Of a stretch of 64,000 nt of DNA, positions 1-64,000 are shown piece after piece. The DNA is from Eutreptiella sp. 'Long Island Sound 2002' (Eukaryota; Euglenozoa; Euglenophyceae; Eutreptiales; Eutreptiaceae). The notes beneath the pieces are model-generated. The model was not told where the DNA came from. It did not search any database and was given only the letters and a program-made list of their open reading frames with translations. Position 1 is the first letter of the stretch. Every line of letters begins with the position of its first letter. The DNA lies in assembly GCA_964036045.1 (NCBI GenBank), contig OZ038378.1, positions 60,871,408 through 60,935,407 of the forward strand, given 5' to 3'. The translations under genes and the position numbers were made by a program.

Positions 1-1769
1 TTGCACGGCTTCGGCGTTCTCCTTGGGGAGTGCCTCTAGGAGCACCTCAAGGAATGCAACCTGAAGGCGGCCGATAGCCATGGAACAATGCAGGCTGCAT
101 GGGAAAACCAAACACCGGCCAACCACGATGTCAGGTTCCGCTACGCAACCCCCATTACTCAAGCTGCGGCCCGTCACCTGATATTGGCGACGGGCGGAAG
201 CCTCGGCATCCAAAGTCTGGCGCACGGCCATCCGCAACCACATCGCCGCCGCCTTGTCCCACACCCCCATATTGTAAATTGAGCACACTTGCGGCAACGT
301 GGACACCCCGATGAGGCGGCGAAAAAACTGTTGGTCCCCCCCAAGAACCAGCTCAGCCGGCACCCAACGGGCTGCCCAACAGAAACTTTCGAAGTTGTGA
401 ATTGACAGCAACACCTCAAGAAAAGTGTGTGCATTGATATCCGGGCATCACTTTTTAGTTTAAATTTTAGCTTAGAATTTCGCTCGGTTGAAATTTCAAA
501 CGATTTTTCGCTTTGAAACGAACAACAGGGGTCACGGGTGCTATCTCCAAGTTTCCGAGATGACCACCACTACGGGGTACCAGTGAGGAGTTAGCTGTTT
601 TCAAGCTAGCACTAGTTGGCTGAAAAAACACGATTCCTGGGGCACCTATTCTTGGGCCGTTCTTGGGTGAACGTTTGGTGACAGTTGGAATGCATATGCT
701 GATGGATTTGATGGGTGATTGCAAAGGCAGCCATCTGGGGGTTCATTGCTCAGGGTAGATGACCGGCTTCACTCAGCTCTGACAGAGTATTTCACAAATG
801 GATTCCTGAAGTGCTTGGTTGTTGTTGTTCTTGTTGTTGTTGTTGCTGTTGCTTGCTTGCTTGCTTGTAGCAGGATGTATGGGGAGCTGAGTGTAGTAGT
901 ACAATATGATTGTTATGAAAAGTTGCACCCACTGAATTCCTGTGCGCTAGTAGTAAAGCCACAATGCAATGCCTACCCTCCTGTATTCAGGTATTTTGGG
1001 CAGCCCATAACAGCTCTTCATCGCATGGATGCTGCTGATGGTGTGATTGATGGAAAGTATTTTGGTATGCTGATGGAATTGCCTTAGGATAGGCAGGCAC
1101 GCATGCACGCATGCAGGTGGGAGGCAAGTTGCCTAATACGTGACTGGCCTCCTAGTATTTGAAAAGGCCGCAAGAAACACGCCAAAAGGGAAGCATGACA
1201 GCAACATGGCAAGGGCTTCACCACAATGGGGGTGCACTGGTGTACGAAGATACATTACCAAAAGTATCTGACCCCAATCGCATGCCACAGGTATTGTCAT
1301 AAAAAACAAACAAAGGACAAGCACAACAACATTAAATATACATTGCGTATCAGAGAAACAGCTCCTCCCCCTGGGCATGGTGCACCAAACGGTGACCATC
1401 TCGTTGCCCACTGTCCTGTGAAGCATATCCTTCACACCCAATCACCGCTTCACCCAGTTCATCGTCAAGTTTGGGGTATTAGGGAGGCAAAGCAGGGAGG
1501 CAACACAGAGAGGTTAGCATGGAGAGCAAGCAAGGAGGGATGCCACCAGCCTTGTGATGATGGACGGCAGAGGGGGCCTCAGAGTATGCCAACTCCTTTG
1601 CCATGCGAAGTTGTCCCGCAGCATGGGATTCTCCAATAACTTCTTCACGATTGCAGTTGCCTTACACCGCGGCTTGCCTCTCCCACTGCTGCCTGCCCAC
1701 CTGCTTTCCTGCCTCCCTCCTGCCTCCTCTGTCCCTGCCTGCGTGACTCGTTTCACAGCAGTCACAACA

Positions 1770-1846
1770 GGGGCTGTGGCACAACAGGGGCCATTTTCAC
1801 AGCAGGGGCCATTCACAGTAGGGGCCATTTCACAGCAGGGGTTCCC
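1770..1846. repeat. Short tandem repeat, ~17-20 bp unit
   Basis: About four degenerate copies of a unit close to CACAGCAGGGGCCATTT follow one another. The repeat is read directly from the sequence; no function is evident. Confidence 0.7.
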
Positions 1847-3074
1847 TCCTGCTGCCAGACTGCCAACCTTCCTTTCTTCTCCCACATTGCCTGCCTGCCT
1901 GCCTCCCTCCCTCCAGTTCCCTGCCTCGTTCTCTTTGTACATTGCTCCTGCCTGTGTACCTGTCTGAGTGGGTGAAATGTCAGCTACCCTTATCCAGCAC
2001 CATTCTCATTGCCATGGGGATTATATCTAACTAGTGTCATGCACAATGCACTGCCATGGATGCATGCTTCGTCGGTGTGAGGGAAAAATCAAATGGGTAA
2101 GAAAGGCAATTGGTTTGGGATTTGGCTTTGATGGGTGTAGTGTACACCCTACTCCACACCGCAAGGCTGCCCAGTACAAGGCTCCCTGGTGCGGCACTTG
2201 GCCATACCATGCGCACAAACGAAAGACCAGACTACGTCAAAACGGATTAAAAACGGGCTGAAAGCAGTTGCTACAGCATCCCAGAAGGTCCAGGGAAACT
2301 TCTGGAAGAACATGTTTTTCCCCCCCAATTTTTGACCTATTGTGGTTGCCAAATGGCCCGTTTTCAAGGCTTTTTGGGACTTTTGGGCGGCCAAAGCAGG
2401 CCACCACAGGCTCAAAACCGGCTTAAAACACTTGGAACAACTTTGGAGAAGCCTTTTTTGAGCCCCCATAGACGCCCCCCTGTTGGACCCATTTTGGCTT
2501 GGGCTGCTTGGACTCCATGCAGTGGCTTGGCATGGCCCAGCCTGTGCTGTTACATGTTGGTTGCAGTTAATGTCTGGTGCCTTCTGGATGGTTGTTGTTA
2601 CTTCTTTCTGGGGGCTTGCTGGGTGGTACTAACACAGCATAAGAGCAATAGCAACAGCATGAAGATAATAGGGAAGAAATGTTGCATGGTGAACATACCA
2701 AAGAAAGCACTGTCGGAAGAAAGTGGGTATCCATTTGGGCGATGTTAAGTTACGGAACCACAAGAAGTGGGGCGTCCAAAATGGGCGAGGTGCCCTCAGA
2801 ATTAGAATTTAGCCACCTAGCCCAAGATACGGCTTTGGTTTGGGGCTGTTTGCAGCCAGACTGTGCAAATTCAGGGCTGTTTCGGGGCCATTTTTGTGTG
2901 TGTCTCGGCCATCATGTGGAGTTGGCAGTGACTAAAGGGCTCTTTCATTACAGAAAGCCAGATGGTCGTCGCATATCATGTTGGTTTCCTTGGTCTGGCC
3001 AGTTTTGGGTCAGTATGGGATTCAGCACAATCCATATTGTTCACTATCATGACATGGTGGCGCTTCGCCGGCCG

Positions 3075-3195
3075 CAACTCTCAAGGCTTGGAGCCCCACA
3101 CATGCCCTTGCCAAATCGGAAATTTGAGCAAAAAACTCAACAGTGGCGGCCTGGGGCAGCGGTGGCAAATTAGGAGGTGCCCCACAAAATTTTGC
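3075..3195 (+). repeat. Dispersed repeat, copy 1 (partner near 8.57 kb)
   Basis: This stretch and 8520-8640 share an ordered series of words (TTGCCAAATC, TTGAGC, ACTCA, GTGGC, GGGGC, AATT, AGGTGCCC) in the same orientation, which indicates two diverged copies of one interspersed repeat. The element class is unknown. Confidence 0.5.
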
Positions 3196-4383
3196 TGTGG
3201 CGTCCTTGCAGCAGATTTGTGGCTGCTCAAAGGGATTCGTATGTAGAAAGTGTTACTGTACAAATTGTAGGAATCTTAAGCCTAAACAATACAAAGGGTG
3301 GCACGCGTCAAAATTTTGGGCAGCACAAAAATAAAAACCTCAAAAATTTGTTTAATTCAGTATAGCCCAATGATCTTACAAGGACGTAAAAGTTTATTTA
3401 ATTGCAAAAAATTATCAATTCATTCCGAGTGTTGTGTTTGTACCGTCAAATCGAGGAGTCACAGCAGTTTTCTTGGTTGACCCAGTGTACCCTTTACAGA
3501 GCCTTTTGGGACATTGTACCATACAATTTCTGAGAATTTGCGGAGTTGTCATTTTTGCGTTTCAGCCCCACTGATTTTTTTTTTTGCGATTTCTGTCATA
3601 TTTTTGCATACGTGAACATCCTGGATGGTCCCTGTTGCATTCTGAGACCAAGACTTCTATATTAGTGTGGCATCCCATCTCAAAAAGGAATCACTTTGAG
3701 AAAGAGTGTTCAGGGAACGCTTGTCCCAGTGCACAACCACAAATGTAAAACAGGATGCGAAGGCTGGTTTGACTTATACACATAGGTGCATGTTCTGCAA
3801 TTTTTTGCAGCACATGCACCCCTTTCTAGCATGGTCCCTGCTCCATGTTGTCTTTTTGGCAACCAGCTCCTCCGGGTGCAGCTGTGGTGGCGTGCACAAT
3901 ACTCCGTACCATCTTTAGGCGACCATGTCCTGTGGGGTGCAAATATCATAGAGTGCAGACATTGCTTGTTTTAATGTAGGCTTTTACCCCTACAGCTGTT
4001 TCCACTTTAGCTTGAATCCTCCACCTCATCTAGGGCACAAGTGTGTTCTGGGGTACAAATTTGCTGGAACAATTTCTTGCATTGATGCAGCTATCACCCC
4101 TTTAATTTGCTATGCATCACCGTCCGGTCACATGTCATGCCATAGCTCCATTGCTCTGCCGATGGCAGAGGTACGCAAAGTGTCTATCGGGGCTATAAGC
4201 TTCATCTCTTCACCTCCTGCAGTAGCAACAGGAATTGTTGGGTTATCTTTGTAGAATTAAAGAACATTTTACTCAGGCCATAACAATGAAAGCACTATTC
4301 TGGTACTTGGGTTTGCCCAAAAACAAACCTGCTTGGTGCCACAAAACAGCAGAAACATTTACTCCGTTTATGACCTTTTTCAG

Positions 4384-5566
4384 ATGCATCCGAGTACAAA
4401 GAGTTTGGCAGACAGTTCAGACAGCTCTGCGGTTAACTCATGCAGCAACTCGGTCATCCTGTGCAACAGGTCACCAAATGCGGTTCTTCGATAGCGTACC
4501 CGACATGTACTCCCAGACCGATGCCGGATTGACATCTGAAGCCGAAAGCACAGAATACCAAAGCGACCTGGCATCAACACCACATTGGACTTCATGGAAG
4601 TCCGCCAGCGAGCATTCATGCCCCCAGCAGTTGCATCCAAAGCCGCCGCGACCGCCGTCTCAGCAGGACCAGCAGCATTATCCAGCATCGCAGCAGTCAC
4701 CAAGAGCACCAGCACAGCGTCCTCCATCAGGGCCTTCCCACCGCCAACCTTCACCTCCGGCATGCCAACAGTCGCCACACCGACAGTTGCCACACCGACA
4801 GTCTCTACACCGACAGTCTTCACACCCACAGTCCTCACACCTACAGTCCCCACGCAAGCAGTCTCCACGCCGAAAATCAGCGCCACAGGCACACCTTGGG
4901 TTGGAGCCTGGGCAAGAGCAGCAGGAGCCTTTGTACCACCAACGTCGCTCCCGCACAGCCCAGCAGGCCCAACAGCAGCGTGCTCAGTCCGCCAGGGTGC
5001 GGTCAAGAACCTCCCAGCAGTCGCCCCGTGCACGGCTTGCACAGCAACAGTTGCTGAAGCAGCAGTCACGGCCGTTGCTGAAGCAACAAGGGCGTGTACC
5101 GTCACCACAGAAGTACTCGTCAAGTGTGCAGTCTTCAGGCAGGCGGGCCCATTCTACAGAGCGGCAAGCCCAGTCAGGGCGTGCAGAGCCAGAGGCACAG
5201 TCACAGGGCGAGATGAAACGGTCACAAAAGTTGCAGGAGCGTTCGTCACAGTGGGGTGCGCAGTCCCCAGAGAAGTGCACGCAGTCCCCTGCCAAACGTG
5301 TGCAGTCCCCCAAGCGGTGTGTGCATTCCTCGGAATCTGGTGCACTGTCACCGAACCCGGATGCACAGTTTCCAAACCAGCCAGTCCATTCACCACAGTT
5401 GCCAGCAGACCAGCACACAAACTCACCAGAGCAGCTCGCAAGGTCCCCTAAATTGCATGCAAGTGCAATGGAGAAGCATGCTGTGCAGCCAAATTCACCA
5501 CAGCTGGGCTCACCAGATCAGTTGGGGCCCTCACAACTAGTGTCAGCTGATGTTGATGTGCAACAG
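4384..5566 (+). CDS. Long SP/Q-rich exon of an unrecognised gene
   Basis: This 1183-nt open stretch is bounded by a good acceptor (a T run then CAG, ending at 4383) and a good donor (AACAG/GTGTAT at 5566/5567). It is read in the frame that starts one base into the exon (phase 2) and ends in phase 0. The product is low-complexity and rich in Ser, Pro, Gln, Arg and His. At 4755-4870 a 15-bp repeat encodes pentapeptides of the HRQSx type; at 5260-5420 there are seven-residue repeats of the form xxQSPxx, giving many SP/SPK sites of the kind used by proline-directed kinases. I recognise no folded domain, and I could not identify the flanking exons. It may be a disordered regulatory or RNA-processing protein, but that is inference. 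Opposite-strand frames in this stretch are mirror images of the repeats. Confidence 0.5.
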
Positions 5567-6039
5567 GTGTATGCATGCTGCCCATTGTTCAATGAATCTG
5601 ACGTCCCCAACCACACCCATCACGCCCCCCCACACACCCCACCCCCACCCCCCACCCCCACCCCTCTTTCGCGGGGTTGTGAATGGAGCGACTGGGGGGT
5701 AAACTGTGCCCCCTGGCTGGGAGGGTGGATGACCATGCCCATGTGTTAAGAAACTGTTTCTTTTCACCTTTTATGTTTGACACGGTGCGACGCGCCAGCT
5801 GGCACAGGTGAGGGGAAGACAGGTAGAACCTGGTTGCTCCTGAATGAGCCAGAATTTTCCATGCAATGCACGCAGAGAACGGTCTTGTGGGTAGGGCTCC
5901 GAGTTTGGTTTGAGCCTAGAACAATGGTTAAACGGCCATCCATGGCGCCGACAACGGTATCCAGGTTGGCGGCAGCGGCAGACCCGTCGAAGACCAAAGA
6001 GGCAAAGTGGGCAGCCCAGAAGGAACACCAGCTGCAGGA
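5567..6039. other. Putative intron and low-complexity sequence
   Basis: After the donor at 5567 the sequence turns CA- and C-rich (5606-5670) and then becomes unremarkable. An open frame continues in from 5777 and runs into the RNase H remnant, but its first part matches nothing I know. Confidence 0.4.
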
Positions 6040-6470
6040 GTTGGAGAAGATGGTGGCGGAAGGGTGGATATTAGTCTACATAGATGGCTCCGCCAACCGA
6101 GTCAGGGATTAGATGCAAGCGGGGGCTCGGGTTTGGTATGGGGAGGGGTGCAAACGCAAGTTTTGTGCCCATGTGCTAGCACATGAGCGCCAAAGTTCTG
6201 CAGGCATTGCACAGCTGACTGCCAACAGAGCAGATGAGCGTTGTGCTGAATCAGAGTATGTTTTCAAAGGAATTGTGGTGCAGTCCACAAAATGGTACCA
6301 CCATGGCTGGAAGAACTGCTCAGGAGAGGTTCGCCGCAAAGACCTGCAGGAGCAGATTTTGTTTTGGGGGGAAGGGGTGGGGGGATATGGTGCTGGTAAA
6401 GTGGGTAGTCCCATGTTAACGTGCAGGGCAACGAGGTGGCAGATTTGCTGGCCCACAAGGGCAGGAGTCG
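6040..6470 (+). pseudogene. RNase H domain remnant of a retroelement
   Basis: Near 6075 the frame reads VYIDGSA, the first catalytic-Asp strand of RNase HI. It continues with GARVWYG, HERQS and a Glu-containing helix region, and ends at 6421-6456, in a different frame, with GNEVADLLAHKG, the typical end of the domain (N..AD.LA..G). The fold order D-E-D is therefore recognisable. The coding sequence is broken by a TAG near 6110 and by a frame change in the G-rich tract at about 6360-6400. Such domains sit downstream of reverse transcriptase in LINE-type and other retroelements; no RT is visible next to it, so this is an isolated, dead fragment. Confidence 0.65.
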
Positions 6471-8156
6471 ACAGCCGAATTATCTGTGCCTGTTATCAAA
6501 ATAGCAGAGGGTTGCCCTCGAGTTGGGGCTGATGGCAGATGTGGACAATCAGGATGTGGTGTTGGAAGTGGACTCGGGGGGAGAGACATCAGAGGCCGTG
6601 GGGTTAGAGTTGGAGCCGTACAGTGCAGATGTCAGTTCCACTTTGTTGGGTGTGCGTTGCGAGAGCACAGCAACACAGGGGGGTTTTGGTACAGATGTCA
6701 GTGGTACACGGAAGGAGAGAAGGGAGCAGAGGGCTAGGCAGAATGCGCAATTGATGACAGCGCCAAACGGCACCTTGTTGGACAGCTTGGACAATCTGTG
6801 CCAAGCAGCACCTTGTTTGATAGCTTGGACAATCTGTGCCGCGGTTTTGCTGTGTTTAGACATGTCGTGCTAGCTCTTGATTATCCTCCGACCCTCCGCA
6901 CCCTCACCCAACAAGTGTTGCTCACAATGATGCAGTCCAACTCCCAACTGCTGACCTCCCCATCCAGGGCTTACCGTAGCTTGGCCATAGATTAGCGATG
7001 GTTGCTAGCATCTAGAATCACTCTGACATCCACATCACGAATTTATCCGGACATCTCATTGAAGAATTGATGACACCGCCTCCGGCGCCATATGTGCGGG
7101 TCATCTGTGCCAGCGCCTCCAGCACACTGGTGCAACCATGCAATGTGAGAGTTCCTGGAGTTATTATGGAGGGTGATGACCATTGTCGCTTTATGGCCAC
7201 CCCTTTTTACTGCTGGCCGTAGTCTCCTAGAGAGATGTCCTTTAGCATAGTACGATGGGGTGTCATACAGTTTGCGTTTGGGGTACGCCCGAGTACAAGT
7301 GGCCAGGTACCTAGCATCTCAATCAACCGGGTATGTGCAGGACGGTCCATTGGTATTGTCCAGGGTTTTCAATGTTGCACGGGGTTTTGTTGTTGTTTAG
7401 GATTCATCCTCTTGAGTGTCCATCGTGGCTTGGCTTGTGGAGGGAGGTAGGGACCTGCCCCCTCCCTATTTTGGGGTCGGGAAACATAAAAGAACATGTT
7501 TTAGAAGTGAATTGGAGGGTTATTACTGGGTATTTGCCCCTACCAAGGGCACGCGGGGGCTAAAAATAGGGCATATGGTATATGGTATATTGTACAATGT
7601 ACCATGTTTCTTGACCAGCGGGTTGGATGCCTTGCACATAGCGTAATACCATGGTGGTCCTCATATTGCACTAGCACCCTGGTTGGTCCCACTATAGATG
7701 GTCAGAGGCACAAATATGGAGACAAAAAGAAGGTGAAAAGCATACATGAAACAACGGTTGTGTTGCTCAATTTTGCCTATTGACCGTGCTGGGAAAGTGA
7801 GGGGCAAACATGGGTGATGCCAAAGTGCAAACCTTGACCCCCAACACCGGTTAGACAATTTGGCCCCTTGAAAGGGGGTGGAGGGGACAAAAATCACCCC
7901 TTTCTATGAACCACCATGGTGTCAAGGCAATATTTACACCCACGCACCCTGTGCAGCCACCTCAAAGGTACTCACACCAAAAGCAACCTTGCCGATGATC
8001 TCCACTCCTGTGGTTTCTCACAAACCTTGCGATGAATGACGTGGCAGGGATGCGGTGACCCAAGGGGTTAGTATACAACAATGGTGGTCTCCACTCTCCC
8101 TCCTTACTAGTGTCACAGTGGTTGTAGTTGCACACAGCCCTAACGGGTGGGGCAAG

Positions 8157-8240
8157 AGACGTTTGTGGCACAGCTGGCACCAAGGAGGATGCCCCACAGG
8201 GTGCCCAAGCTTGTGAGACCTGTTCGACCATTTCGCGTTT
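8157..8240 (+). repeat. Dispersed repeat, inverted partner at ~39.07-39.15 kb
   Basis: The words GATGCCCCACAGGGTGCCC and CTTGTGAGACCTG here are matched in inverse orientation around 39,070-39,150 (CACAGGCTTGGGCACC then GTGGGGCACCCTCCTC). The two copies translate to the same short peptide motif (APQGAQAC) on opposite strands, which confirms the homology but does not imply coding. Confidence 0.55.
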
Positions 8241-8519
8241 CAGATCACCATCTCAGGGGGTGCCCGGTCCTGTGAGGCGTCCATTTTGCGTCGTTTCGCG
8301 TTTTGCACCTACTTGTAGGTGTGACACACAGGGGCGGGATACTCTGCCGAACATATGCCCCCCCCCCCCCCACACACACACATTACTATACTCCTCTCCC
8401 CTTAAATTTAGTCAACAACAAGCAAGCAGGCAGGCAAGCCAGCAGGCAAGCACACCACCTTTCCGTTTTGGCCGTTGCTCCGTCCCAACGCGCCGGGTCG
8501 TTGCCAAATCTATCCATCG

Positions 8520-8640
8520 TATTCCCTAGGTGGTGCCCTTGCCAAATCCAATTATTGAGCCACAAACTCACCGGTGGCACCCCGGGGCCGGGCGCCAATT
8601 CGGTAGGTGCCCTCCCAAAACTGCGCATTTTGTGCCCCAA
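8520..8640 (+). repeat. Dispersed repeat, copy 2 (partner near 3.1 kb)
   Basis: Same ordered words as the copy near 3.1 kb, with a few substitutions and small indels. No coding or terminal structure is visible. Confidence 0.5.
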
Positions 8641-10204
8641 AACAGCCTTTTTTGGCCCCAAAGCGACCCCGAAACCTAGTCGAAACGGCCAAATGAAGGG
8701 AAAACGTTCGTACACACCACATGCGCCTTGCCTTCTTTGTAACCGAGCCCTTTGTCGCCCGCTAACTCTGGAATATGTCCGAGAAACAGCACAAAAATGA
8801 CCAAAAATGGACCTGATTGCGCGCAACATTTGTCACATTGCCCCAGAACCAAAAAATTTTTGTTTCTTGGGCTACGTGGGTCAAATCCGAATTCCGCGGG
8901 TCCGTAGTCCACACGCAAACCCCCACTTTTTGTGGTTTTCAAGCCTCAAAATCTTTTCGCATAGGGGGGGGGGGGGGTCTATCCTAGGAACAAGTGAGTT
9001 GGGTGGACGAGGACACACTGTACTCATGTGCGAATATTTCAAGTCAGTCACACCCATGTAGTCTGTCTGTGGTTCGTTTTATTGTGGTTAGTTGTTGGTC
9101 GTTCGCCAACTCCTACATTCAGGTAGCATCTCCTGGGATACTTGTCAGTCATCTGGCGCGGCGTGGCACCTATCTATTTCATGGTGTGGTGGTTGCCTGC
9201 TTGGCACAGGAGGGCAGCGCTTTCTCTTTGCTCTGGTGCCTACACGCTGTATAGGCCATACCACTTGGTCAGACTGTTGTCAGACTGCTTGGCAATTTGT
9301 CTGCCATATCTTGTTGTGGTTGGTTAATTGTCTGTCGGTCATTCGTTGTTCCATTGCCTTGAGGCGCGGGTCCTCGACCGGCTTGTTAGGGGCCACCGAG
9401 CCTGAGATTTGCGCTGTTGGACTCCGGTCGGTCGTTGCGGATGTGCTTGTGCTTCCCCTGTGGGTGAACTACCTTCCCTATGTTTACAATGTTGTTCACC
9501 TTTCGGTGTGCGTGAGACATAGCCTTTGGGTCTCGTCGGAGAGTAGTGCATCTAACCTAGTGTGTTTGACCTGCGAGTGAAATGAGCAAAGGACCTCATG
9601 TCCGATGCACGTGGTGTCACTTAGGAGACCTCTCGGTCGTGGTGTGTTTGCCTTGTGCAAGCTATGTGGTGCCGCGCTCTCTAGCGTCGCTCTGAGTCGT
9701 GCAATCTTGCACTTCCCTCTCTCTCTGTTCCCGAGCAACCGCGCTCTCTCTCCTCTGAGCGTAGCGACACGTTCCGTGTAGGGTTGGTGCTCAACCTTTG
9801 CGTTGGGTCGACGACAGCGCACTGGGTTTATGTGTTACGTGCGTGGTCTGAGTCGTCGCATGCTTCAGATTGCCTTCCGATGTGGTCCGCTGAGTCTGTC
9901 ATGGTCATGTCTTCGTTGGTCAGGTCGCTATCCAACGCTGGCCATGCTACCTTTTTGGTAGGGGGGTGTACACCACTGCAGAGCAAGTTTCCCGCGCTCT
10001 TTCTGACTCACATGCATTGCGTTTGTGCACTTTGGTAGGGGTGATCCCACACTTGTCGTGTGTATTATGCATGACAGCCTCTTCTTCGGCTGAACAGGCA
10101 GAGTACAGGTACCTCCCCTTGGCGTGTTCAGTTCATCAAGAGCGCCTTCGGAGACATGTCGTTGTTGGGGTGTGAGTGCCCCTATGTGCAACATTAGTTG
10201 GTAA

Positions 10205-11414
10205 CAGCGTTTGCCACGAGGCCTGGCTCCCCGCACAACACGACTCCGGCTCCGCCAGCCACCTCGCCACCCTCAACGCCGAAGCCGACAGCCTAGACCG
10301 CCGCGGGCTCCGCGCCGCCTCCCCGTGGACCCTCCCCTGGTCCGCCCTCTTCCACGGCCGCATCGTGGCGCTCCATGAGGGCGCAATCTTCCTTAGCCCC
10401 GCGCGCGCCGCAGAGGCAGCGTATGCGGCCACCACCGCCCGCACCCACGCACTGCACCTCCGGCCCCTGCCCTCAGGCTGGTCCTCCCACCTACTCCGCC
10501 TCGCGTATGAACGCGCCGAGATCCCGGCGCTTGCCCTCCACCGCATCATGCACCTCCGGCCACTGCACTCCCAGGACCACCCCCCCGGCTACGGAGGCGT
10601 GACGTGCCCCTTCTGTCACCGCCCCTACCCGGACTCCGCCGCCCACCTCCAGCACCACTGCCCCCCCCACTACGCCCTGCAGTTACTCCTCGCGTGGCGC
10701 CTGTTCACGCACCCGCCCATCCTGGCAGCCACTGCCGGCCACTCCCCCCGCCTCGTCACCCCTTTAGAGCTCCGCACGGCCACCACCGCAGTGTACCTCT
10801 CCGAGCACCTCCCAGCCGCCCCGCGACCCGGCCCCCCGACGCAGTTGGGGTTCAGTCTGCTTGGCATGTGGCACTCCTCCTCCCCCCACGGCACCCCCCC
10901 TCTGCTCGACAGCGCCGGCCGGGAGGAACTCCTCCGCGAGCTCCTCTCCACCCTCAGCACGACGCACACGTTGCTAGCGTCACTCCTCCGCCGTGCCCCC
11001 TCCCACGTCACCGCCCCGCCCCCCCCCCTCCCGCCGCACGTCCCCACGCCGCCCAGCACCCAGCCCCACACACTGCGCCACAACATCGCCCTAGTCTGGC
11101 TCCTCCGCCATTGCGCCACTTGGCGCCTCACAGTTGACCGCCGGCCTGTGGTCCTGCTCCCCCCAGCGCCACTCCCGGGGCCGCACCCGGCCCACGTCGT
11201 GTTCACCCCCACGCCGCGGGCCGCGGACATCCTCCCGCTCCTCGCCGCCACCCTCCCCGGGCATCGCATTTTGCTTGCCGCCAACCCCTCGGTCCTCAGT
11301 GAGGTCCTCATCGGGCACGCCGACGCCCTGCACGTGCGCCCGCTGCTGCCCGACCTGCACGTCGCGTACGCCCCCGGCACGCCCGTCGACCCCTCCGTGT
11401 GGGACTCTCAGTGA
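10205..11414 (+). pseudogene. 3' part of a LINE-like ORF: RNase H end and zinc-knuckle domain
   Basis: An uninterrupted frame of about 400 residues begins inside what looks like the end of an RNase H domain (NAEADSLDRRG resembles the N..AD..A motif). About 120 residues later it has a C-x2-C-x9-H-x4-C knuckle (CPFC...HLQHHC), followed by a long Pro/Leu/His-rich C-terminal region ending at 11,414. RNase H followed by a CCHC-type knuckle is the usual C-terminal order of ORF2 in several LINE clades. The reverse transcriptase and endonuclease are absent, as expected for a 5'-truncated insertion, so the apparent start codon upstream is not meaningful. Base composition changes sharply to very GC-rich at about 10.2 kb, marking the probable 5' truncation point. 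The clade cannot be determined by eye. Confidence 0.6.
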
Positions 11415-12098
11415 GGCCACCGGCCACCAGCCGGCCCGCACGCACCGCCCCGCACTCGCCCCGGGCACTTGTGCCCGTGGACGCCGCTACCCACGCGCCC
11501 GGCCCCGGCCTCGGCCCCCGAGCAGCGCTCCCTGCCAGCCGCAGGTCCCACGGCCCTCAGGGGGCCCCCGACAAGCACGCCGACACCCTTGCGCGTGCGC
11601 CCCCCGCAGCTTGGCCTGCACGGCGCGCTCGCCCCCGGCACGCCCTCCGACCCCACAGTTTGGGGCTCTTGGAGCCTCTGCCGACCGCCGGCTGGGCCGC
11701 CCGCGCCTCCCAGCGACCGCCAAGGGCCCCGCACCCGCTCGGCCGCCCACCGCTACCCACGCGCCCGGCCCCGGCCTCAGCCCCCAGGCAACGCAACCAG
11801 CTCACCGCAGGTCCCTCGGCCCGCAGAGGCGCCCGCACCGGGCACACCGGCGCCCTTGCGCACGCGCCCTCCGCAGCATGGCTTGCAGGACGCGCCCTCC
11901 CCCGGCACGCCCACCGACCCTACTGTGTGGGGCGCTCAGGGCCACTGCCGACCGCCGGCTGGACCGCCCGCACCCCCCCGCGACCGCCACGGGCCCCGCA
12001 CCCGCATGGCGCCGCGTGCGACCCGGCCGCCCGCCGCTACCCATGCGCCCGGCCCGGGCCTCGACCCCCCGCCGGCTGTGCCGCGCGGCCTCCCGTAA
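11360..12098 (+). repeat. ~265-bp tandem repeat at the 3' end of the LINE-like ORF
   Basis: Three diverged units follow each other. The coding landmark 'TP.DP.VW' recurs near 11,385, 11,645 and 11,910, and the following [11 protein letters not shown]-like words recur with the same spacing. The first unit overlaps the end of the ORF, including its stop codon, and the later units keep open frames by composition. The repeat seems to have arisen by duplication of the ORF end plus the 3' UTR. Confidence 0.65.
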
Positions 12099-12099
12099 G

Positions 12100-13115
<1,016 letters not shown>

Positions 13116-13234
13116 GTGACCCCACAAAATGGCCACCAATTGACCCACCAAAGCCTTAGGGTCAACACACATACAGCTACCAGACCACAACAGGGCACGT
13201 GGACGCTTTGACCCCCCCCCTTCCGTGAAAACGC

Positions 13235-13450
<216 letters not shown>

Positions 13451-13854
13451 ATGTATATGTATAGTCATAGTCATAGTCATAACCACTTATCATGCCATCT
13501 ACTGGAGTTACCGGGCATCTTGCACCGACAGGTGGTTCCTGCCTTGCTCGATTTCGTGGGTCCAGGGCTGCCTGAGGTGGCCCACAGCATGACGGAGGAC
13601 CCAGAGGACCGGGGATACCGGGCAACCAGGCTTTCGGGGCAGTGGCAACTGCAGTGCGTTAGCATTGGCAACGGCGACGAGCGCTGGCCCGTTGATTCGC
13701 CGGGGGTAAGGGGCAAGGTACGGCAGAGCAGCAGCACTCCAACAAGCAAGCACAACTCCTAGGGGGGCAGCACTGCAGCAACCAAGAAACAAAGCAGCAA
13801 GCATGGGCACAAGACGAGATTGAAGATGGTGATGCTACCCACGTGCTGACTCGA
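13451..13854. other. No gene recognised
   Basis: Between the microsatellite and the first light-harvesting homology there is mixed sequence without a domain or splice pair I can defend. Confidence 0.5.
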
Positions 13855-14755
13855 AGATCTTGGGGCCTGCCACAAACCCAGCGCTGTCCCAACCGTAATC
13901 ACCAGAATACTCACCGATCAAATAGTCAGAGACATAGCTGTCCGCAGTATGGGGCCCAACCACTTCTTGCGATCAGGACCATACCAGCTAGACAAATCCA
14001 CCTTGGGGGCGGCCTCCTTCTTCTTCCCTGCAGCTGCGAACATGGCAACCGATGACGTGTACTGAATGGCAATCTCAAGGATCAACATGTTCTACACAAA
14101 TGGATCAGTCATGTGGCAGGGCCAGTTCTCAACAGGGCCCTGGCCGGCGTCGGCAAGGTGCACGTAGTAGCCGAAGATGAAAAAACATTGCCTAACGGCC
14201 GTTCATGATCTCCTTCACGTTCAGCTCGGCAGCCATATCAGAATCGTCGCCCAAACCCAGAGGGTCAAATCACTTGCCATCAGGGTACACCAAATCAAGG
14301 TCACGTCCACCGAATGGACCACCGTTCACACGGTAACCCGCGATGGCACCCATCGGAACAACCTGGTAGGCCAACACGGCATGGATGAACTGGGCGCGCA
14401 CCAACACGGGGGCACCCATGTAGTTCAAGCCATGAGACTCGAAGATCATGGCACCAGCCTTGAACCACACACCTTTGCTGGCACCATTGTTGCTGGCCGT
14501 GTGCGTCTGCAGGAGCTCAGGGGTCAGGCACTAGAGAGTACCCAACATAGCCCGGCGATCTTGCAGCACCTCAGCCTCGCTGAGGCGCTTGAAGGTTTTG
14601 GGGTCTGCTGCATGCCCAGCGCTGTCCCAACCGTAGTCACCAGGGTACTCACCGGTCAAGTAGTAAGGGACGTAGCTGCCCGCAATGTTAGGGCCCACTT
14701 CTTGCGGTCAGGGCCATACCAGGCCGACACATCCACCTTGGGGGCGGTAGTCTTC
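13855..14755 (-). pseudogene. Last LHCII unit plus trailing N-terminal fragment
   Basis: The unit starts with [14 protein letters not shown] and the same 4-nt deletion as its neighbour 1.47 kb upstream. It has TAG replacing Trp near 14,533, TGA near 14,272, a diverged third helix, the linker near 14,020 and a further N-terminal fragment ([12 protein letters not shown]...DYGWDSAG) that fades out near 13,855. The array therefore ends within a unit, not at a stop codon. Confidence 0.7.
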
Positions 14756-15490
14756 TTCTTCCCAGCAGCTGCGAACATGGCAAAAGATGGCGTGCACTCG
14801 GCGGCAATCTCAAGGGTCAACCTGTTCGCCGCAAATGGCTCAGCAATGTGGGAGGCCCAGTTCTCAACAGGGCCCTTGCCGGTGACCGCAGCCTGCACGA
14901 AGCAGCCGAACATGGAGAGCATCGCCAAACGGCCGTTCCTGATCTCCTTCACTTTCAACCCGGCAGCCACATCAGGGTCGTCGGCCAAACCCAGAGGGGC
15001 AAATCACTTGCCATCAGGGTACACCAAATCAAGGTCACGGCCACCGAATGGACCACCATTCTCACGCTAAGCGTGGATGGCACCCATCAGAACAACCCGG
15101 CAGGCCAACACGGCATGGATGAACTGGGCGCGCACCAACATGGCGGCACCCATGTAGTTCAAGCCATCAGACTCGAAGATCGTGGCACCAGCATTGAACC
15201 ACACACCTTTGCCGGCTCCATTGTCGATGGCAGTGTACTGCTGCAGCAGCCCAGGGGTCAGGCACCAGAGAGTACCCAACAGAGCCCAGCGATCGTGCAG
15301 CACCTCAGCCTCGCGGAGGCGCTCGAAGGTTTTGGGGTCCGGTGCATGCCCAGCGCTCACCCAACCGTAGTCACCAGGGTGCTCACCGGTCAAGTAGTCA
15401 GGGACGGAGCTGTCCGCAGCGCCAGCGCCCAACCACTTCTTGCGGTCAGGGCCATACCAGGCCGACAAATCCACCTTCGGGGCGGCAGCC
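14755..15490 (-). pseudogene. LHCII unit with variant N-terminus
   Basis: Reads [37 protein letters not shown], the first helix, second helix and VVLMGAIHA, then a stop near 15,067; a TGA at the KxFDP position near 15,003; then [26 protein letters not shown] and the linker. The GAGAAD variant is shared with the first inverted unit (GAGTAD), which hints at their common origin. Confidence 0.75.
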
Positions 15491-16225
15491 TTCTTCTTCC
15501 CTGCAGGTACGAACATGGCAACAGATGGGGTGTACTGGGTGGCAATCTCAAGGGTCAACCCGTTCTACGCAAATGGATCAGCCATGTGGGACGCCCAGTT
15601 CCCAACAGGGCCCTAGCCGGTGACGGCAGCCTGCACGTAGTAGCCGAACATCGAGAGCATCGCCAAACGGCCGTTCCTGATGTCCTTCGCCTTTAGCTCG
15701 GCAGCCACATCAGGGTCGTCGGCCAAACCCAGAGGGTCAAATCACTTGCCATCAGGGTACACCAGATGAAGGTCACGTCCACCGAATGGGCCACCGTTCA
15801 CACAGTAAGCCTCGATGGCACCCATCAGGACAACCTGGCAGGCCAACACGGCACGGATGAACTAGGCCCGCACCAACACGGGGGCACCCATGTAGTTCAA
15901 GCCATCTGACTCGAAGATCGTGGTACCAGCATTGAACCACACACCTTTGCCGGCACCATTGTTGATGGCCGTGTACGTCTGCAGCAGCTCAGGGGTCAGG
16001 CACCAGAGAGTACCCAACATAGCCCAGCGATCTTGCAGCACCTCAGCCTCGCTGAGGCGCTTGAAGGTTTTGGGGTCTGCTGCATGCCCAGCGCTGTCCC
16101 AACCGTAGTCACCAGGGTACTCACCGGTCAAGTAGTAAGGGACGTAGCTGCCCGCAATGTTAGGGCCCACTTCTTGCGGTCAAGGCCATACCAGGCCGAC
16201 AAATCCACCTTCGGGGCGGCAGCCT
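15490..16225 (-). pseudogene. LHCII unit with 4-nt deletion after KKW
   Basis: Follows the linker with [14 protein letters not shown], then loses four bases (frameshift) before the GPNIAG segment, which resumes near 16,170. It continues through the first and second helices, a TAG replacing Gln near 15,865, a TGA near 15,740, the third helix, a TAG replacing Lys in VTGKGP near 15,616, and a TAG before NGLTLEIA. The same 4-nt deletion occurs in the unit at 14,020-14,755. Confidence 0.75.
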
Positions 16226-16468
16226 TCTTCTTCCCAGCAGCTGCGAACATGGCAACAGATGGCGTGCACTCGGCGGCAATCTCAAGGGTCAACCTGTTCG
16301 CCGCAAATGGCTCAGCAATGTGGGAGGCCCAGTTCTCAACAGGGCCCTTGCCGGTGACCGCAGCCTGCACGAAGTAGCCCAACATGGAGAGCATCGCCAA
16401 ACGGCCGTTCTTGATTTCCTTCACTTTCAACCCGGCAGCCACATCAGGGTCGTCGGCCAAACCCAGAC
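16225..16468 (-). pseudogene. LHCII C-terminal fragment at the inversion edge
   Basis: Reads [26 protein letters not shown], the third helix, then [34 protein letters not shown] and the Lys-rich linker into the next unit with no stop. It is the minus-strand continuation beyond the inverted block. Confidence 0.75.
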
Positions 16469-17075
16469 CTGTTGAGAACTAGGCCTCCCACATGGCTGAT
16501 CCATTTGCGTAGAACGGGTTGACCCTTGAGATTGCCACCCAGTACACGCCATCTGTTGCCATTTTCGCAGCTGCGGGGAAGAAGAAGGAGGCCGCCCCCA
16601 AGGTGGATTTGTCGGGCTGGTCCGGCCCTGACCGCAAGAAGTGGTTGGGCGCTGGCACTGCGGACAGCTACGTCCCTGACGACCGGTGAGCAACCTGGTG
16701 ACTACGGTTGGGACAGTGCTGGGCATGCAGCAGACCCCAAAACCTTCGAGCGCCTCCGTGAGGCTGAGGTGCTGCACGATCGCTGGGCTCTGTTGGGTAC
16801 CCTCTGGTGCCTGACCCCTGAGCTGCTGCAGCAGTACACTGCCATCGACACAGGAGCCGGCAAAGGTGTGTGGTTCAATGCTGGTGCCACGATCTTCGAG
16901 TCTGATGGCTTGAACTACATGGGTGCCCCCGTGTTGGTGCGCGCCCAGTTCATCCATGCCGTGTTGGCCTACCGGGTTGTTCTGATGGGTGCCATCCAGG
17001 CTCACCGTGTGAATGGTGGTCCATTCGGTGGACGTGACCTTGATTTGGTGTACCCTGATGGCAAGTGATTTGACC
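16468..17075 (+). pseudogene. Inverted LHCII block, first unit
   Basis: Plus-strand homology starts abruptly at PVEN (with TAG replacing Trp), then ASHMADPFA, a TAG, NGLTLEIA, linker and a new N-terminus; it has a frameshift after YVPD near 16,680. It is otherwise open from [13 protein letters not shown] to YPDGK, then TGA near 17,067. The transition at 16,468 from minus-strand DDPD to plus-strand PVEN is the other inversion breakpoint. Confidence 0.7.
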
Positions 17076-17470
17076 CGGTACCTGACTGCAAAGCTGCTGC
17101 AGAAGTACACTGCCATCGACAATGGTGCCGTCAAAGGTGTGTGGTTCAAGGATGGTGCCATGATCTTCGAGTCTGATGGCTTGAACTACATGGGTGCCCC
17201 CGTGTTGGTGCGCGCCCAGTTCATCCATGCCGTGTTGGCCTGCCAGGTTGTCCTGTACGTGCCATCGAGGCTTACTGTGTGAACGGTGGCCCATTCGGTG
17301 GACGTGACCTTGATCTGGTGTACCCTGGTGGCGAGCGACTTGATCCTCTGGGTTTGGCCGACGACCCTGATGTGGCAGCCGAGCTGAACGTGAAGGAGAT
17401 CAGGAACGGCCGTTTGGCGATGCTCTCGATGTTCGGCTACTACGTGCAGGCTGCCGTCACCGGCCAGGGC
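17075..17470 (+). pseudogene. Inverted LHCII block, second unit (C-terminal part)
   Basis: Plus-strand reading gives [21 protein letters not shown], the second-helix region, a frameshift after VVLY, then [23 protein letters not shown], a sense codon (CGA) at the position where most units have [24 protein letters not shown], the third helix [11 protein letters not shown], and a break at VTGQG near 17,468. It joins the previous inverted unit by an internal deletion near 17,075. Confidence 0.7.
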
Positions 17471-17692
17471 CGTACCCAACATAGCCCTGCGGTCCTGCAG
17501 CACCTGAGCCTCGTGGAGGCGCTCGAAGGTTTTGGGGTCTGCTGCATGCCCAGCGCTGTCCCAACCGTAGTCACCAGGGTGCTCACCGGTCAAGTAGTCA
17601 GGGACATAGGTGCCCGCAATGTTAGGGCCCAACCACTTCTTGCAGTCAGGGCCATACCAGTCCCTTAAATCCACCTTGGGGGCGGCAGTCTT
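17470..17692 (-). pseudogene. LHCII unit 3, N-terminal fragment cut by inversion
   Basis: Contains [17 protein letters not shown] to the first helix ([14 protein letters not shown]), where the chlorophyll-ligand His of the EVLH motif is Gln and the following W is R. Homology then stops at about 17,470 and resumes on the plus strand, marking one end of the inverted block. Confidence 0.7.
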
Positions 17693-18430
17693 CTTCTTTA
17701 GCAGTTGCGAACATGGCAACAGATGGCGTGCACTCGGCGGCAATCTCAAGGGTCAACCGGTTCGCCGCAAATGGCCCAGCAATGTGGGAGGCCCAGTTCT
17801 CAACAGGGCCCTTGCCGGTGACCGCAGCCTGCACGTAGTAGCCGAACATCGAGAGTATCGCCAAACAGCCGTTCGTGATCTCCGTCACCTTCAGCTCGGC
17901 AGCCACATCAGGGTCGTCGGCCAAACCCAGAGGGTCAAATCACTTGCCATCAGGGTACAACAGATCAAGATCACGTCCACCGAATGGACCACCATTCACA
18001 CGGTAAGCCTCGATGGCACCCATCAGGACAACCTGGCAGGCCAACACGGCATGGATGAACTGGGCGCGCACCAACACGGGGGCACCCATGTAGTTCAAGC
18101 CATCAGACTCGAAGATCGTGGCACCAGCATTGAACCACACACCTTTGCCGGCTCCATTGTCAATGGCAGTGTACTGCTGCAGCAGCTCAGGGTTCAGGCA
18201 CCAGAGAGTACCCAACAGAGCCCAGCGATCGTGCAGCACCTCAGCCCCGCGGAGGCGTTGGAAGGTTTTGGGGTCCGCCGCATGCCCAGCGCTGTCCCAA
18301 CCGTAGTCACCAGGGTGCTCACCGGTCAAGTACTCAGGGACGTAGCTGTCTGCAGTGTTGGGGCCCAGCCACTTCTTGCGGTCACGGCCATGCCAGCCCG
18401 TCAAATCCACCTTGGGGGCAGCGGCCGTCT
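17692..18430 (-). pseudogene. LHCII unit 2, nearly full length
   Basis: This is the best-preserved unit: from the linker [17 protein letters not shown] through the first helix ([15 protein letters not shown], with the Glu and His expected to bind chlorophyll), second helix, [17 protein letters not shown], an in-frame TGA near 17,938, then [18 protein letters not shown], the third helix and [13 protein letters not shown]. The linker into unit 3 is frameshifted. Apart from the TGA the frame is open for about 240 codons. Confidence 0.8.
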
Positions 18431-18885
18431 TCTTCCAAGCAGCTCCGATCATGGCAACCGACGGAGATGGCGTGTACGGGGTGGCAATCTCAAGGGTCAA
18501 CCTGTTCACCGCAAATGGATCAGCCATGCGGGAGGCCCACTTCTCAACAGGGCCCGGGCCGGCGACCGCAGCCTGCACGAAGCAGCCGAAAATGGAGAGC
18601 ATCACCAAACAGCCGCTCCTGATCTCCCCCACCTTGAACCCGCCAGCCACATCAGGGTCGTCGGCCAAAACCAGAGGGTCAAATTACTTGCCACCTGGGT
18701 ACACCAGATCAAGGCCAAATCCACCAAATGGACCGTTCACACGTTAAGCCTCGATGGCACCCATCAGGACGACCTGGCAGGCTAACATGGCAAGGATGGA
18801 CTGGGCGCGCACCAACACGGGGGCACCCCTGTGGTTCAAGCCATCTGACTTGAAGATCATGGCACCTACCTTGAACCACACGCGC
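18430..18885 (-). pseudogene. LHCII unit 1, 5'-truncated
   Basis: This most upstream unit starts abruptly at [10 protein letters not shown], i.e. ahead of the second helix, so the N-terminal third is missing. It has a stop where other units have EAYRVNGG (after MGAIEA), then a TAA at the KxFDP position where the other minus-strand units have TGA. It continues through a diverged third helix ([11 protein letters not shown]) to the linker. It is the most diverged copy. The sequence upstream is the unrelated GC-rich dispersed repeat. Confidence 0.75.
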
Positions 18886-18889
18886 AAAG

Positions 18890-19460
18890 GGCAGCATTTA
18901 GTAAGAGACGCAGGGCGCGCAAGTTGCAGAACGCTTTGCGTGACAATTCTCTGCTCCTTCCTCACTCCCTCTCGCCGGTCCTGCCTGCCCTCTCTACCTT
19001 GCGTCCCACGCTCGCTGTCGGCCCCTCCTGCCCTTGCCTGCCTATTCTTCCCCTCCTGGCTTCTCACCCGCTTTCCCGTGCCGTGTGTGGTGCCCTTGCC
19101 CCTCCCGTTTGTTCGGGCACGATGCAAGCACTTTGCGAGGCATCCCTTTTCCCACTGGTCTCTTCCCCTCCTTGCTCCTTCCCGTAGGGCCCCTCCGGCG
19201 CGCTGGACCGTTCCTCCCTCTCGGCTGCCCTACCCTCGCCTGCTCTGTCTGTGCGCACACCGCACAATGCACTACAATTTGCAAGCACTTTGCACAACAC
19301 GCACCTTGTTCACCCACTCCACCTTTGGCCGGCCGTGTTGCATGCTGAGCTGCTTCGCTTGAGCAGCTCGCTGTGGCCGCCCGCCGCTACCTTAGCCCCC
19401 ATGCGAGTCTCAGGTAAGCGTTACATGGCGCACAAGATGCACTACACTGTGCGCAGCAAC
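18890..19460 (+). repeat. GC-rich dispersed repeat R, copy 1
   Basis: Shares ordered words with copy 2 at 21,170-21,603: a GCACGATGCAAGCACTTTGC-like box, CTCGCCTGCTC, a second GCACAATGCA...TTTGCA box, CACGCACCT and GCCGCCCGCCGCTACC. Copies 1 and 2 are in the same orientation and bracket a retroelement remnant on the other strand. It could be a diverged LTR-like or UTR repeat. Confidence 0.55.
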
Positions 19461-19463
19461 CCA

Positions 19464-21095
19464 TTACCCATTACCTGCTACCCCGCGTTCCCTATTTCTT
19501 CTCCCTCTCCCTCGGGCTGTTCTCGCTTCTCTACCCACCACAACTGGGAGGGCGCACAATAGTTGCTGGAAGACGGGCAGCATTTCACGGGGCCAGCCCA
19601 CGATGTTCCTGACGATAGGATAGCTTGCAAACACCTGAAGCCACGGTTCGCCACGACCATCGGGGTCGCGCACCATGGTACCATAGATGGTGGCCCAGGA
19701 CTGTGCGGACACTGTACCGGACCCCTACCGGAATGCCGGAAAGTCTTGGGCTACCTGGGATTGGATCCATTGGCTAAAGACTTGCGCCGCCGCTGCCATC
19801 CACTGGGGAAACGTGGACATGGCCTCAACGTGTGTGATGTACGACTTGGACACCAAAAACGCATGCAGCAGCGGCGTCTGAAAGGCCGCCTGTGGGCTGC
19901 TTGGGAGGCCATCGAAAGGGTTCCATGGTGGCAACCTAACCCTTCCAGCTGGCGGACAAAACGGGGTTTCACCTCGCAGGAATGCATACGCGGCCTATCT
20001 CCGATCGCGCAACGGCAGTTGCATTATCTTGCTGAGCCCATGATTCCTCCGGGCGTAACCATCTTCCCCAATATGGGTCATGTCCTCCAGGAACAGCTTG
20101 GCCTTCGCAGGGCCCCGGGACGACGCAGCCCTCACCGCCGCGAAGAGCCGCTGGAGTTCTCTCGGGGCTACACGCGTCATCAGGGACTCCGTCCATCTGC
20201 ATCCGTGCTCTTTCTAGGACATGAACTCCATGGCTTTGTCCGCGAGTGGGAAATCCGCAGTGAACTCCTCAACCTTCGCACACAGGAGTCGCGCCACGGC
20301 TTCGTCCCTTTCACACAATATGCGCAGGTGGCCCATGTCCTCTTCGGAACCTCCAGAGAAGATGCAGGCAAGCGCCGGAATCACCGTACGGGTGACTTTT
20401 TGCCACCACCATCGCCTGACTTGCATGGTCAGGAGGCGGGCGTCCCGTCCCCGCACCAGGACTCTGTGTGTAGGGCCATCATGCACCGCCTCACAAGCAC
20501 CTGACAACGGCGTGTGGGCCCTGGTGGGCGCCGCCAATGAGTTCCACACCACCTACCTGATTTGCTGGAGGGCCTGCATGGAGGGCACATGTGAATCTAG
20601 CACCTTATCTTCATTAGGCACCAGGTGGGTTGGATGTTCCTTTGGCAACAGGAGGTGCACAAGCGGGGCCTTCGCGTGGGCCGCAGCGAAGTCCGGTTCC
20701 ACCACCGGGACTGCTGCCAAGTGCGAGCTCTGCCGTACCACCTAGTGGTGGGGCCCTCCAACTCTCCGTGGCAGTCGGCGCAACCCCTCCACGATCCAGT
20801 TCAACGCGTGCTGGTTGACTAGATGGGGGGTTGGTCCTTTGCTGCCGCGGTACACGGCCTCCTGAGCCTTGCGTAGGTGCGTCCCTATGATGGATGCATC
20901 CACAACATGAACCGTGTGGCTGGACAGAGGGGTCTTGAGCAGGTATGCGGCCGCCCCAATGATCTCCGCCTCGGTAACCATGCCGCGGATGGCACCTATC
21001 CACGTGGGGCTGCCATGGCTCGCCACTGCCACGTTGGTGACCCCATCTTCTTGGGGAGAGGCAACAGACGACGTGACCTTCACGGACATTGGCAC
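19464..21095 (-). pseudogene. Retroelement remnant with RNase H and knuckle-like domain
   Basis: On the minus strand a chain of open segments reads in order: an RNase H-like domain (GMVTEAEIIGA, SHTVHVVDASIIGTHLRKA, then VRQSSHLAAVPVVEPDFAAAHA, resembling the E, D and final H..D..A motifs), a degenerate zinc knuckle (CIFSGGSEEDMGHLRILC, where the second Cys is Ser), and a Trp/Gln-rich C-terminal region down to 19,464. Segments are separated by stops (TAG near 20,741, stops near 20,552 and 20,213) and frame changes. No RT is seen. The domain order resembles the end of a LINE ORF2, but the flanking direct repeats would also fit an LTR-type element. Confidence 0.55.
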
Positions 21096-21169
21096 CCAGC
21101 AATACCTTTGGGGTTCCAGTCATGCCAAGTCCGAATGTGGGCTCATCACGACTCTCGCTGGCGACCCCA

Positions 21170-21602
21170 CACCCTCGTGTACTGTCTTTGTTTCCTCTCC
21201 TGCTCCCTCTCCTTGTACGCGCACGGTGCAGAGCATTGTGCGTGGCATCCCCACTCCCTCTCTGTTCCCCCCTTCATCGTTTGTGCCCTTTGGGCCCCAC
21301 GGTTCTCCCTGCTCTCGCCTGCTCCTATGTTGCGGTACCCTCCCCCTGTACAGGGCACGATGCAGGCAAGTTGCATGCACGTTACACATCACGCACCTGG
21401 GTCCATTGGCAGCTTCACCTTTAACGTCGAGCTGTGCTAGCACCTCACCACGCTGCAGCCGCCCGCCGCTGCCACGGCCCTCGCAGGAGCTACTGCTGCG
21501 GGTAGCCGTTCCATATGCCGCGGGGTTTCACTGTACCCTCCGAAGCGCATGGTCGCCGGGGGGGATCCATCACAAAAACCTGCAAGAAATCGAAAAAAAT
21601 TA

Positions 21603-21603
<1 letters not shown>
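21170..21603 (+). repeat. Dispersed repeat R, copy 2; left arm of a fold-back
   Basis: Homologous to copy 1 in direct orientation and to copy 3 in inverse orientation. Its last ~70 bases (from GGTTTCACTGTACCC to AAAAAATTAGAC) are almost perfectly complementary to the start of copy 3 across the AT tract. Confidence 0.65.

Positions 21604-21648
<45 letters not shown>
21604..21648. repeat. (AT)n centre of a large inverted repeat
   Basis: An AT dinucleotide run flanked immediately by complementary TTAGAC and GTCTAA, so that the whole 21.2-22.3 kb region could fold into a long cruciform or hairpin. Confidence 0.85.
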
Positions 21649-21650
<2 letters not shown>

Positions 21651-22330
21651 TAATTTTTTCGGATTTGTGATGGATCCCCCCCGGCGACCAGGCGCTGCGA
21701 GGGGTACAGTGAAACCCTGGCCGGGGGGCGGCCGGGGCCTGCTAGGGCCGCGCCCCCCGCGGCATATGCAACAGCCACCCGCGGCGGCGGCTCCTGCGGG
21801 GGCTGTGGCAGCGGCGGGCAGCCGCAGCGTGCTGTCGCTCTGGCGGCACCACATGCAGTCTGACGCCAAGGGTAAAGGCCAGGTGCGTGCCTGCAACGTG
21901 CGTGCAAATTGCCCGCACAGTGTCCTGCATAGTGTCAGGAGGGGCAAAGGGCAGGGGAGGGAGGGGGAGGTAGGGCAGGCGAGGAGCAAGAGGGGGCTAG
22001 GGGACGAGAGGGGCCCACGGGGCACAAGTGGAGAGGGGGAGCGAAGAGAGAGAACGGGGAACACGGGAAAACGAGCAAAGGGGGCGAGGGTAGGGGAGCC
22101 AGGGGCCGGAGAGGACCAGGGCACCATAGGGACCCACGGAGCAGGTGCAGAGAGGGGGAGGGAGGAGAGGGAACGGGGATGCCACGCACATTGCTCTGCA
22201 CCGTGCGCGTACAGAGGGAGGGAGCAGGAGGAGGGACAAAGCCTGAACACAGGGGGGGCGTGTGGACAACCCGAGGAGAGGTGAAGGGTGCAAGTGCCAC
22301 GCAAATTTCTTTGCACCATGCGCGCTTGAG
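21649..22330 (-). repeat. Dispersed repeat R, copy 3 (inverted); right arm of the fold-back
   Basis: Reverse complement shares with copy 2 the blocks GGTTTCACTGTACCC, GCCGCCCGCCGCTGCC-like, CACGCACCT and GCACGGTGCAGAGCA, but contains extra purine/pyrimidine-rich sequence, so the arms are unequal. The DUR3-like frame starts shortly after it. Confidence 0.65.
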
Positions 22331-22457
22331 AGGGTAGGCAGGACGAACGAAGGACAGAGGGCCAACAAAGGGCGACGGGTACGGGGCAGGCAGGGTAGGA
22401 GAGAGCAGGGAGAGGAAGGGAGTGAGGGAGGGAGCAAGAACGGTAGGAGAGTGCGCA

Positions 22458-23600
22458 TAGTGCTTTTCGCTGTTTTTATTCTGTTGTCGCTGGCAGTGGC
22501 CCTGCAGGCCCCTACTCCAGCCTGTCCTGACGACCCATACATCAGGAAGCCAGTCACAAATGTGACCAAGTATTGTGGCCAGGCAAGCTTTTTCGGGGGT
22601 CTGCCTGCCCTGCCAGAGGCCGCGGGGTACATTGTGGTGTTGGGGTTTGGCGTGTTCTCCTCATTGTTTACAACACTTCTTATCTATCTGGACAAGTGGT
22701 TTGTTGGGACGGCATACACCTCCGAGTAATTTAACACCGCTGGGCGCAGCGTTGGCACGGGTCTTACTGCCTCCGTGCTGGTCAGTCAATGGACTTGGGC
22801 CGCCACGCTGCTCCAGAGGTCCAACGTTGCGTATCTATATGGACTGCCAGGGCCTTAATGGTATGCTGCAGGAGCCACCATTAAGTTTTTTTTTTGTTCG
22901 GAATCCTCTCCATTGAACTCAAGCGGAAAGCCCCAACTGCACACACCATGTGTGAGGTGATCCTTTACACATGGGGTAGAACTGCACACAAGGTATTTCT
23001 AGGGTTTGCCTTGGTTACGAACGTGATTGTCACGGCCATACTGCTGCTGGGAGGAGCTGCCGTCGTTACCTCACGGACTGGAATGAACATCAATGCGGCC
23101 TCATTCTTGATTCCAGTTGGGGTGATCTTATACACTCTGAGTGGTGGTCTGAAGGCCACATTTCTTGCCAGCTATGTCCACACTGCCATAATCTTTGCAA
23201 TGCTTGTGTTGTTCCTTGTCTGACCGACAAGGAGTTGGGCTCAGCAACACGTGTATACGAGGGGTTGCAAACCGTCAGCACAGTGTTCCCAGTTGCCAAC
23301 AACAAGGACGGCTCATACCTCGCAATGATGTCTCAAGGAGGAACCATCTTTGGGATCATTAATATTGTTGGCAATTTTGGGACAGTCTTCTGTGACCAAA
23401 GCTATTGGCAGAGTGCCATTGCTACACAACCAAGGTCTGCTCATAAGGGTATTATCCTCGGTGGTTTGGTATGGTTTACAAATCCAATGTGCCTGGCAAC
23501 AGCGCTGGGCCTTGCTTCGCTTTCCCTGGATTTACCAGTTACACCTGCAGAAGGTGGTCAAGGCCTGGTGCCACCTGCCACTGCCCTGCATTTGTAGCCA
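22458..23600 (+). pseudogene. Urea-proton symporter DUR3 pseudogene, N-terminal half
   Basis: The translation follows plant and algal DUR3 (sodium:solute symporter family, high-affinity urea uptake at the plasma membrane). It reads [71 protein letters not shown], then hydrophobic segments with [48 protein letters not shown] and GLVPPATA. A hydrophobic leader lies at about 22,458-22,500. The frame is broken by TAA near 22,727 at the Trp position after TSE, TAA near 22,857, a frameshift in the T run near 22,885, and a frameshift with TGA near 23,221. Homology ends at about 23,590, so the C-terminal half of a ~700-residue protein is missing. No introns are evident in the retained part. It is almost surely non-functional. 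Confidence 0.85.
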
Positions 23601-26302
23601 GTTCTAGTCCCGGAGTCCACATGGGTCCAGGCGAAGCAGAGCCTGCTCCGTAGTGCCACTGCTCGTGCACTGGCAAGCGCTTCTCCGCCACCATGAGGCC
23701 TGCAATGATGTACGGCAGGACTTGTGGTCTCAATGCTGTGAAAGCGGGTGTGTCCCATCATGGTTGGTGCTTCCGCTATAGTGCAGCGGGTGCGGAGAAA
23801 CGGCGCCGCTATGGGTGCATCAGTGTGCCTCTATCCCACTTTGCGGGTCATGCCGAGAGCGCGCCGGTATGGGGTGGCCCAAAGCCACTTAGGACAAATG
23901 TCGTCGGGTGTGTGGAAGGCGATTCAGCGTGACTTGCGGGGTGTCCAGGTGGATGTTGTGCGATGCCCAGATGACCCGACTACAGCAATGCCCTGCTACT
24001 ATGGTGGGCAGCACTGGTCGGTGACTCACGAGTTCTGTGGTTGTGTGGCATCACCGAGGAATTTTGTAGGCGAGCTACTGGTATCGGGTGTGATGCTGCG
24101 TTCCTAGGTGTGAAGATGGTGGACGGGCCGGGTGTTTTCCATTTGATGGACGCGAAAGCGGTGGTGGCATTTGAGAAGTGGTCTCCTACCAGCCTGTGTG
24201 TGCGGCGACGGCGGACGTGATATGACGGCCAACGCGATGTGGCAGTTCGTGCCGGCCTAATAGTGCACCGTACCGCCTCCGCACACGCCGTTCAACTGCT
24301 GAAGTAAGGCTACACCTGCCTGCCCCGGGTCGCCGCATACTAAAGAGAGGTGTCATGGGTCGTCCCGACCAGGGTAATAAGGCCCAAACCCCTATAGGGT
24401 ATTCCCATGGCACCGGGGTCTCTAGTGGCGGCCCGGTTACGGCAGTCACGGGGGTTCATCCTCAGGTTACTCTGGGGATTGGCTGAATCCGTTAGCGTCC
24501 CGATGCCCGTGCCACTGGTATCGGCCGGGTAGCAGCTGGGCAGGCCGGGCGGTGCATGGAGTCACGGCCGCATGCACGGCGACGTGGCTTGTGTGGGGGT
24601 GCTACAAACGGGTGGCGAATGGTGGAGCCGAGGAGGCATTTGGGCCGCTGTTGGGCCCCGGAGGAAAATCTGTGGGAGTACGGGGGTGTCCCCATGACCC
24701 CGGGACCAACTCAGGGAGGTATAGGGGCCGCCCACGGGCCCCGGAATCAATTCAGTGGGAATACTAGGGTGTCCCGTAACCCCTCGGGGGACTCATGTTG
24801 GTACTGGGGTGTCCCTCTAACCCCTGAAACAACTCAGAGGGAGTACTGGGGCATCCCCTGGCCCCTCAAACAAACTAGAGGGATAATGCCTGCGGCTGTG
24901 TACACAACCTAACCATCCACCCTAGGCACGCGAAACTAGTAGCACGGCCGCGGGAGAGGTGGCAGCCATGAGCGCGGGGAAAGGCACCCGCGGGTAATGG
25001 GCCTAAGCGGTGGTGTGGCGGCATGGCCCGGCAGCGGTGCGAACAGGCGGTGGGGCGTCGCACAGACAGAAGGAGCACGCATAGTCTACGCGGTGGCAGC
25101 GAGCACGCAGGACTATATACGGGGAACATGCCGTGAGTGGCCCGTGATGTATCGTCGTACACCCTGTCTGTATGAGAGGTCCAAGGTGAGGCACTAGCCT
25201 ATGCTATAAGTAGGCATGCCACGTTGTCAGTGGATGCCGAACCTGCGGTGTGGCCGCCGTTCTGGCGGAGATGGCACAACCACGGGAGCTGCCCAAACAG
25301 TGCAAGTAAGGGTCAAGGGTAGGCATCATGGCAATGTATGTGGGCCAAATGAGGTGAACCCGGTTACCACGGCCCGGGGCGATCCTCTGGTGGGTACCCC
25401 TACAGGGGGCGATAACCAAGCTACGCACCCGCCAGCCCGAATCCTAGCCAGCAATATTCACGGCTCCAAGAACCCCACCACCCTTTGGTGCCCATGCATC
25501 TCCTACACCATCACCACCCAGCTCGCGGGGCCGGTGCGTATTTGTATTTCGTGCCTGTAGCGCACGCGCCGCCTCTGCCCGCATCGGGCCCGGCACGTTA
25601 TGGGTAAGTCCCGCTGTGGACGCCAACGGTGCTAGTGGGGATGCTACAGGCACCGGCGGCGCACGGCCCACAAGCTCCGGCCGCCCCTAGAGCCCAGTCG
25701 CCCCACAGATCCTGCGGTCGCCGGGCGTCCTGGCAGCTGGCACTGCACCCCCCCCCCCCCTTGGGAGGCCCTGGCGCGTTGCCGCTTGTTGGACCCAGAC
25801 TCGCCCCTGGAGGGCAGCTTGGCACGGGCGCAGTGGGGCCGGCCAGTACAGGGGCGGAACCACATGCAACTGAGCCTGTGGGAAGTGTCGGAGCCCACGT
25901 ACCGGGTGGGTGCGGGCGCGATTATCGGCGGGGGGTGCCGGCAGGGGAGCCCAGCCCTCCCCCCGTCATGCCGAGAGGGAGTGGAAAACTTCTCAGGAGC
26001 TGAGGTGCTCCGACGGCGCAGGCACAAGCTGCAGTAGTTGAGCGGGGTCCGGCGGAGTCTGCGAGCATCCCTGCTGATCACTCCCGTACTACCTCGCGTG
26101 TGCCGCCGGCACCCACGACAGGCGCAGCTGACGCGGAGATGGCCAAGCAGAGTAGGCCGGTGCCTGCCAGTCTCGCCGCGGACATTAGCGAGTTGCTGGA
26201 AGAGTCCTTGGCTGCTCTCAGGCAGGGGAGGCTGAAATGCTGGGGCACGTGTAGACGGAGGCCGGCGGCAACGCCGGTCGGGTAGCCGATGCCCTGATCA
26301 GC
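23600..26302. other. Degraded, unassigned sequence
   Basis: Short frames only. At 23,930-24,180 there is a coding-like stretch (VDVVRCPDD, YYGGQHWSVTHEFCGC, GVKMVDGPGVFHLMDAKAVVAFEKW in two frames) that I cannot place; it may be transposon debris. A minisatellite occupies 24,668-24,890. The rest is GC-rich with a C run near 25,749. Confidence 0.4.
24668..24890. repeat. Degenerate minisatellite, ~55-60 bp unit
   Basis: Four to five units contain, in order, GGGAGTACTGGGG(T/C)(G/A)TCCC, a variable TAACCCCT or TGACCCC word, and AACTCAGAGGGA. Units differ by several substitutions and indels. Confidence 0.6.
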
Positions 26303-27936
26303 GTGGCGCAGACGCCACCGCACCTAGCCTCCACTAAGAGTGCGGTGTTGAGTCCTGCGGCGGGTGCCGACCTAGGCGATCGACCGGGTGGCCAAGCGGA
26401 TGGTGATGCGGTGGGATTTGGTGATGGGTCGGCCAGCCAACCATGGGGAAGCGTGGGGTCAAGAGAGGATGTGGCGCGTGGAGCAATTTCGGGGGTGGCT
26501 TATTGGATGTGGGGGTTGAGAAACTGGCGAGTGGTACAACCGGGGCAGGCCTGCCGAGCTGGGATGGAGCTCGACATGGACATGGCCACGGGCATCAACT
26601 GTGCCCGGCTGCAAGCCAACCTCACAGCCCGGCTGGATGCGGCGGAAGCTGCAAGCAGGGAGGCTCCGAGTGACCAGCCCCTCACGCCGCTTCCACCTCA
26701 GCGGAGGATCAGGGTGCGGCGGGGGTAGCAGAAGAGGAAGGGGGGTACGGGCCCAGCGACTCGGCAGTGGCGCTCTTGTTCGAGGACGACACGGCACCTG
26801 ACGTTTATGTCGGCATGGACACGGATCTAGCGACTGCACCGCTGCTGCCCATGCCCCATGCGGTGCCGCCACCTCCCGTGGGGGATGGTGAGCGGCGGCG
26901 CTGCAGGTTTCACACGGCCGAAGGTGTCCATGAGCATCGCCTTTCGGACTGCGGGCTGCAGTAGGCCGCGGAGTTGGCTGGGGCGCTGGAACGATATGAG
27001 CTCCAGCCGCAACGGAGTGTTGCTAGGGAAGTAGGCCTCGACACACCCATGCCGGATGCAGAAGTCTGCTGTGTCTAGTTGGGTGACACACTGGTCTTTG
27101 ATTGCCGTCCAGGGGATGCCCTGATGATGGAGTCGGGCGAGCGCCCCCCGCTAGCCGTGCGTCTGGCGGCGCAACGCCTCCTCGGCGAGGGGGGGCTAGA
27201 TGGGATGGCGGAGGAAGGCCTCTACGTGGCTCCTTGGGGAGGCAGTGCAAAGGCCTCGCTCCCCATCAAGAGGGCACAAGCGTATTCGCCTCCGGTGATG
27301 GGGTCCCACGCCGCTCTGGTAGCTGTGCACCCGGAAGGCATGGGGGTTGTCATCGCCCCAAGCGCCGATGACGAGACGCGGTTGGAATTGGCGGCCAACA
27401 GTGTAATCCTCACCCCCACCTCCAGCCGCTACCGCCTCACCGCCCGTGGTGGGTCTATCCAACTGGTGGTGGTGGCGTGCACGCAGCGGGTCCCACACAC
27501 CGCAAAGCGCCAGCCCATGTGGCAAGGCGTTCCGACGGAGGGGGATAAAGCCGAGGACGTGACGGAAGGCGGTGTACCGGTGGCCATGGGCGAAGCTGTT
27601 GAAGAGCCGGGGGCAGTGCCACAGTCCGTAGCTGCGGAACGGGGCCCCGGTGAGTCCGTGGAACCGCGGGGGGACGAGCTGGATGTGGAAGCCCACGTTG
27701 GAGCGGCTCTTGCCAGAGTCTTGGCTGCTGCAGGTGGCCCCCCGGCGGCCTCGGGTGCCAGAGAGGCTGAACAAGGCGTGAAAGGCTCACAGGGGACGGT
27801 GGATGTGGTGCCCATGGATGACGACGAGCTTGTGCGCACGGGGGGACAAGCGACGCCTGGTGTACAGCCTAGGTGCCATGCCCGGTTTCTTGGGTTTCCA
27901 TTCCCTCTGCTCTCTCCCTACCGTTACAACGACTAA
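26303..27936 (+). pseudogene. Broken ORF chain of unknown (probably transposon) origin
   Basis: A coding-like frame from about 26,767 to 27,936 is interrupted only by TAG near 26,962 and TAG at 27,076; before it, another frame (26,303-26,728, ending in TAG) seems to be its upstream part after a frameshift. The product has an acidic segment (EDDTAPDVYVGMDTD), a region reading GDTLVFDCRPGDALMM and APWGGSAKA, and an Ala/Glu/Gly-rich C-terminus. The last open part (285 codons) is long for this neighbourhood. I do not recognise the family. The style (GC-rich, acidic and Pro-rich linkers) resembles the transposon proteins at 47-51 kb, but I could not align them. Confidence 0.35.
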
Positions 27937-28619
27937 CCTATCGTACATTGCATTTTAAGGTGCAATGCATCCAATATTCATTGGTTGCCGCTCAACCCCT
28001 CCCTCTCCTATTCCCTCTGCTCCTTGCTCTCTCCCGTCCGCTAATCTTTTGTGTGTTTGCCCCTTCCTTCTCCATCGAACCCTTTAGACCTTAACCAACC
28101 AATTAATCTGTCATATACCTGCTACTTGCGTTGTATCCAATGGGCACCCATTGGTCTCCTCTCCTATCTTTTTCATCATCCATCTGCACCAATGCTCCAT
28201 TGCCTTGCCCATGCTTAGAGTACACGAAACGTTCGTCGGAGTGAGTTTGCCTCACTTCACCTCTCCAAGTAGCAATGGCGGTCAGATTGGATTTTTTTCT
28301 CTCTCAGCCCTCAAAAAAAAATTCTAGGGATGGCACTCGCGCTGGCACTCCAAGAAAAAAAATACAAAAAAAGGTTTTTTGTGAGTGTCACGTACACTCG
28401 CCTGACACCTGTCAACACTTGCCTGACACTTCCCCCCTTTCCTGTGCCTGCAACCACACACTCAGATGTGCCAGGAAGTTGATGAGCCAGTTTCACTTCA
28501 CTGTAACCGCAACCAGCAACAATTCTCGTTGTTTCTCTGCATCTGTGTCGCATCTGCAGTACTGTTGTAGCAGCTGCTGCCTCATTTTCATGCACATATG
28601 CCTATCGTTAATTCTGCAG
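27937..28619. other. Intergenic or intron sequence
   Basis: C/T-rich sequence with repeats of CCCTCTGCTC...CTC type around 27,895-28,040. No exon is supported until the acceptor at 28,618-28,619. Confidence 0.4.
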
Positions 28620-28767
28620 GGTGGCGCAGCGCAGAGGAATGTGAAACTGGGCTCCCCTCTACTTAAGCAGCAGCAGCCACACATGGCCGCCGAAGAAGCC
28701 GAGGCCCTCAGGCAGGATGTCCTCAGATCACTGAGGAAGACATTACTCAACAATCAGGAGCGCTCAG
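28620..28767 (+). CDS. Exon A of an unrecognised multi-exon gene
   Basis: Acceptor TTAATTCTGCAG at 28,608-28,619 and donor CTCAG/GTAGTT at 28,767/28,768. It encodes GGAAQRNVKLGS...EEAEALRQDVLRSLRKTLLNNQERS and ends in phase 1. The Glu/Leu/Arg-rich composition suggests a helix or coiled coil. The phase fits exon B exactly. No family recognised. Upstream exons, including the start codon, were not found. Confidence 0.65.
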
Positions 28768-30513
28768 GTAGTTTTTTGTACTTTAAGCATGCGAATTGGC
28801 AGCCTGGGGTTAGCCCAGGCTACGGGTTGTTTTCTGTAGATTGCAGTCAGGTAACGAAACTGCAAAATTCCACACTTGAGCACCATTAGACCTATAACTT
28901 CGAGGCTGGAAAACCGTGCTCTGCTGCAAGGGTTCAGACTCTGTTTAGAGTGCATTTTCACTGCACTATTTTATATAGTTACTGTGGCGTTTTTGTGTTT
29001 TGCTTTCCTAACTGGAAAAATTTTCTGTTGGCTGAAGCTGCTGCTGGGTGTTTGCTCTTGGTTTGAGTGGTTTCTGTCTCCCCTCAGGAATCACGACTGA
29101 AACAAGCCTATCCCCGAATGCCCCCCCCCCCCCCCACACACACACTTCCAGGCCCGAGATAATACAGCATCAAGGCATTGAGCCTATATTGAGTGTTGGC
29201 GCCAAAGGTGCCAAAACCTTTATTTTGTATTGTGCATGATCTGTGTCCTTTGTTGTTCATGACTATACGCAGACTGCAATTTCTCATTGTGTTTCACCCT
29301 TGGGGTTGGCCCGGGGTTCATGATGATCTGGGACACTTTTGGGTGCAGCGATTGAATTCGGTTCTGGTTTTCAGCGAACCACTGCACATTGCCTAGTTGA
29401 GCTGTAGAGTGACACCACTTGCCACAGCCCCGCCCCCCCATCCCCGCAGCCCACCCACCCATCCACCCACCCGGGGGCCCCTCTTCCCCAGGCCAGCCCC
29501 CCCTCTCCTCCTCCTCCTTCTTCAACATAAGTCCACGCGCAACCACCTTGGCCCACTGCAGGTCCCTCATGGACCACAGACACCCTCCAACAGCCAGCGA
29601 GAAAGCCTGGCCCAGGAGATCTTTGCAAGGCAACCAGGGGTTGGGCGGAATCTGGCGAGGTTCACCGCACCATGACTGACCGCCAGATCCATCGGTCGCC
29701 AACCCTCAGAAGGTCCAGCGAGCTGCATTAGGCAGGGATTTGCGAGAAACTGACCAGCTGAGGGGCATAGCAATGACAGGGGAAAGTCCTTCAACAACAG
29801 AGCCCTGCACCAGCACCCTCCCCCCCCAACACACACGGAGCCACCACACAACCCCCCCCCTCCCCTTGGGTCTGTGCAGGTTGGCTTTTTGACACAGCGA
29901 CCGGGCAACACACGCCAGAATTCCGTTCCTAATTTATGGATACTGCAACCATTTCACTGGCAAGGTGATACAATACATGTTGACACCCATCGCTACAACA
30001 TGTGTGAACCCCGAGGAATTGTGTGCATGCAAGTATTTTGTGTAGTCGGCCATGATAACGACCCACGTCCATCAGCAGTCCACTGGATGCCCCCAACCAA
30101 AAGGAGGTGCTTAGACAGCTATGGTAGTTGGACAGTTTCTGTCGTTATGCAGTTGGGTACAACCCACATTTGCCTCATTGGACAACAGCAGCTCTGAAAT
30201 AGGCTCTTAGTCCTTGACCAATGGGCTGATTCCGGGGTGATCTTTTTATGATGTCTCTGCGTTTTAAATTCTCATATAGGCGATGTTTCAGCTTCATCTT
30301 GTTTGTATCATTGGATGTCTTGTAATGAACAATGTGCAGTGGTGGATGGCGTGCACTTTGCAGACAGGCACCCAGAGGCGATACTGTGGGCCGTCTCCTG
30401 TAGTTTTAGTCTCGCAGTAATTCCTGGCTGTCCCCTCCCTGTTCCCCCCCCCCTCCCTCCCTCCCTCCCTGACTCCCTCCCTCGCTCCCTTCACCGGCCC
30501 TCCATCGATGCAG

Positions 30514-30608
30514 CGGAAGACCTGGCGTTCTTGAATGACGAAGAAGTGCACAGCAGTGCAATTGATTGGCTGCACCGAGCGCTCAATCTCCCTGTGGCAG
30601 AGTTGCAG
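30514..30608 (+). CDS. Exon B of the unrecognised gene
   Basis: A CCCTCC pyrimidine tract and GATGCAG acceptor precede it; the donor is TTGCAG/GTTGTT at 30,608/30,609. Joined to exon A the split codon G/CG gives Ala, followed by EDLAFLNDEEVHSSAIDWLHRAL and NLPVAELQ, ending in phase 0. The intron between A and B is about 1.75 kb. The following intron is about 4.1 kb and contains the MULE-like element. Confidence 0.65.
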
Positions 30609-30767
30609 GTTGTTTTGTTGCTCTGCGGACGCCGATGCCCCCGACAGGCAGTCTTTGTGCATAGGAATCCTTGCTGTTGCTTCATTGCTGGGAAACCGTG
30701 CCCCAATTTCAGGCTGACCAGCTGTGGTTGGAACAACAACGCTAGCAATCGGCGATGACGTGGGTGG

Positions 30768-30776
30768 ATCAAAAGG
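30768..30776. repeat. Left target-site duplication of the MULE-like element
   Basis: ATCAAAAGG occurs here and again at 33,199-33,207, directly outside the matching ends. A 9-bp duplication is the usual length for Mutator-like elements. The neighbouring GGGG leaves a 2-bp ambiguity about where the element begins. Confidence 0.55.
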
Positions 30777-30912
30777 GGTCAAAAGGGGTAGTAAAACCTA
30801 AAAGAACTATGCTTTAGAACTTTCGGGCCACTTGTTTGCCACTTCTGATCTTGTCCCCCGCTCTGAGGGGCTTTTTTCCACTGGCCTGGTGAGGGCCCTT
30901 TTTGAACCCCTG

Positions 30913-31165
30913 TTCGGGGACCCTGAGAATGTAGGGGTGACGTAGCATTTCCGCCCTCTTTCGGATCCCCGAGAAGGCAGGGGTGAGGCAGCCACTTCAG
31001 ATTTTGTTCCCCTTTGTTGGGGACCACTTCTGATTTTGCATCCCGCGCTTGGCGTTGGGGATCCCCGAGAATGCAAGGGTGACGTAGCATTACCGCCCTC
31101 TTTTGGGCCCCCGAGAAGGCAGGGGTGAGGCAGCCACTTCAGATTTTGTTCCCCTATGTTGGGGA
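30913..31165 (+). repeat. ~141-bp tandem duplication inside the MULE-like element
   Basis: The block containing GAGAATG, GGGGTGACGTAGCATT, CCGCCCTCTTT, GAGAAGGCAGGGGTGAGGC and AGATTTTGTTCCCCT occurs twice with about 141 bp spacing and few differences. Confidence 0.75.
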
Positions 31166-31277
31166 TCCCCTCCTCCCGGTGTGCTTTGCCCCCCCCCCCT
31201 CCCCACACCCGGATGGCGATAGCAGCCTCCCCGCAATTGCGTCCGCAAATGCCTCTCCTACCAACCCGCCTCTAGCC

Positions 31278-32687
31278 ATGGAGGGATTGGACGACCATCC
31301 CAATGCTCCGACGGAGACTGTCCCCCCACCCCCATGCTCTAATACCACCCAGAATGGAATGGTTAATACGAGGCGTGTTTGTGGAGATGACATCTTGGCC
31401 GCAATGTGCCATGCCCTGACTAATGGCCCAGGCAGCCCCACGGCCCAATTGCAACATGTTGAGTCATTGCTCCGTGACGATTGGGAACGCCCACTTGACG
31501 TGATCATTCCTAGTTTGGGGTCTCAAAGATACAGGCTTGAGGCACGCCATTTGCGGGATGTTTACACAGAATCTTACGTCACAGAGAGTGCCAAGATTGT
31601 TGTGTATTAGTGGTGGCTTACCCGGAGAGCTTTGAGTGCGGACCGGGATCTTATGGATATGGTGTGGGTTGTGTGTAACTCATTGTGGAATGTGTCATCT
31701 GCACCGTGGGGTCGTAGGAAGGTGTTGGCTGAGTCATGGGTGCACCGTACTTTGGAAGCGGAGTCCATTGATATGGTTTATGTGCCTCCCTTGCTTGCAG
31801 CGCAAATATATAATGTGCGCAATACACATTGGGTGCTGCGCTTGTTGTTGGTTTCCCCAACACGCACTTTCTTGTGCCTCGTGTTCGATCCGCTGTGTAA
31901 CAGGCCGTACATAGTGGGTGCAAACACTGAGGTGTTGGCCATAGTCAACCTCATTGCCGAACAAGAAGGCATTGAGCCAAGGCCGCAAAAGAAGTGGGAC
32001 AAGTTTTTGGGTGCGTTTGGCAGTGTAGCTTTTGCTATAGCCCCCCTCTACTCCATCTTCCTACATCAAGAAGACGGTGTGAGCTGCCATCCTGCCTGCC
32101 CTTTGATGCTACACTGCCTTTTGTCTAGGCGTGTTGTCAACGGTAGCATCCAACTTCCACAAGATAGATTGTGGTTGTTGCGTGAGATTGCACAGGCAGC
32201 TTTGCACTATCGCGATTCTGCGCATGCCTCCTCTATTCAAACCACACCCAGTTGGGCCTTGGCACGGATGTATGCTAGGCCCTATTGTTCACCCGGCCGT
32301 TCGTCGTGCTTTTTTTTTTGCGACGACACAGTCCACATCACGTGCCCTGAATGTGGAGTTTATCAGTGTGCCCTGCATGCTTCCATTCAGTGTCCCTCGG
32401 AGCTGTGTGTGGCCTCGCTCAACTGGAGAGTGCAATTTACTGCCACACTAGCATGCGTTGCATTGGCATTCACGTTTGGTGACCGGCTTGTGGCCGACAA
32501 GCCGCCTTCTGTAGATGAGGTCCTTCCAAAGGTGGTGATCCGTGGTAAGGAATTTTTTGTTCCAGAGCATTGCCCCAAAGATGCCTCTAGTAAATTGCAG
32601 TATGACAAAAAATTGATTGAAGAATTGGATATGAAGACCACGGACGTGCTTCGCAACATGTGCAAGCACAAGCCTCCCTCAGCATAA
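31278..32687 (+). CDS. Ulp1/C48-family cysteine protease, interrupted by one TAG
   Basis: One frame of 470 codons is open from ATG 31,278 to the stop at 32,685 except for a single TAG at 31,608-31,610 (residue 111). The catalytic set of Ulp1/SENP peptidases is in order and spacing: His in NTHW (residue 184), Asp in VFDPL (204), Gln in LHQEDG (264) and Cys in GVSCH (270). The Q-to-C spacing of six equals that of Ulp1. A WLTRRAL segment just after the TAG resembles the usual substrate-binding start of the domain. A Cys-rich stretch (CDDTVHITCPECGVYQC) follows the protease domain and could bind zinc. Such enzymes deconjugate SUMO-like proteins in hosts; as transposon cargo their role is unclear. 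The single stop may be a recent mutation. Confidence 0.7.
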
Positions 32688-32778
32688 CCAACCTCAAAGA
32701 TGAAAAGGCGGACCTCATCTACTCATCTACAAGCGTGTGTTTTGCGATTTCATATAAAGCACACGTGTGTGCACCTCG

Positions 32779-32780
32779 TG

Positions 32781-32832
<52 letters not shown>
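32779..32832. repeat. (AT)n microsatellite
   Basis: Two AT runs separated by TG, located just after the protease ORF inside the MULE-like element. Confidence 0.95.
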
Positions 32833-32834
<2 letters not shown>

Positions 32835-33198
32835 ATAAAAGCTCCTTCTTTTCCTGAGCCTGATTTTGTTTCTGCTGACCTTGCAATACACGGTTTGGCC
32901 CGGGTGGGGCGCCACTTACACAAGTGGGCTAGAATCGACCAGGGGGCACCATGCCCTTAAACACAAATTCCACCTACCGTTGACCCCCCCCCCCCCATAA
33001 ACTTTGTGTGTTTTGTTCAAATTCAAGTCCAAATTTGTATCTACCTAGTAACCTAGTAAAAAGATTTTGAAAATTTTGCTTTTGTTACCTAGTAAAAAAA
33101 AACTTTTAAAAAATTTTTTAAAAGTTTTTTCTAATAGTTTTTATTACAAAATTTCCCACGTTTTACTACGGCGCGTACTAGGTTTTACCAAATGCCCC

Positions 33199-33207
33199 AT
33201 CAAAAGG
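33199..33207. repeat. Right target-site duplication of the MULE-like element
   Basis: ATCAAAAGG directly follows the TACCAAATGCCCC end of the element and matches 30,768-30,776. Confidence 0.55.
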
Positions 33208-34719
33208 AACATGAACGGCGCTGTTTGGGTGAGTGTTTTTGCCTCGTTTTACCATTTTTGACCCCTCTTTCTTACTATTTTTGAGCTTTCGTGACTTGTG
33301 GGAGGCAATTGTGCACATTTTTTTATTTATGGCATTTATGGTGTCTTTTTTTTCCTTTCAGATGCAAGATCTTGTGGCTTTACTGCATTTCGTCATGTCA
33401 GAATCTCCGGTGGAGGTAGGGCTCTTTGGGGTGGGTGGGATCTGAGGTCCTTTTGGAGCCCCTTAGTTCGTCCCTGCCAGCCCCCTGCAGCAGCAACATT
33501 GGTGCCTAACCCATTTACCTCATGGGCACCAATTGCTGTTACGCTGGAAAATGCAGGGCTGGCCCTTGGTGCCTTTTTCTGATGCCCTCTGGCTGACAAA
33601 CATAACATTGGCTCTTGGAGCCCTAGTATGGCACTCAGGAATTAGGCTTGTGGCCCTTGGAGCCCCCTTCCCAAATTTGGGGGGAGGGGGGGGCAAGTTC
33701 AATTTTTCAGTCGCCCTTTCCACCAGTTTTTATCATCCTGTATCCCACATATCCATGCACCCACTCCCCGAGGATGGTCGTGGGTCTGTGGGATCGCACG
33801 CAGACTAGCACGGCGTTTGATATGTGGGATCCCGAAGATGTCGCCATAAGCCCCATGTTGGTGGGGGGCATAGCCCCTCATGTGTTGGGAGGGCGTAAAC
33901 TGATTCAGAGGGGAGGGGGAGGCAAAAAAGACGCGGGACACAAATCACGTTGCATTTGATCTGGTCGTGGTTCTCCTGGCGGGGTATACAGCTCATGCTA
34001 GTGTGGACAAAGGAGAAGGAGACCCGTAAGCTCTTGCACCAATGCATCTTTCTCCCGAAAAAAGAAGTGTTGAACAGCCGTGGCAAAAAAACCATGAAGG
34101 TCACCAACAAGCAGCGCTGGGCTATTAAAAGCTCTTTCTCACATCCTGATGTCTGTGCCAGAGTCACCCCTGCATGGAACAGCATCGCCATCTGAAGCCG
34201 CCAGGCTCAGCACGAGGCTCATCCATGTAGGTCAGAAATCACGAAGCATAGCCTGTACACAGGAGACAAAGAACTTTGTTTAGCTACGGTAGCTTCTTGA
34301 ACGAATATGCCATAGTGCCACTTGTCCACTGGACTGATTACTGCAGAAACCATCGGCTGTAAATTGGGGAGACCCGCCATATAGCAAGCCCTGTGATTTC
34401 TGCAAGTTGGGGTGCACCCTCTGTCGGGAGGCAATATTGAGGGGGTGAGCCACCACAAGTCAAGTACAGCGGCTCCCCAAGGCATGCACCCACCGCTGAA
34501 AACCCGGCTGCAAGCGGAGAGCCACTGCCTGGCGAGTACTACGTCTCCCATGGGTCAGGGTGCACCCAACAATGAGTCAGCGAGGGAATGTTGCCACAAG
34601 GCAAGCTGCAGGGCCGCTGTGGGCCGCAGGTGCTGCTACATGCAGGAGCGGGTTTGCAACAGGTGATCGGCAATGCACTCCCTCACATGACGGATTGCCC
34701 ACACTTTGTTACATTGCAG
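33208..34719. other. Remainder of the host-gene intron
   Basis: Lies between the transposon and the exon C acceptor. Contains degenerate short repeats around 33,500-33,680 (CTTGG(T/A)GCC words). Overlapping frames occur on both strands at 33.8-34.6 kb without a recognisable domain. Confidence 0.45.
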
Positions 34720-35079
34720 ACGTGTCAATCAAGTCCTACCACATCGGACCCTCGAATATCTCAGGCACTCCCAATCGAGCATCTGCCTCCAAAGATCGAC
34801 GATTGTGAGAATTTGCAGAAGCTGAAGAGCTATTTGGCTTCTTTGGGCATGCAGTCACCGGAAGTTTTGCAGGCTATGAAGCTGAACGCTGTCCGCCAGG
34901 CCTTCATTGACACCGCACATCAATTTGGGGGTGTGCCTTTAGGCACTTTGGAGGAGCTGGACACGGTGCAGCTGCTGCGGCAGGCAGAAGTGCTTGGAAA
35001 CGATGCAATGCAGCAGCTGAAGTCCGCTTTGCGTGAGTATGGTGAGCAGGAGGAGAATGGTACTGCAGCTACCATCCAG
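34720..35079 (+). CDS. Exon C of the unrecognised gene (120 codons)
   Basis: Acceptor TTTGTTACATTGCAG ends at 34,719 and donor ATCCAG/GTCAGT starts at 35,080. The exon is exactly 120 codons in phase 0, matching exon B. It encodes TCQSSPTTSDPRISQ then a helical region (ENLQKLKSYLASLGMQSPEVLQAM, AVRQAFIDTAHQFGGVPL, LEELDTVQLLRQAEVLGNDA, LKSALREYGEQEENG). Alternating Leu/Glu/Gln-rich segments suggest coiled-coil or helical-bundle structure. No named domain recognised. This is the strongest coding exon of the gene. Confidence 0.7.
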
Positions 35080-36992
35080 GTCAGTGTGTATTTGGTGTCC
35101 CAGCCCAGGCCTGCATGTCATGCACTGATTCCCTGCAACTCCTCTGCATCCGCCACATGCATTACGTACATCCCTCCCTTCATCCTTCGAATCAGCCTGC
35201 AAATTCCAACGGAAGGCCAGCAAAACGTCAGCCCATGACCCAAACGTCAAGTTTATACCACTAGAATTGCGGGTAAAGCACGTGTGCATCGCTACCAGGA
35301 CGGTGGGGGGTTCTAAGAAACTGTCCACCCTGCTGTGGTATGGGAACCCCCCATTTTTGGGGGTTTAAGGGCGGTTGGGGATGCACCCCCCCTCCCTGTT
35401 TTTTTTTCTAAAGCATGTGCTTGCATGCTCTGCACTCCACTACCTGCAACCCTCAACCCAATTTCGGATTCCAAGGCAAATGGTGTTAGTGTTCCTTTAA
35501 AGCACCAGGAAAATTTAGGGTCAGCAAAAGACAAAAATATCTCGGCGGTGCGGATCTTTGCGGGTTTTGCACTCAAATTGAGAGCAAAGATCCACCAGGA
35601 AAAAAAGCCGCCCTTTTTGTGTAAAGCGATATATTGGGGATGATGGGGTATGGTGTTCGGGGTGAGGGAAAGTTTGGGTATACAGGGGAGGGTGAGTTGG
35701 ATTTGGATTTCGATTTAGAGGCCGCTCTTGAGGCTCAAGGGCCACCTGGGGGGGAGCACAATGGTGTCCCACACAACAGTGCATATTGGTCGGCCATGGA
35801 TGCACTCCCCGGGCCCTTGACAGCCCCTGGGCAGGGGGGTCCAGTCTATCTTGACCACTGTACCCCCCCCCCCCCCTTAGGCTGCCTTTCCTCCCACCTG
35901 CCCCCACCCCTGCCTATTGCAACCGCTGACCCCATGATCAGGGCGCTTTGTCAGTGCTTCAGATCCCGATCCCTCGACAACATTGGTGGGCCCACTGGAA
36001 GGAGGGGGGGGGGGGGGTGCAGCCACAGAGCCCATATTGCGGATGCTAGCAAATGTGGTTGGCTGCCCAGGGGCATATTGGGGGTGCCTACATTTCTGCT
36101 CTTGTGCACCGGACTGCACTGGGCAATGCCGCCGCCTGCCATCTATACTCCGGCGCATGGGGCTGTATTGGGTTGCTGAGCACACGTGCTGGCAGCCCTG
36201 TGCGGCCCGGGATCACAGGTTCTCACAGGTTCTGGTAGCCCTAGTACAGCAGTATGCAGTACAGGTGCTGGTAGCCCATCACAGCCCCCTGTACCGTAGC
36301 ACAGGTGCCGTTGCTTCCAATACAGCCTGGTGCATGACAGCAGAGATGCAGGCACCCCAGTATGGAGTATGGCCCTGTGCACTGGAGCACAGGTTGCCCC
36401 CCCCCCCCCCCTTGCGCAAGCACCGCCTTGTGCAGTCACCATTACCCGGTGAAACCGTCAATTTTGGTGCATTGTGCGGTGCCTGTGCACGGGGGGGGGG
36501 GGGGGGGTTGTCCCAGTGCGTTCCTCTTCAGTGGAGCAGAGGTGCTGGCAGCCGCAGTATGCCATGTGCACCGGAACTTGTGCACCCCGGTACAGTGCTG
36601 TGCGCTGATAACCCGGCCCGGTACATCAATATGCAATGGTTTGCCCTGCACCCAGGGTACCTGTGAACCCTTGCCATCCAATTATCAATACATTATTGCA
36701 AATGCATGCCATGATGCAGATGTCTGTGAACGTGGGGTCCTTCATTCTGGTGAGTTGATTTTTTTAACAGTTATCACCCACCTTGAAACCCCCACTGTTC
36801 AACAGCCTGTGGTCTGCATCGGACCCAATGCTTTGCTTATGAATCCTCTCGGTATCTCTGCCATTCGGGGTCTTGGTCCCCACACAGAATGCTACTTGCT
36901 CCCTTTGGAAGAGGGACTGCCTGAACTGCACCCCAACGCTACACCAGAAGGAGGCTCGAGCTGGTGTGTGAGTGCTTTGTGGATTTCTGTAG
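35080..36992. other. Intron with minisatellite-like repeats and C/G tracts
   Basis: Contains poly-C/G runs (near 35,866, 36,006, 36,399, 36,491) and at 36,120-36,400 a degenerate repeat built on ACAGGTGCTGGTAGCCC and TACAGC words. A stretch at 36,771-36,967 is open in one frame (ITHLETPTVQQPVVCIGPNALLMNPLGIS) with plausible splice sites and could be an extra exon; see the mini-intron finding. Confidence 0.45.
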
Positions 36993-37157
36993 GCTCTGCG
37001 GCAGAAGCTCATGCTGTTGAGCATTGGGGACGTAACCTCATGGGGTCACATGACAACACATGACATTGTGTGTCAGGCTCGAGCCCTTCGACAGGCAGCA
37101 AGCGAAAGCAGTCGCGTGGTAGACAGGATGCTCGCCCATATTGTATCTCTGGAGGAG
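36993..37157 (+). CDS. Exon D of the unrecognised gene
   Basis: Acceptor GATTTCTGTAG ends at 36,992, donor GGAGGAG/GTATGC at 37,157/37,158. Phase 0 at both ends, consistent with exon C. Encodes ALRQKLMLLSIGDVTSWGHM, HDIVCQARALRQAASESSRV and DRMLAHIVSLEE, again helical in character. Confidence 0.6.
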
Positions 37158-37247
37158 GTATGCATGCGGAACGTCTGCTGGCGTGAGCTTGCGGGCATCC
37201 GTTGCATCCCCCCCCCCCCCCATTTTCTTTCTCCCTTAACCCCACAG

Positions 37248-37372
37248 GCGGTGCTTCACAGAAACGGGCCCATGTTTGCACGCTCAAACACCGCCGCACT
37301 GCCTATGACAGACTTCGAGATGCAGCTGCAAAATAGAAGCTCGAGCCCACCCTCAAGCCAACACATTTTGTC
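37248..37372 (+). CDS. Exon E of the unrecognised gene; 3' end uncertain
   Basis: Acceptor CTTAACCCCACAG ends at 37,247; the preceding 90-bp intron has a 14-nt C run. Phase 0, encodes AVLHRNGPMFARSNTAALPM and DFEMQLQNRSSSPPSSQHIL. The only GT nearby (TTTT/GTCAGG near 37,369) is a weak donor, so the exon end is uncertain. Confidence 0.5.
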
Positions 37373-37474
37373 AGGACGCTCTTATCCCCCCCTCACCACC
37401 ACTTTCTGTTTTTTTTACCGAATCTTGCCCCATCACTGATGGTTGGTGGTTGGCCATCGCCGGCCGTTTCAGGT

Positions 37475-37655
37475 CACCTGCCAACCCCTGTCGGCTCAGC
37501 ATCAATCACCCTTGGGCATGCTGCTGGGCAGTTGTCCAGTGATTTGTACACTGTGCCTCAAGATTCCCCATTTTCACGGAGGGCCATGTTGTTCCCTGTT
37601 TCAGTGACTTTGATTTGTCCCACGGGATTTGTGTGTCCAATGCTCAAAAAGGCCT
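37475..37655 (+). CDS. Possible last exon of the unrecognised gene
   Basis: Acceptor GGCCGTTTCAG ends at 37,474. A frame reads HLPTPVGSASITLGHAAG, QLSSDLYTVPQDSPFSRRAM, then hydrophobic residues and a stop near 37,655. The phase does not match the weak donor of exon E, so an exon or junction is missing or this is not coding. Confidence 0.35.
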
Positions 37656-37659
37656 GAGT

Positions 37660-39760
37660 GCAGACTCCAAAACCTATGTTTTTGCTACACATTGGTTTTG
37701 GACCCAGGCAGGGAAAATGCCACATGCAAAAAAAGCATAATATGCAACTGCGGAACAGATTGTGGTTGATTTGCGAAGATGCTGATGATGCAAACAAATG
37801 ATTCAAACTTTGGTTGCTGTCACATTAACGGACACCAGACTCACAGCAGGGGCCAACAACACCCGCAACAGGCTCTGGGATGCACTGTCATTCAGGCCTC
37901 TGGCTCACCACAAGTAAGCAATGCATGCACTCCTCAAATGTCAACTGCAGTACAGCTTCGGCAGACTTGAGATCAAGCATGCCAATCCAATGCATCATCC
38001 AGGTGAATACAGACAAAGTGGCAAGGTGTGTGGCAGACTGGGCTCACACAAATCCACCATAAGCAGCAGAAATAATTTTGAATATCATCAAACCAATTGG
38101 GCTTGTTTCCACCCTGCATGGCTGCCTCCCATTCCATACGGACAGCCCTGCCCTGATGCATTTTTTCTGGCTTCATTTCGAGTAGCTCCCCAATATCTGT
38201 GGACGGAAAATGGGGCACCGCACTGGGAAGAACCCCGAACAAAGCAAAAACCATCAGGAGCAGCGAAAATTCACTGAAGTGCCCAGGAAAACAAACCTTT
38301 CAAATTGCACCTCCGGTTTTCCTCGCTGTCCAAAATGGGGTCCATGTTGGGCTGTGCTGCAGCAGTAGCAAGCAGGCGGCCCATGGTCCAACACTCTGGC
38401 CCGTGATCCTCCTGGGCGAGCCCCAGAGCAGCCTGCAAGTTCGCAGCAATTGTGATCTGCACCCTGGTACCCTGGACCCCTCCGAGAAATGGTGCTGATG
38501 GCCTTTTCTTAACAGTTGATGGGCAAAAAGCCTGTTCCCATAGGAGGCACTGATGACAATCGAGACTTTGCAAGGGAAACGGAGTCAGCTCAACATGCAA
38601 GAAATCGCATTCTCCTGCACTAGGGAGGACAAGGAGAGAAACAGACACGCGGTTCGCGCCGTGCAATGCGCGGTGCGCATGGTTTGGTGCGCATTGTTTT
38701 ATGAACACACCATTTTTTCATTTAGTCACAGCGGGTTGTAAACACCACTCTCCCACAAGCATAAGTAGAGCTTGTGGGAGGGCAGAGGGATCAAAAATTT
38801 CCCCACCTCCTTCGGCAAGGGGGGGCACACCGGAGACCGTCGCCTCTAACGATGATGGGTGTGGAGTTGTGAGCCCACCGCCGCAGAACTCAAGGTGCTG
38901 AATCTTTTTTTCAGATTAGTTCTCTTCACCCCTTTGCTCGTTGCACGACACCTCACATCTCTTTTCTTGCTACTCTTGTGCCATTCTTCTGTTGAGAAGG
39001 AGGGTGAAGAGAACCAGGAAGAGGACTCCAACTGAGGGGCACCTTACCAGAATGAGTAACCTGTGAGGTTCGAACCGCGAAACATGTCGAAAGGAATGCA
39101 CCACAGGCTTGGGCACCCTGTGGGGCACCCTCCTCGGTGCGGGCCATGCCAAGGAGGTCTCTTTGTGCTCAACCCCCCCCCCCCACCACCCTTCCCCCGG
39201 GCAGGGGTGTGGACAACTACACCCAGTAGGACATTGGTGAGGAGGTAGAGTGGAGGCCTCCGTTATTGTATGCTAACCCCTAAGGCCACCGCATCGCTGC
39301 CACCGTGCAAATCTACCAAAAATACGTAAAATGCGAACCAAAAACGCTCGTGCGGTGCATAAGCGGTGCAATGCACAGTGCGCGCGGTGTGTTTGTTTCT
39401 CTCAAGGGTTCTGCCATTGACAGATTGTGATCCACCCTAGGGCAAGGAGAACATGGGGACCCCAATCAGCAAGAATCACCTTCAAAGAGAGGTTGTTAGA
39501 TCAAGCGTAGGTGCAGCTGTCGTGTACCCCCTCCCCCCCTTTTGGCGTCGATCGCGTAGTGTACCGCAAGGTATGGTTTTTGGCGTCTACCCCCTTGTCA
39601 AATCGTCATTTTAGGACCAAAAGCGCTCCTCCAATGACTTTTTTGGATTTTTGACCCCCGTAGTCCCCATACCCATGTACCCCCTGTTTTTTTGGGGGGG
39701 GTCTCCGGGGGAGAGGGTTGGGGGGGATGGGGGGTTGGCGGGGATGGGGGCTGGGAGGCT
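37660..39760. other. No gene recognised
   Basis: Mixed sequence with short frames. Contains the inverted dispersed-repeat copy near 39.07-39.15 kb, a C run near 39,171, and GTGCGC-rich words around 38,645-38,700 and 39,350-39,395. Confidence 0.45.
39068..39152 (-). repeat. Dispersed repeat, inverted partner of 8157-8240
   Basis: Shares words in inverse orientation with 8.16 kb (see that entry). Confidence 0.55.
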
Positions 39761-39784
39761 GCCTAGGGGGTCCCCAACGCTTAA

Positions 39785-40265
39785 GAATTGGGGACAATAG
39801 TGGCATTGGCCCACAATTGGGCCAGGTGGCTACATAACCCCAGACACCTAGGGGGTCCGCGGCACTTAAGATCGGGGGACAAAATCAGGTGGCCCACAAG
39901 TAGGAACTGCTACTCGGGCTGTCCCCAACCCTGCACAGCAGGGGACAAGATCACAGGTGGCCCGGAAGTGGGCTAGGTGGCTACATAACCCCTCTTGCCC
40001 GGGGGGACCCCAACACTTCGGAGACAAACCCACGGATGATAAAATGGACCGGTTGGCTACATAATCCCCATCGCCTGGCGTGTCCCCAAAGCTTCACAGC
40101 CGGGGACGAAATTGCAGGTGGTCCACAAGTGGGCCAAGTGGCTACAGAACCCCTATTGCCTAGGGGGTCCCCACTGCTTCAAATTGGTGGGACAAAATGA
40201 AAACTGGCCCGCATGTAGGCCACGTGGCTACATAAGACCCGACCCTTGGGGGATCCCCAACGCTT
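39785..40265 (+). repeat. Minisatellite, ~67-86 bp unit, about six units
   Basis: Units contain GGGACAAAAT or a variant, AGGTGGCCCACAAGTGGGCC, AGGTGGCTACATAACCCC and TAGGGGGTCCCCAACGCTTC. The repeat is inside the duplicated segment and is present again at 57,600-58,080. Confidence 0.75.
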
Positions 40266-40654
40266 CACACACAAACACCCCCTTTTATGAGCCCTTGGGT
40301 CGCTTCGACATCCTGCTGTGTAACACATTGATGTCGGTGTCGCTTTACCCCACACAGCAAACATGAACGAGCAACACAGCAGCACTGTCAAATAAACCGA
40401 TGAAGGGAGACAAAACACCCACACCCACACAGTGCGCAGGTGCGTGCGCGCGCGCAACAAGGCAGTGATTCTAATCATTCTCAAACCCCAAGGTTCAGAA
40501 TCTTACTCTATGACGTTGGTGTGTGCATACCAGTTTGCCCGTTTTCCCCCGCCAAGGGGGTGTTTTTCCACGCAACCAGTTCTCGCCTTCAGCAATTTTT
40601 GGGTGCATTTTTTGCACATTTTGTGGTGCAAACTAGTCATTCACACTACCCCGC

Positions 40655-41180
40655 TGACCTAGTTTAAAGTCAATATGGTTAATTTTAATTTTCAATGTAT
40701 GAAGCCGTTAATATGATAATCTCGCAAATATTAAGAGGTTAAACCTCAATTTTTTTGATTGGGTCATTTGTACCCATTTTTCCATGCACAAACGAGGACC
40801 CATCGGGGGTGTTACGTGGTATATTGTTGCACAAGCGTATAGTAGAGAGGTTCCAATGTTGTGTTGGTGGGTGTCCTGGACACCCCCCTTCCGGTTGCCC
40901 GCATCCCCCCCCCCCCCCATCCACACCACCATGTTCCCTTGTATAGCCCTTGTTATGCCTTTCTCTCGGGACACCCTTACCGAGCTTAACATGACGCTCG
41001 TCCGTTTGAGTGGGGCCAAGAGTTTGCCGGACCCGGTGGTCTCCCAACTACTTGGTGAGTCGGTGGCTTCATCTCCCTTGGCCCGGGCCCAATGGTCCAA
41101 GGCCACGGAGGTTGGCTACCCCTCCCTTATTCGCGACAAGCAAAAGGACGCGGTGAAGCAATATGCCTCCCACCTCTTCC
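40655..41180 (+). mobile_element. 5' end of a TIR transposon (family T2), truncated
   Basis: Begins with TGACCTAGTTTAAAGTCAAT, a variant of the terminal repeat of the element at 57,118-60,640. It is followed by the AT-rich subterminal block with ATAATCTCGCAAATATTAAG, and then the start of the orphan ORF (MPFSRDTLTELNMTLVRLSG). Homology ends at about 41,180 within the ORF. Confidence 0.7.
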
Positions 41181-43302
41181 TTAGAACTTCTTTGCATATT
41201 GTGGGCATTGTGTGTGTATTTGGACCTGGGTCCCGGTTTTTTGTCTTGTACATGGACCTCCTAACCCATGGCAGGGGTCCCCGGTCCCAGCTCCGGGTGC
41301 CCCTAGTCCCCCCCCCCATATGGCCCCTTGCCAGTGAGGACTTATCCGCTCTCACGCTGGGTAGGCTGGTTAGTGGCACCTGCAAATTTTTCAACATTCG
41401 ATTTTTTGTGAAACCCCTCCGTTGTCCCTAGGATGGGTTTGGGTGATCATTTGGTGACAATACGGGTAGTGGAGCACCCATTGGGACCCACGTAATTGCC
41501 GGTAGGTTGCTGTGCCCGCGAGGGTTGCGGCTAAGCTTTTGCGCGTTGGCGCCACGGCTAATGAATGAACTATGGCGAGGCTGCAGCGCCAAGTGCGGGC
41601 GCTCTAGGATATGATAGCACTTCTGCAAAACAAGCTCGCGGAGGAGCACACTAAGGTGCACGAGGGCGCCCCCGCACAGGCAATGCGCCCTCCGTGACGG
41701 CTGCGGAACGTACGACAAGGGGCCCCTTCCAACTAGGTGTGGCCCGGACGAAACCGGCCGCCCTAGCTAGGCCCACGGCCTGCTAATGTGCCAAGCGGTC
41801 CAATGCCACTTTGTGTCCCGCTCCTGCGGGGGCCAAACCTCCGCGGTCCCTCTGCTTCCGGAAGGGGTGCGGCACTGGCCAACCACTTGGAGCACTGCCC
41901 TAGGTGCACGTGGCGGTTGGCCCATCTACCCTCCCATCCCTTCATCGCCTTGTAACCGGGGTGGGCCCGCGAGGACATCGCAGCCGCGTAGGGCCTCATC
42001 AATATCTGGCGCATGGGCTTGGTTCACGAAGGCGAAGCGCTGCTGGCGTGGGACCAATCCGCAAGGGCTATGTCGCGGCGGCACGGCCGGGATGTGGGTT
42101 GTGGGGGGCTAAGCTGGCACGCGTGCATGTTGTCGCAGCCGTGGGCCGTGCAGGCTCCATGGCGCCACCGGTGCCGCCGATGGTGGAGGTCCTCCGGGAC
42201 CTGCTGCTGTTGACTACGGCGGTACAACCTCGGCGCCTCTTCCAGGGCACCACCAGCAACATCCTGTGGGAGTGGGGGTTCATCGAGGTCATCGTGGGCA
42301 GCACCCTGCCGAATGGAGGCAACACTCCCAGGAGGGGCCCTTGGATTGTCTGCCTTGGTGGGCTACACGGTCCACGAGGCGCACTTGGCGGCGGCCGCTG
42401 CCTTCGCGGCTCACTACTCTACTTTGGGTCCGCCATTTCCTAGGGCCGGCGCTCTGTGCGGAAAGCGCACTACAGGGGCGTCCGAGGGAGTGCTACGCTC
42501 GCTTCCGTGCGCCCCGGCCTGTGCAACAGCGTTGTGATGGTAGGGGCAGTCTTGCTTCCCCCCTAGACGTTCACCACAGCGGTCACCCGCCTAGCCATGG
42601 TGGATTTAAGCCCCGTAGGACACATCCTCCACGTTTGTGGGGAGCGGCCTACTGAGGACGACGACCGCTAAGCGGAGGAGCTTCTTGTTGCGGTGGAGAT
42701 TGTGTGTCGCTAGACGGTCAATTCCCGGCCACGACGTAGGTCGCTTGCATCTTTGGATCCGGCTGTCCTTGCGGACCCGAACGTACAACGGCTCAATGTT
42801 TCTAGCAACACCGGGCGACAGCTCCGCCTTTTGATGTGGTCAATTGTGCCGCATCCCCGCCCATGCAGCTGCCCGTCTGCAGGCAAGTCGAGGTCGGCAT
42901 GGGCTTGCTCATGGACCTCATCCGCACGGTGCTACCAGATTGCGGCAAGACACGGGGGGTGCAATTCTGGTTGTGGATCACCGCGGGCGCCTGCTGCCCC
43001 CACCGCCTATGTCTTGTGGTTTAACTAGCCACCGGATCGAGGGCCGCCTACAGAGGCTTGGAAAGTTGTGCTTGCTAACCATCAACTTGACGGGCAGTTC
43101 GCTTGGGTCATTGATTGGTGGTCGCTAGGCAACATTGACGTCTGCTTGTGGCGTACCAAGTTGGCAAACCCCGAGGTCGCGGCCCACATTGCAGCCGTGG
43201 TGGGAGCCCTAGCCCCCGTCACAGACTACTTTGGTCGGGGTCTGCGGCTACCCGGTCAACTTGGGGCCGGTGGAGGACTACGCCGAGCTTTGGTGCTTTG
43301 CG
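41181..43302 (+). pseudogene. Decayed transposon coding sequence
   Basis: GC-rich sequence with coding-like fragments in shifting frames: a coiled-coil-like piece near 41,571 (MARLQRQVRAL, TAG, DMIALLQNKLAEEH), VEVLRDLLLLTTAVQPRRLF near 42,180, and LANHQLDGQFAWVIDWWSLG then NPEVAAHIAAVVGALAPV near 43,068-43,220. Stops and frameshifts are frequent. The style matches the transposon ORFs of families T1 and T2 but I could not assign it. Confidence 0.4.
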
Positions 43303-44516
43303 GCCGAGGTCCCGTTGCACCCAACGGGGCCACACCTCCTTGGACCGACGGATCTTTTACCTTCAGTAGGAGGGCATCCCCGAGTATTGGCAAGGCCGCC
43401 TTGGGGCCACCGGCACGCGGCTACCCGACTGCATGTGGGACTCGACCATGCGCACCACCCGGCACGGGCAGTACAAGGCGGTGGGGTCCCATGCGCATCT
43501 GTCGCCCCGCAGGGTCTGGCGAGGAGGTGGCTGCCAACCGGGAGGCCATGGACGACACGGGAGACCGGAGCACAGAGGAGTCGGCAGCGGCCGGCATGAA
43601 TGAGGCAGAGGATGAGGTAATTATACATTCTTACACCTCATGTGCCTTACCTAAATCGTGATGGGCAGAGCCTAGCGATGCACGGTTTTGCTCTAGCCCC
43701 CAAGGGTGGGGCTGCTGCGGGGTGGGGTGGGGTGGGGTTGGGGGTTGGGGGTGGCTCCACAAGCGTGGCATCCCAAGACGTGCCTGGCCGAGGTGCCGTT
43801 GCACCCAATGGGGCCACACCTCCTTGGACCGGCCGATCTTTCACCTTCGAGTAGGAGGGCATCCCTGACCATTGGCAAGGCGCCCGCCTTGGGGCCACCG
43901 GCACGCGCCTACCCGACTGCATATGGGACCAGACCATGCGCACCTCCCTGCACGGGCAGTACGAGCCGGTGGGGTCCCATGCGCCTCCGTCGCCCCGCGG
44001 GGTCTGGGGAGGAGCTGGCTGCCAACCGGCAGGCCATGGATGACACGGGAGTCCGGAGCACAACGGAGTCGGCGGCGGCGGGCATGAATGAGGCGGAGGA
44101 TGAGGTAATTATACATTCTTACACCTCTTGTGCTTTCCCTTAGTCGTGATGGGCAGAGCCTAGCGATGCCGGGTTTTGCTCTAGCCTCCAAGAGTGGGGC
44201 TCGTGCGGGCTTGGGTGGGGTGGGGTTGGGGGTTGGGGTTGGCTCCACAAGCGTGGCGTCCCAAGACGTGCATGGCCGAGGTCCCGTTGCACCCAATGGG
44301 GCCACACCCCTTTGGACCGGCCGATCTTTTACCTTCGAGTAGGAGGCCATCCCCGAGTATTGGCAAGGCGCTCACCTTGGGCCCACCGGCACGCGCCTAC
44401 CCGACTCCATGTGGGACCGTACTATACGCACCTCCCGGCATGGGCAGTACCAGCCGGTGGGGTTCCATGCGCGTCCGTCGCCCCGCGGGGTCCGGGGAGG
44501 AGGTGGCTGCCAACCG
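43303..44516 (+). repeat. ~487-bp tandem repeat, units 1, 2 and start of 3
   Basis: Units start with GCCGAGGT(C/G)CCGTTGCACCC at 43,303, 43,787 and 44,275 (periods 484 and 488). Landmarks are GGCTGCCAACCGG, ATGACACGGGAG, GAGGTAATTATACATTCTTA and a GGGGTGGGGT tract. Unit 3 is interrupted after GCTGCCAACCG at 44,516 by the T1 transposon and resumes at 51,402. Confidence 0.9.
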
Positions 44517-44556
44517 TGTACCCTTCGTGAACGGCCGTTAAGTGGCCGTTTGAATA
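44517..44556 (+). repeat. Left TIR of transposon T1
   Basis: TGTACCCTTCGTGAAC, then an 11-nt insert containing GGCCGTTAAGT, then GGCCGTTTGAAT. Inverse of the right end at 51,372-51,401. Confidence 0.9.
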
Positions 44557-44769
44557 ATTGCGTGAATTTCACGTGAATTTACCCAAATTTTGAGGTTTTT
44601 GGGGGAAAATGCCATATTCTTGGTTCATTGCAAGGGCTTTGAGGGGCCAAACTTCCTCCCCTAGCTTTGTTACGCATCATCCAATGAAAGTCCCGCCCCA
44701 AAAGCATCCATCATGTCCGAACCGTGCCCAAAACGAGAGGTGCCGGAACCCGGCAAGCCTGTAGCCGAT

Positions 44770-44855
44770 TCCCAGCCGTGAATTCACGTGAATTCGTACG
44801 AAATTCGCACGAATTTCGTACGAATTTCACGTGAATTCACGTGATTTTATACAAA
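44770..44855. promoter_or_regulatory. Palindrome cluster 1 of T1 (left subterminal)
   Basis: Contains AATTCGTACGAAATTCG, a GCACGAATTTCG variant, another CGTACG core and repeated TTCACGTGAA palindromes. It lies between the end of the transposase gene and the left TIR, so it is more likely a binding site than a promoter here. Confidence 0.6.
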
Positions 44856-44957
44856 TGTTACCCGTGAGCACCCCCTGACTTGTCCTCACACCCCTAGTAA
44901 GCCCCCCAGCATGCACCCCGGTCACAGGCAACAATGGTCTGGGTTTGTAAGGTGATC

Positions 44958-46720
44958 TCATGTCCGTCTCTTGCGGCACCGGAACCGCCGCTGTAGAGTC
45001 TGAAGGTGCTGCATGTCGGTTAGAAGCCGTCTTCTTGTGCGGCTTGCATACGTTTGTACACTTATGGGCCCTTGCCCATGTTGAGCCCTTTTGGTCGCAT
45101 CCCACCCATGCAACCAAAGGCTATCATCAATGGTGTGGTTGTCCACAACCAGTTGCACCCGTAGTCTCCCCCGGAGGAGGCTTAGGCCCCCGCTGTTGCG
45201 CAACATGCGCTTTAGCCTCCGGTGACTTCCCTCCTTGGCAAAGCAGGAGAACTTTGACAAGATTCTCCACTTCTTTGCAAAATAATACATGTGGTCGATC
45301 CAAAGATGCGTCCACAAAAGTTTGCCCCACTGGAGCTCATTGTGGGCAGCGCCCATGGCTATGCTATGGTTCCGGAGCCGCCCCAAGTCGGCCCCGGAGA
45401 ACCATGCGGAACGCCACGCGTATACACACATGCTTGCAAAATTCTCCCACCACATATTGCACACCGACTCCCAACTTTTTCCCCCTACTTGATGCTGCCT
45501 CACACTAGGTTGCTCTAGGCAAGCATCTATTATCTTCTCCCAACCCCTATTCCGCATGAAATGGATGGCAGCAACACACTCCATCCTCACCTTCCCATTG
45601 CCGTTTGCCTTGTCATTATTTAATGAGGCACGGGTGCAAGTTCGTGCAGCAAGCCGTGCCTCATCTAGAACCGGTTGCAGCATGGTGCGTGCCACAGTGG
45701 CCGGGGCCCCCTTGTCAATTGTACAACTAGGTCCCGAGTCCCGTTGACTGCACACAACAGGACACGAAGGACCCCATGGAGGCCATAATCAGGCACTCGC
45801 CTATCACTCGTAATGGTCCTATATATAGCATTTATGGCAACGGCTGGTTCCCAGTTGCCGTCTATCGCACTTGCTGTGCCAAAGGTAGCAAGGCACAGAG
45901 CACGGTTACGCATGCAGACCCAACACACAGTGGCACCAAGGGATTTTGCCTTCCAGTTTTGGCAGCCCGCCATGAGCACCTGTGCCTTACCATCTGCACA
46001 CAGAAAAAAAAGGGACTGCCTATCGTTCCCTGCCGTATCCTTAAAACTTACGGTTGCGGCCTTGCGCAACTCATCATCAAAATCAATTTCCTGGGAGGCC
46101 GCGTAGAGGGTCTCCCACTTTTCACTGCCCCCTAGTAGCCACCAACTAGATAGTTGGTTGGGGCTGGCGGTGTCACCAAGCGTGCAATGGGCGTACGAGG
46201 CCTCATGCCTTGATGTACCGTCCACCGCAATAGGCAACCAATGCAGCCGTCGGTCCCCGGGCTGCATGATGGCCGAGGGTGGGGGTGGTCGACACTTGAA
46301 TAGGTCGCCGATGCGGTCAGGTAGGTAGCAGGCCGCACCATTGATGGCCGTGTTGTCACCCGTATAGGCAGTGAACGCCCGGGACTCCGGCAACGCTAGC
46401 TGCCGAAGCATGCCGTACACCTGGTCCCATACCACACCGTACGTCATGCTCCCCACTAGGTACCGGGACTCCGTCCTAGAGAGGTGCAATGACCGGATCC
46501 TTCAGACGGCCATAATCAACCTCTCCTCCTGGGTGGGCTCGGGCTGGACGGTGGCTACAATTCTTGTTTCGGGGGTAAGCACTATTTGCCCCGTGTCAGG
46601 CAGGTACTTGACGGTGTAGCGTGCTGCAAGCTCCTTGGTAACAACCTCCTGGAGCTGTTGTAGGCGCCGCCGTCGTGTACGATCCGCTAGCAGATGGAAT
46701 GGCTCCTTGGGCCGTGGCAT
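44958..46720 (-). CDS. T1 RNase H-fold transposase-like protein, interrupted
   Basis: Starts at ATG 46,720 (MPRPKEPFHLLADRTRRRRLQQLQEVV). One frame runs to 45,665 with a single TGA at 46,502; a frameshift near 45,720-45,750 moves to the frame ending at 44,958. The order of motifs resembles DDE transposases with an RNase H fold: IAVDGTSRH with the first Asp, FLCADGKAQVLMAG with the second, a CWVC pair as in zinc-bearing insertions, VPDYGLHGVLRVL, and a C-terminal helical region with WTHLWIDHMYYFAKKW and FAKEGSHRRLKRML. The catalytic Glu cannot be assigned by eye. Total length about 585 residues. It is last in the array of three genes. The family is not recognised with confidence; the transposase role is inferred from the motifs and from the element. 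Confidence 0.6.
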
Positions 46721-46814
46721 GGTGTGAGATACAAGATTTGATGAACGGGCAGGCAGTCATCGCAAAGTTTCTACCATCCCCCTCCCGCAGACAACTCTCT
46801 CTACTGTGATTCGC

Positions 46815-46965
46815 ATGCAATTTGAAGAAATTCACATAAATTCGCATAAATTCGCACGAAATTCGTACGAATTTCGTGTGAATTTCACGTGAATAGAAAT
46901 GTGTCAATATTCTGAAAATGTGAAATTCGTACGAATTTCGTGCGAATTTCACATGATTGTCACAG
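46815..46965. promoter_or_regulatory. Palindrome cluster 2 of T1, upstream of the transposase-like gene
   Basis: GAAATTCGTACGAATTTCGT and its variants with TTCACGTGAA occur here, ending about 97 bp before ATG 46,720. A second stretch near 46,922-46,945 repeats the same core. Confidence 0.65.
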
Positions 46966-47368
46966 AATTTCTGCCAAAGCCTCATCCTTCTGCCCTCGTT
47001 GACCCTCACAAAGCAAGCTCAGGATGGTGCTCATGGGTTATCACACACCCAGTCCAGTGGCTGTCATTCCGGCTGTCACTCAGCCAGCAGTGTAACACGT
47101 CAGGGGGCATAGCATACCCCAAATAAAATACAAACAGTTCCGCAGAAAAAATCGCAAACAGGTCAGGGGGCACACCGTACCCCAATTAATGTACAAACAG
47201 TGCTGCAGAAAATTTTGTACGGTGGGGGGGGAGTACCCCACATATCGGTCAAACTGCCCATGCTTGGGGGGGGGGGGGGGGCAAGGATAACATTCGTCGT
47301 GGTTAGAAAGGACAGGTGCTCCGGAGGGTACCTATGCACCCCCCCCCCCCCCGGGAGCAGAGCTCCGG

Positions 47369-48852
47369 CTAGCGGAGCCCTGGGAGCTCTGCTCCGCCAC
47401 CGCCTCCACAAAGGAGGGGTCCATGGCCGCCGACGTGAGGCGGTGGGGGGGGGTACTGCCGGCGCACTTCCTCCATTGCGGCGGTCACCTTGGAGGCGTC
47501 GGGGGCCACGCTGTCCACATCGACCTGCTTGCCACTGGCCATCATGGCCATCCGCAAGCCGGTGGACACTGCGGACATCTGGCCGGCGCATGCCTCGGCC
47601 TCGGCATGCCAGGCCTTTGCGCCGGCCAGGAGGTACCGGACACTGGCAGCACTGGGCCCCCCCTTGTCACCCGGGGGGGCGGGGGCCTCGGCACCCTCAA
47701 CCCTTTCCACTGCCTCTGCTGGCTGTGCCGCTGGCTTTGCCCTGCGCAACGTCGCCACGTCGCGCTCAAGAGTCTTCACCTTGGTGGCCAGCCGGTCACG
47801 CTCCTTGGTGACGTCCGGCAACCGCGACTCGCAGTCTCGCCTGTCCTCGTTGGCCCTGGACAGACGGGCCTCGAGGTCGCGGTTGGCGGCCTCAGCGCTG
47901 ATGGCGCGTGCCTCCCACGCCTCCGCCCGCTGCTGGTCCACCCACTCTTGCACCACCCCCCTGTGCCCCCGCCCCCCCACCGGCTCCGCCTGCTCCGCCC
48001 GCAATGCCCGCTCCGCCGGGGTGGCCGTACGCGGGGCTTTGGGGGGGGGGGGGGCGTGTCCCCTTTGAGGCGCCCTTTCCGCTTGCGCGTGGGTGGGGGT
48101 TCGTCCTCCTCGACGTCAATGACGTCAACCACCACCCCCATCTTCCGCTGCCTCCCCACATGGACGCGCATGGCAAGCCATGCCATGTCCACCCACTCCG
48201 GCCTCCGCTGCTCCCAACCCGTGAGCACATTCAGCCCAAAAACCCCAGCCGTCGTCACCGTCCCCGCCTCCCCGATCCGCGACACCCCCGTCTGCACCCG
48301 CCAGTGCCCACTCACAAGCCGGTAGGCAAACATGCCCACCAGCTCCTGCCCCGCAGGCAGGTTGGCCCCCCCCCGGACCACAATGGGGCAGGGGAAGGAG
48401 ATGCGGAGGGTGCCCTGCACCCCCCGCGACTCCAACACCATGTCCCACACGGCACTGAGATGCCGCTGCCGCCCATCGGGCCCGGGCGGCACCTGCTGGG
48501 TCCAGGCCGGATCCGGCTGCCTGGCGGCCAAGGTGACCCGGTCCAGGGGGGGGTCGTTGTGGGCGTCGCCCAACTCGTCGCGGGACGGCTGGGGCACCAC
48601 CACCTCGCGCGCCACATGCCCCCTGGCGGTGCTGGCCTCGCTGCCTCCCGAACGTCGAGAGCGCTGCGACCCCTCACTGCGCACACTGCCGGCCTCACTT
48701 GGTGCCCGTCCACCGCCGGTGCCTACGGGCTGGTCGCCACCGGGGCCTTTGGCGGGCTCGGCGTGCTCCTCGGGCAATCGGGGCCGGGGCTTGTACTTGC
48801 GCTTGGTGTGGTGCCGAATATCCGGCGACCAAGCGGTGAACGGGACCTGCAT
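47369..48852 (-). CDS. T1 Pro-rich/coiled-coil protein, frameshifted at a G run
   Basis: Starts at ATG 48,852 (MQVPFTAWSPDIRHH). The N-terminal part is basic and Ser/Gly-rich. It is followed by a globular-looking stretch (LSAVWDMVLESRGVQGTLRI, FPCPIVVRGGANLPAGQELV, GMFAYRLVSGHWRVQTGVSR), a segment VVVDVIDVEEDEPPP and a KRKGRLK basic cluster. The frame is then lost at the G run 48,041-48,053 and resumes in another frame with a clear coiled coil (NRDLEARLSRANEDRRDCES, TKERDRLATKVKTLERDVAT) to the stop at 47,369. Joined length about 490 residues. The frame change exactly at a homopolymer suggests a sequencing or replication-slippage error. No family recognised; as second gene of the element it may be a DNA-binding or structural partner of the transposase. 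Confidence 0.55.
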
Positions 48853-48934
48853 GCAGATGTGGGGAGGTGTGCCACACACAAATTGAGAAAGGCGGAGTGG
48901 ACACGAGGCATTGCAAGAGCAAAAGGAGCAAATT

Positions 48935-49075
48935 GGACGAAATTCACAGAAATTCGTACGAAATTCGTACGAATTTCACATTTCGAGAAAATTCAAACAA
49001 ATTTATTCACGTGAAATTCGTACGAAATTCGTACGAATTTCGTACGAATTTCACGTGAATTTCGTCCAATTTGCC
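48935..49075. promoter_or_regulatory. Palindrome cluster 3 of T1, upstream of the coiled-coil gene
   Basis: The richest cluster: five CGTACG cores in GAAATTCGTACGAATTTC contexts plus TTCACGTGAA, itself flanked by inverted copies of GCAAATTGGACGAAATTCAC. It starts about 89 bp upstream of ATG 48,852. The open frame of the upstream gene terminates inside it (49,051). Confidence 0.7.
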
Positions 49076-51027
49076 AATACGGAGAGCAAACACACAAGCA
49101 AGCACACCTTGCACTCGCATGGGCAGGGGATGCTCCATGCCCCGGTCCTCGCGCACTTGGGCGACCGCCACGCTGGGACCGTGTTCACCAGGTGCCACAG
49201 CGTGGTCGGCCGACCCGGGGGGGCAATGCCGGAGATGGCGAAGTGGATCTCCGACTCCGCGTCGACATCGCCCCCCTTGCAGACCTCCAGGTGGTGCACG
49301 CTGCCCACGAAGAACAGCATGCAGTGCTCGCCGACCTCGATGACGGCGAGGTCAGAGGCCGGGGCCGACCGGGAGATGAAGGTGGGGTGCAAGGGGCAGG
49401 TGGTGGGGCCTGCCGGGAGCGTATGGGGGGGGTCGGCGAAGAGGGCCTGGGCAGCCTCCCCCTCCCACAACTCCACCCTCCCAACCGCCCCCTTCCCCAC
49501 CCACAACACCTGGTCCACGCTGGGGAGGTCCCAGCTGGACAAATCCCCAGCAACGTCCAGGGCCTCCTTGGGGGGGGTGGCGTCCAAGTGTGTGGTGTTG
49601 GCCTGGTCGTGTTTGTGTCGGGGGTCGGGGGTCCACAAGTTAAAAAGAGCCCCCTGCAGCCCATCCTTGGAGTCGGGGAGGGCAGGCAATCCATGATGGC
49701 GGCTGGTGGCCACCATCAGCAGCATGTCCCCCCGATGCAGCTCAACGGTGTCCCAGCGCGCCTCCCCCGCCTCCCCCAGGGCCGTCCCCGCCTGCACCGC
49801 CACCTGGTAGTCCTCTGACAAGCAAAGGAAGCTACTCAGGTGGCAGTCCCCCACCTCCCTGTCGTGGGCAGGGAGGACCTCGGGGTGGGTGGTCACGTCG
49901 GTGTGGGGGAGCTGCGGCCCGCTCCCCACACTGGCCACAATGACGCTGCCCGGCGTCATTGGGTGGAGGTCCCCAACCCCCGGGACACTTTCGGTGAGGT
50001 GGGGGTGGAACTTCTTGAAGAGAGGCCCCCCCACGCCCGACCCCAAGGTGCTCTTGCTTTGCCAACGGCGGGGGAGCGCAGGATCCTTGGCCTGCTCCTC
50101 ACTCTGCGCGGCGTTGAAAAGGAGCTCAAAATTCTTTGCGACGACTTTTTCGTCGCCGCTGCCCCACGCCTTCATCACCTTGTTCCACCCCACCTCACAA
50201 TCCCGTGCCTCCACAAGCCCCCGAAGCACAATGTAGCCGTTCCCATCAACAAAGTTGAGGGGCGGCTGAGAGGGGCCAACCCTGTTGGGGGCGGGGTCAG
50301 GGCTGCCCATCACCCCATGAGGGGGGTCGGGAAGGGGTTCGGTGCGGACGGGGGGCTCACTCGAAATGAAAAGGGGGGCGCATGAGGCACCACGGTACCA
50401 TTGCAAAGAAGTTGTGCTATAGAAGGTGGGGTGGGTGACGTCGGGGACGTGCACCTGGGGGGGGATGGTGGGATGGAAAGGGGCGATGCCCAAATCATCC
50501 CCTCACCGGGGGTTGGCAAGATGCCAAGAAAAGGGGAAAAAAGAGTGGTCTGCTGGTGCACCTGCAGCAAGATCCTGCAGGCACACCATATCGCAGTGGG
50601 GGGGGGTGTGGACGAGGTTAGTGGTGGGGTACACCTGGACGTGGGCGTCCTTAGGCTTCCCCACAGGGTTATTCCTCATCGAGTTGAGGAGCTAGTCAAC
50701 ACTGGAGGGGAGAGGGGTTAGATGGAGAAATTTGAGGGTGGGGAGTTGGCGGCGCAGTTCCCTCCACAGGGTTGTGGCCCATCCCCTCCCCCCGAGGTAG
50801 CTGTTGCGGGTGGGGCTGCGCATGTCGATGTGGATGACATCGGGGGAGGGGTCGAGGGAGGCTGCCCAGCCAACGATGTCATCCACCCCCAGTGCCTTCG
50901 ACTCGTACGTTGCCTCCTCCAATTGATGGTGGGCAACGGGGAGGGCTTGGTAGTGGGCGAGGGTGTCGGCTGCGGGGTCGGGGCGCGAGGCCAGGCTTGC
51001 GAGTTCAGACATGGTCTGCTGGGACAT
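49051..51027 (-). CDS. T1 2-oxoglutarate/Fe(II) oxygenase-like protein, interrupted
   Basis: Starts at ATG 51,027 (MSQQTMSELASLASRPDPAA). A TAG near 50,694 follows SSVD; homologous-looking coding resumes immediately (LLNSMRNNPVGKPKDAHVQV), then changes frame at the G/C run near 50,600 and at about 50,500 enters a 480-codon frame. Numbered from 50,493, that frame has NGYIVLRGLVEARD (about 85-98), an H-x-D pair in QLPHTD (197/199) at the start of a predicted double-stranded beta helix, then HRGDMLLMVATSRHHGLPAL with the distal His (266 or 267), a Lys nine residues later where a 2OG-binding Arg is usual, and GALFNLWTPD. This is the jelly-roll pattern of Fe(II)/2OG oxygenases. A C-terminal domain of ~170 residues (DLSSWDLPSVDQVLWVGKGA onward) is unassigned. 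Substrate unknown; nucleic-acid bases are one possibility. Confidence 0.6.
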
Positions 51028-51084
51028 TGTTAAAAGAGAAGAACGCGAGGACTTTGAGAGCTGTAACAAAGCGAAAGAGTGGAA

Positions 51085-51215
51085 AGGAGGGTAAATTCGT
51101 ACGAAATTCGTACGAAATTCGTACGAATTTCACATTCTCGCGAATCTGTGAATCTAGCGTGAATTTCTGCGTGAATTTAGGTGCGTGAATTTCACATTCA
51201 CGCGAATCTCACCAA
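51085..51215. promoter_or_regulatory. Palindrome cluster 4 of T1, upstream of the oxygenase gene
   Basis: Three tandem AAATTCGTACG units followed by TTTCACATTC and GTGAATTTC words, starting about 66 bp upstream of ATG 51,027. Same motif as the other three clusters. Confidence 0.65.
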
Positions 51216-51371
51216 ATGTGTTAAACCATGCGGGGACTTTAAACCTCTAAATTGCACCTATTTGTTGCATCTTACTTTGGGCGAAGGTAGCACGACAAAA
51301 GCACACGATAGCACCAAGTTACGAGCAAAACACAGCAAAATTGGGTGAAATTTACGGTACCGTGAATCTCG

Positions 51372-51401
51372 GATTCAAACGGCCGGTTCACGAAGGGTAC
51401 A
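51372..51401 (-). repeat. Right TIR of transposon T1
   Basis: ATTCAAACGGCC then GTTCACGAAGGGTACA, the inverse complement of the left TIR without its 11-nt insert. Confidence 0.9.
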
Positions 51402-51640
51402 CGGGAGGCCATGGATGACACGGGAGACCGGAGCAGAGCGGAGTCGGCTGTGGCCGGCACGAATGAGGCGGAGGATGAGGTAATTATACATTCTTACACC
51501 TCATGTGCCTTACCTTAATTGTGATGGGCAGAGCCTGGCGATGCCGGGTTTTGCTCTAGCCCCAAAAGGTGGGGCTACTGCGGGGTGGGGTGGGGTGGGG
51601 TTGGGGGTTGGGGGTGGCTCCACAAGCGTGGCATCCGTAG
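51402..51640 (+). repeat. Remainder of the 487-bp repeat, unit 3
   Basis: Continues unit 3 from CGGGAGGCCATGGATGACAC through GAGGTAATTATACATTCTTA and the GGGGTGGGGT tract to GTGGCATCC, where it departs from units 1 and 2. Confidence 0.9.
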
Positions 51641-52800
51641 ACGTGAATCGCGGTAGTGGTGGTGGCACGGCGGCTATGGTTCGACTGGCCCCTCCTCATT
51701 GTTATTTATGCCTCATGGACCTGGTGAGATCTAGGGCCACACCCGCCGGTGCGGTCACGGAGCCTGTGGCATGCACCCCCCCCCCCCCCTTCACCATGGC
51801 CCAACGCCGGTAGCATGGCCTAGCTTGTGCCGCTAGAACCGCGTGGTAGCCCAAGTGTACTCCGCCACCATGTAACGGGCTAATTGGGCCTCGGCGGCGT
51901 GCGCATTCGCCCCCATACAAGGCCTTTGCCTTGGAGTCTCACGGCTCCGGGATGTCGTTGCGTTGGCGTGGAATAGCTAGTGGCAGACCCACGGCTTGCC
52001 CAAGGATACCGCCGTGGGGCTCTTGACCAGCGATGGCCCCTTTGAGCCGAGCTGGGCCCACAAGGGCCACCGTCCACGAGGACGTGGCCGGGCGCTTCCC
52101 TAGGCCCTTTTTTGCGTGCAGCCCAGGCCCCTATCCCCACTCCTTTGTCCATGCCACCCCGTGGTGGTCGTACTTGGAGCCGCTCTAGTTGGAGGAGAGG
52201 GGCATCCCCATGCACCGCTTGCACAACCCCATGAGGGTGGAGGAGTGGCCCTCCCCCCGCACCTATGGCTCCTCGGACCCCTCCTTCGCCTCGCCAACTT
52301 CGAGGGCGTCGCGGCGGAAGGCCACGCCCCCGCCACGGGCGACGATTGGGAGTCCAAGTGTGGCACAACGACCCCTCTGCCCCCTCTCTAGCTCCAATGC
52401 GCACTTTGCGGAAATAGCTGATGCGGTGCTTGCTCTCTGACCCGGTGATGTCGCGGACGCCTTGTGGTCCTCTGTGCTTGGTCCCATCGACGCGTGTGCC
52501 GGCTGCGATCCGGTGTATGCCGCCCAGCCCCGGCCACGACTACCTCTTCAAGGTGGCGGTAAAGGCGGACCGTTTTGCTGCGGCTTGGGGGTTCAGTCTA
52601 CCCTCCCCTTTGCGGGCATATGCCAGCCAGCCTGCCTACAACTGGTCATGGGCCTCCTCTAGCCCCCGCTCCGTCCCCGAACGAGGCCGGTCTTTCTGCA
52701 TTATCTCCATGACGTGTTGCCCACGGCGCGCTTGTCCAAGACGCTCCGACTAACCTATTGGCAGGCCCCTTCGCTTGTGCTAAGCCCCCCCCCCCCCCCA
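51641..52800 (+). pseudogene. Decayed transposon coding sequence, continuation
   Basis: GC-rich coding-like debris. Near 52,150-52,220 it reads HATPWWSYLEPL, TAG, LEERGIPMHRLHNPM, which resembles the FTFEEEGIPDHWQGARL reading of the 487-bp repeat, so the two belong to the same lost gene. Several TAG stops and C runs follow (52,787; 52,842). Confidence 0.4.
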
Positions 52801-54780
52801 AAGGACCACGCTGGTTGACTTTGGGGTGCAGGGGGCGAGCCCCCCCCCCCCCCCCGCGCGCTGGGCGGGGTAGCGGGCGCTGCCGCTACGCCATGCGCCC
52901 CCGATTTCGAGGACGCTTGACCCGCGACCCGCGCTACAGTGGCGGTTGCAGCAGCTAGCGGCGTCGGCTGGCTGGCATCACCCGCCTTTTGGGCAAGGAG
53001 AGCGGCAAGCATTGCCCCCAACGCAGCCCGAAATTCCTGCTGTTACAGTACGGCTGCAATCCAGGAGAAAATGATGGCTCTTTCGGCTTTCATTGGTCGC
53101 CGAGCGGATGGCGACACAGTCATAGCGCTCAGCATGGATCGGAGGCATCCTCCAAAAGAGGATGCCGAAGATGGTGAAGATCTGCCCAAAGGCACACATA
53201 AATTCGAAGCACGGCGGCACAGGACGGCTGAAGCCCAAGCAAGTTATCACAGGCGCAGCCAGCCGGGTTAGCGAAGGCGGTTTGACGCCTTAGTCCTGTA
53301 GGCATAGGGCCCTGTGCGCAACGCTCGGTGGCAGCAAGCAAGCAGAGTGCACGTCGTGGCCTCCGCGGGCAACTTGTTGCCGTGCATATTGCGCGAGCAC
53401 ACACAATGGAAGAGGTGGGGCTAGGTAATTACAGTGCAACCTCGGCAAGGCGCACTCGAGAATACCTGAAAAGCAAATGAATAAGGTCTACAACATGCTT
53501 TGCATAGGATATTTGACCACTGTGGATGGTCACAATGTAACAGAAAATATAGTTTTGGAAATTGCCATCTTTGAGCTGTATGGGTTGGAAAATTTTGTAA
53601 GCAGGTTGTGCCCCATCCCACTTGGGAACCCCACCCCATCAAAAGAAAAAAACACGCAAACGGGGTGAAAGCACACACAAAAAGGGTGTAAAACACACTT
53701 TACATACAATATTTCATCATGGAAGGTCACATTATGAAAAAAGAAAAAAGAGCATTGCAAATTTCCATTTTCGAGAGCCGACGTTGGTTGTGCCTCAAGC
53801 CTTTCTTGAGATGCCCCCTTCCCCCCCAAGACACCCAAATAGGGTGAAAAACACCCCAAAAAGGGCATTCATCTTTTAGCGACCACTGGAATATTTATAG
53901 AGGTTGAGGGGCGTCGAGGTCGGCCCAGTCGCATTCAGGCGCCCATGTCCTCCCCTACAGCCCCCCCCCCCTTCGGGCCTGCAGGGCAGCCCGGTTTCTT
54001 CCGTGGTTGCCGTGCAGTGCGGCCACCGCTGCGGCAGTGTGGCTTGCGGTGAAGAAGGCGCTGAAGGCGCGTTCCCCACAGGGTCATGGGGGCGCTCTCT
54101 CGCGTCGTCGGCAGCGGAACGGCGGAGGGGGGGCAGGGACAAATCCACTATGGACCTGGTGGCCTTTGGCTGCGGCCACCTACGACATTGAGGTGGGGAT
54201 GGACAACGCGGCAAAAGCATGGCTACTGAGGGCCGCCGAGATGAGGCGAAACACATCGGGGAGCGACGCCGGGGGCTTAACCGCCGGCGGTGGGGGTTGC
54301 TCTATGGGGCAGGGAGAGGGGGGCTGGGGCGGAGAGGCCCTGCGGCGCAAAATGTGCCCTTAGCGGGTAGGCATGAGGATGGGCGCTCTCTGGCGCAGCC
54401 CAGGAGTTGTCTCCGGCACTTGGCGAAGGGGAAAACAGGTCAGCATCCCCCCCTCCCGTTTGTGCCGGTCCGTCACTCACAGCCCTGCCCTCATCAGACG
54501 AAAGGTTAGGACTGGGGTGCTTCGGGGATTTGGCGTCCCTAGGCCCTAGGGCCAGGGGCGATGTGCAGCTGCAAGCCGCAAGGGGGCGCGAGTCGTGGAG
54601 GGCCTAGGAGGCGGGGCGCGCGCCGCCGAGCCACGAGGACAACGCCGCCGCCCCTGCGCGCCGGTCTTCTGGCACTACAACTTGGCGGCCCGTTGCGACC
54701 CGAGGCAGCGCTGTCAAGCACCGTCGGCCCGCCGCAGAGCCACCATGTCCCTCGTGTCCGGCATGGCAGCAGCGGCTGAT
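52801..54780. other. No confident gene
   Basis: A plus-strand frame at 52,939-53,271 is open (MAVAAASGVGWLASPAFWAR...) without known domain. A diverged tandem duplication lies at 53,490-53,880. The remainder up to 54,780 is GC-rich with overlapping frames. Confidence 0.45.
53490..53880 (+). repeat. Diverged tandem duplication, ~200-bp unit
   Basis: Two units share ATATTT..CCA or ATCA..GGA(T/A)GGTCACA, GAAATTGCCAT or AAATTTCCATTT, and a following GGGGTGAAA/GGGTGAAAA word pair in the same order. Confidence 0.45.
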
Positions 54781-55940
54781 GCGCCAGCCCAAGCTTATGC
54801 TATTGCAGCACAAGGGTGCTTCATGCTCCAGGCACAATGCGCCCTTAGTACCGTTGCCCCCCTAGCCGGCGGCTGCGCTGCGGAGCTGCGAGCAAAACGC
54901 TCTTGGGCGGCGCCCGAGGGGGCCTCGTGCCGTATGGCAGGACATGCGGCCCCCCTTCGAAGGGGGCGGGGGTAGTAGTCCATGAGAAAGTCGTCGCCCA
55001 GTGGCGGCCGTACACGGGCCGCTGTCCGCAGGCGCTAGACCCACGTGTCGCGGCTTTGAGTGGCCACACGCATAAGATGCAACATCACCTTGTGGCGACC
55101 CGCGAAGTACAGGCGGGCCAATAGGCCAGCGCATACACGGCCCCCCATGGAGAGGAGGGAGTGACACCGCCCTAGGGGGACTCCGCACAGCAGTATGCCC
55201 ACCACTAGGTGGCGCTCGACCAGCCCCGCCGCTTTGCGGGATCTAGGGCCCTGGCCCTAGCGGCACGTGATGCCCCGCAAGCGATGATTAGGGGAGGCCA
55301 GGAGCGCCCTCCCCACAAAGGCCTCGTAGTCTAGGGCCAGCTCAGCCCACGACACTTTTGCCGGCCCTGGCATGCAGGCCCGCGCCCGTGCCCACCGGAC
55401 TCCGTCCTGAACGAAATCTTGGGGCCACCGCCACCCCGGCGGGGCCACTAGCCAAAGGCGCGGCTGGTTCCGGACCGCATCCACCGGCAAGGGGCCGACA
55501 AATCGTCCCAAGGGAAGGGGTACCGGGGCTGCGGCCGCGGTTGGTCCGGGAACAGGGAGTCCCTGTGGCCCTCTTGGTCCCCGCAGCCGGCCGCCATGCG
55601 GTCCGCCACGACCGCCAGGTACATGTCGTGAAGGTAGTACAAGAACTCCAAGAGCGCCCGTTCCACCCCCTGCGCTAGCCAGGGGGGGAAGACGCCCACC
55701 CTCCGCTGGCGGCCCGGCCACTGATCGGGCGGCCCAAGTTGGGTTGGGCTGCCGCCGCATCCCGTAGCCAGGGTCTCCAGGTCTCCCTGGCTCGCTCCCA
55801 CTCCGGGCAGTCCCACAGGACTTGCACCTCGTCCTCATGCGCGGCCCCACAATGGGGGCATGCGGAGTTGGTCCGCATGCCGTGGCCAAACACCCGTGCC
55901 GCCCCTCCCTACGTGGGGGTGACCATGGCTGTGCCCCCAC
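54780..55940 (-). pseudogene. C-terminal end of a LINE ORF2, decayed
   Basis: On the minus strand from about 55,895: MRTNSACPHCGAAHEDEVQV, LWDCPEWERARETW, a knuckle C-x2-C-x8-(H)-x4-C in which the His is replaced by Gln. Then LLEFLYYLHDMYLAVVADRM, NQPRLWLVAPPGWRWPQDFV, and farther down VERHLVVGILLCGVPLGRCH, LLSMGGRVCAGLLARLYFAG. This is the long C-terminal region found after RNase H in LINEs of algae. Frames shift several times and stops (TAG near 55,257) occur. The upstream RT is absent: at about 55,940 the sequence switches to an endonuclease on the opposite strand. Confidence 0.6.
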
Positions 55941-55955
55941 CCCCCCGGCAAGACA

Positions 55956-56790
55956 ATGGGGTCGGAACCCCGGCCCACCCTCTTTAAGCTAAAGTGCGGT
56001 GATGTGCACCCCCACCCAGGGGCAATTGCGCGTGGCGCAAGTCAATGCCACGGCCTGCGCATGCAGTGGCACACGGTCGCCGAGTGGCAGGTAGACGTGG
56101 TCTTTCTCTCCGAAAACCCACTAGACGGCGGTCACTTAGCAAGTGATGTGTGCCCAGGCGGCAACCTCGGGCTAGCAGCGTTTTTGCGGCACGCCTGTGA
56201 AATTTTGGCAGGGGGGGGGGCGGCATCTTTGATGCTCGCGGCCGGGGGGGTGGGAATCTTGGTGCCCCAGCGCCAGCGGGGGTGCCCCGCGAGACACGTA
56301 CTCCCCCCCACGGGGTTTCCCTTGGGATGAAGCAGACTCACTCGCCCGCATCGTGCAGCACTCCACGCGGTGGTTCCACCTTCTGGTGGGCCTAGGACAG
56401 GGGTCAGAGTCCCAGCACGTCTAGGCGGCCGATGCCGTCTCTTCGCAGCCGGCCTTCAACCAAGTCTTCTGCGCCAATGCCACACATGACGCGGCGCACA
56501 CGGGGCGACCCCTGAACTGGTGGTGGGGGACCTTACCTGGCACCACGAACGCTTGCTGTGGGCCGTGCCGTCCCTCCTAGCGACCCTCTTGGTGTGCGAG
56601 CTGGTGAACGTGGACGGACCTCAAGCTGGCGTTCGCTACCGGGCGGGGCCACGTATGCTCTTATTATCGCCCAGAGGGCACGTGCCCCTCGCACATCGAC
56701 GCGCTGCCGGTCTACACACGGCTTGCCGCACTGCTCCATGTAGAAGAACAAAGTGGAATGCAACCAAGGTCTGCTTCAATGCATAGTGGC
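55956..56790 (+). pseudogene. LINE APE-type endonuclease remnant
   Basis: The plus strand reads HTVAEWQVDVVFLSENPLDGG, matching the catalytic-Glu strand (vLSET-like) of APE endonucleases near the start of LINE ORF2. It continues with GGVGILVPQ and later LVVGDLTWHHERLLWAV, resembling the GD(F/L)N strand with the catalytic Asp. Frames change at G runs near 56,210 and in the 56,330-56,520 region. No RT follows; the fragment ends near 56,790. It is head-to-head with the opposite-strand LINE fragment. Confidence 0.55.
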
Positions 56791-57117
56791 GGCTACAGGT
56801 CACCCAAAGGGGGGTTTTATTTTGTTACCCTAGCCTCAGAAAACTGGGTTTCAAGAGGGTGGGGGGTCTGGAGGGGTCCCAACCAAAAACTCACTGGGGG
56901 AGGCGTTCATTGAACAAAACAATGATTTTACAACAGGTCAAACCAACAATTCAACCCCGTGGTATAAGGTACGCAAATAAGCCAATAACGGGACCACTGT
57001 GGTGTTTTCCCGTATTCCTAGACCTGCGTGGTTATGATGTAATAGCCTGTGCAAGGTGATTTGGGGGTCTATTGTGCAGATTTGGCCTAAAGGGCACCAT
57101 TTCTAGCACACTCCCCG
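56791..57117. other. Spacer with no gene
   Basis: Unremarkable sequence between the LINE fragment and the left TIR of the T2 element. Confidence 0.5.
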
Positions 57118-57141
57118 GTGACCTAGATTAAAGTCAATATG
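57118..57141 (+). repeat. Left TIR of T2
   Basis: GTGACCTAGATTAAAGTCAA plus four matching bases, perfect inverse of the right end. Confidence 0.85.
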
Positions 57142-57575
57142 TTATTTTTTAATTTTTGATATATGAAGGCGTTAATATGATAATCTCGCAAATATTAAGA
57201 GGTTAAAGTCAACTTTTTGCGATTGGGCCATTTGTACCCATTTTTCCATGCACATATGCGGACCTATAAGGGGTGTTACGTGGTATAGTTTTGCACAACG
57301 GTATAGTAGAGAGGTTCCAATGTTGTGTTGGTGGGTGTCTTGGACACCCCCCCTCCGGTTGCCCGCATCCCCCCCCCCCCCTCCACACCAGCATGTTCCC
57401 TTGTATAGCCCTTGTTATGCCTTTCTCTCGGGACACCCTTACCGAGCTTAACATGACGCTCGTCCGTTTGAGTGGGGCCAAGAGTTTGCCGGACCCGGTG
57501 GTCTCCCAACTCCTTGGTGAGTGGGTGGCCTCATCTCCGTTGGCCGGGGCCCGATGGTCCGAGGCCATGGAGGTT

Positions 57576-58993
57576 GCCTAGGGGGTCCCCAACGCTTAAG
57601 AATTGGGGACAATAGTGGCATTGGCCCACAATTGGGCCAGGTGGCTACATAACCCCAAACACCTTGGGGCTCCGCGGCACTTAAGATCGGGGGACAAAAT
57701 CAGGTGGCCCACAAGTAGGAACTGCTACTCGGGCTGTCCCCAACCCTGCACAACAGGGGACAAGATCACAGGTGGCCCGGAAGTGGGCTAGGTGGCTACA
57801 TAACCCCTCTTGCCCGGGGGGACCCCAACACTTCGGAGACAAACCCACGGATGATAAAATGGACCGGTTGGCTACATAATCCCCATCGCCTGGCGTGTCC
57901 CCAAAGCTTCACAGCCGGGGACGAAATTACAGGTGGTCCACAAGTGGGCCAAGTGGCTACAGAACCCCTATTGCCTAGGGGGTCCCCACTGCTTCAAATT
58001 GGGGGGACAAAATGAAAACTGACCGGCATGTAGGCCACGTGGCTACATAAGACCCGACCCTTGGGGGATCCCCAACGCTTCACACACAAACACCCCCTTT
58101 TATGAGCCCTTGGGTCGCTTCGACATCCTGCTGTGTAACACATTGATGTCGGTGTCGCTTTACCCCACACAGCAAACATGAACGAGCAACACAGCAGCAC
58201 TGTCAAATAAACCGATGAAGGGAGACAAAACACCCACACCCACACAGTGCGCAGGTGCGTGCGCGCGCGCAACAAGGCAGTGATTCTAATCATTCTCAAA
58301 CCGCAAGGTTCAGAATCTTACTCTATGACGTTGGTGTGTGCATACCAGTTTGCCCGTTTTCCCCCGCCAAGGGGGTGTTTTTCCACGCAACCAGTTCTCG
58401 CCTTCAGCAATTTTTGGGTGCATTTTTTGCTCATTTTGTGGTGCAAACTAGTCATTCACACTACCCCGCTGACCTAGTTTAAAGTCAATATGGTTAATTT
58501 TGATTTTCAATGTATGAAGCCGTTAATATGATAATCTCGCAAATATTAAGAGGTTAAACCTCAATTTTTTTGATTGGGTCATTTGTACCCATTTTTCCAT
58601 GCACAAACGAGGACCCATCGGGGGTGTTACGTGGTATATTGTTGCACAAGCGTATAGTAGAGAGGTTCCAATGTTGTGTTGGTGGGTGTCCTGGACACCC
58701 CCCTTCCGGTTGCCCGCATCCCCCCCCCCCCCATCCACACCACCATGTTCCCTTGTATAGCCCTTGTTATGCCTTTCTCTCGGGACACCCTTACCGAGCT
58801 TCACATGACACTCGTGCGTTTGAGTGGGGCCAAGAGTTTGCGGGACCCTTTGGTCTCCCAACTCCTTGGTGAGTGGGTGGCCTCATCTCCTTTGGCCCGG
58901 GCCCGATGGTCCGAGGCCATGGAGGTTGGCTACCCCTCCCTTATTTGTACTAAGCAAGTGGAGGTGGTGAAGCAATATGCCTCCCACCTCTTC
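57576..58993 (+). repeat. 1.4-kb duplicated segment, copy 2
   Basis: Near-identical to 39,761-41,180 (see that entry), including the minisatellite and the internal T2 start at 58,470. Confidence 0.9.
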
Positions 58994-59518
58994 CCGGCCC
59001 CGGACCTCATCGGGCTCCTCATGGACTTGATCGTCCCCAAGCTCGGCTTCCGGCACGTGTCGGAGTACATGAGCCGCCGGGGGTCGGCCTACACGGCCGC
59101 AACGGGCCTCCCCTTCCCCCGCCCCATACCCACTCGGGATACGTTCACGGACACGTGGAAGGAGTTGGTCACCCCCCTTGACCTACGACCACCCGTGTCG
59201 ATCCCCAATCCCCCCGCGAGTGGGCGCTCTTGGCCGCTATCCTCATGGGCCCGGTACGTCCAATCACGCCCATCGCTAGTGGACACCATCGATTGGACAA
59301 GGCCCCTCACCTTCATTGTGCGTGGGGATGCGTACCCGTGCGCCGGTGGTAGTTGGACCCAACTCTCCATTGGGCTCCTCAACCACGGCGCACGGGGCCG
59401 CACACCCGCGTACTTGTGGGTGATAGGGATGGCCGTGTGCGGGGACAAGGACATGGCGGCACTAGCAACGATATGGGCCGATAACTTGAAGGTTTGTGGC
59501 CCATTCGTTGTTTGTTAA
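58769..59518 (+). CDS. T2 orphan ORF, possible transposase N-terminal half (249 aa)
   Basis: ATG at 58,769 (MPFSRDTLTELHMTLVRLSG), stop at 59,516; an in-frame ATG 24 bases upstream is an alternative. The product has basic and aromatic segments (VGYPSLICTKQ, VVKQYASHLFPAPDLIGLLM, LGFRHVSEYMSRRGS), then DWTRPLTFIVRGDAYPCAGG, SWTQLSIGLLNHG, TPAYLWVIGMAVCGDKDM and ALATIWADNL. The GD of FIVRGD followed by two strands and a helix resembles the first catalytic-Asp region of RNase H-fold transposases, but the rest of such a domain is absent. It is the only intact ORF of the family; copies at 40.9 kb and 57.4 kb are truncated and the one at 62.1 kb is degenerate. The family is unknown to me. Confidence 0.55.
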   Translation: MPFSRDTLTELHMTLVRLSGAKSLRDPLVSQLLGEWVASSPLARARWSEAMEVGYPSLICTKQVEVVKQYASHLFPAPDLIGLLMDLIVPKLGFRHVSEYMSRRGSAYTAATGLPFPRPIPTRDTFTDTWKELVTPLDLRPPVSIPNPPASGRSWPLSSWARYVQSRPSLVDTIDWTRPLTFIVRGDAYPCAGGSWTQLSIGLLNHGARGRTPAYLWVIGMAVCGDKDMAALATIWADNLKVCGPFVVC

Positions 59519-59966
<448 letters not shown>

Positions 59967-60161
59967 ATGAGGTCGGCACCCCCCCACACACCCAACCCCT
60001 CCCACACACATCCGTCATTGCTCCTTCCTCTCTCCCCCCGTTGCCCTTGCTCTTAAGGTTTGAGAGGGTATTCCTTTTCTTTCCACAGGTAATTTTTGTG
60101 AAGAACTGATTGAAAATTGTTGAAGATCGTTGAAAATTGAGCAAGGCGAAAAAGGTTATAG

Positions 60162-60162
<1 letters not shown>

Positions 60163-60218
<56 letters not shown>
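60163..60218. repeat. (GT)n microsatellite
   Basis: About 55 bp of GT repeat, complementary to the CA repeat about 200 bp upstream, so the two can pair. Confidence 0.95.
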
Positions 60219-60221
<3 letters not shown>

Positions 60222-60616
60222 AAAAAGAGGAAGGGGGGATATCCATTTTGGTAAGGCACAACAACTATGCATGCCCCCTAGCATGTTTGGCTTGTTGGTG
60301 TGCATTTTTATGGAGGGTTAATATTTGGAGAATAGGGTTAACATTTGTGCGATTAATATTAATGCCGGCGACCCTTGAATTTTTAACTTTTCAAATATTA
60401 ATGGAAAAATTAAAAACAAAAATTAAAGCCGAGAGCCATTTTAACATTTTGAAACAAGCACATGGGTAGGACCCCCCCACCAACCCCCGGGGAGAAATGA
60501 CACCCAAGCCCGTAAGGCAACCCGTGGGGGTCATAATTTTCACGGCGAACCCCCTAACCCCCCCCCAAAAAATTGAAACTTGAGATTAACGTGTTAATTT
60601 TTGGCCAAATATTAAA

Positions 60617-60640
60617 CATATTGACTTTAATCTAGGTCAC
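60617..60640 (-). repeat. Right TIR of T2
   Basis: Inverse complement of 57,118-57,141 with no mismatch. Confidence 0.85.
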
Positions 60641-61796
60641 TAGGGCTGCAACAGATTTAGCAAAAATAAACCATTTTTGGTACATTTCACCCCAAAATAG
60701 GGCCAGAATGACCAGACCATCAGACGCGGTTGTGCCTTCCTTGTTGCCAGGAACATTGTTCAACCTTCGAATTCCGCGATATATTTGTGCAACGCCGCGA
60801 TAATGGTCTGAAACAGCCCGGAAATGCTGTGCATTTGCCAGAAACATTGCAGTAGCCCCAACCCTTGGGCTTCATCTCAAGCGATGAGGCTCACCACTTT
60901 GCAACGAATGTACTCCGAGGAATGCATGCCCAAGTGGCCAAGTGTGCGGTCATCCAGAACGCCCATCGGGTTCAAAATGTTACCCGCATATGGAAAGAAG
61001 TGTAACCCGTGTACTTTTTTGTTTTTGTTGTAACCCGTCTGCAGAAAAAAGTAAGGAGGCTGGCTTGACCTCCTTACTTATCCTCCACCTAGAAGCGGGC
61101 TCTTTGGAGGTGGTACCAATGGCAGGAGGACATTCTGCAGTTGTCCGACAAGAGACCTTCTTGCTCCAACCATTTTGCGCAGGCCGATCCACATTGATTA
61201 TGCCCATGGCTTGTTTGATGAGGCTTCCGTCAAAGATGTAAGACGGAGGTTCTCAAAGCCTTCCGTCTAGCTATCGTTTTGAAACCCCAAGGCCATAGCT
61301 TGGACAATGACCAACATTGCCCCCACCGCCTTTCCATCGCTTGAATCAAAGAAGCCCCACCCAATTGCCCCCAAATCCACACTATGAATGCCTATACACG
61401 CTGGGTGCAATCCATGGCACAAAGAAACCAATTGAACCCCTTGCGATTATCATGGATGACAATAATGGTGTGGCACTTGCACCAACCAAACCCATCACAC
61501 GACAATTTGGGACGATTCATATGCCCTCATCTTGTAGAGTAGGGACAAAATGAAGGAGTCATCCACCACAAGTGATACAACTTGCTGGTCAACCATGTTG
61601 TGATGTCCCCGTCTTTCAACCACCGTGCGGCAACCAAAGGTGTGGTGTCATCAGCACCCGTGCTTTGGATTGGCATCAGCGACACCGATTTGGGGAAAGC
61701 GTAATCTTCTTCACCCAAGAGTTTCCTGTTCGCCGCTTTCTTCGGTGGGGGAGGGGCCTCCTCTTGCACTCCCACCTCTTCACCTAGAGACCTACA
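60641..61796. other. No gene recognised
   Basis: Mixed sequence with short frames; no domain, repeat or splice pair that I can support. Confidence 0.5.
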
Positions 61797-62725
61797 TTAC
61801 ATCCAAAAAATTAAATTTTCAAATTTAATTTTTGAAAGGCGTTAAAATTTAATCATGCAAGTTTTAACACGTCAAACGAGAATACCTCGAATTTTCATGA
61901 TTTTCAACTAGTTGCAAGGTCATTTGCATGCATGTGCTAGGGTTGCGGGGGTGTTTTATGTGGTACAATGTTGCACAATGGGTTTGCAGAGATGTTGGAT
62001 TGCCTAAGGGTTGGGTGTCCAACCTCTGGTCCCTATCTTTGGGTCCACCTCCAACCCCACTCCACACCTCACTTTCTCTTGTGTAGCACTTGTTATGTCT
62101 TTCTTTCGGGACACCATTCTCGAGCTTAGTATGACGCTTGTGCGTTTGAGTGGAGCCTAGAGTTTGGGGGACCCTTTGGTCTCCCAACTCCATGGTGAGT
62201 GGGTGGCTTCATCTCCCTTGACCAAAGCCCCTTCGGTGGAGGCCACAGAGGTTGGCTACCCCTCCCTGATTCGTACGAAGCAAGTGGAGGCAGTGAAGCA
62301 ATACACCTCCTTCCCCTCGCGCGCCCTAGTTTTTTCGGATACACATGGATCTGAATGTCACAAAGATGGGGTTCCGCCACCTCTCCGAGTTCATGACCCG
62401 GCGAGGGATTAACCATACCGCCACTACAGGCCACATTATCCCGCGACCCATCCCCACGCGGCAAGCCTTCTTGGACACGTGGAAGAAAATGGCTAACCCG
62501 CTAGAGTTGCAGCCCCCTCACCTATATTCTACGTGGGGATATGTACCCGGCGCGGGTGGGATTTGGACCCAATTGTCCATTGGGCTCCTAAACCACAGCA
62601 AACCGGGCCGCACACCCGCCTATTGGTCATTGGGATCGCCGTGTGCGGCGACAAAAACATGGCCGCGTTGGCCACGATTTGGGCCTAGAACCTTCAGGTC
62701 TTTAGCGCTTTTGTGTTCCATTGAA
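61797..62725 (+). pseudogene. Degenerate third copy of the T2 element start and ORF
   Basis: An AT-rich block (61,805-61,900) resembling the T2 subterminal region precedes ATG 62,095 and SFFRDTILELSMTLVRLSGA. TAG replaces Lys just after it, then SLGDPLVSQL and WVASSPL. A frameshift near 62,320 leads to KMGFRHLSEFMTRRG, ATTGHIIPRPIPTR, an internal deletion that removes the FIVRGD strand, and WTQLSIGLLNHS. A TAG replaces Asp in the final IWADNL motif. It is much more diverged than the 40.7 and 58.8 kb copies, so the family has been active over a long time. Confidence 0.65.
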
Positions 62726-62799
62726 ATAGGGCTCGCTTCAAGGCGGAGCTACTCCCGCGCTGCGCCATACCGCGCCATACCCCGGTTTGCTTCAACTTG

Positions 62800-64000
62800 C
62801 CCCTGAAGGGGGCATCCGAGCGTGTGGTGGAGTTCGTCCGCCCGAAGGCCATTGGCATGGCGCCGCCACAGGAGCACGAGCGACCCCTCGTTGTGGATGG
62901 TCTCTAGGGCTCGCTGGAGGCTATCTAACGGATACCCTTGTCCACGGGTGACTTGGAGCACTCCTGGGCCTTCCGGACCACGGCAGCGGAGGAAACCCTC
63001 CTTGCGCTTTCATGCCCGGATATTGCTCCGGACACGCTGCCAACGGAGGCCGGACTAACGCTAGCCGTGCCGCATCTGCCCCGGGGCAGGGGGGCCCACC
63101 AGCTACTCTGCGAGGTGCCCGTGTGCCCAAAGCAACGGAGGGACACCGGGGGACCGCTGGCCTACCCCCCGGCGCGCATCCAGGCGGCCCAAGGCCCCCT
63201 CTGGGAAGTCCTCCGCTGGCTGGAACGGCCGGCGTGCGGCGTGGGCGCCGCGCTGCGTAACGTGCAGCAGGCGTGGGCGGCGCTCCGGCGCCACCTCGAG
63301 AATTTCCGCGCGCTGGGGCCGGCGTATGCCAGGTTGCAGCCACGTGGCACTCCTGGTCGGCCAGCCCCCCTGCAGCCAATGCACCACCTCCATGCAACGG
63401 TGCGGGCCAGGCTACAGGCGGAGGACAAGGGGCGCCTACGAGAATGGCACACATGGCTGGAGAATGCGTGGACCTCCGACCAAGGAGCGGGTGACACTGG
63501 CTCAAGGACGAGTCATACGCCCGGCTCGTCACCTTCCTCCCCGGGGCGGATGGCTCATCAACAACCAATTGGGCGGAAATAGACTGCCTCTTGCAGGACG
63601 TTTGGTCGCCGACAAACCGCAAGTATGCGGCGGACCACAAGCCACATCTGGCCGCCTTTCTCCACCAGTATGGACACCATGTCCCAGGGGTCCCCATGCC
63701 TGCCTCGCAGATATATAGCGGCCGCTTGCGCAACGGCCTCTCCCGCTTGGAGCCCTCGGCTCTAGGGCTGAACGGATCCAGCCTGGCCAAGCTGTGCTTC
63801 CTCCCCAACACGCTGCTCGGCTGGCCGGCAGGCCTCCTCCGGGAAGTGGAGCGATTAGGCAAGTGGCCGGCCCGCCTGGTCCAGGGCTACACCACCCTCA
63901 TCCTCAAGTAGGGCCCACCGGGGCCCGTGAACACCCGCCCGCTCACAATCCTGGCATGGTCTACAGGCTGTGGGTAGGCGTGCAACTAGCAGACGCCATC
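62800..64000 (+). pseudogene. LINE ORF2: pre-RT linker and start of reverse transcriptase, runs off the edge
   Basis: The plus strand reads ERVVEFVRPKAIGMAPPQEH, stops near 62,908 and 62,926, then a long frame 62,938-63,490 (LALSCPDIAPDTLP, RNVQQAWAALRRHLENFRAL, ATVRARLQAEDKGRLREWHT). A frame change near 63,490 gives WLKDESYARLVTFLPGADGS and NWAEIDCLLQDVWSPTNRKY; another leads to GLNGSSLAKLCFLPNTLLGW, REVERLGKWPARLVQGYTTLILK, then GP.GPVNTRPLTIL. The last part is the first conserved RT motif (WP...LI.K.....RP). After one more frameshift near 63,950 MVYRLWVGVQLADAI continues to the window end. The catalytic YADD region is outside the window. Four frame changes show that the copy is dead. Confidence 0.65.

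What the first reader, a model, noticed from the sequence alone, without database searches (positions are those of the whole stretch)
44517..51401. A DNA transposon that carries a 2-oxoglutarate/Fe(II) oxygenase-like gene
Seen: a 6.9-kb unit with matching inverted ends encodes three minus-strand genes, one with the H-x-D ... H jelly-roll pattern (PHTD, HRGDMLLMVATSRHHG). Established: TET/JBP-type 2OG oxygenases that modify DNA bases are known as passengers of some fungal and algal transposons (the KDZ group). Inference: this element may couple transposition to base modification of its own CpG-containing palindromes, or use the oxygenase against host silencing. The transposase-like protein is not obviously a KDZ transposase, so this may be a separate lineage.
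Basis: partly seen in the sequence, partly recalled or inferred. Interest (0 to 1): 0.9.

Follow-up and report, generated by a model that had tools for sequence, protein, structure and literature searches.

The report
Jumping gene with oxygenase-like passenger
A well-delimited 6.9-kb cut-and-paste transposon, probably from a eukaryotic genome, carries a probable transposase, a coiled-coil protein and a possible iron-dependent oxygenase, each gene framed by arrays of small CG-containing palindromes, which would make it an interesting self-protecting mobile element if the oxygenase is real, but this copy looks damaged and the oxygenase is not proven.

Summary
The transposon is real; the oxygenase is plausible but unproven. 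The 6,885-bp unit has perfect 16-bp inverted ends (28 of 29 bases match if a 10-nt insertion is skipped). It interrupts a 488-nt tandem repeat: repeat positions 1-40 lie left, 39-282 right, best read as a 2-bp CG duplication. This rules out KDZ and fits PlavakaA (TGT..ACA ends, 2 bp), a branch of the CACTA/Plavaka-type (CMCT) clade. Gene 1 has D, D, C(2)C, H(4)H, E in that clade's order; no profile matched. Gene 2 has a coiled coil. Gene 3 has HxD...GDMLLM...H, but the bare triad occurs in 89% of shuffles and a stricter, post-hoc pattern in 6%; Pfam, NCBIfam, PHROGs and PDB sequences gave nothing, and both AlphaFold models failed (pLDDT 33, 32). The copy is probably defective: two in-frame stops in gene 3, a stop and a frameshift in gene 1, a frameshift in gene 2. 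Four arrays of 11-bp-spaced TTCGTACGAA-type palindromes frame the three genes. Best reading: a CMCT-like transposon with array-directed anti-silencing. Other copies could not be sought: the genome server did not complete (12 of 12 requests) and the protein database was off.

The parts
44517..44555 (+). Left terminal inverted repeat: TGTACCCTTCGTGAAC plus GGCCGTTTGAAT after a short internal duplication
   Evidence: 16 of 16 identical to the right end, then a 10-nt insertion and one mismatch, then 12 of 12
51373..51401 (-). Right terminal inverted repeat
44515..44516 (.). Target site duplication CG, left copy (usual reading)
   Evidence: 488-nt repeat unit positions 1-40 end here, and position 39 restarts at 51402
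51402..51403 (.). Target site duplication CG, right copy (usual reading)
43302..44516 (.). 488-nt tandem repeat array that was the insertion target; two units upstream keep the empty site
51402..51645 (.). Remainder of the interrupted repeat unit
   Evidence: 93% identity to unit positions 39-282
44958..46720 (-). Gene 1: probable CMC/CMCT-type DDE transposase. Candidate residues D (46222-46220), D (45994-45992), CWVC (45925-45914), HLWIDH (45308-45291), E (45233-45231). Broken by TGA 46504-46502 and a frameshift near 45.75 kb
   Evidence: frames; CWVC and HLWIDH positions and shuffles (D...CxxC plus H(3-4)H...E in 280 of 5000 shuffles); D and E chosen by eye; no profile match in Pfam or NCBIfam
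47369..48852 (-). Gene 2: proline- and arginine-rich protein with a C-terminal coiled coil; frameshift at a run of 14 C at about 48.04-48.05 kb
   Evidence: only weak coiled-coil-type matches below the curated cut-offs
49051..51027 (-). Gene 3: candidate Fe(II) oxygenase, HTD (H codon 49905-49903, D codon 49899-49897) and distal HH (49698-49693); in-frame TAG 50694-50692 and TGA 50505-50503
44779..44848 (.). Palindrome array A (left end, half array)
46827..46970 (.). Palindrome array B (between genes 1 and 2): two inverted arms and a 31-nt spacer
48930..49072 (.). Palindrome array C (between genes 2 and 3), reverse complement of array B (91 of 103 positions identical)
51091..51139 (.). Palindrome array D (right end, half array)

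Best explanation
This is one copy of a three-gene cut-and-paste DNA transposon of the CMCT kind (CACTA/Plavaka/Transib-like), with PlavakaA-like ends, inserted in a satellite-like repeat at CG (insertion and ends shown; clade inferred from motifs and ends). Gene 1 is the transposase (inferred). The palindrome arrays that frame every gene are binding sites for an element protein, most simply gene 2 or the N-terminal part of gene 3, as CACTA subterminal repeats are for TNPA and VANDAL repeats for VANC (inferred). Gene 3 is a double-stranded-beta-helix Fe(II) oxygenase that is brought to, or acts over, these CpG-containing arrays and removes or alters methyl marks at the element's own promoters, so that the element escapes silencing (inferred, least certain step). 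The copy in the window has lost function through stops and frameshifts (stops and shifts shown; loss of function inferred).
For: Exact ends and target site. [quoted passage not shown] gene 1 has D, D, CWVC, HLWIDH, E in that order (D and E by eye). TTCGTACGAA occurs 12 times in the element and once in the other 57 kb; TTCACGTGAA 6 times and 0. The six array arms aligned share one oriented core. Gene 3's composition by codon position is alike on both sides of both stops (GC1/GC2/GC3 0.65/0.49/0.75, 0.63/0.44/0.69, 0.66/0.50/0.76, 0.65/0.49/0.87). The window has CpG observed/expected 0.68 with TpG+CpA at 1.29, as expected if CpG is methylated. Precedents: 11 lineages of fungal transposons carry TET/JBP genes (PMC12730594); VANC binds tandem motifs in non-coding parts of its own element and causes loss of methylation (PMC5735166 passages; PMC10398659 abstract).
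Against: Gene 3: no match in Pfam, NCBIfam, PHROGs, PDB sequences or phage records, although Pfam holds TET/JBP, AlkB and PhyH-type models (recalled). Gene 1: no Pfam or NCBIfam match, and only chance-level PHROG (E 0.34) and PDB hits (best E 0.13, a hexosaminidase; 1.7; 0.77). AlphaFold gave no fold (pLDDT 33.1 and 31.6). Motif patterns are only 1 in 16-18 against shuffles and were written with the sequence in view. The usual 2OG-binding Arg after the distal H is not evident (by eye; a K at +9 and a Q at +13). CMCT elements mostly have CA..TG ends, which these are not. The inverted ends do not share the array motif beyond chance (538 of 2000 shuffles score as high). No second copy of the element was available.
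Confidence: 0.3

Rival explanations
1. A CMCT-like transposon in which gene 3 is not an oxygenase but an element-specific accessory or DNA-binding protein. The palindrome arrays are then transposase or TNPA-type binding sites that shape transposition and promoter control, with no DNA modification.
For: No family match for gene 3; the triad is common in shuffles; TNPA binding to subterminal repeats is established in CACTA elements (PMC2613891 passages).
Against: The stricter strand-plus-triad pattern is met in only 1 of 50 window frames of at least 200 aa, this one, and in 309 of 5000 shuffles (pattern post hoc).
Confidence: 0.4
2. Gene 3 is a true oxygenase but a captured host gene with a metabolic or protein substrate, carried passively or acting on chromatin proteins or RNA rather than DNA.
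For: No match to any Pfam model, TET/JBP included. By eye the HTD context lacks the Asn that follows HxD in TET/JBP proteins (recalled). GC3 of genes 2 and 3 (0.69-0.87) differs from gene 1 (0.60-0.62), so the genes may differ in origin.
Against: Gene 3 lies between two palindrome arrays like the other two genes, so it looks like an integrated part of the element.
Confidence: 0.25
3. A chance inverted repeat around unrelated sequence, not a mobile element.
For: The unit is a single copy in the window.
Against: Perfect 16-bp ends, a precise junction inside a repeat whose neighbouring units keep the empty site, and interior arrays almost confined to the unit.
Confidence: 0.01

Closest known systems
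PlavakaA (CMCT clade DNA transposons, Kojima 2025, PMC12730594)
   Same: 2-bp target duplication (usual reading here), TGT..ACA ends, and transposase motifs C(2)C and H(3-4)H before the last E
   Different: Reported there from fungi; [quoted passage not shown] Gene 1 has no Pfam match, so sequence kinship is not shown
TET+ fungal transposons (Kyakuja, Dileera, hAT7, EnSpm, ESTA, PlavakaB and others; PMC12730594)
   Same: DNA transposon that may carry an Fe(II) oxygenase gene next to its transposase
   Different: The candidate oxygenase is not recognisable as TET/JBP. In the sections I read no palindrome arrays at gene borders are described; for one compared pair of TET genes the paper states that there is no palindromic sequence at their ends
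VANDAL/VANC anti-silencing elements of Arabidopsis (PMC5735166, PMC10398659)
   Same: Genes VANA, VANB and VANC in VANDAL21, and dense arrays of a short motif in non-coding parts of the element
   Different: VANC is not an oxygenase (recalled); the VANC21 motif is non-palindromic and arrayed in one orientation
CACTA/Spm with TNPA and subterminal repeats (PMC2613891)
   Same: Repeated motifs near the ends, able to form palindromes, bound by an element protein
   Different: CACTA ends and a 3-bp duplication in the element described there; motifs are subterminal, not between genes
CMD1 of Chlamydomonas (PMC11065753 passages)
   Same: Algal Fe(II) enzyme with HxD but without the usual 2OG-binding sites, preferring CpG
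   Different: TET homologue and host gene; gene 3 matched no solved-structure sequence

Membership tests
KDZ (Kyakuja-Dileera-Zisupton) | 7-8 bp target duplication | tested here: not met
   2-bp CG on the usual reading, 0 bp on the other; KDZ values from PMC12730594
PlavakaA | 2-bp duplication and TGT..ACA ends | tested here: met
   against PMC12730594 section 3.2.2. Caveat: CG is its own complement, so one copy also allows ends GTGT..ACAC with no duplication
PlavakaA | transposase related in sequence to Plavaka | tested here: inconclusive
   no Pfam match up to E = 10 for the three gene 1 pieces; no Plavaka sequences were available to align
CMCT clade | D, D, C(2)C, H(3-4)H, E in the transposase | tested here: inconclusive
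   order present, but D...CxxC plus H(3-4)H...E occurs in 280 of 5000 shuffles; conservation not testable without relatives
CMCT clade | 2-5 bp duplications and, in most cases, CA..TG ends | tested here: inconclusive
   2 bp fits; ends are TG..CA, as reported for PlavakaA but not for most of the clade
EnSpm/CACTA | CAC..GTG ends and 3-bp duplication | tested here: not met
   TGT..ACA ends, 2 bp; criteria
TET/JBP dioxygenases | profile or sequence match to the family | tested here: not met
   no Pfam match and no PDB sequence match at E up to 10
TET/JBP dioxygenases | oxidation of methylated bases in DNA | not testable with these tools
   needs an enzyme assay
2OG/Fe(II) oxygenase superfamily | HxD...H metal triad | tested here: inconclusive
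   present; bare triad in 4461 of 5000 shuffles, strand-plus-triad pattern in 309 of 5000
2OG/Fe(II) oxygenase superfamily | double-stranded beta helix fold | tested here: inconclusive
   single-sequence AlphaFold at pLDDT 33.1 and 31.6, unusable
2OG/Fe(II) oxygenase superfamily | Arg/Lys that binds 2-oxoglutarate after the distal H | tested here: inconclusive
   by eye in the translation, no Arg at the usual spacing; K at +9, Q at +13

The most novel reading that the evidence does not exclude
A CMCT-type transposon outside fungi that encodes an Fe(II) oxygenase outside the recognised TET/JBP sequence families and carries its own address label, CpG-containing palindrome arrays at the borders of every gene, so that oxidation of methyl marks is directed to the element's own promoters: an oxidative counterpart of the VANC system.
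Probability: 0.15. Interest if true: 0.85.

Novelty: new variant of a known kind. Interest (0 to 1): 0.5.

Why it matters
Transposons that carry DNA-modifying oxygenases are documented in fungi (PMC12730594). An independent case with a different enzyme, plus built-in arrays at each gene border, would show that oxidative anti-silencing evolved more than once and would offer a natural targeting system for it. Even without the oxygenase, the inverted palindromic modules at all gene borders are an unusual layout.

Tried and rejected
Relatives: the search for related loci for the gene 3 frame and a gene 1 piece gave nothing in viral contigs or genome contigs (9 and 49 pattern matches, none confirmed by tblastn). 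tblastn of the gene 3 frame against phages and of a gene 1 piece against plasmids found nothing at E up to 10; the reverse pairs were not run. The 16-bp end occurs in 5 viral contigs, once in each held stretch, without its inverted partner, array motifs or encoded relatives: taken as chance, though the expected number was not computed. A 21-bp array core occurs in 7 viral contigs, one exact match each; the held stretches encode no relative of the element's proteins, and by eye 6 of the 7 contexts resemble each other, as in a shared coding sequence: rejected as relatives.

Introns as an explanation of the stops: no GT[AG]NG...AG intron of 40-400 nt removes the gene 1 stop, and no single one removes both gene 3 stops. 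Single introns could remove each gene 3 stop separately (8 and 13 candidates; for these the downstream frame was checked only to the end of the scanned stretch) or bridge the frameshifts in gene 1 (26) and gene 2 (85), so introns are not excluded there. A homopolymer sequencing error is possible for gene 2.

The ends as array-type binding sites: not above chance. Other copies in the window: none by tblastn (E up to 0.01) or blastn (E up to 0.001) against the other 57 kb. Rfam: no match in the window at gathering scores. Gene 2: one chance-level PDB hit (E 0.52). Foldseek and VIA-align were not run because both models were meaningless. PADLOC was not searched.

Papers: in the listed part of searches (20 of 68 papers; 20 of 41; 15 of 32; 15 of 28; 10 of 57) no title or abstract start described an algal or protist transposon with such an oxygenase; this library lacks most subscription journals, and Iyer et al. 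2014 is not held. I read the abstract and sections 1, 3.1, 3.2, 3.4 and 4.2 of PMC12730594 plus passages; the abstract of PMC10398659; and passages only of PMC5735166, PMC2613891, PMC11065753, PMC12344493 and PMC11244446.

Full report
What is in the sequence. The window reads as eukaryotic rather than prokaryotic: only 17 ORFs of 280 aa or more in 64 kb, simple repeats and a 488-nt satellite-like repeat, no Rfam match at gathering scores. This is inference; the host could not be named. The unit at 44517-51401 begins and ends with the same 16 bases in inverted orientation. Beyond them, a 10-nt insertion in the left end (a duplicated GGCCGTT) and one mismatch are followed by 12 more identical bases, and by eye patchy similarity goes on for about 80 nt.

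Proof of insertion. The unit splits a 488-nt tandem repeat. blastn with one intact repeat unit places unit positions 1-40 at 44477-44516 and 39-282 at 51402-51645, so positions 39-40, CG, are present on both sides. Two upstream units keep the uninterrupted junction CCAACCGG. The usual reading is a 2-bp target duplication with TGT..ACA ends. Because CG is its own complement, one copy also permits ends GTGT..ACAC with no duplication. Either way this is the strongest result here: a mobile element with a precise junction.

Which transposon. The same paper gives 2 bp and TGT..ACA for PlavakaA, and C(2)C with H(3-4)H between the second catalytic D and the E for the whole CMCT clade, most of whose members have CA..TG ends. 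In gene 1 I find, in order, D (IAVDGTS), D (CADGKAQ), CWVC, then across a frameshift HLWIDH and E (FAKEGSH). A combined pattern of this sort (D...CxxC in the first piece, H(3-4)H...E in the second) appears in 280 of 5000 shuffles, so the motif alone is modest evidence, and it was chosen with the sequence in view. With the ends it makes a CMCT transposase the best reading, without a Pfam or NCBIfam match and with only chance-level PHROG and PDB hits.

The candidate oxygenase. Gene 3 runs in one frame from ATG 51027 to the stop at 49051, crossed by TAG and TGA; base composition by codon position is alike in the four stretches measured. By eye the C-terminal two thirds read like a double-stranded beta helix enzyme: GYIVLRGLV, helical stretches, PHTD, LSSFLCLS, HRGDMLLMVATSRHHG, GALFNLW. 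The controls are sobering: a plain triad is in 4461 of 5000 shuffles, the stricter pattern in 309 of 5000. Pfam, NCBIfam, PHROGs and PDB sequences give nothing for gene 3. A second HxD (PPHCD) lies upstream, between the two stops. I put a true oxygenase fold at about 0.55 (0.3 in the best reading plus 0.25 in the captured-gene rival) and action on DNA at about 0.3.

The arrays. The core TTCGTACGAA occurs 12 times in the element and once elsewhere in the window; TTCACGTGAA 6 times and not elsewhere. They form four blocks: half arrays inside each end, and two full arrays between the genes. Each full array is a pair of inverted arms around a 31-nt spacer, and the two full arrays are reverse complements of one another at 91 of 103 positions, spacers at 23 of 31 (0 of 10,000 simple shuffles reach that). 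The six arms align with one oriented core, so each of the three genes is flanked by an inverted pair of the same arm. Neighbouring palindromes are mostly spaced 11 bp, about one helical turn. This fits tiled binding by a dimeric protein, as with CACTA subterminal repeats (PMC2613891 passages) and VANC target arrays (PMC5735166 passages). Each TTCGTACGAA holds two CpG sites, so methylation could control binding; that is inference.

State of the copy. Gene 1 has one in-frame stop and one frameshift, gene 2 one frameshift at a homopolymer, gene 3 two in-frame stops. A simple intron cannot explain the gene 1 stop in the scan made, but could explain the others. The copy is probably dead or non-autonomous, or in part misassembled.

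Host methylation. CpG is depleted (observed/expected 0.68) and TpG+CpA raised (1.29) over the window, 0.75 and 1.25 in the element. This agrees with CpG methylation in the host but does not prove it.

Verdict. A genuine DNA transposon, probably CMCT-like, with an unusual array layout and a possible, unproven oxygenase passenger; the mechanism offered is array-directed anti-silencing. The result that would settle most of it, a survey of other copies, was blocked: 12 of 12 requests to the genome server did not complete and the protein database was switched off.

Noticed in passing
43302-44516 and 51402-51645: 488-nt tandem repeat (about 2.5 units, 90% alike) that was the insertion target
   Followed up: yes
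50598-50590: A second HxD (PPHCD, context LVHTPPHCDMV) in gene 3 between the two in-frame stops; by eye a little like the HxD of JmjC-type domains
   Followed up: no
44958-51027: GC3 of gene 1 (0.60-0.62) is below genes 2 and 3 (0.69-0.87), so the genes may differ in origin or age
   Followed up: no
47094-47212: About two copies of a 63-bp direct repeat just downstream of gene 2
   Followed up: no
31632-32687: 351-aa plus-strand ORF that looks by eye like a Ulp1-type protease; no Pfam match at E up to 0.1
   Followed up: partly
10176-11414: 412-aa ORF with a CxxC...H...C knuckle, perhaps the C-terminal end of a non-LTR retrotransposon protein (by eye); no Pfam match
   Followed up: partly
17610-18785: 391-aa ORF with a sub-threshold Pfam match to 2OG-Fe_Oxy_2 (E 0.078, 13.1 bits against a cut-off of 23.1), probably chance
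   Followed up: no
14177-18785: Several ORFs share a repeated peptide (like [24 protein letters not shown]), an unexplained repeat family
   Followed up: no
12747-13433: About 690 bp of AT dinucleotide repeat
   Followed up: no
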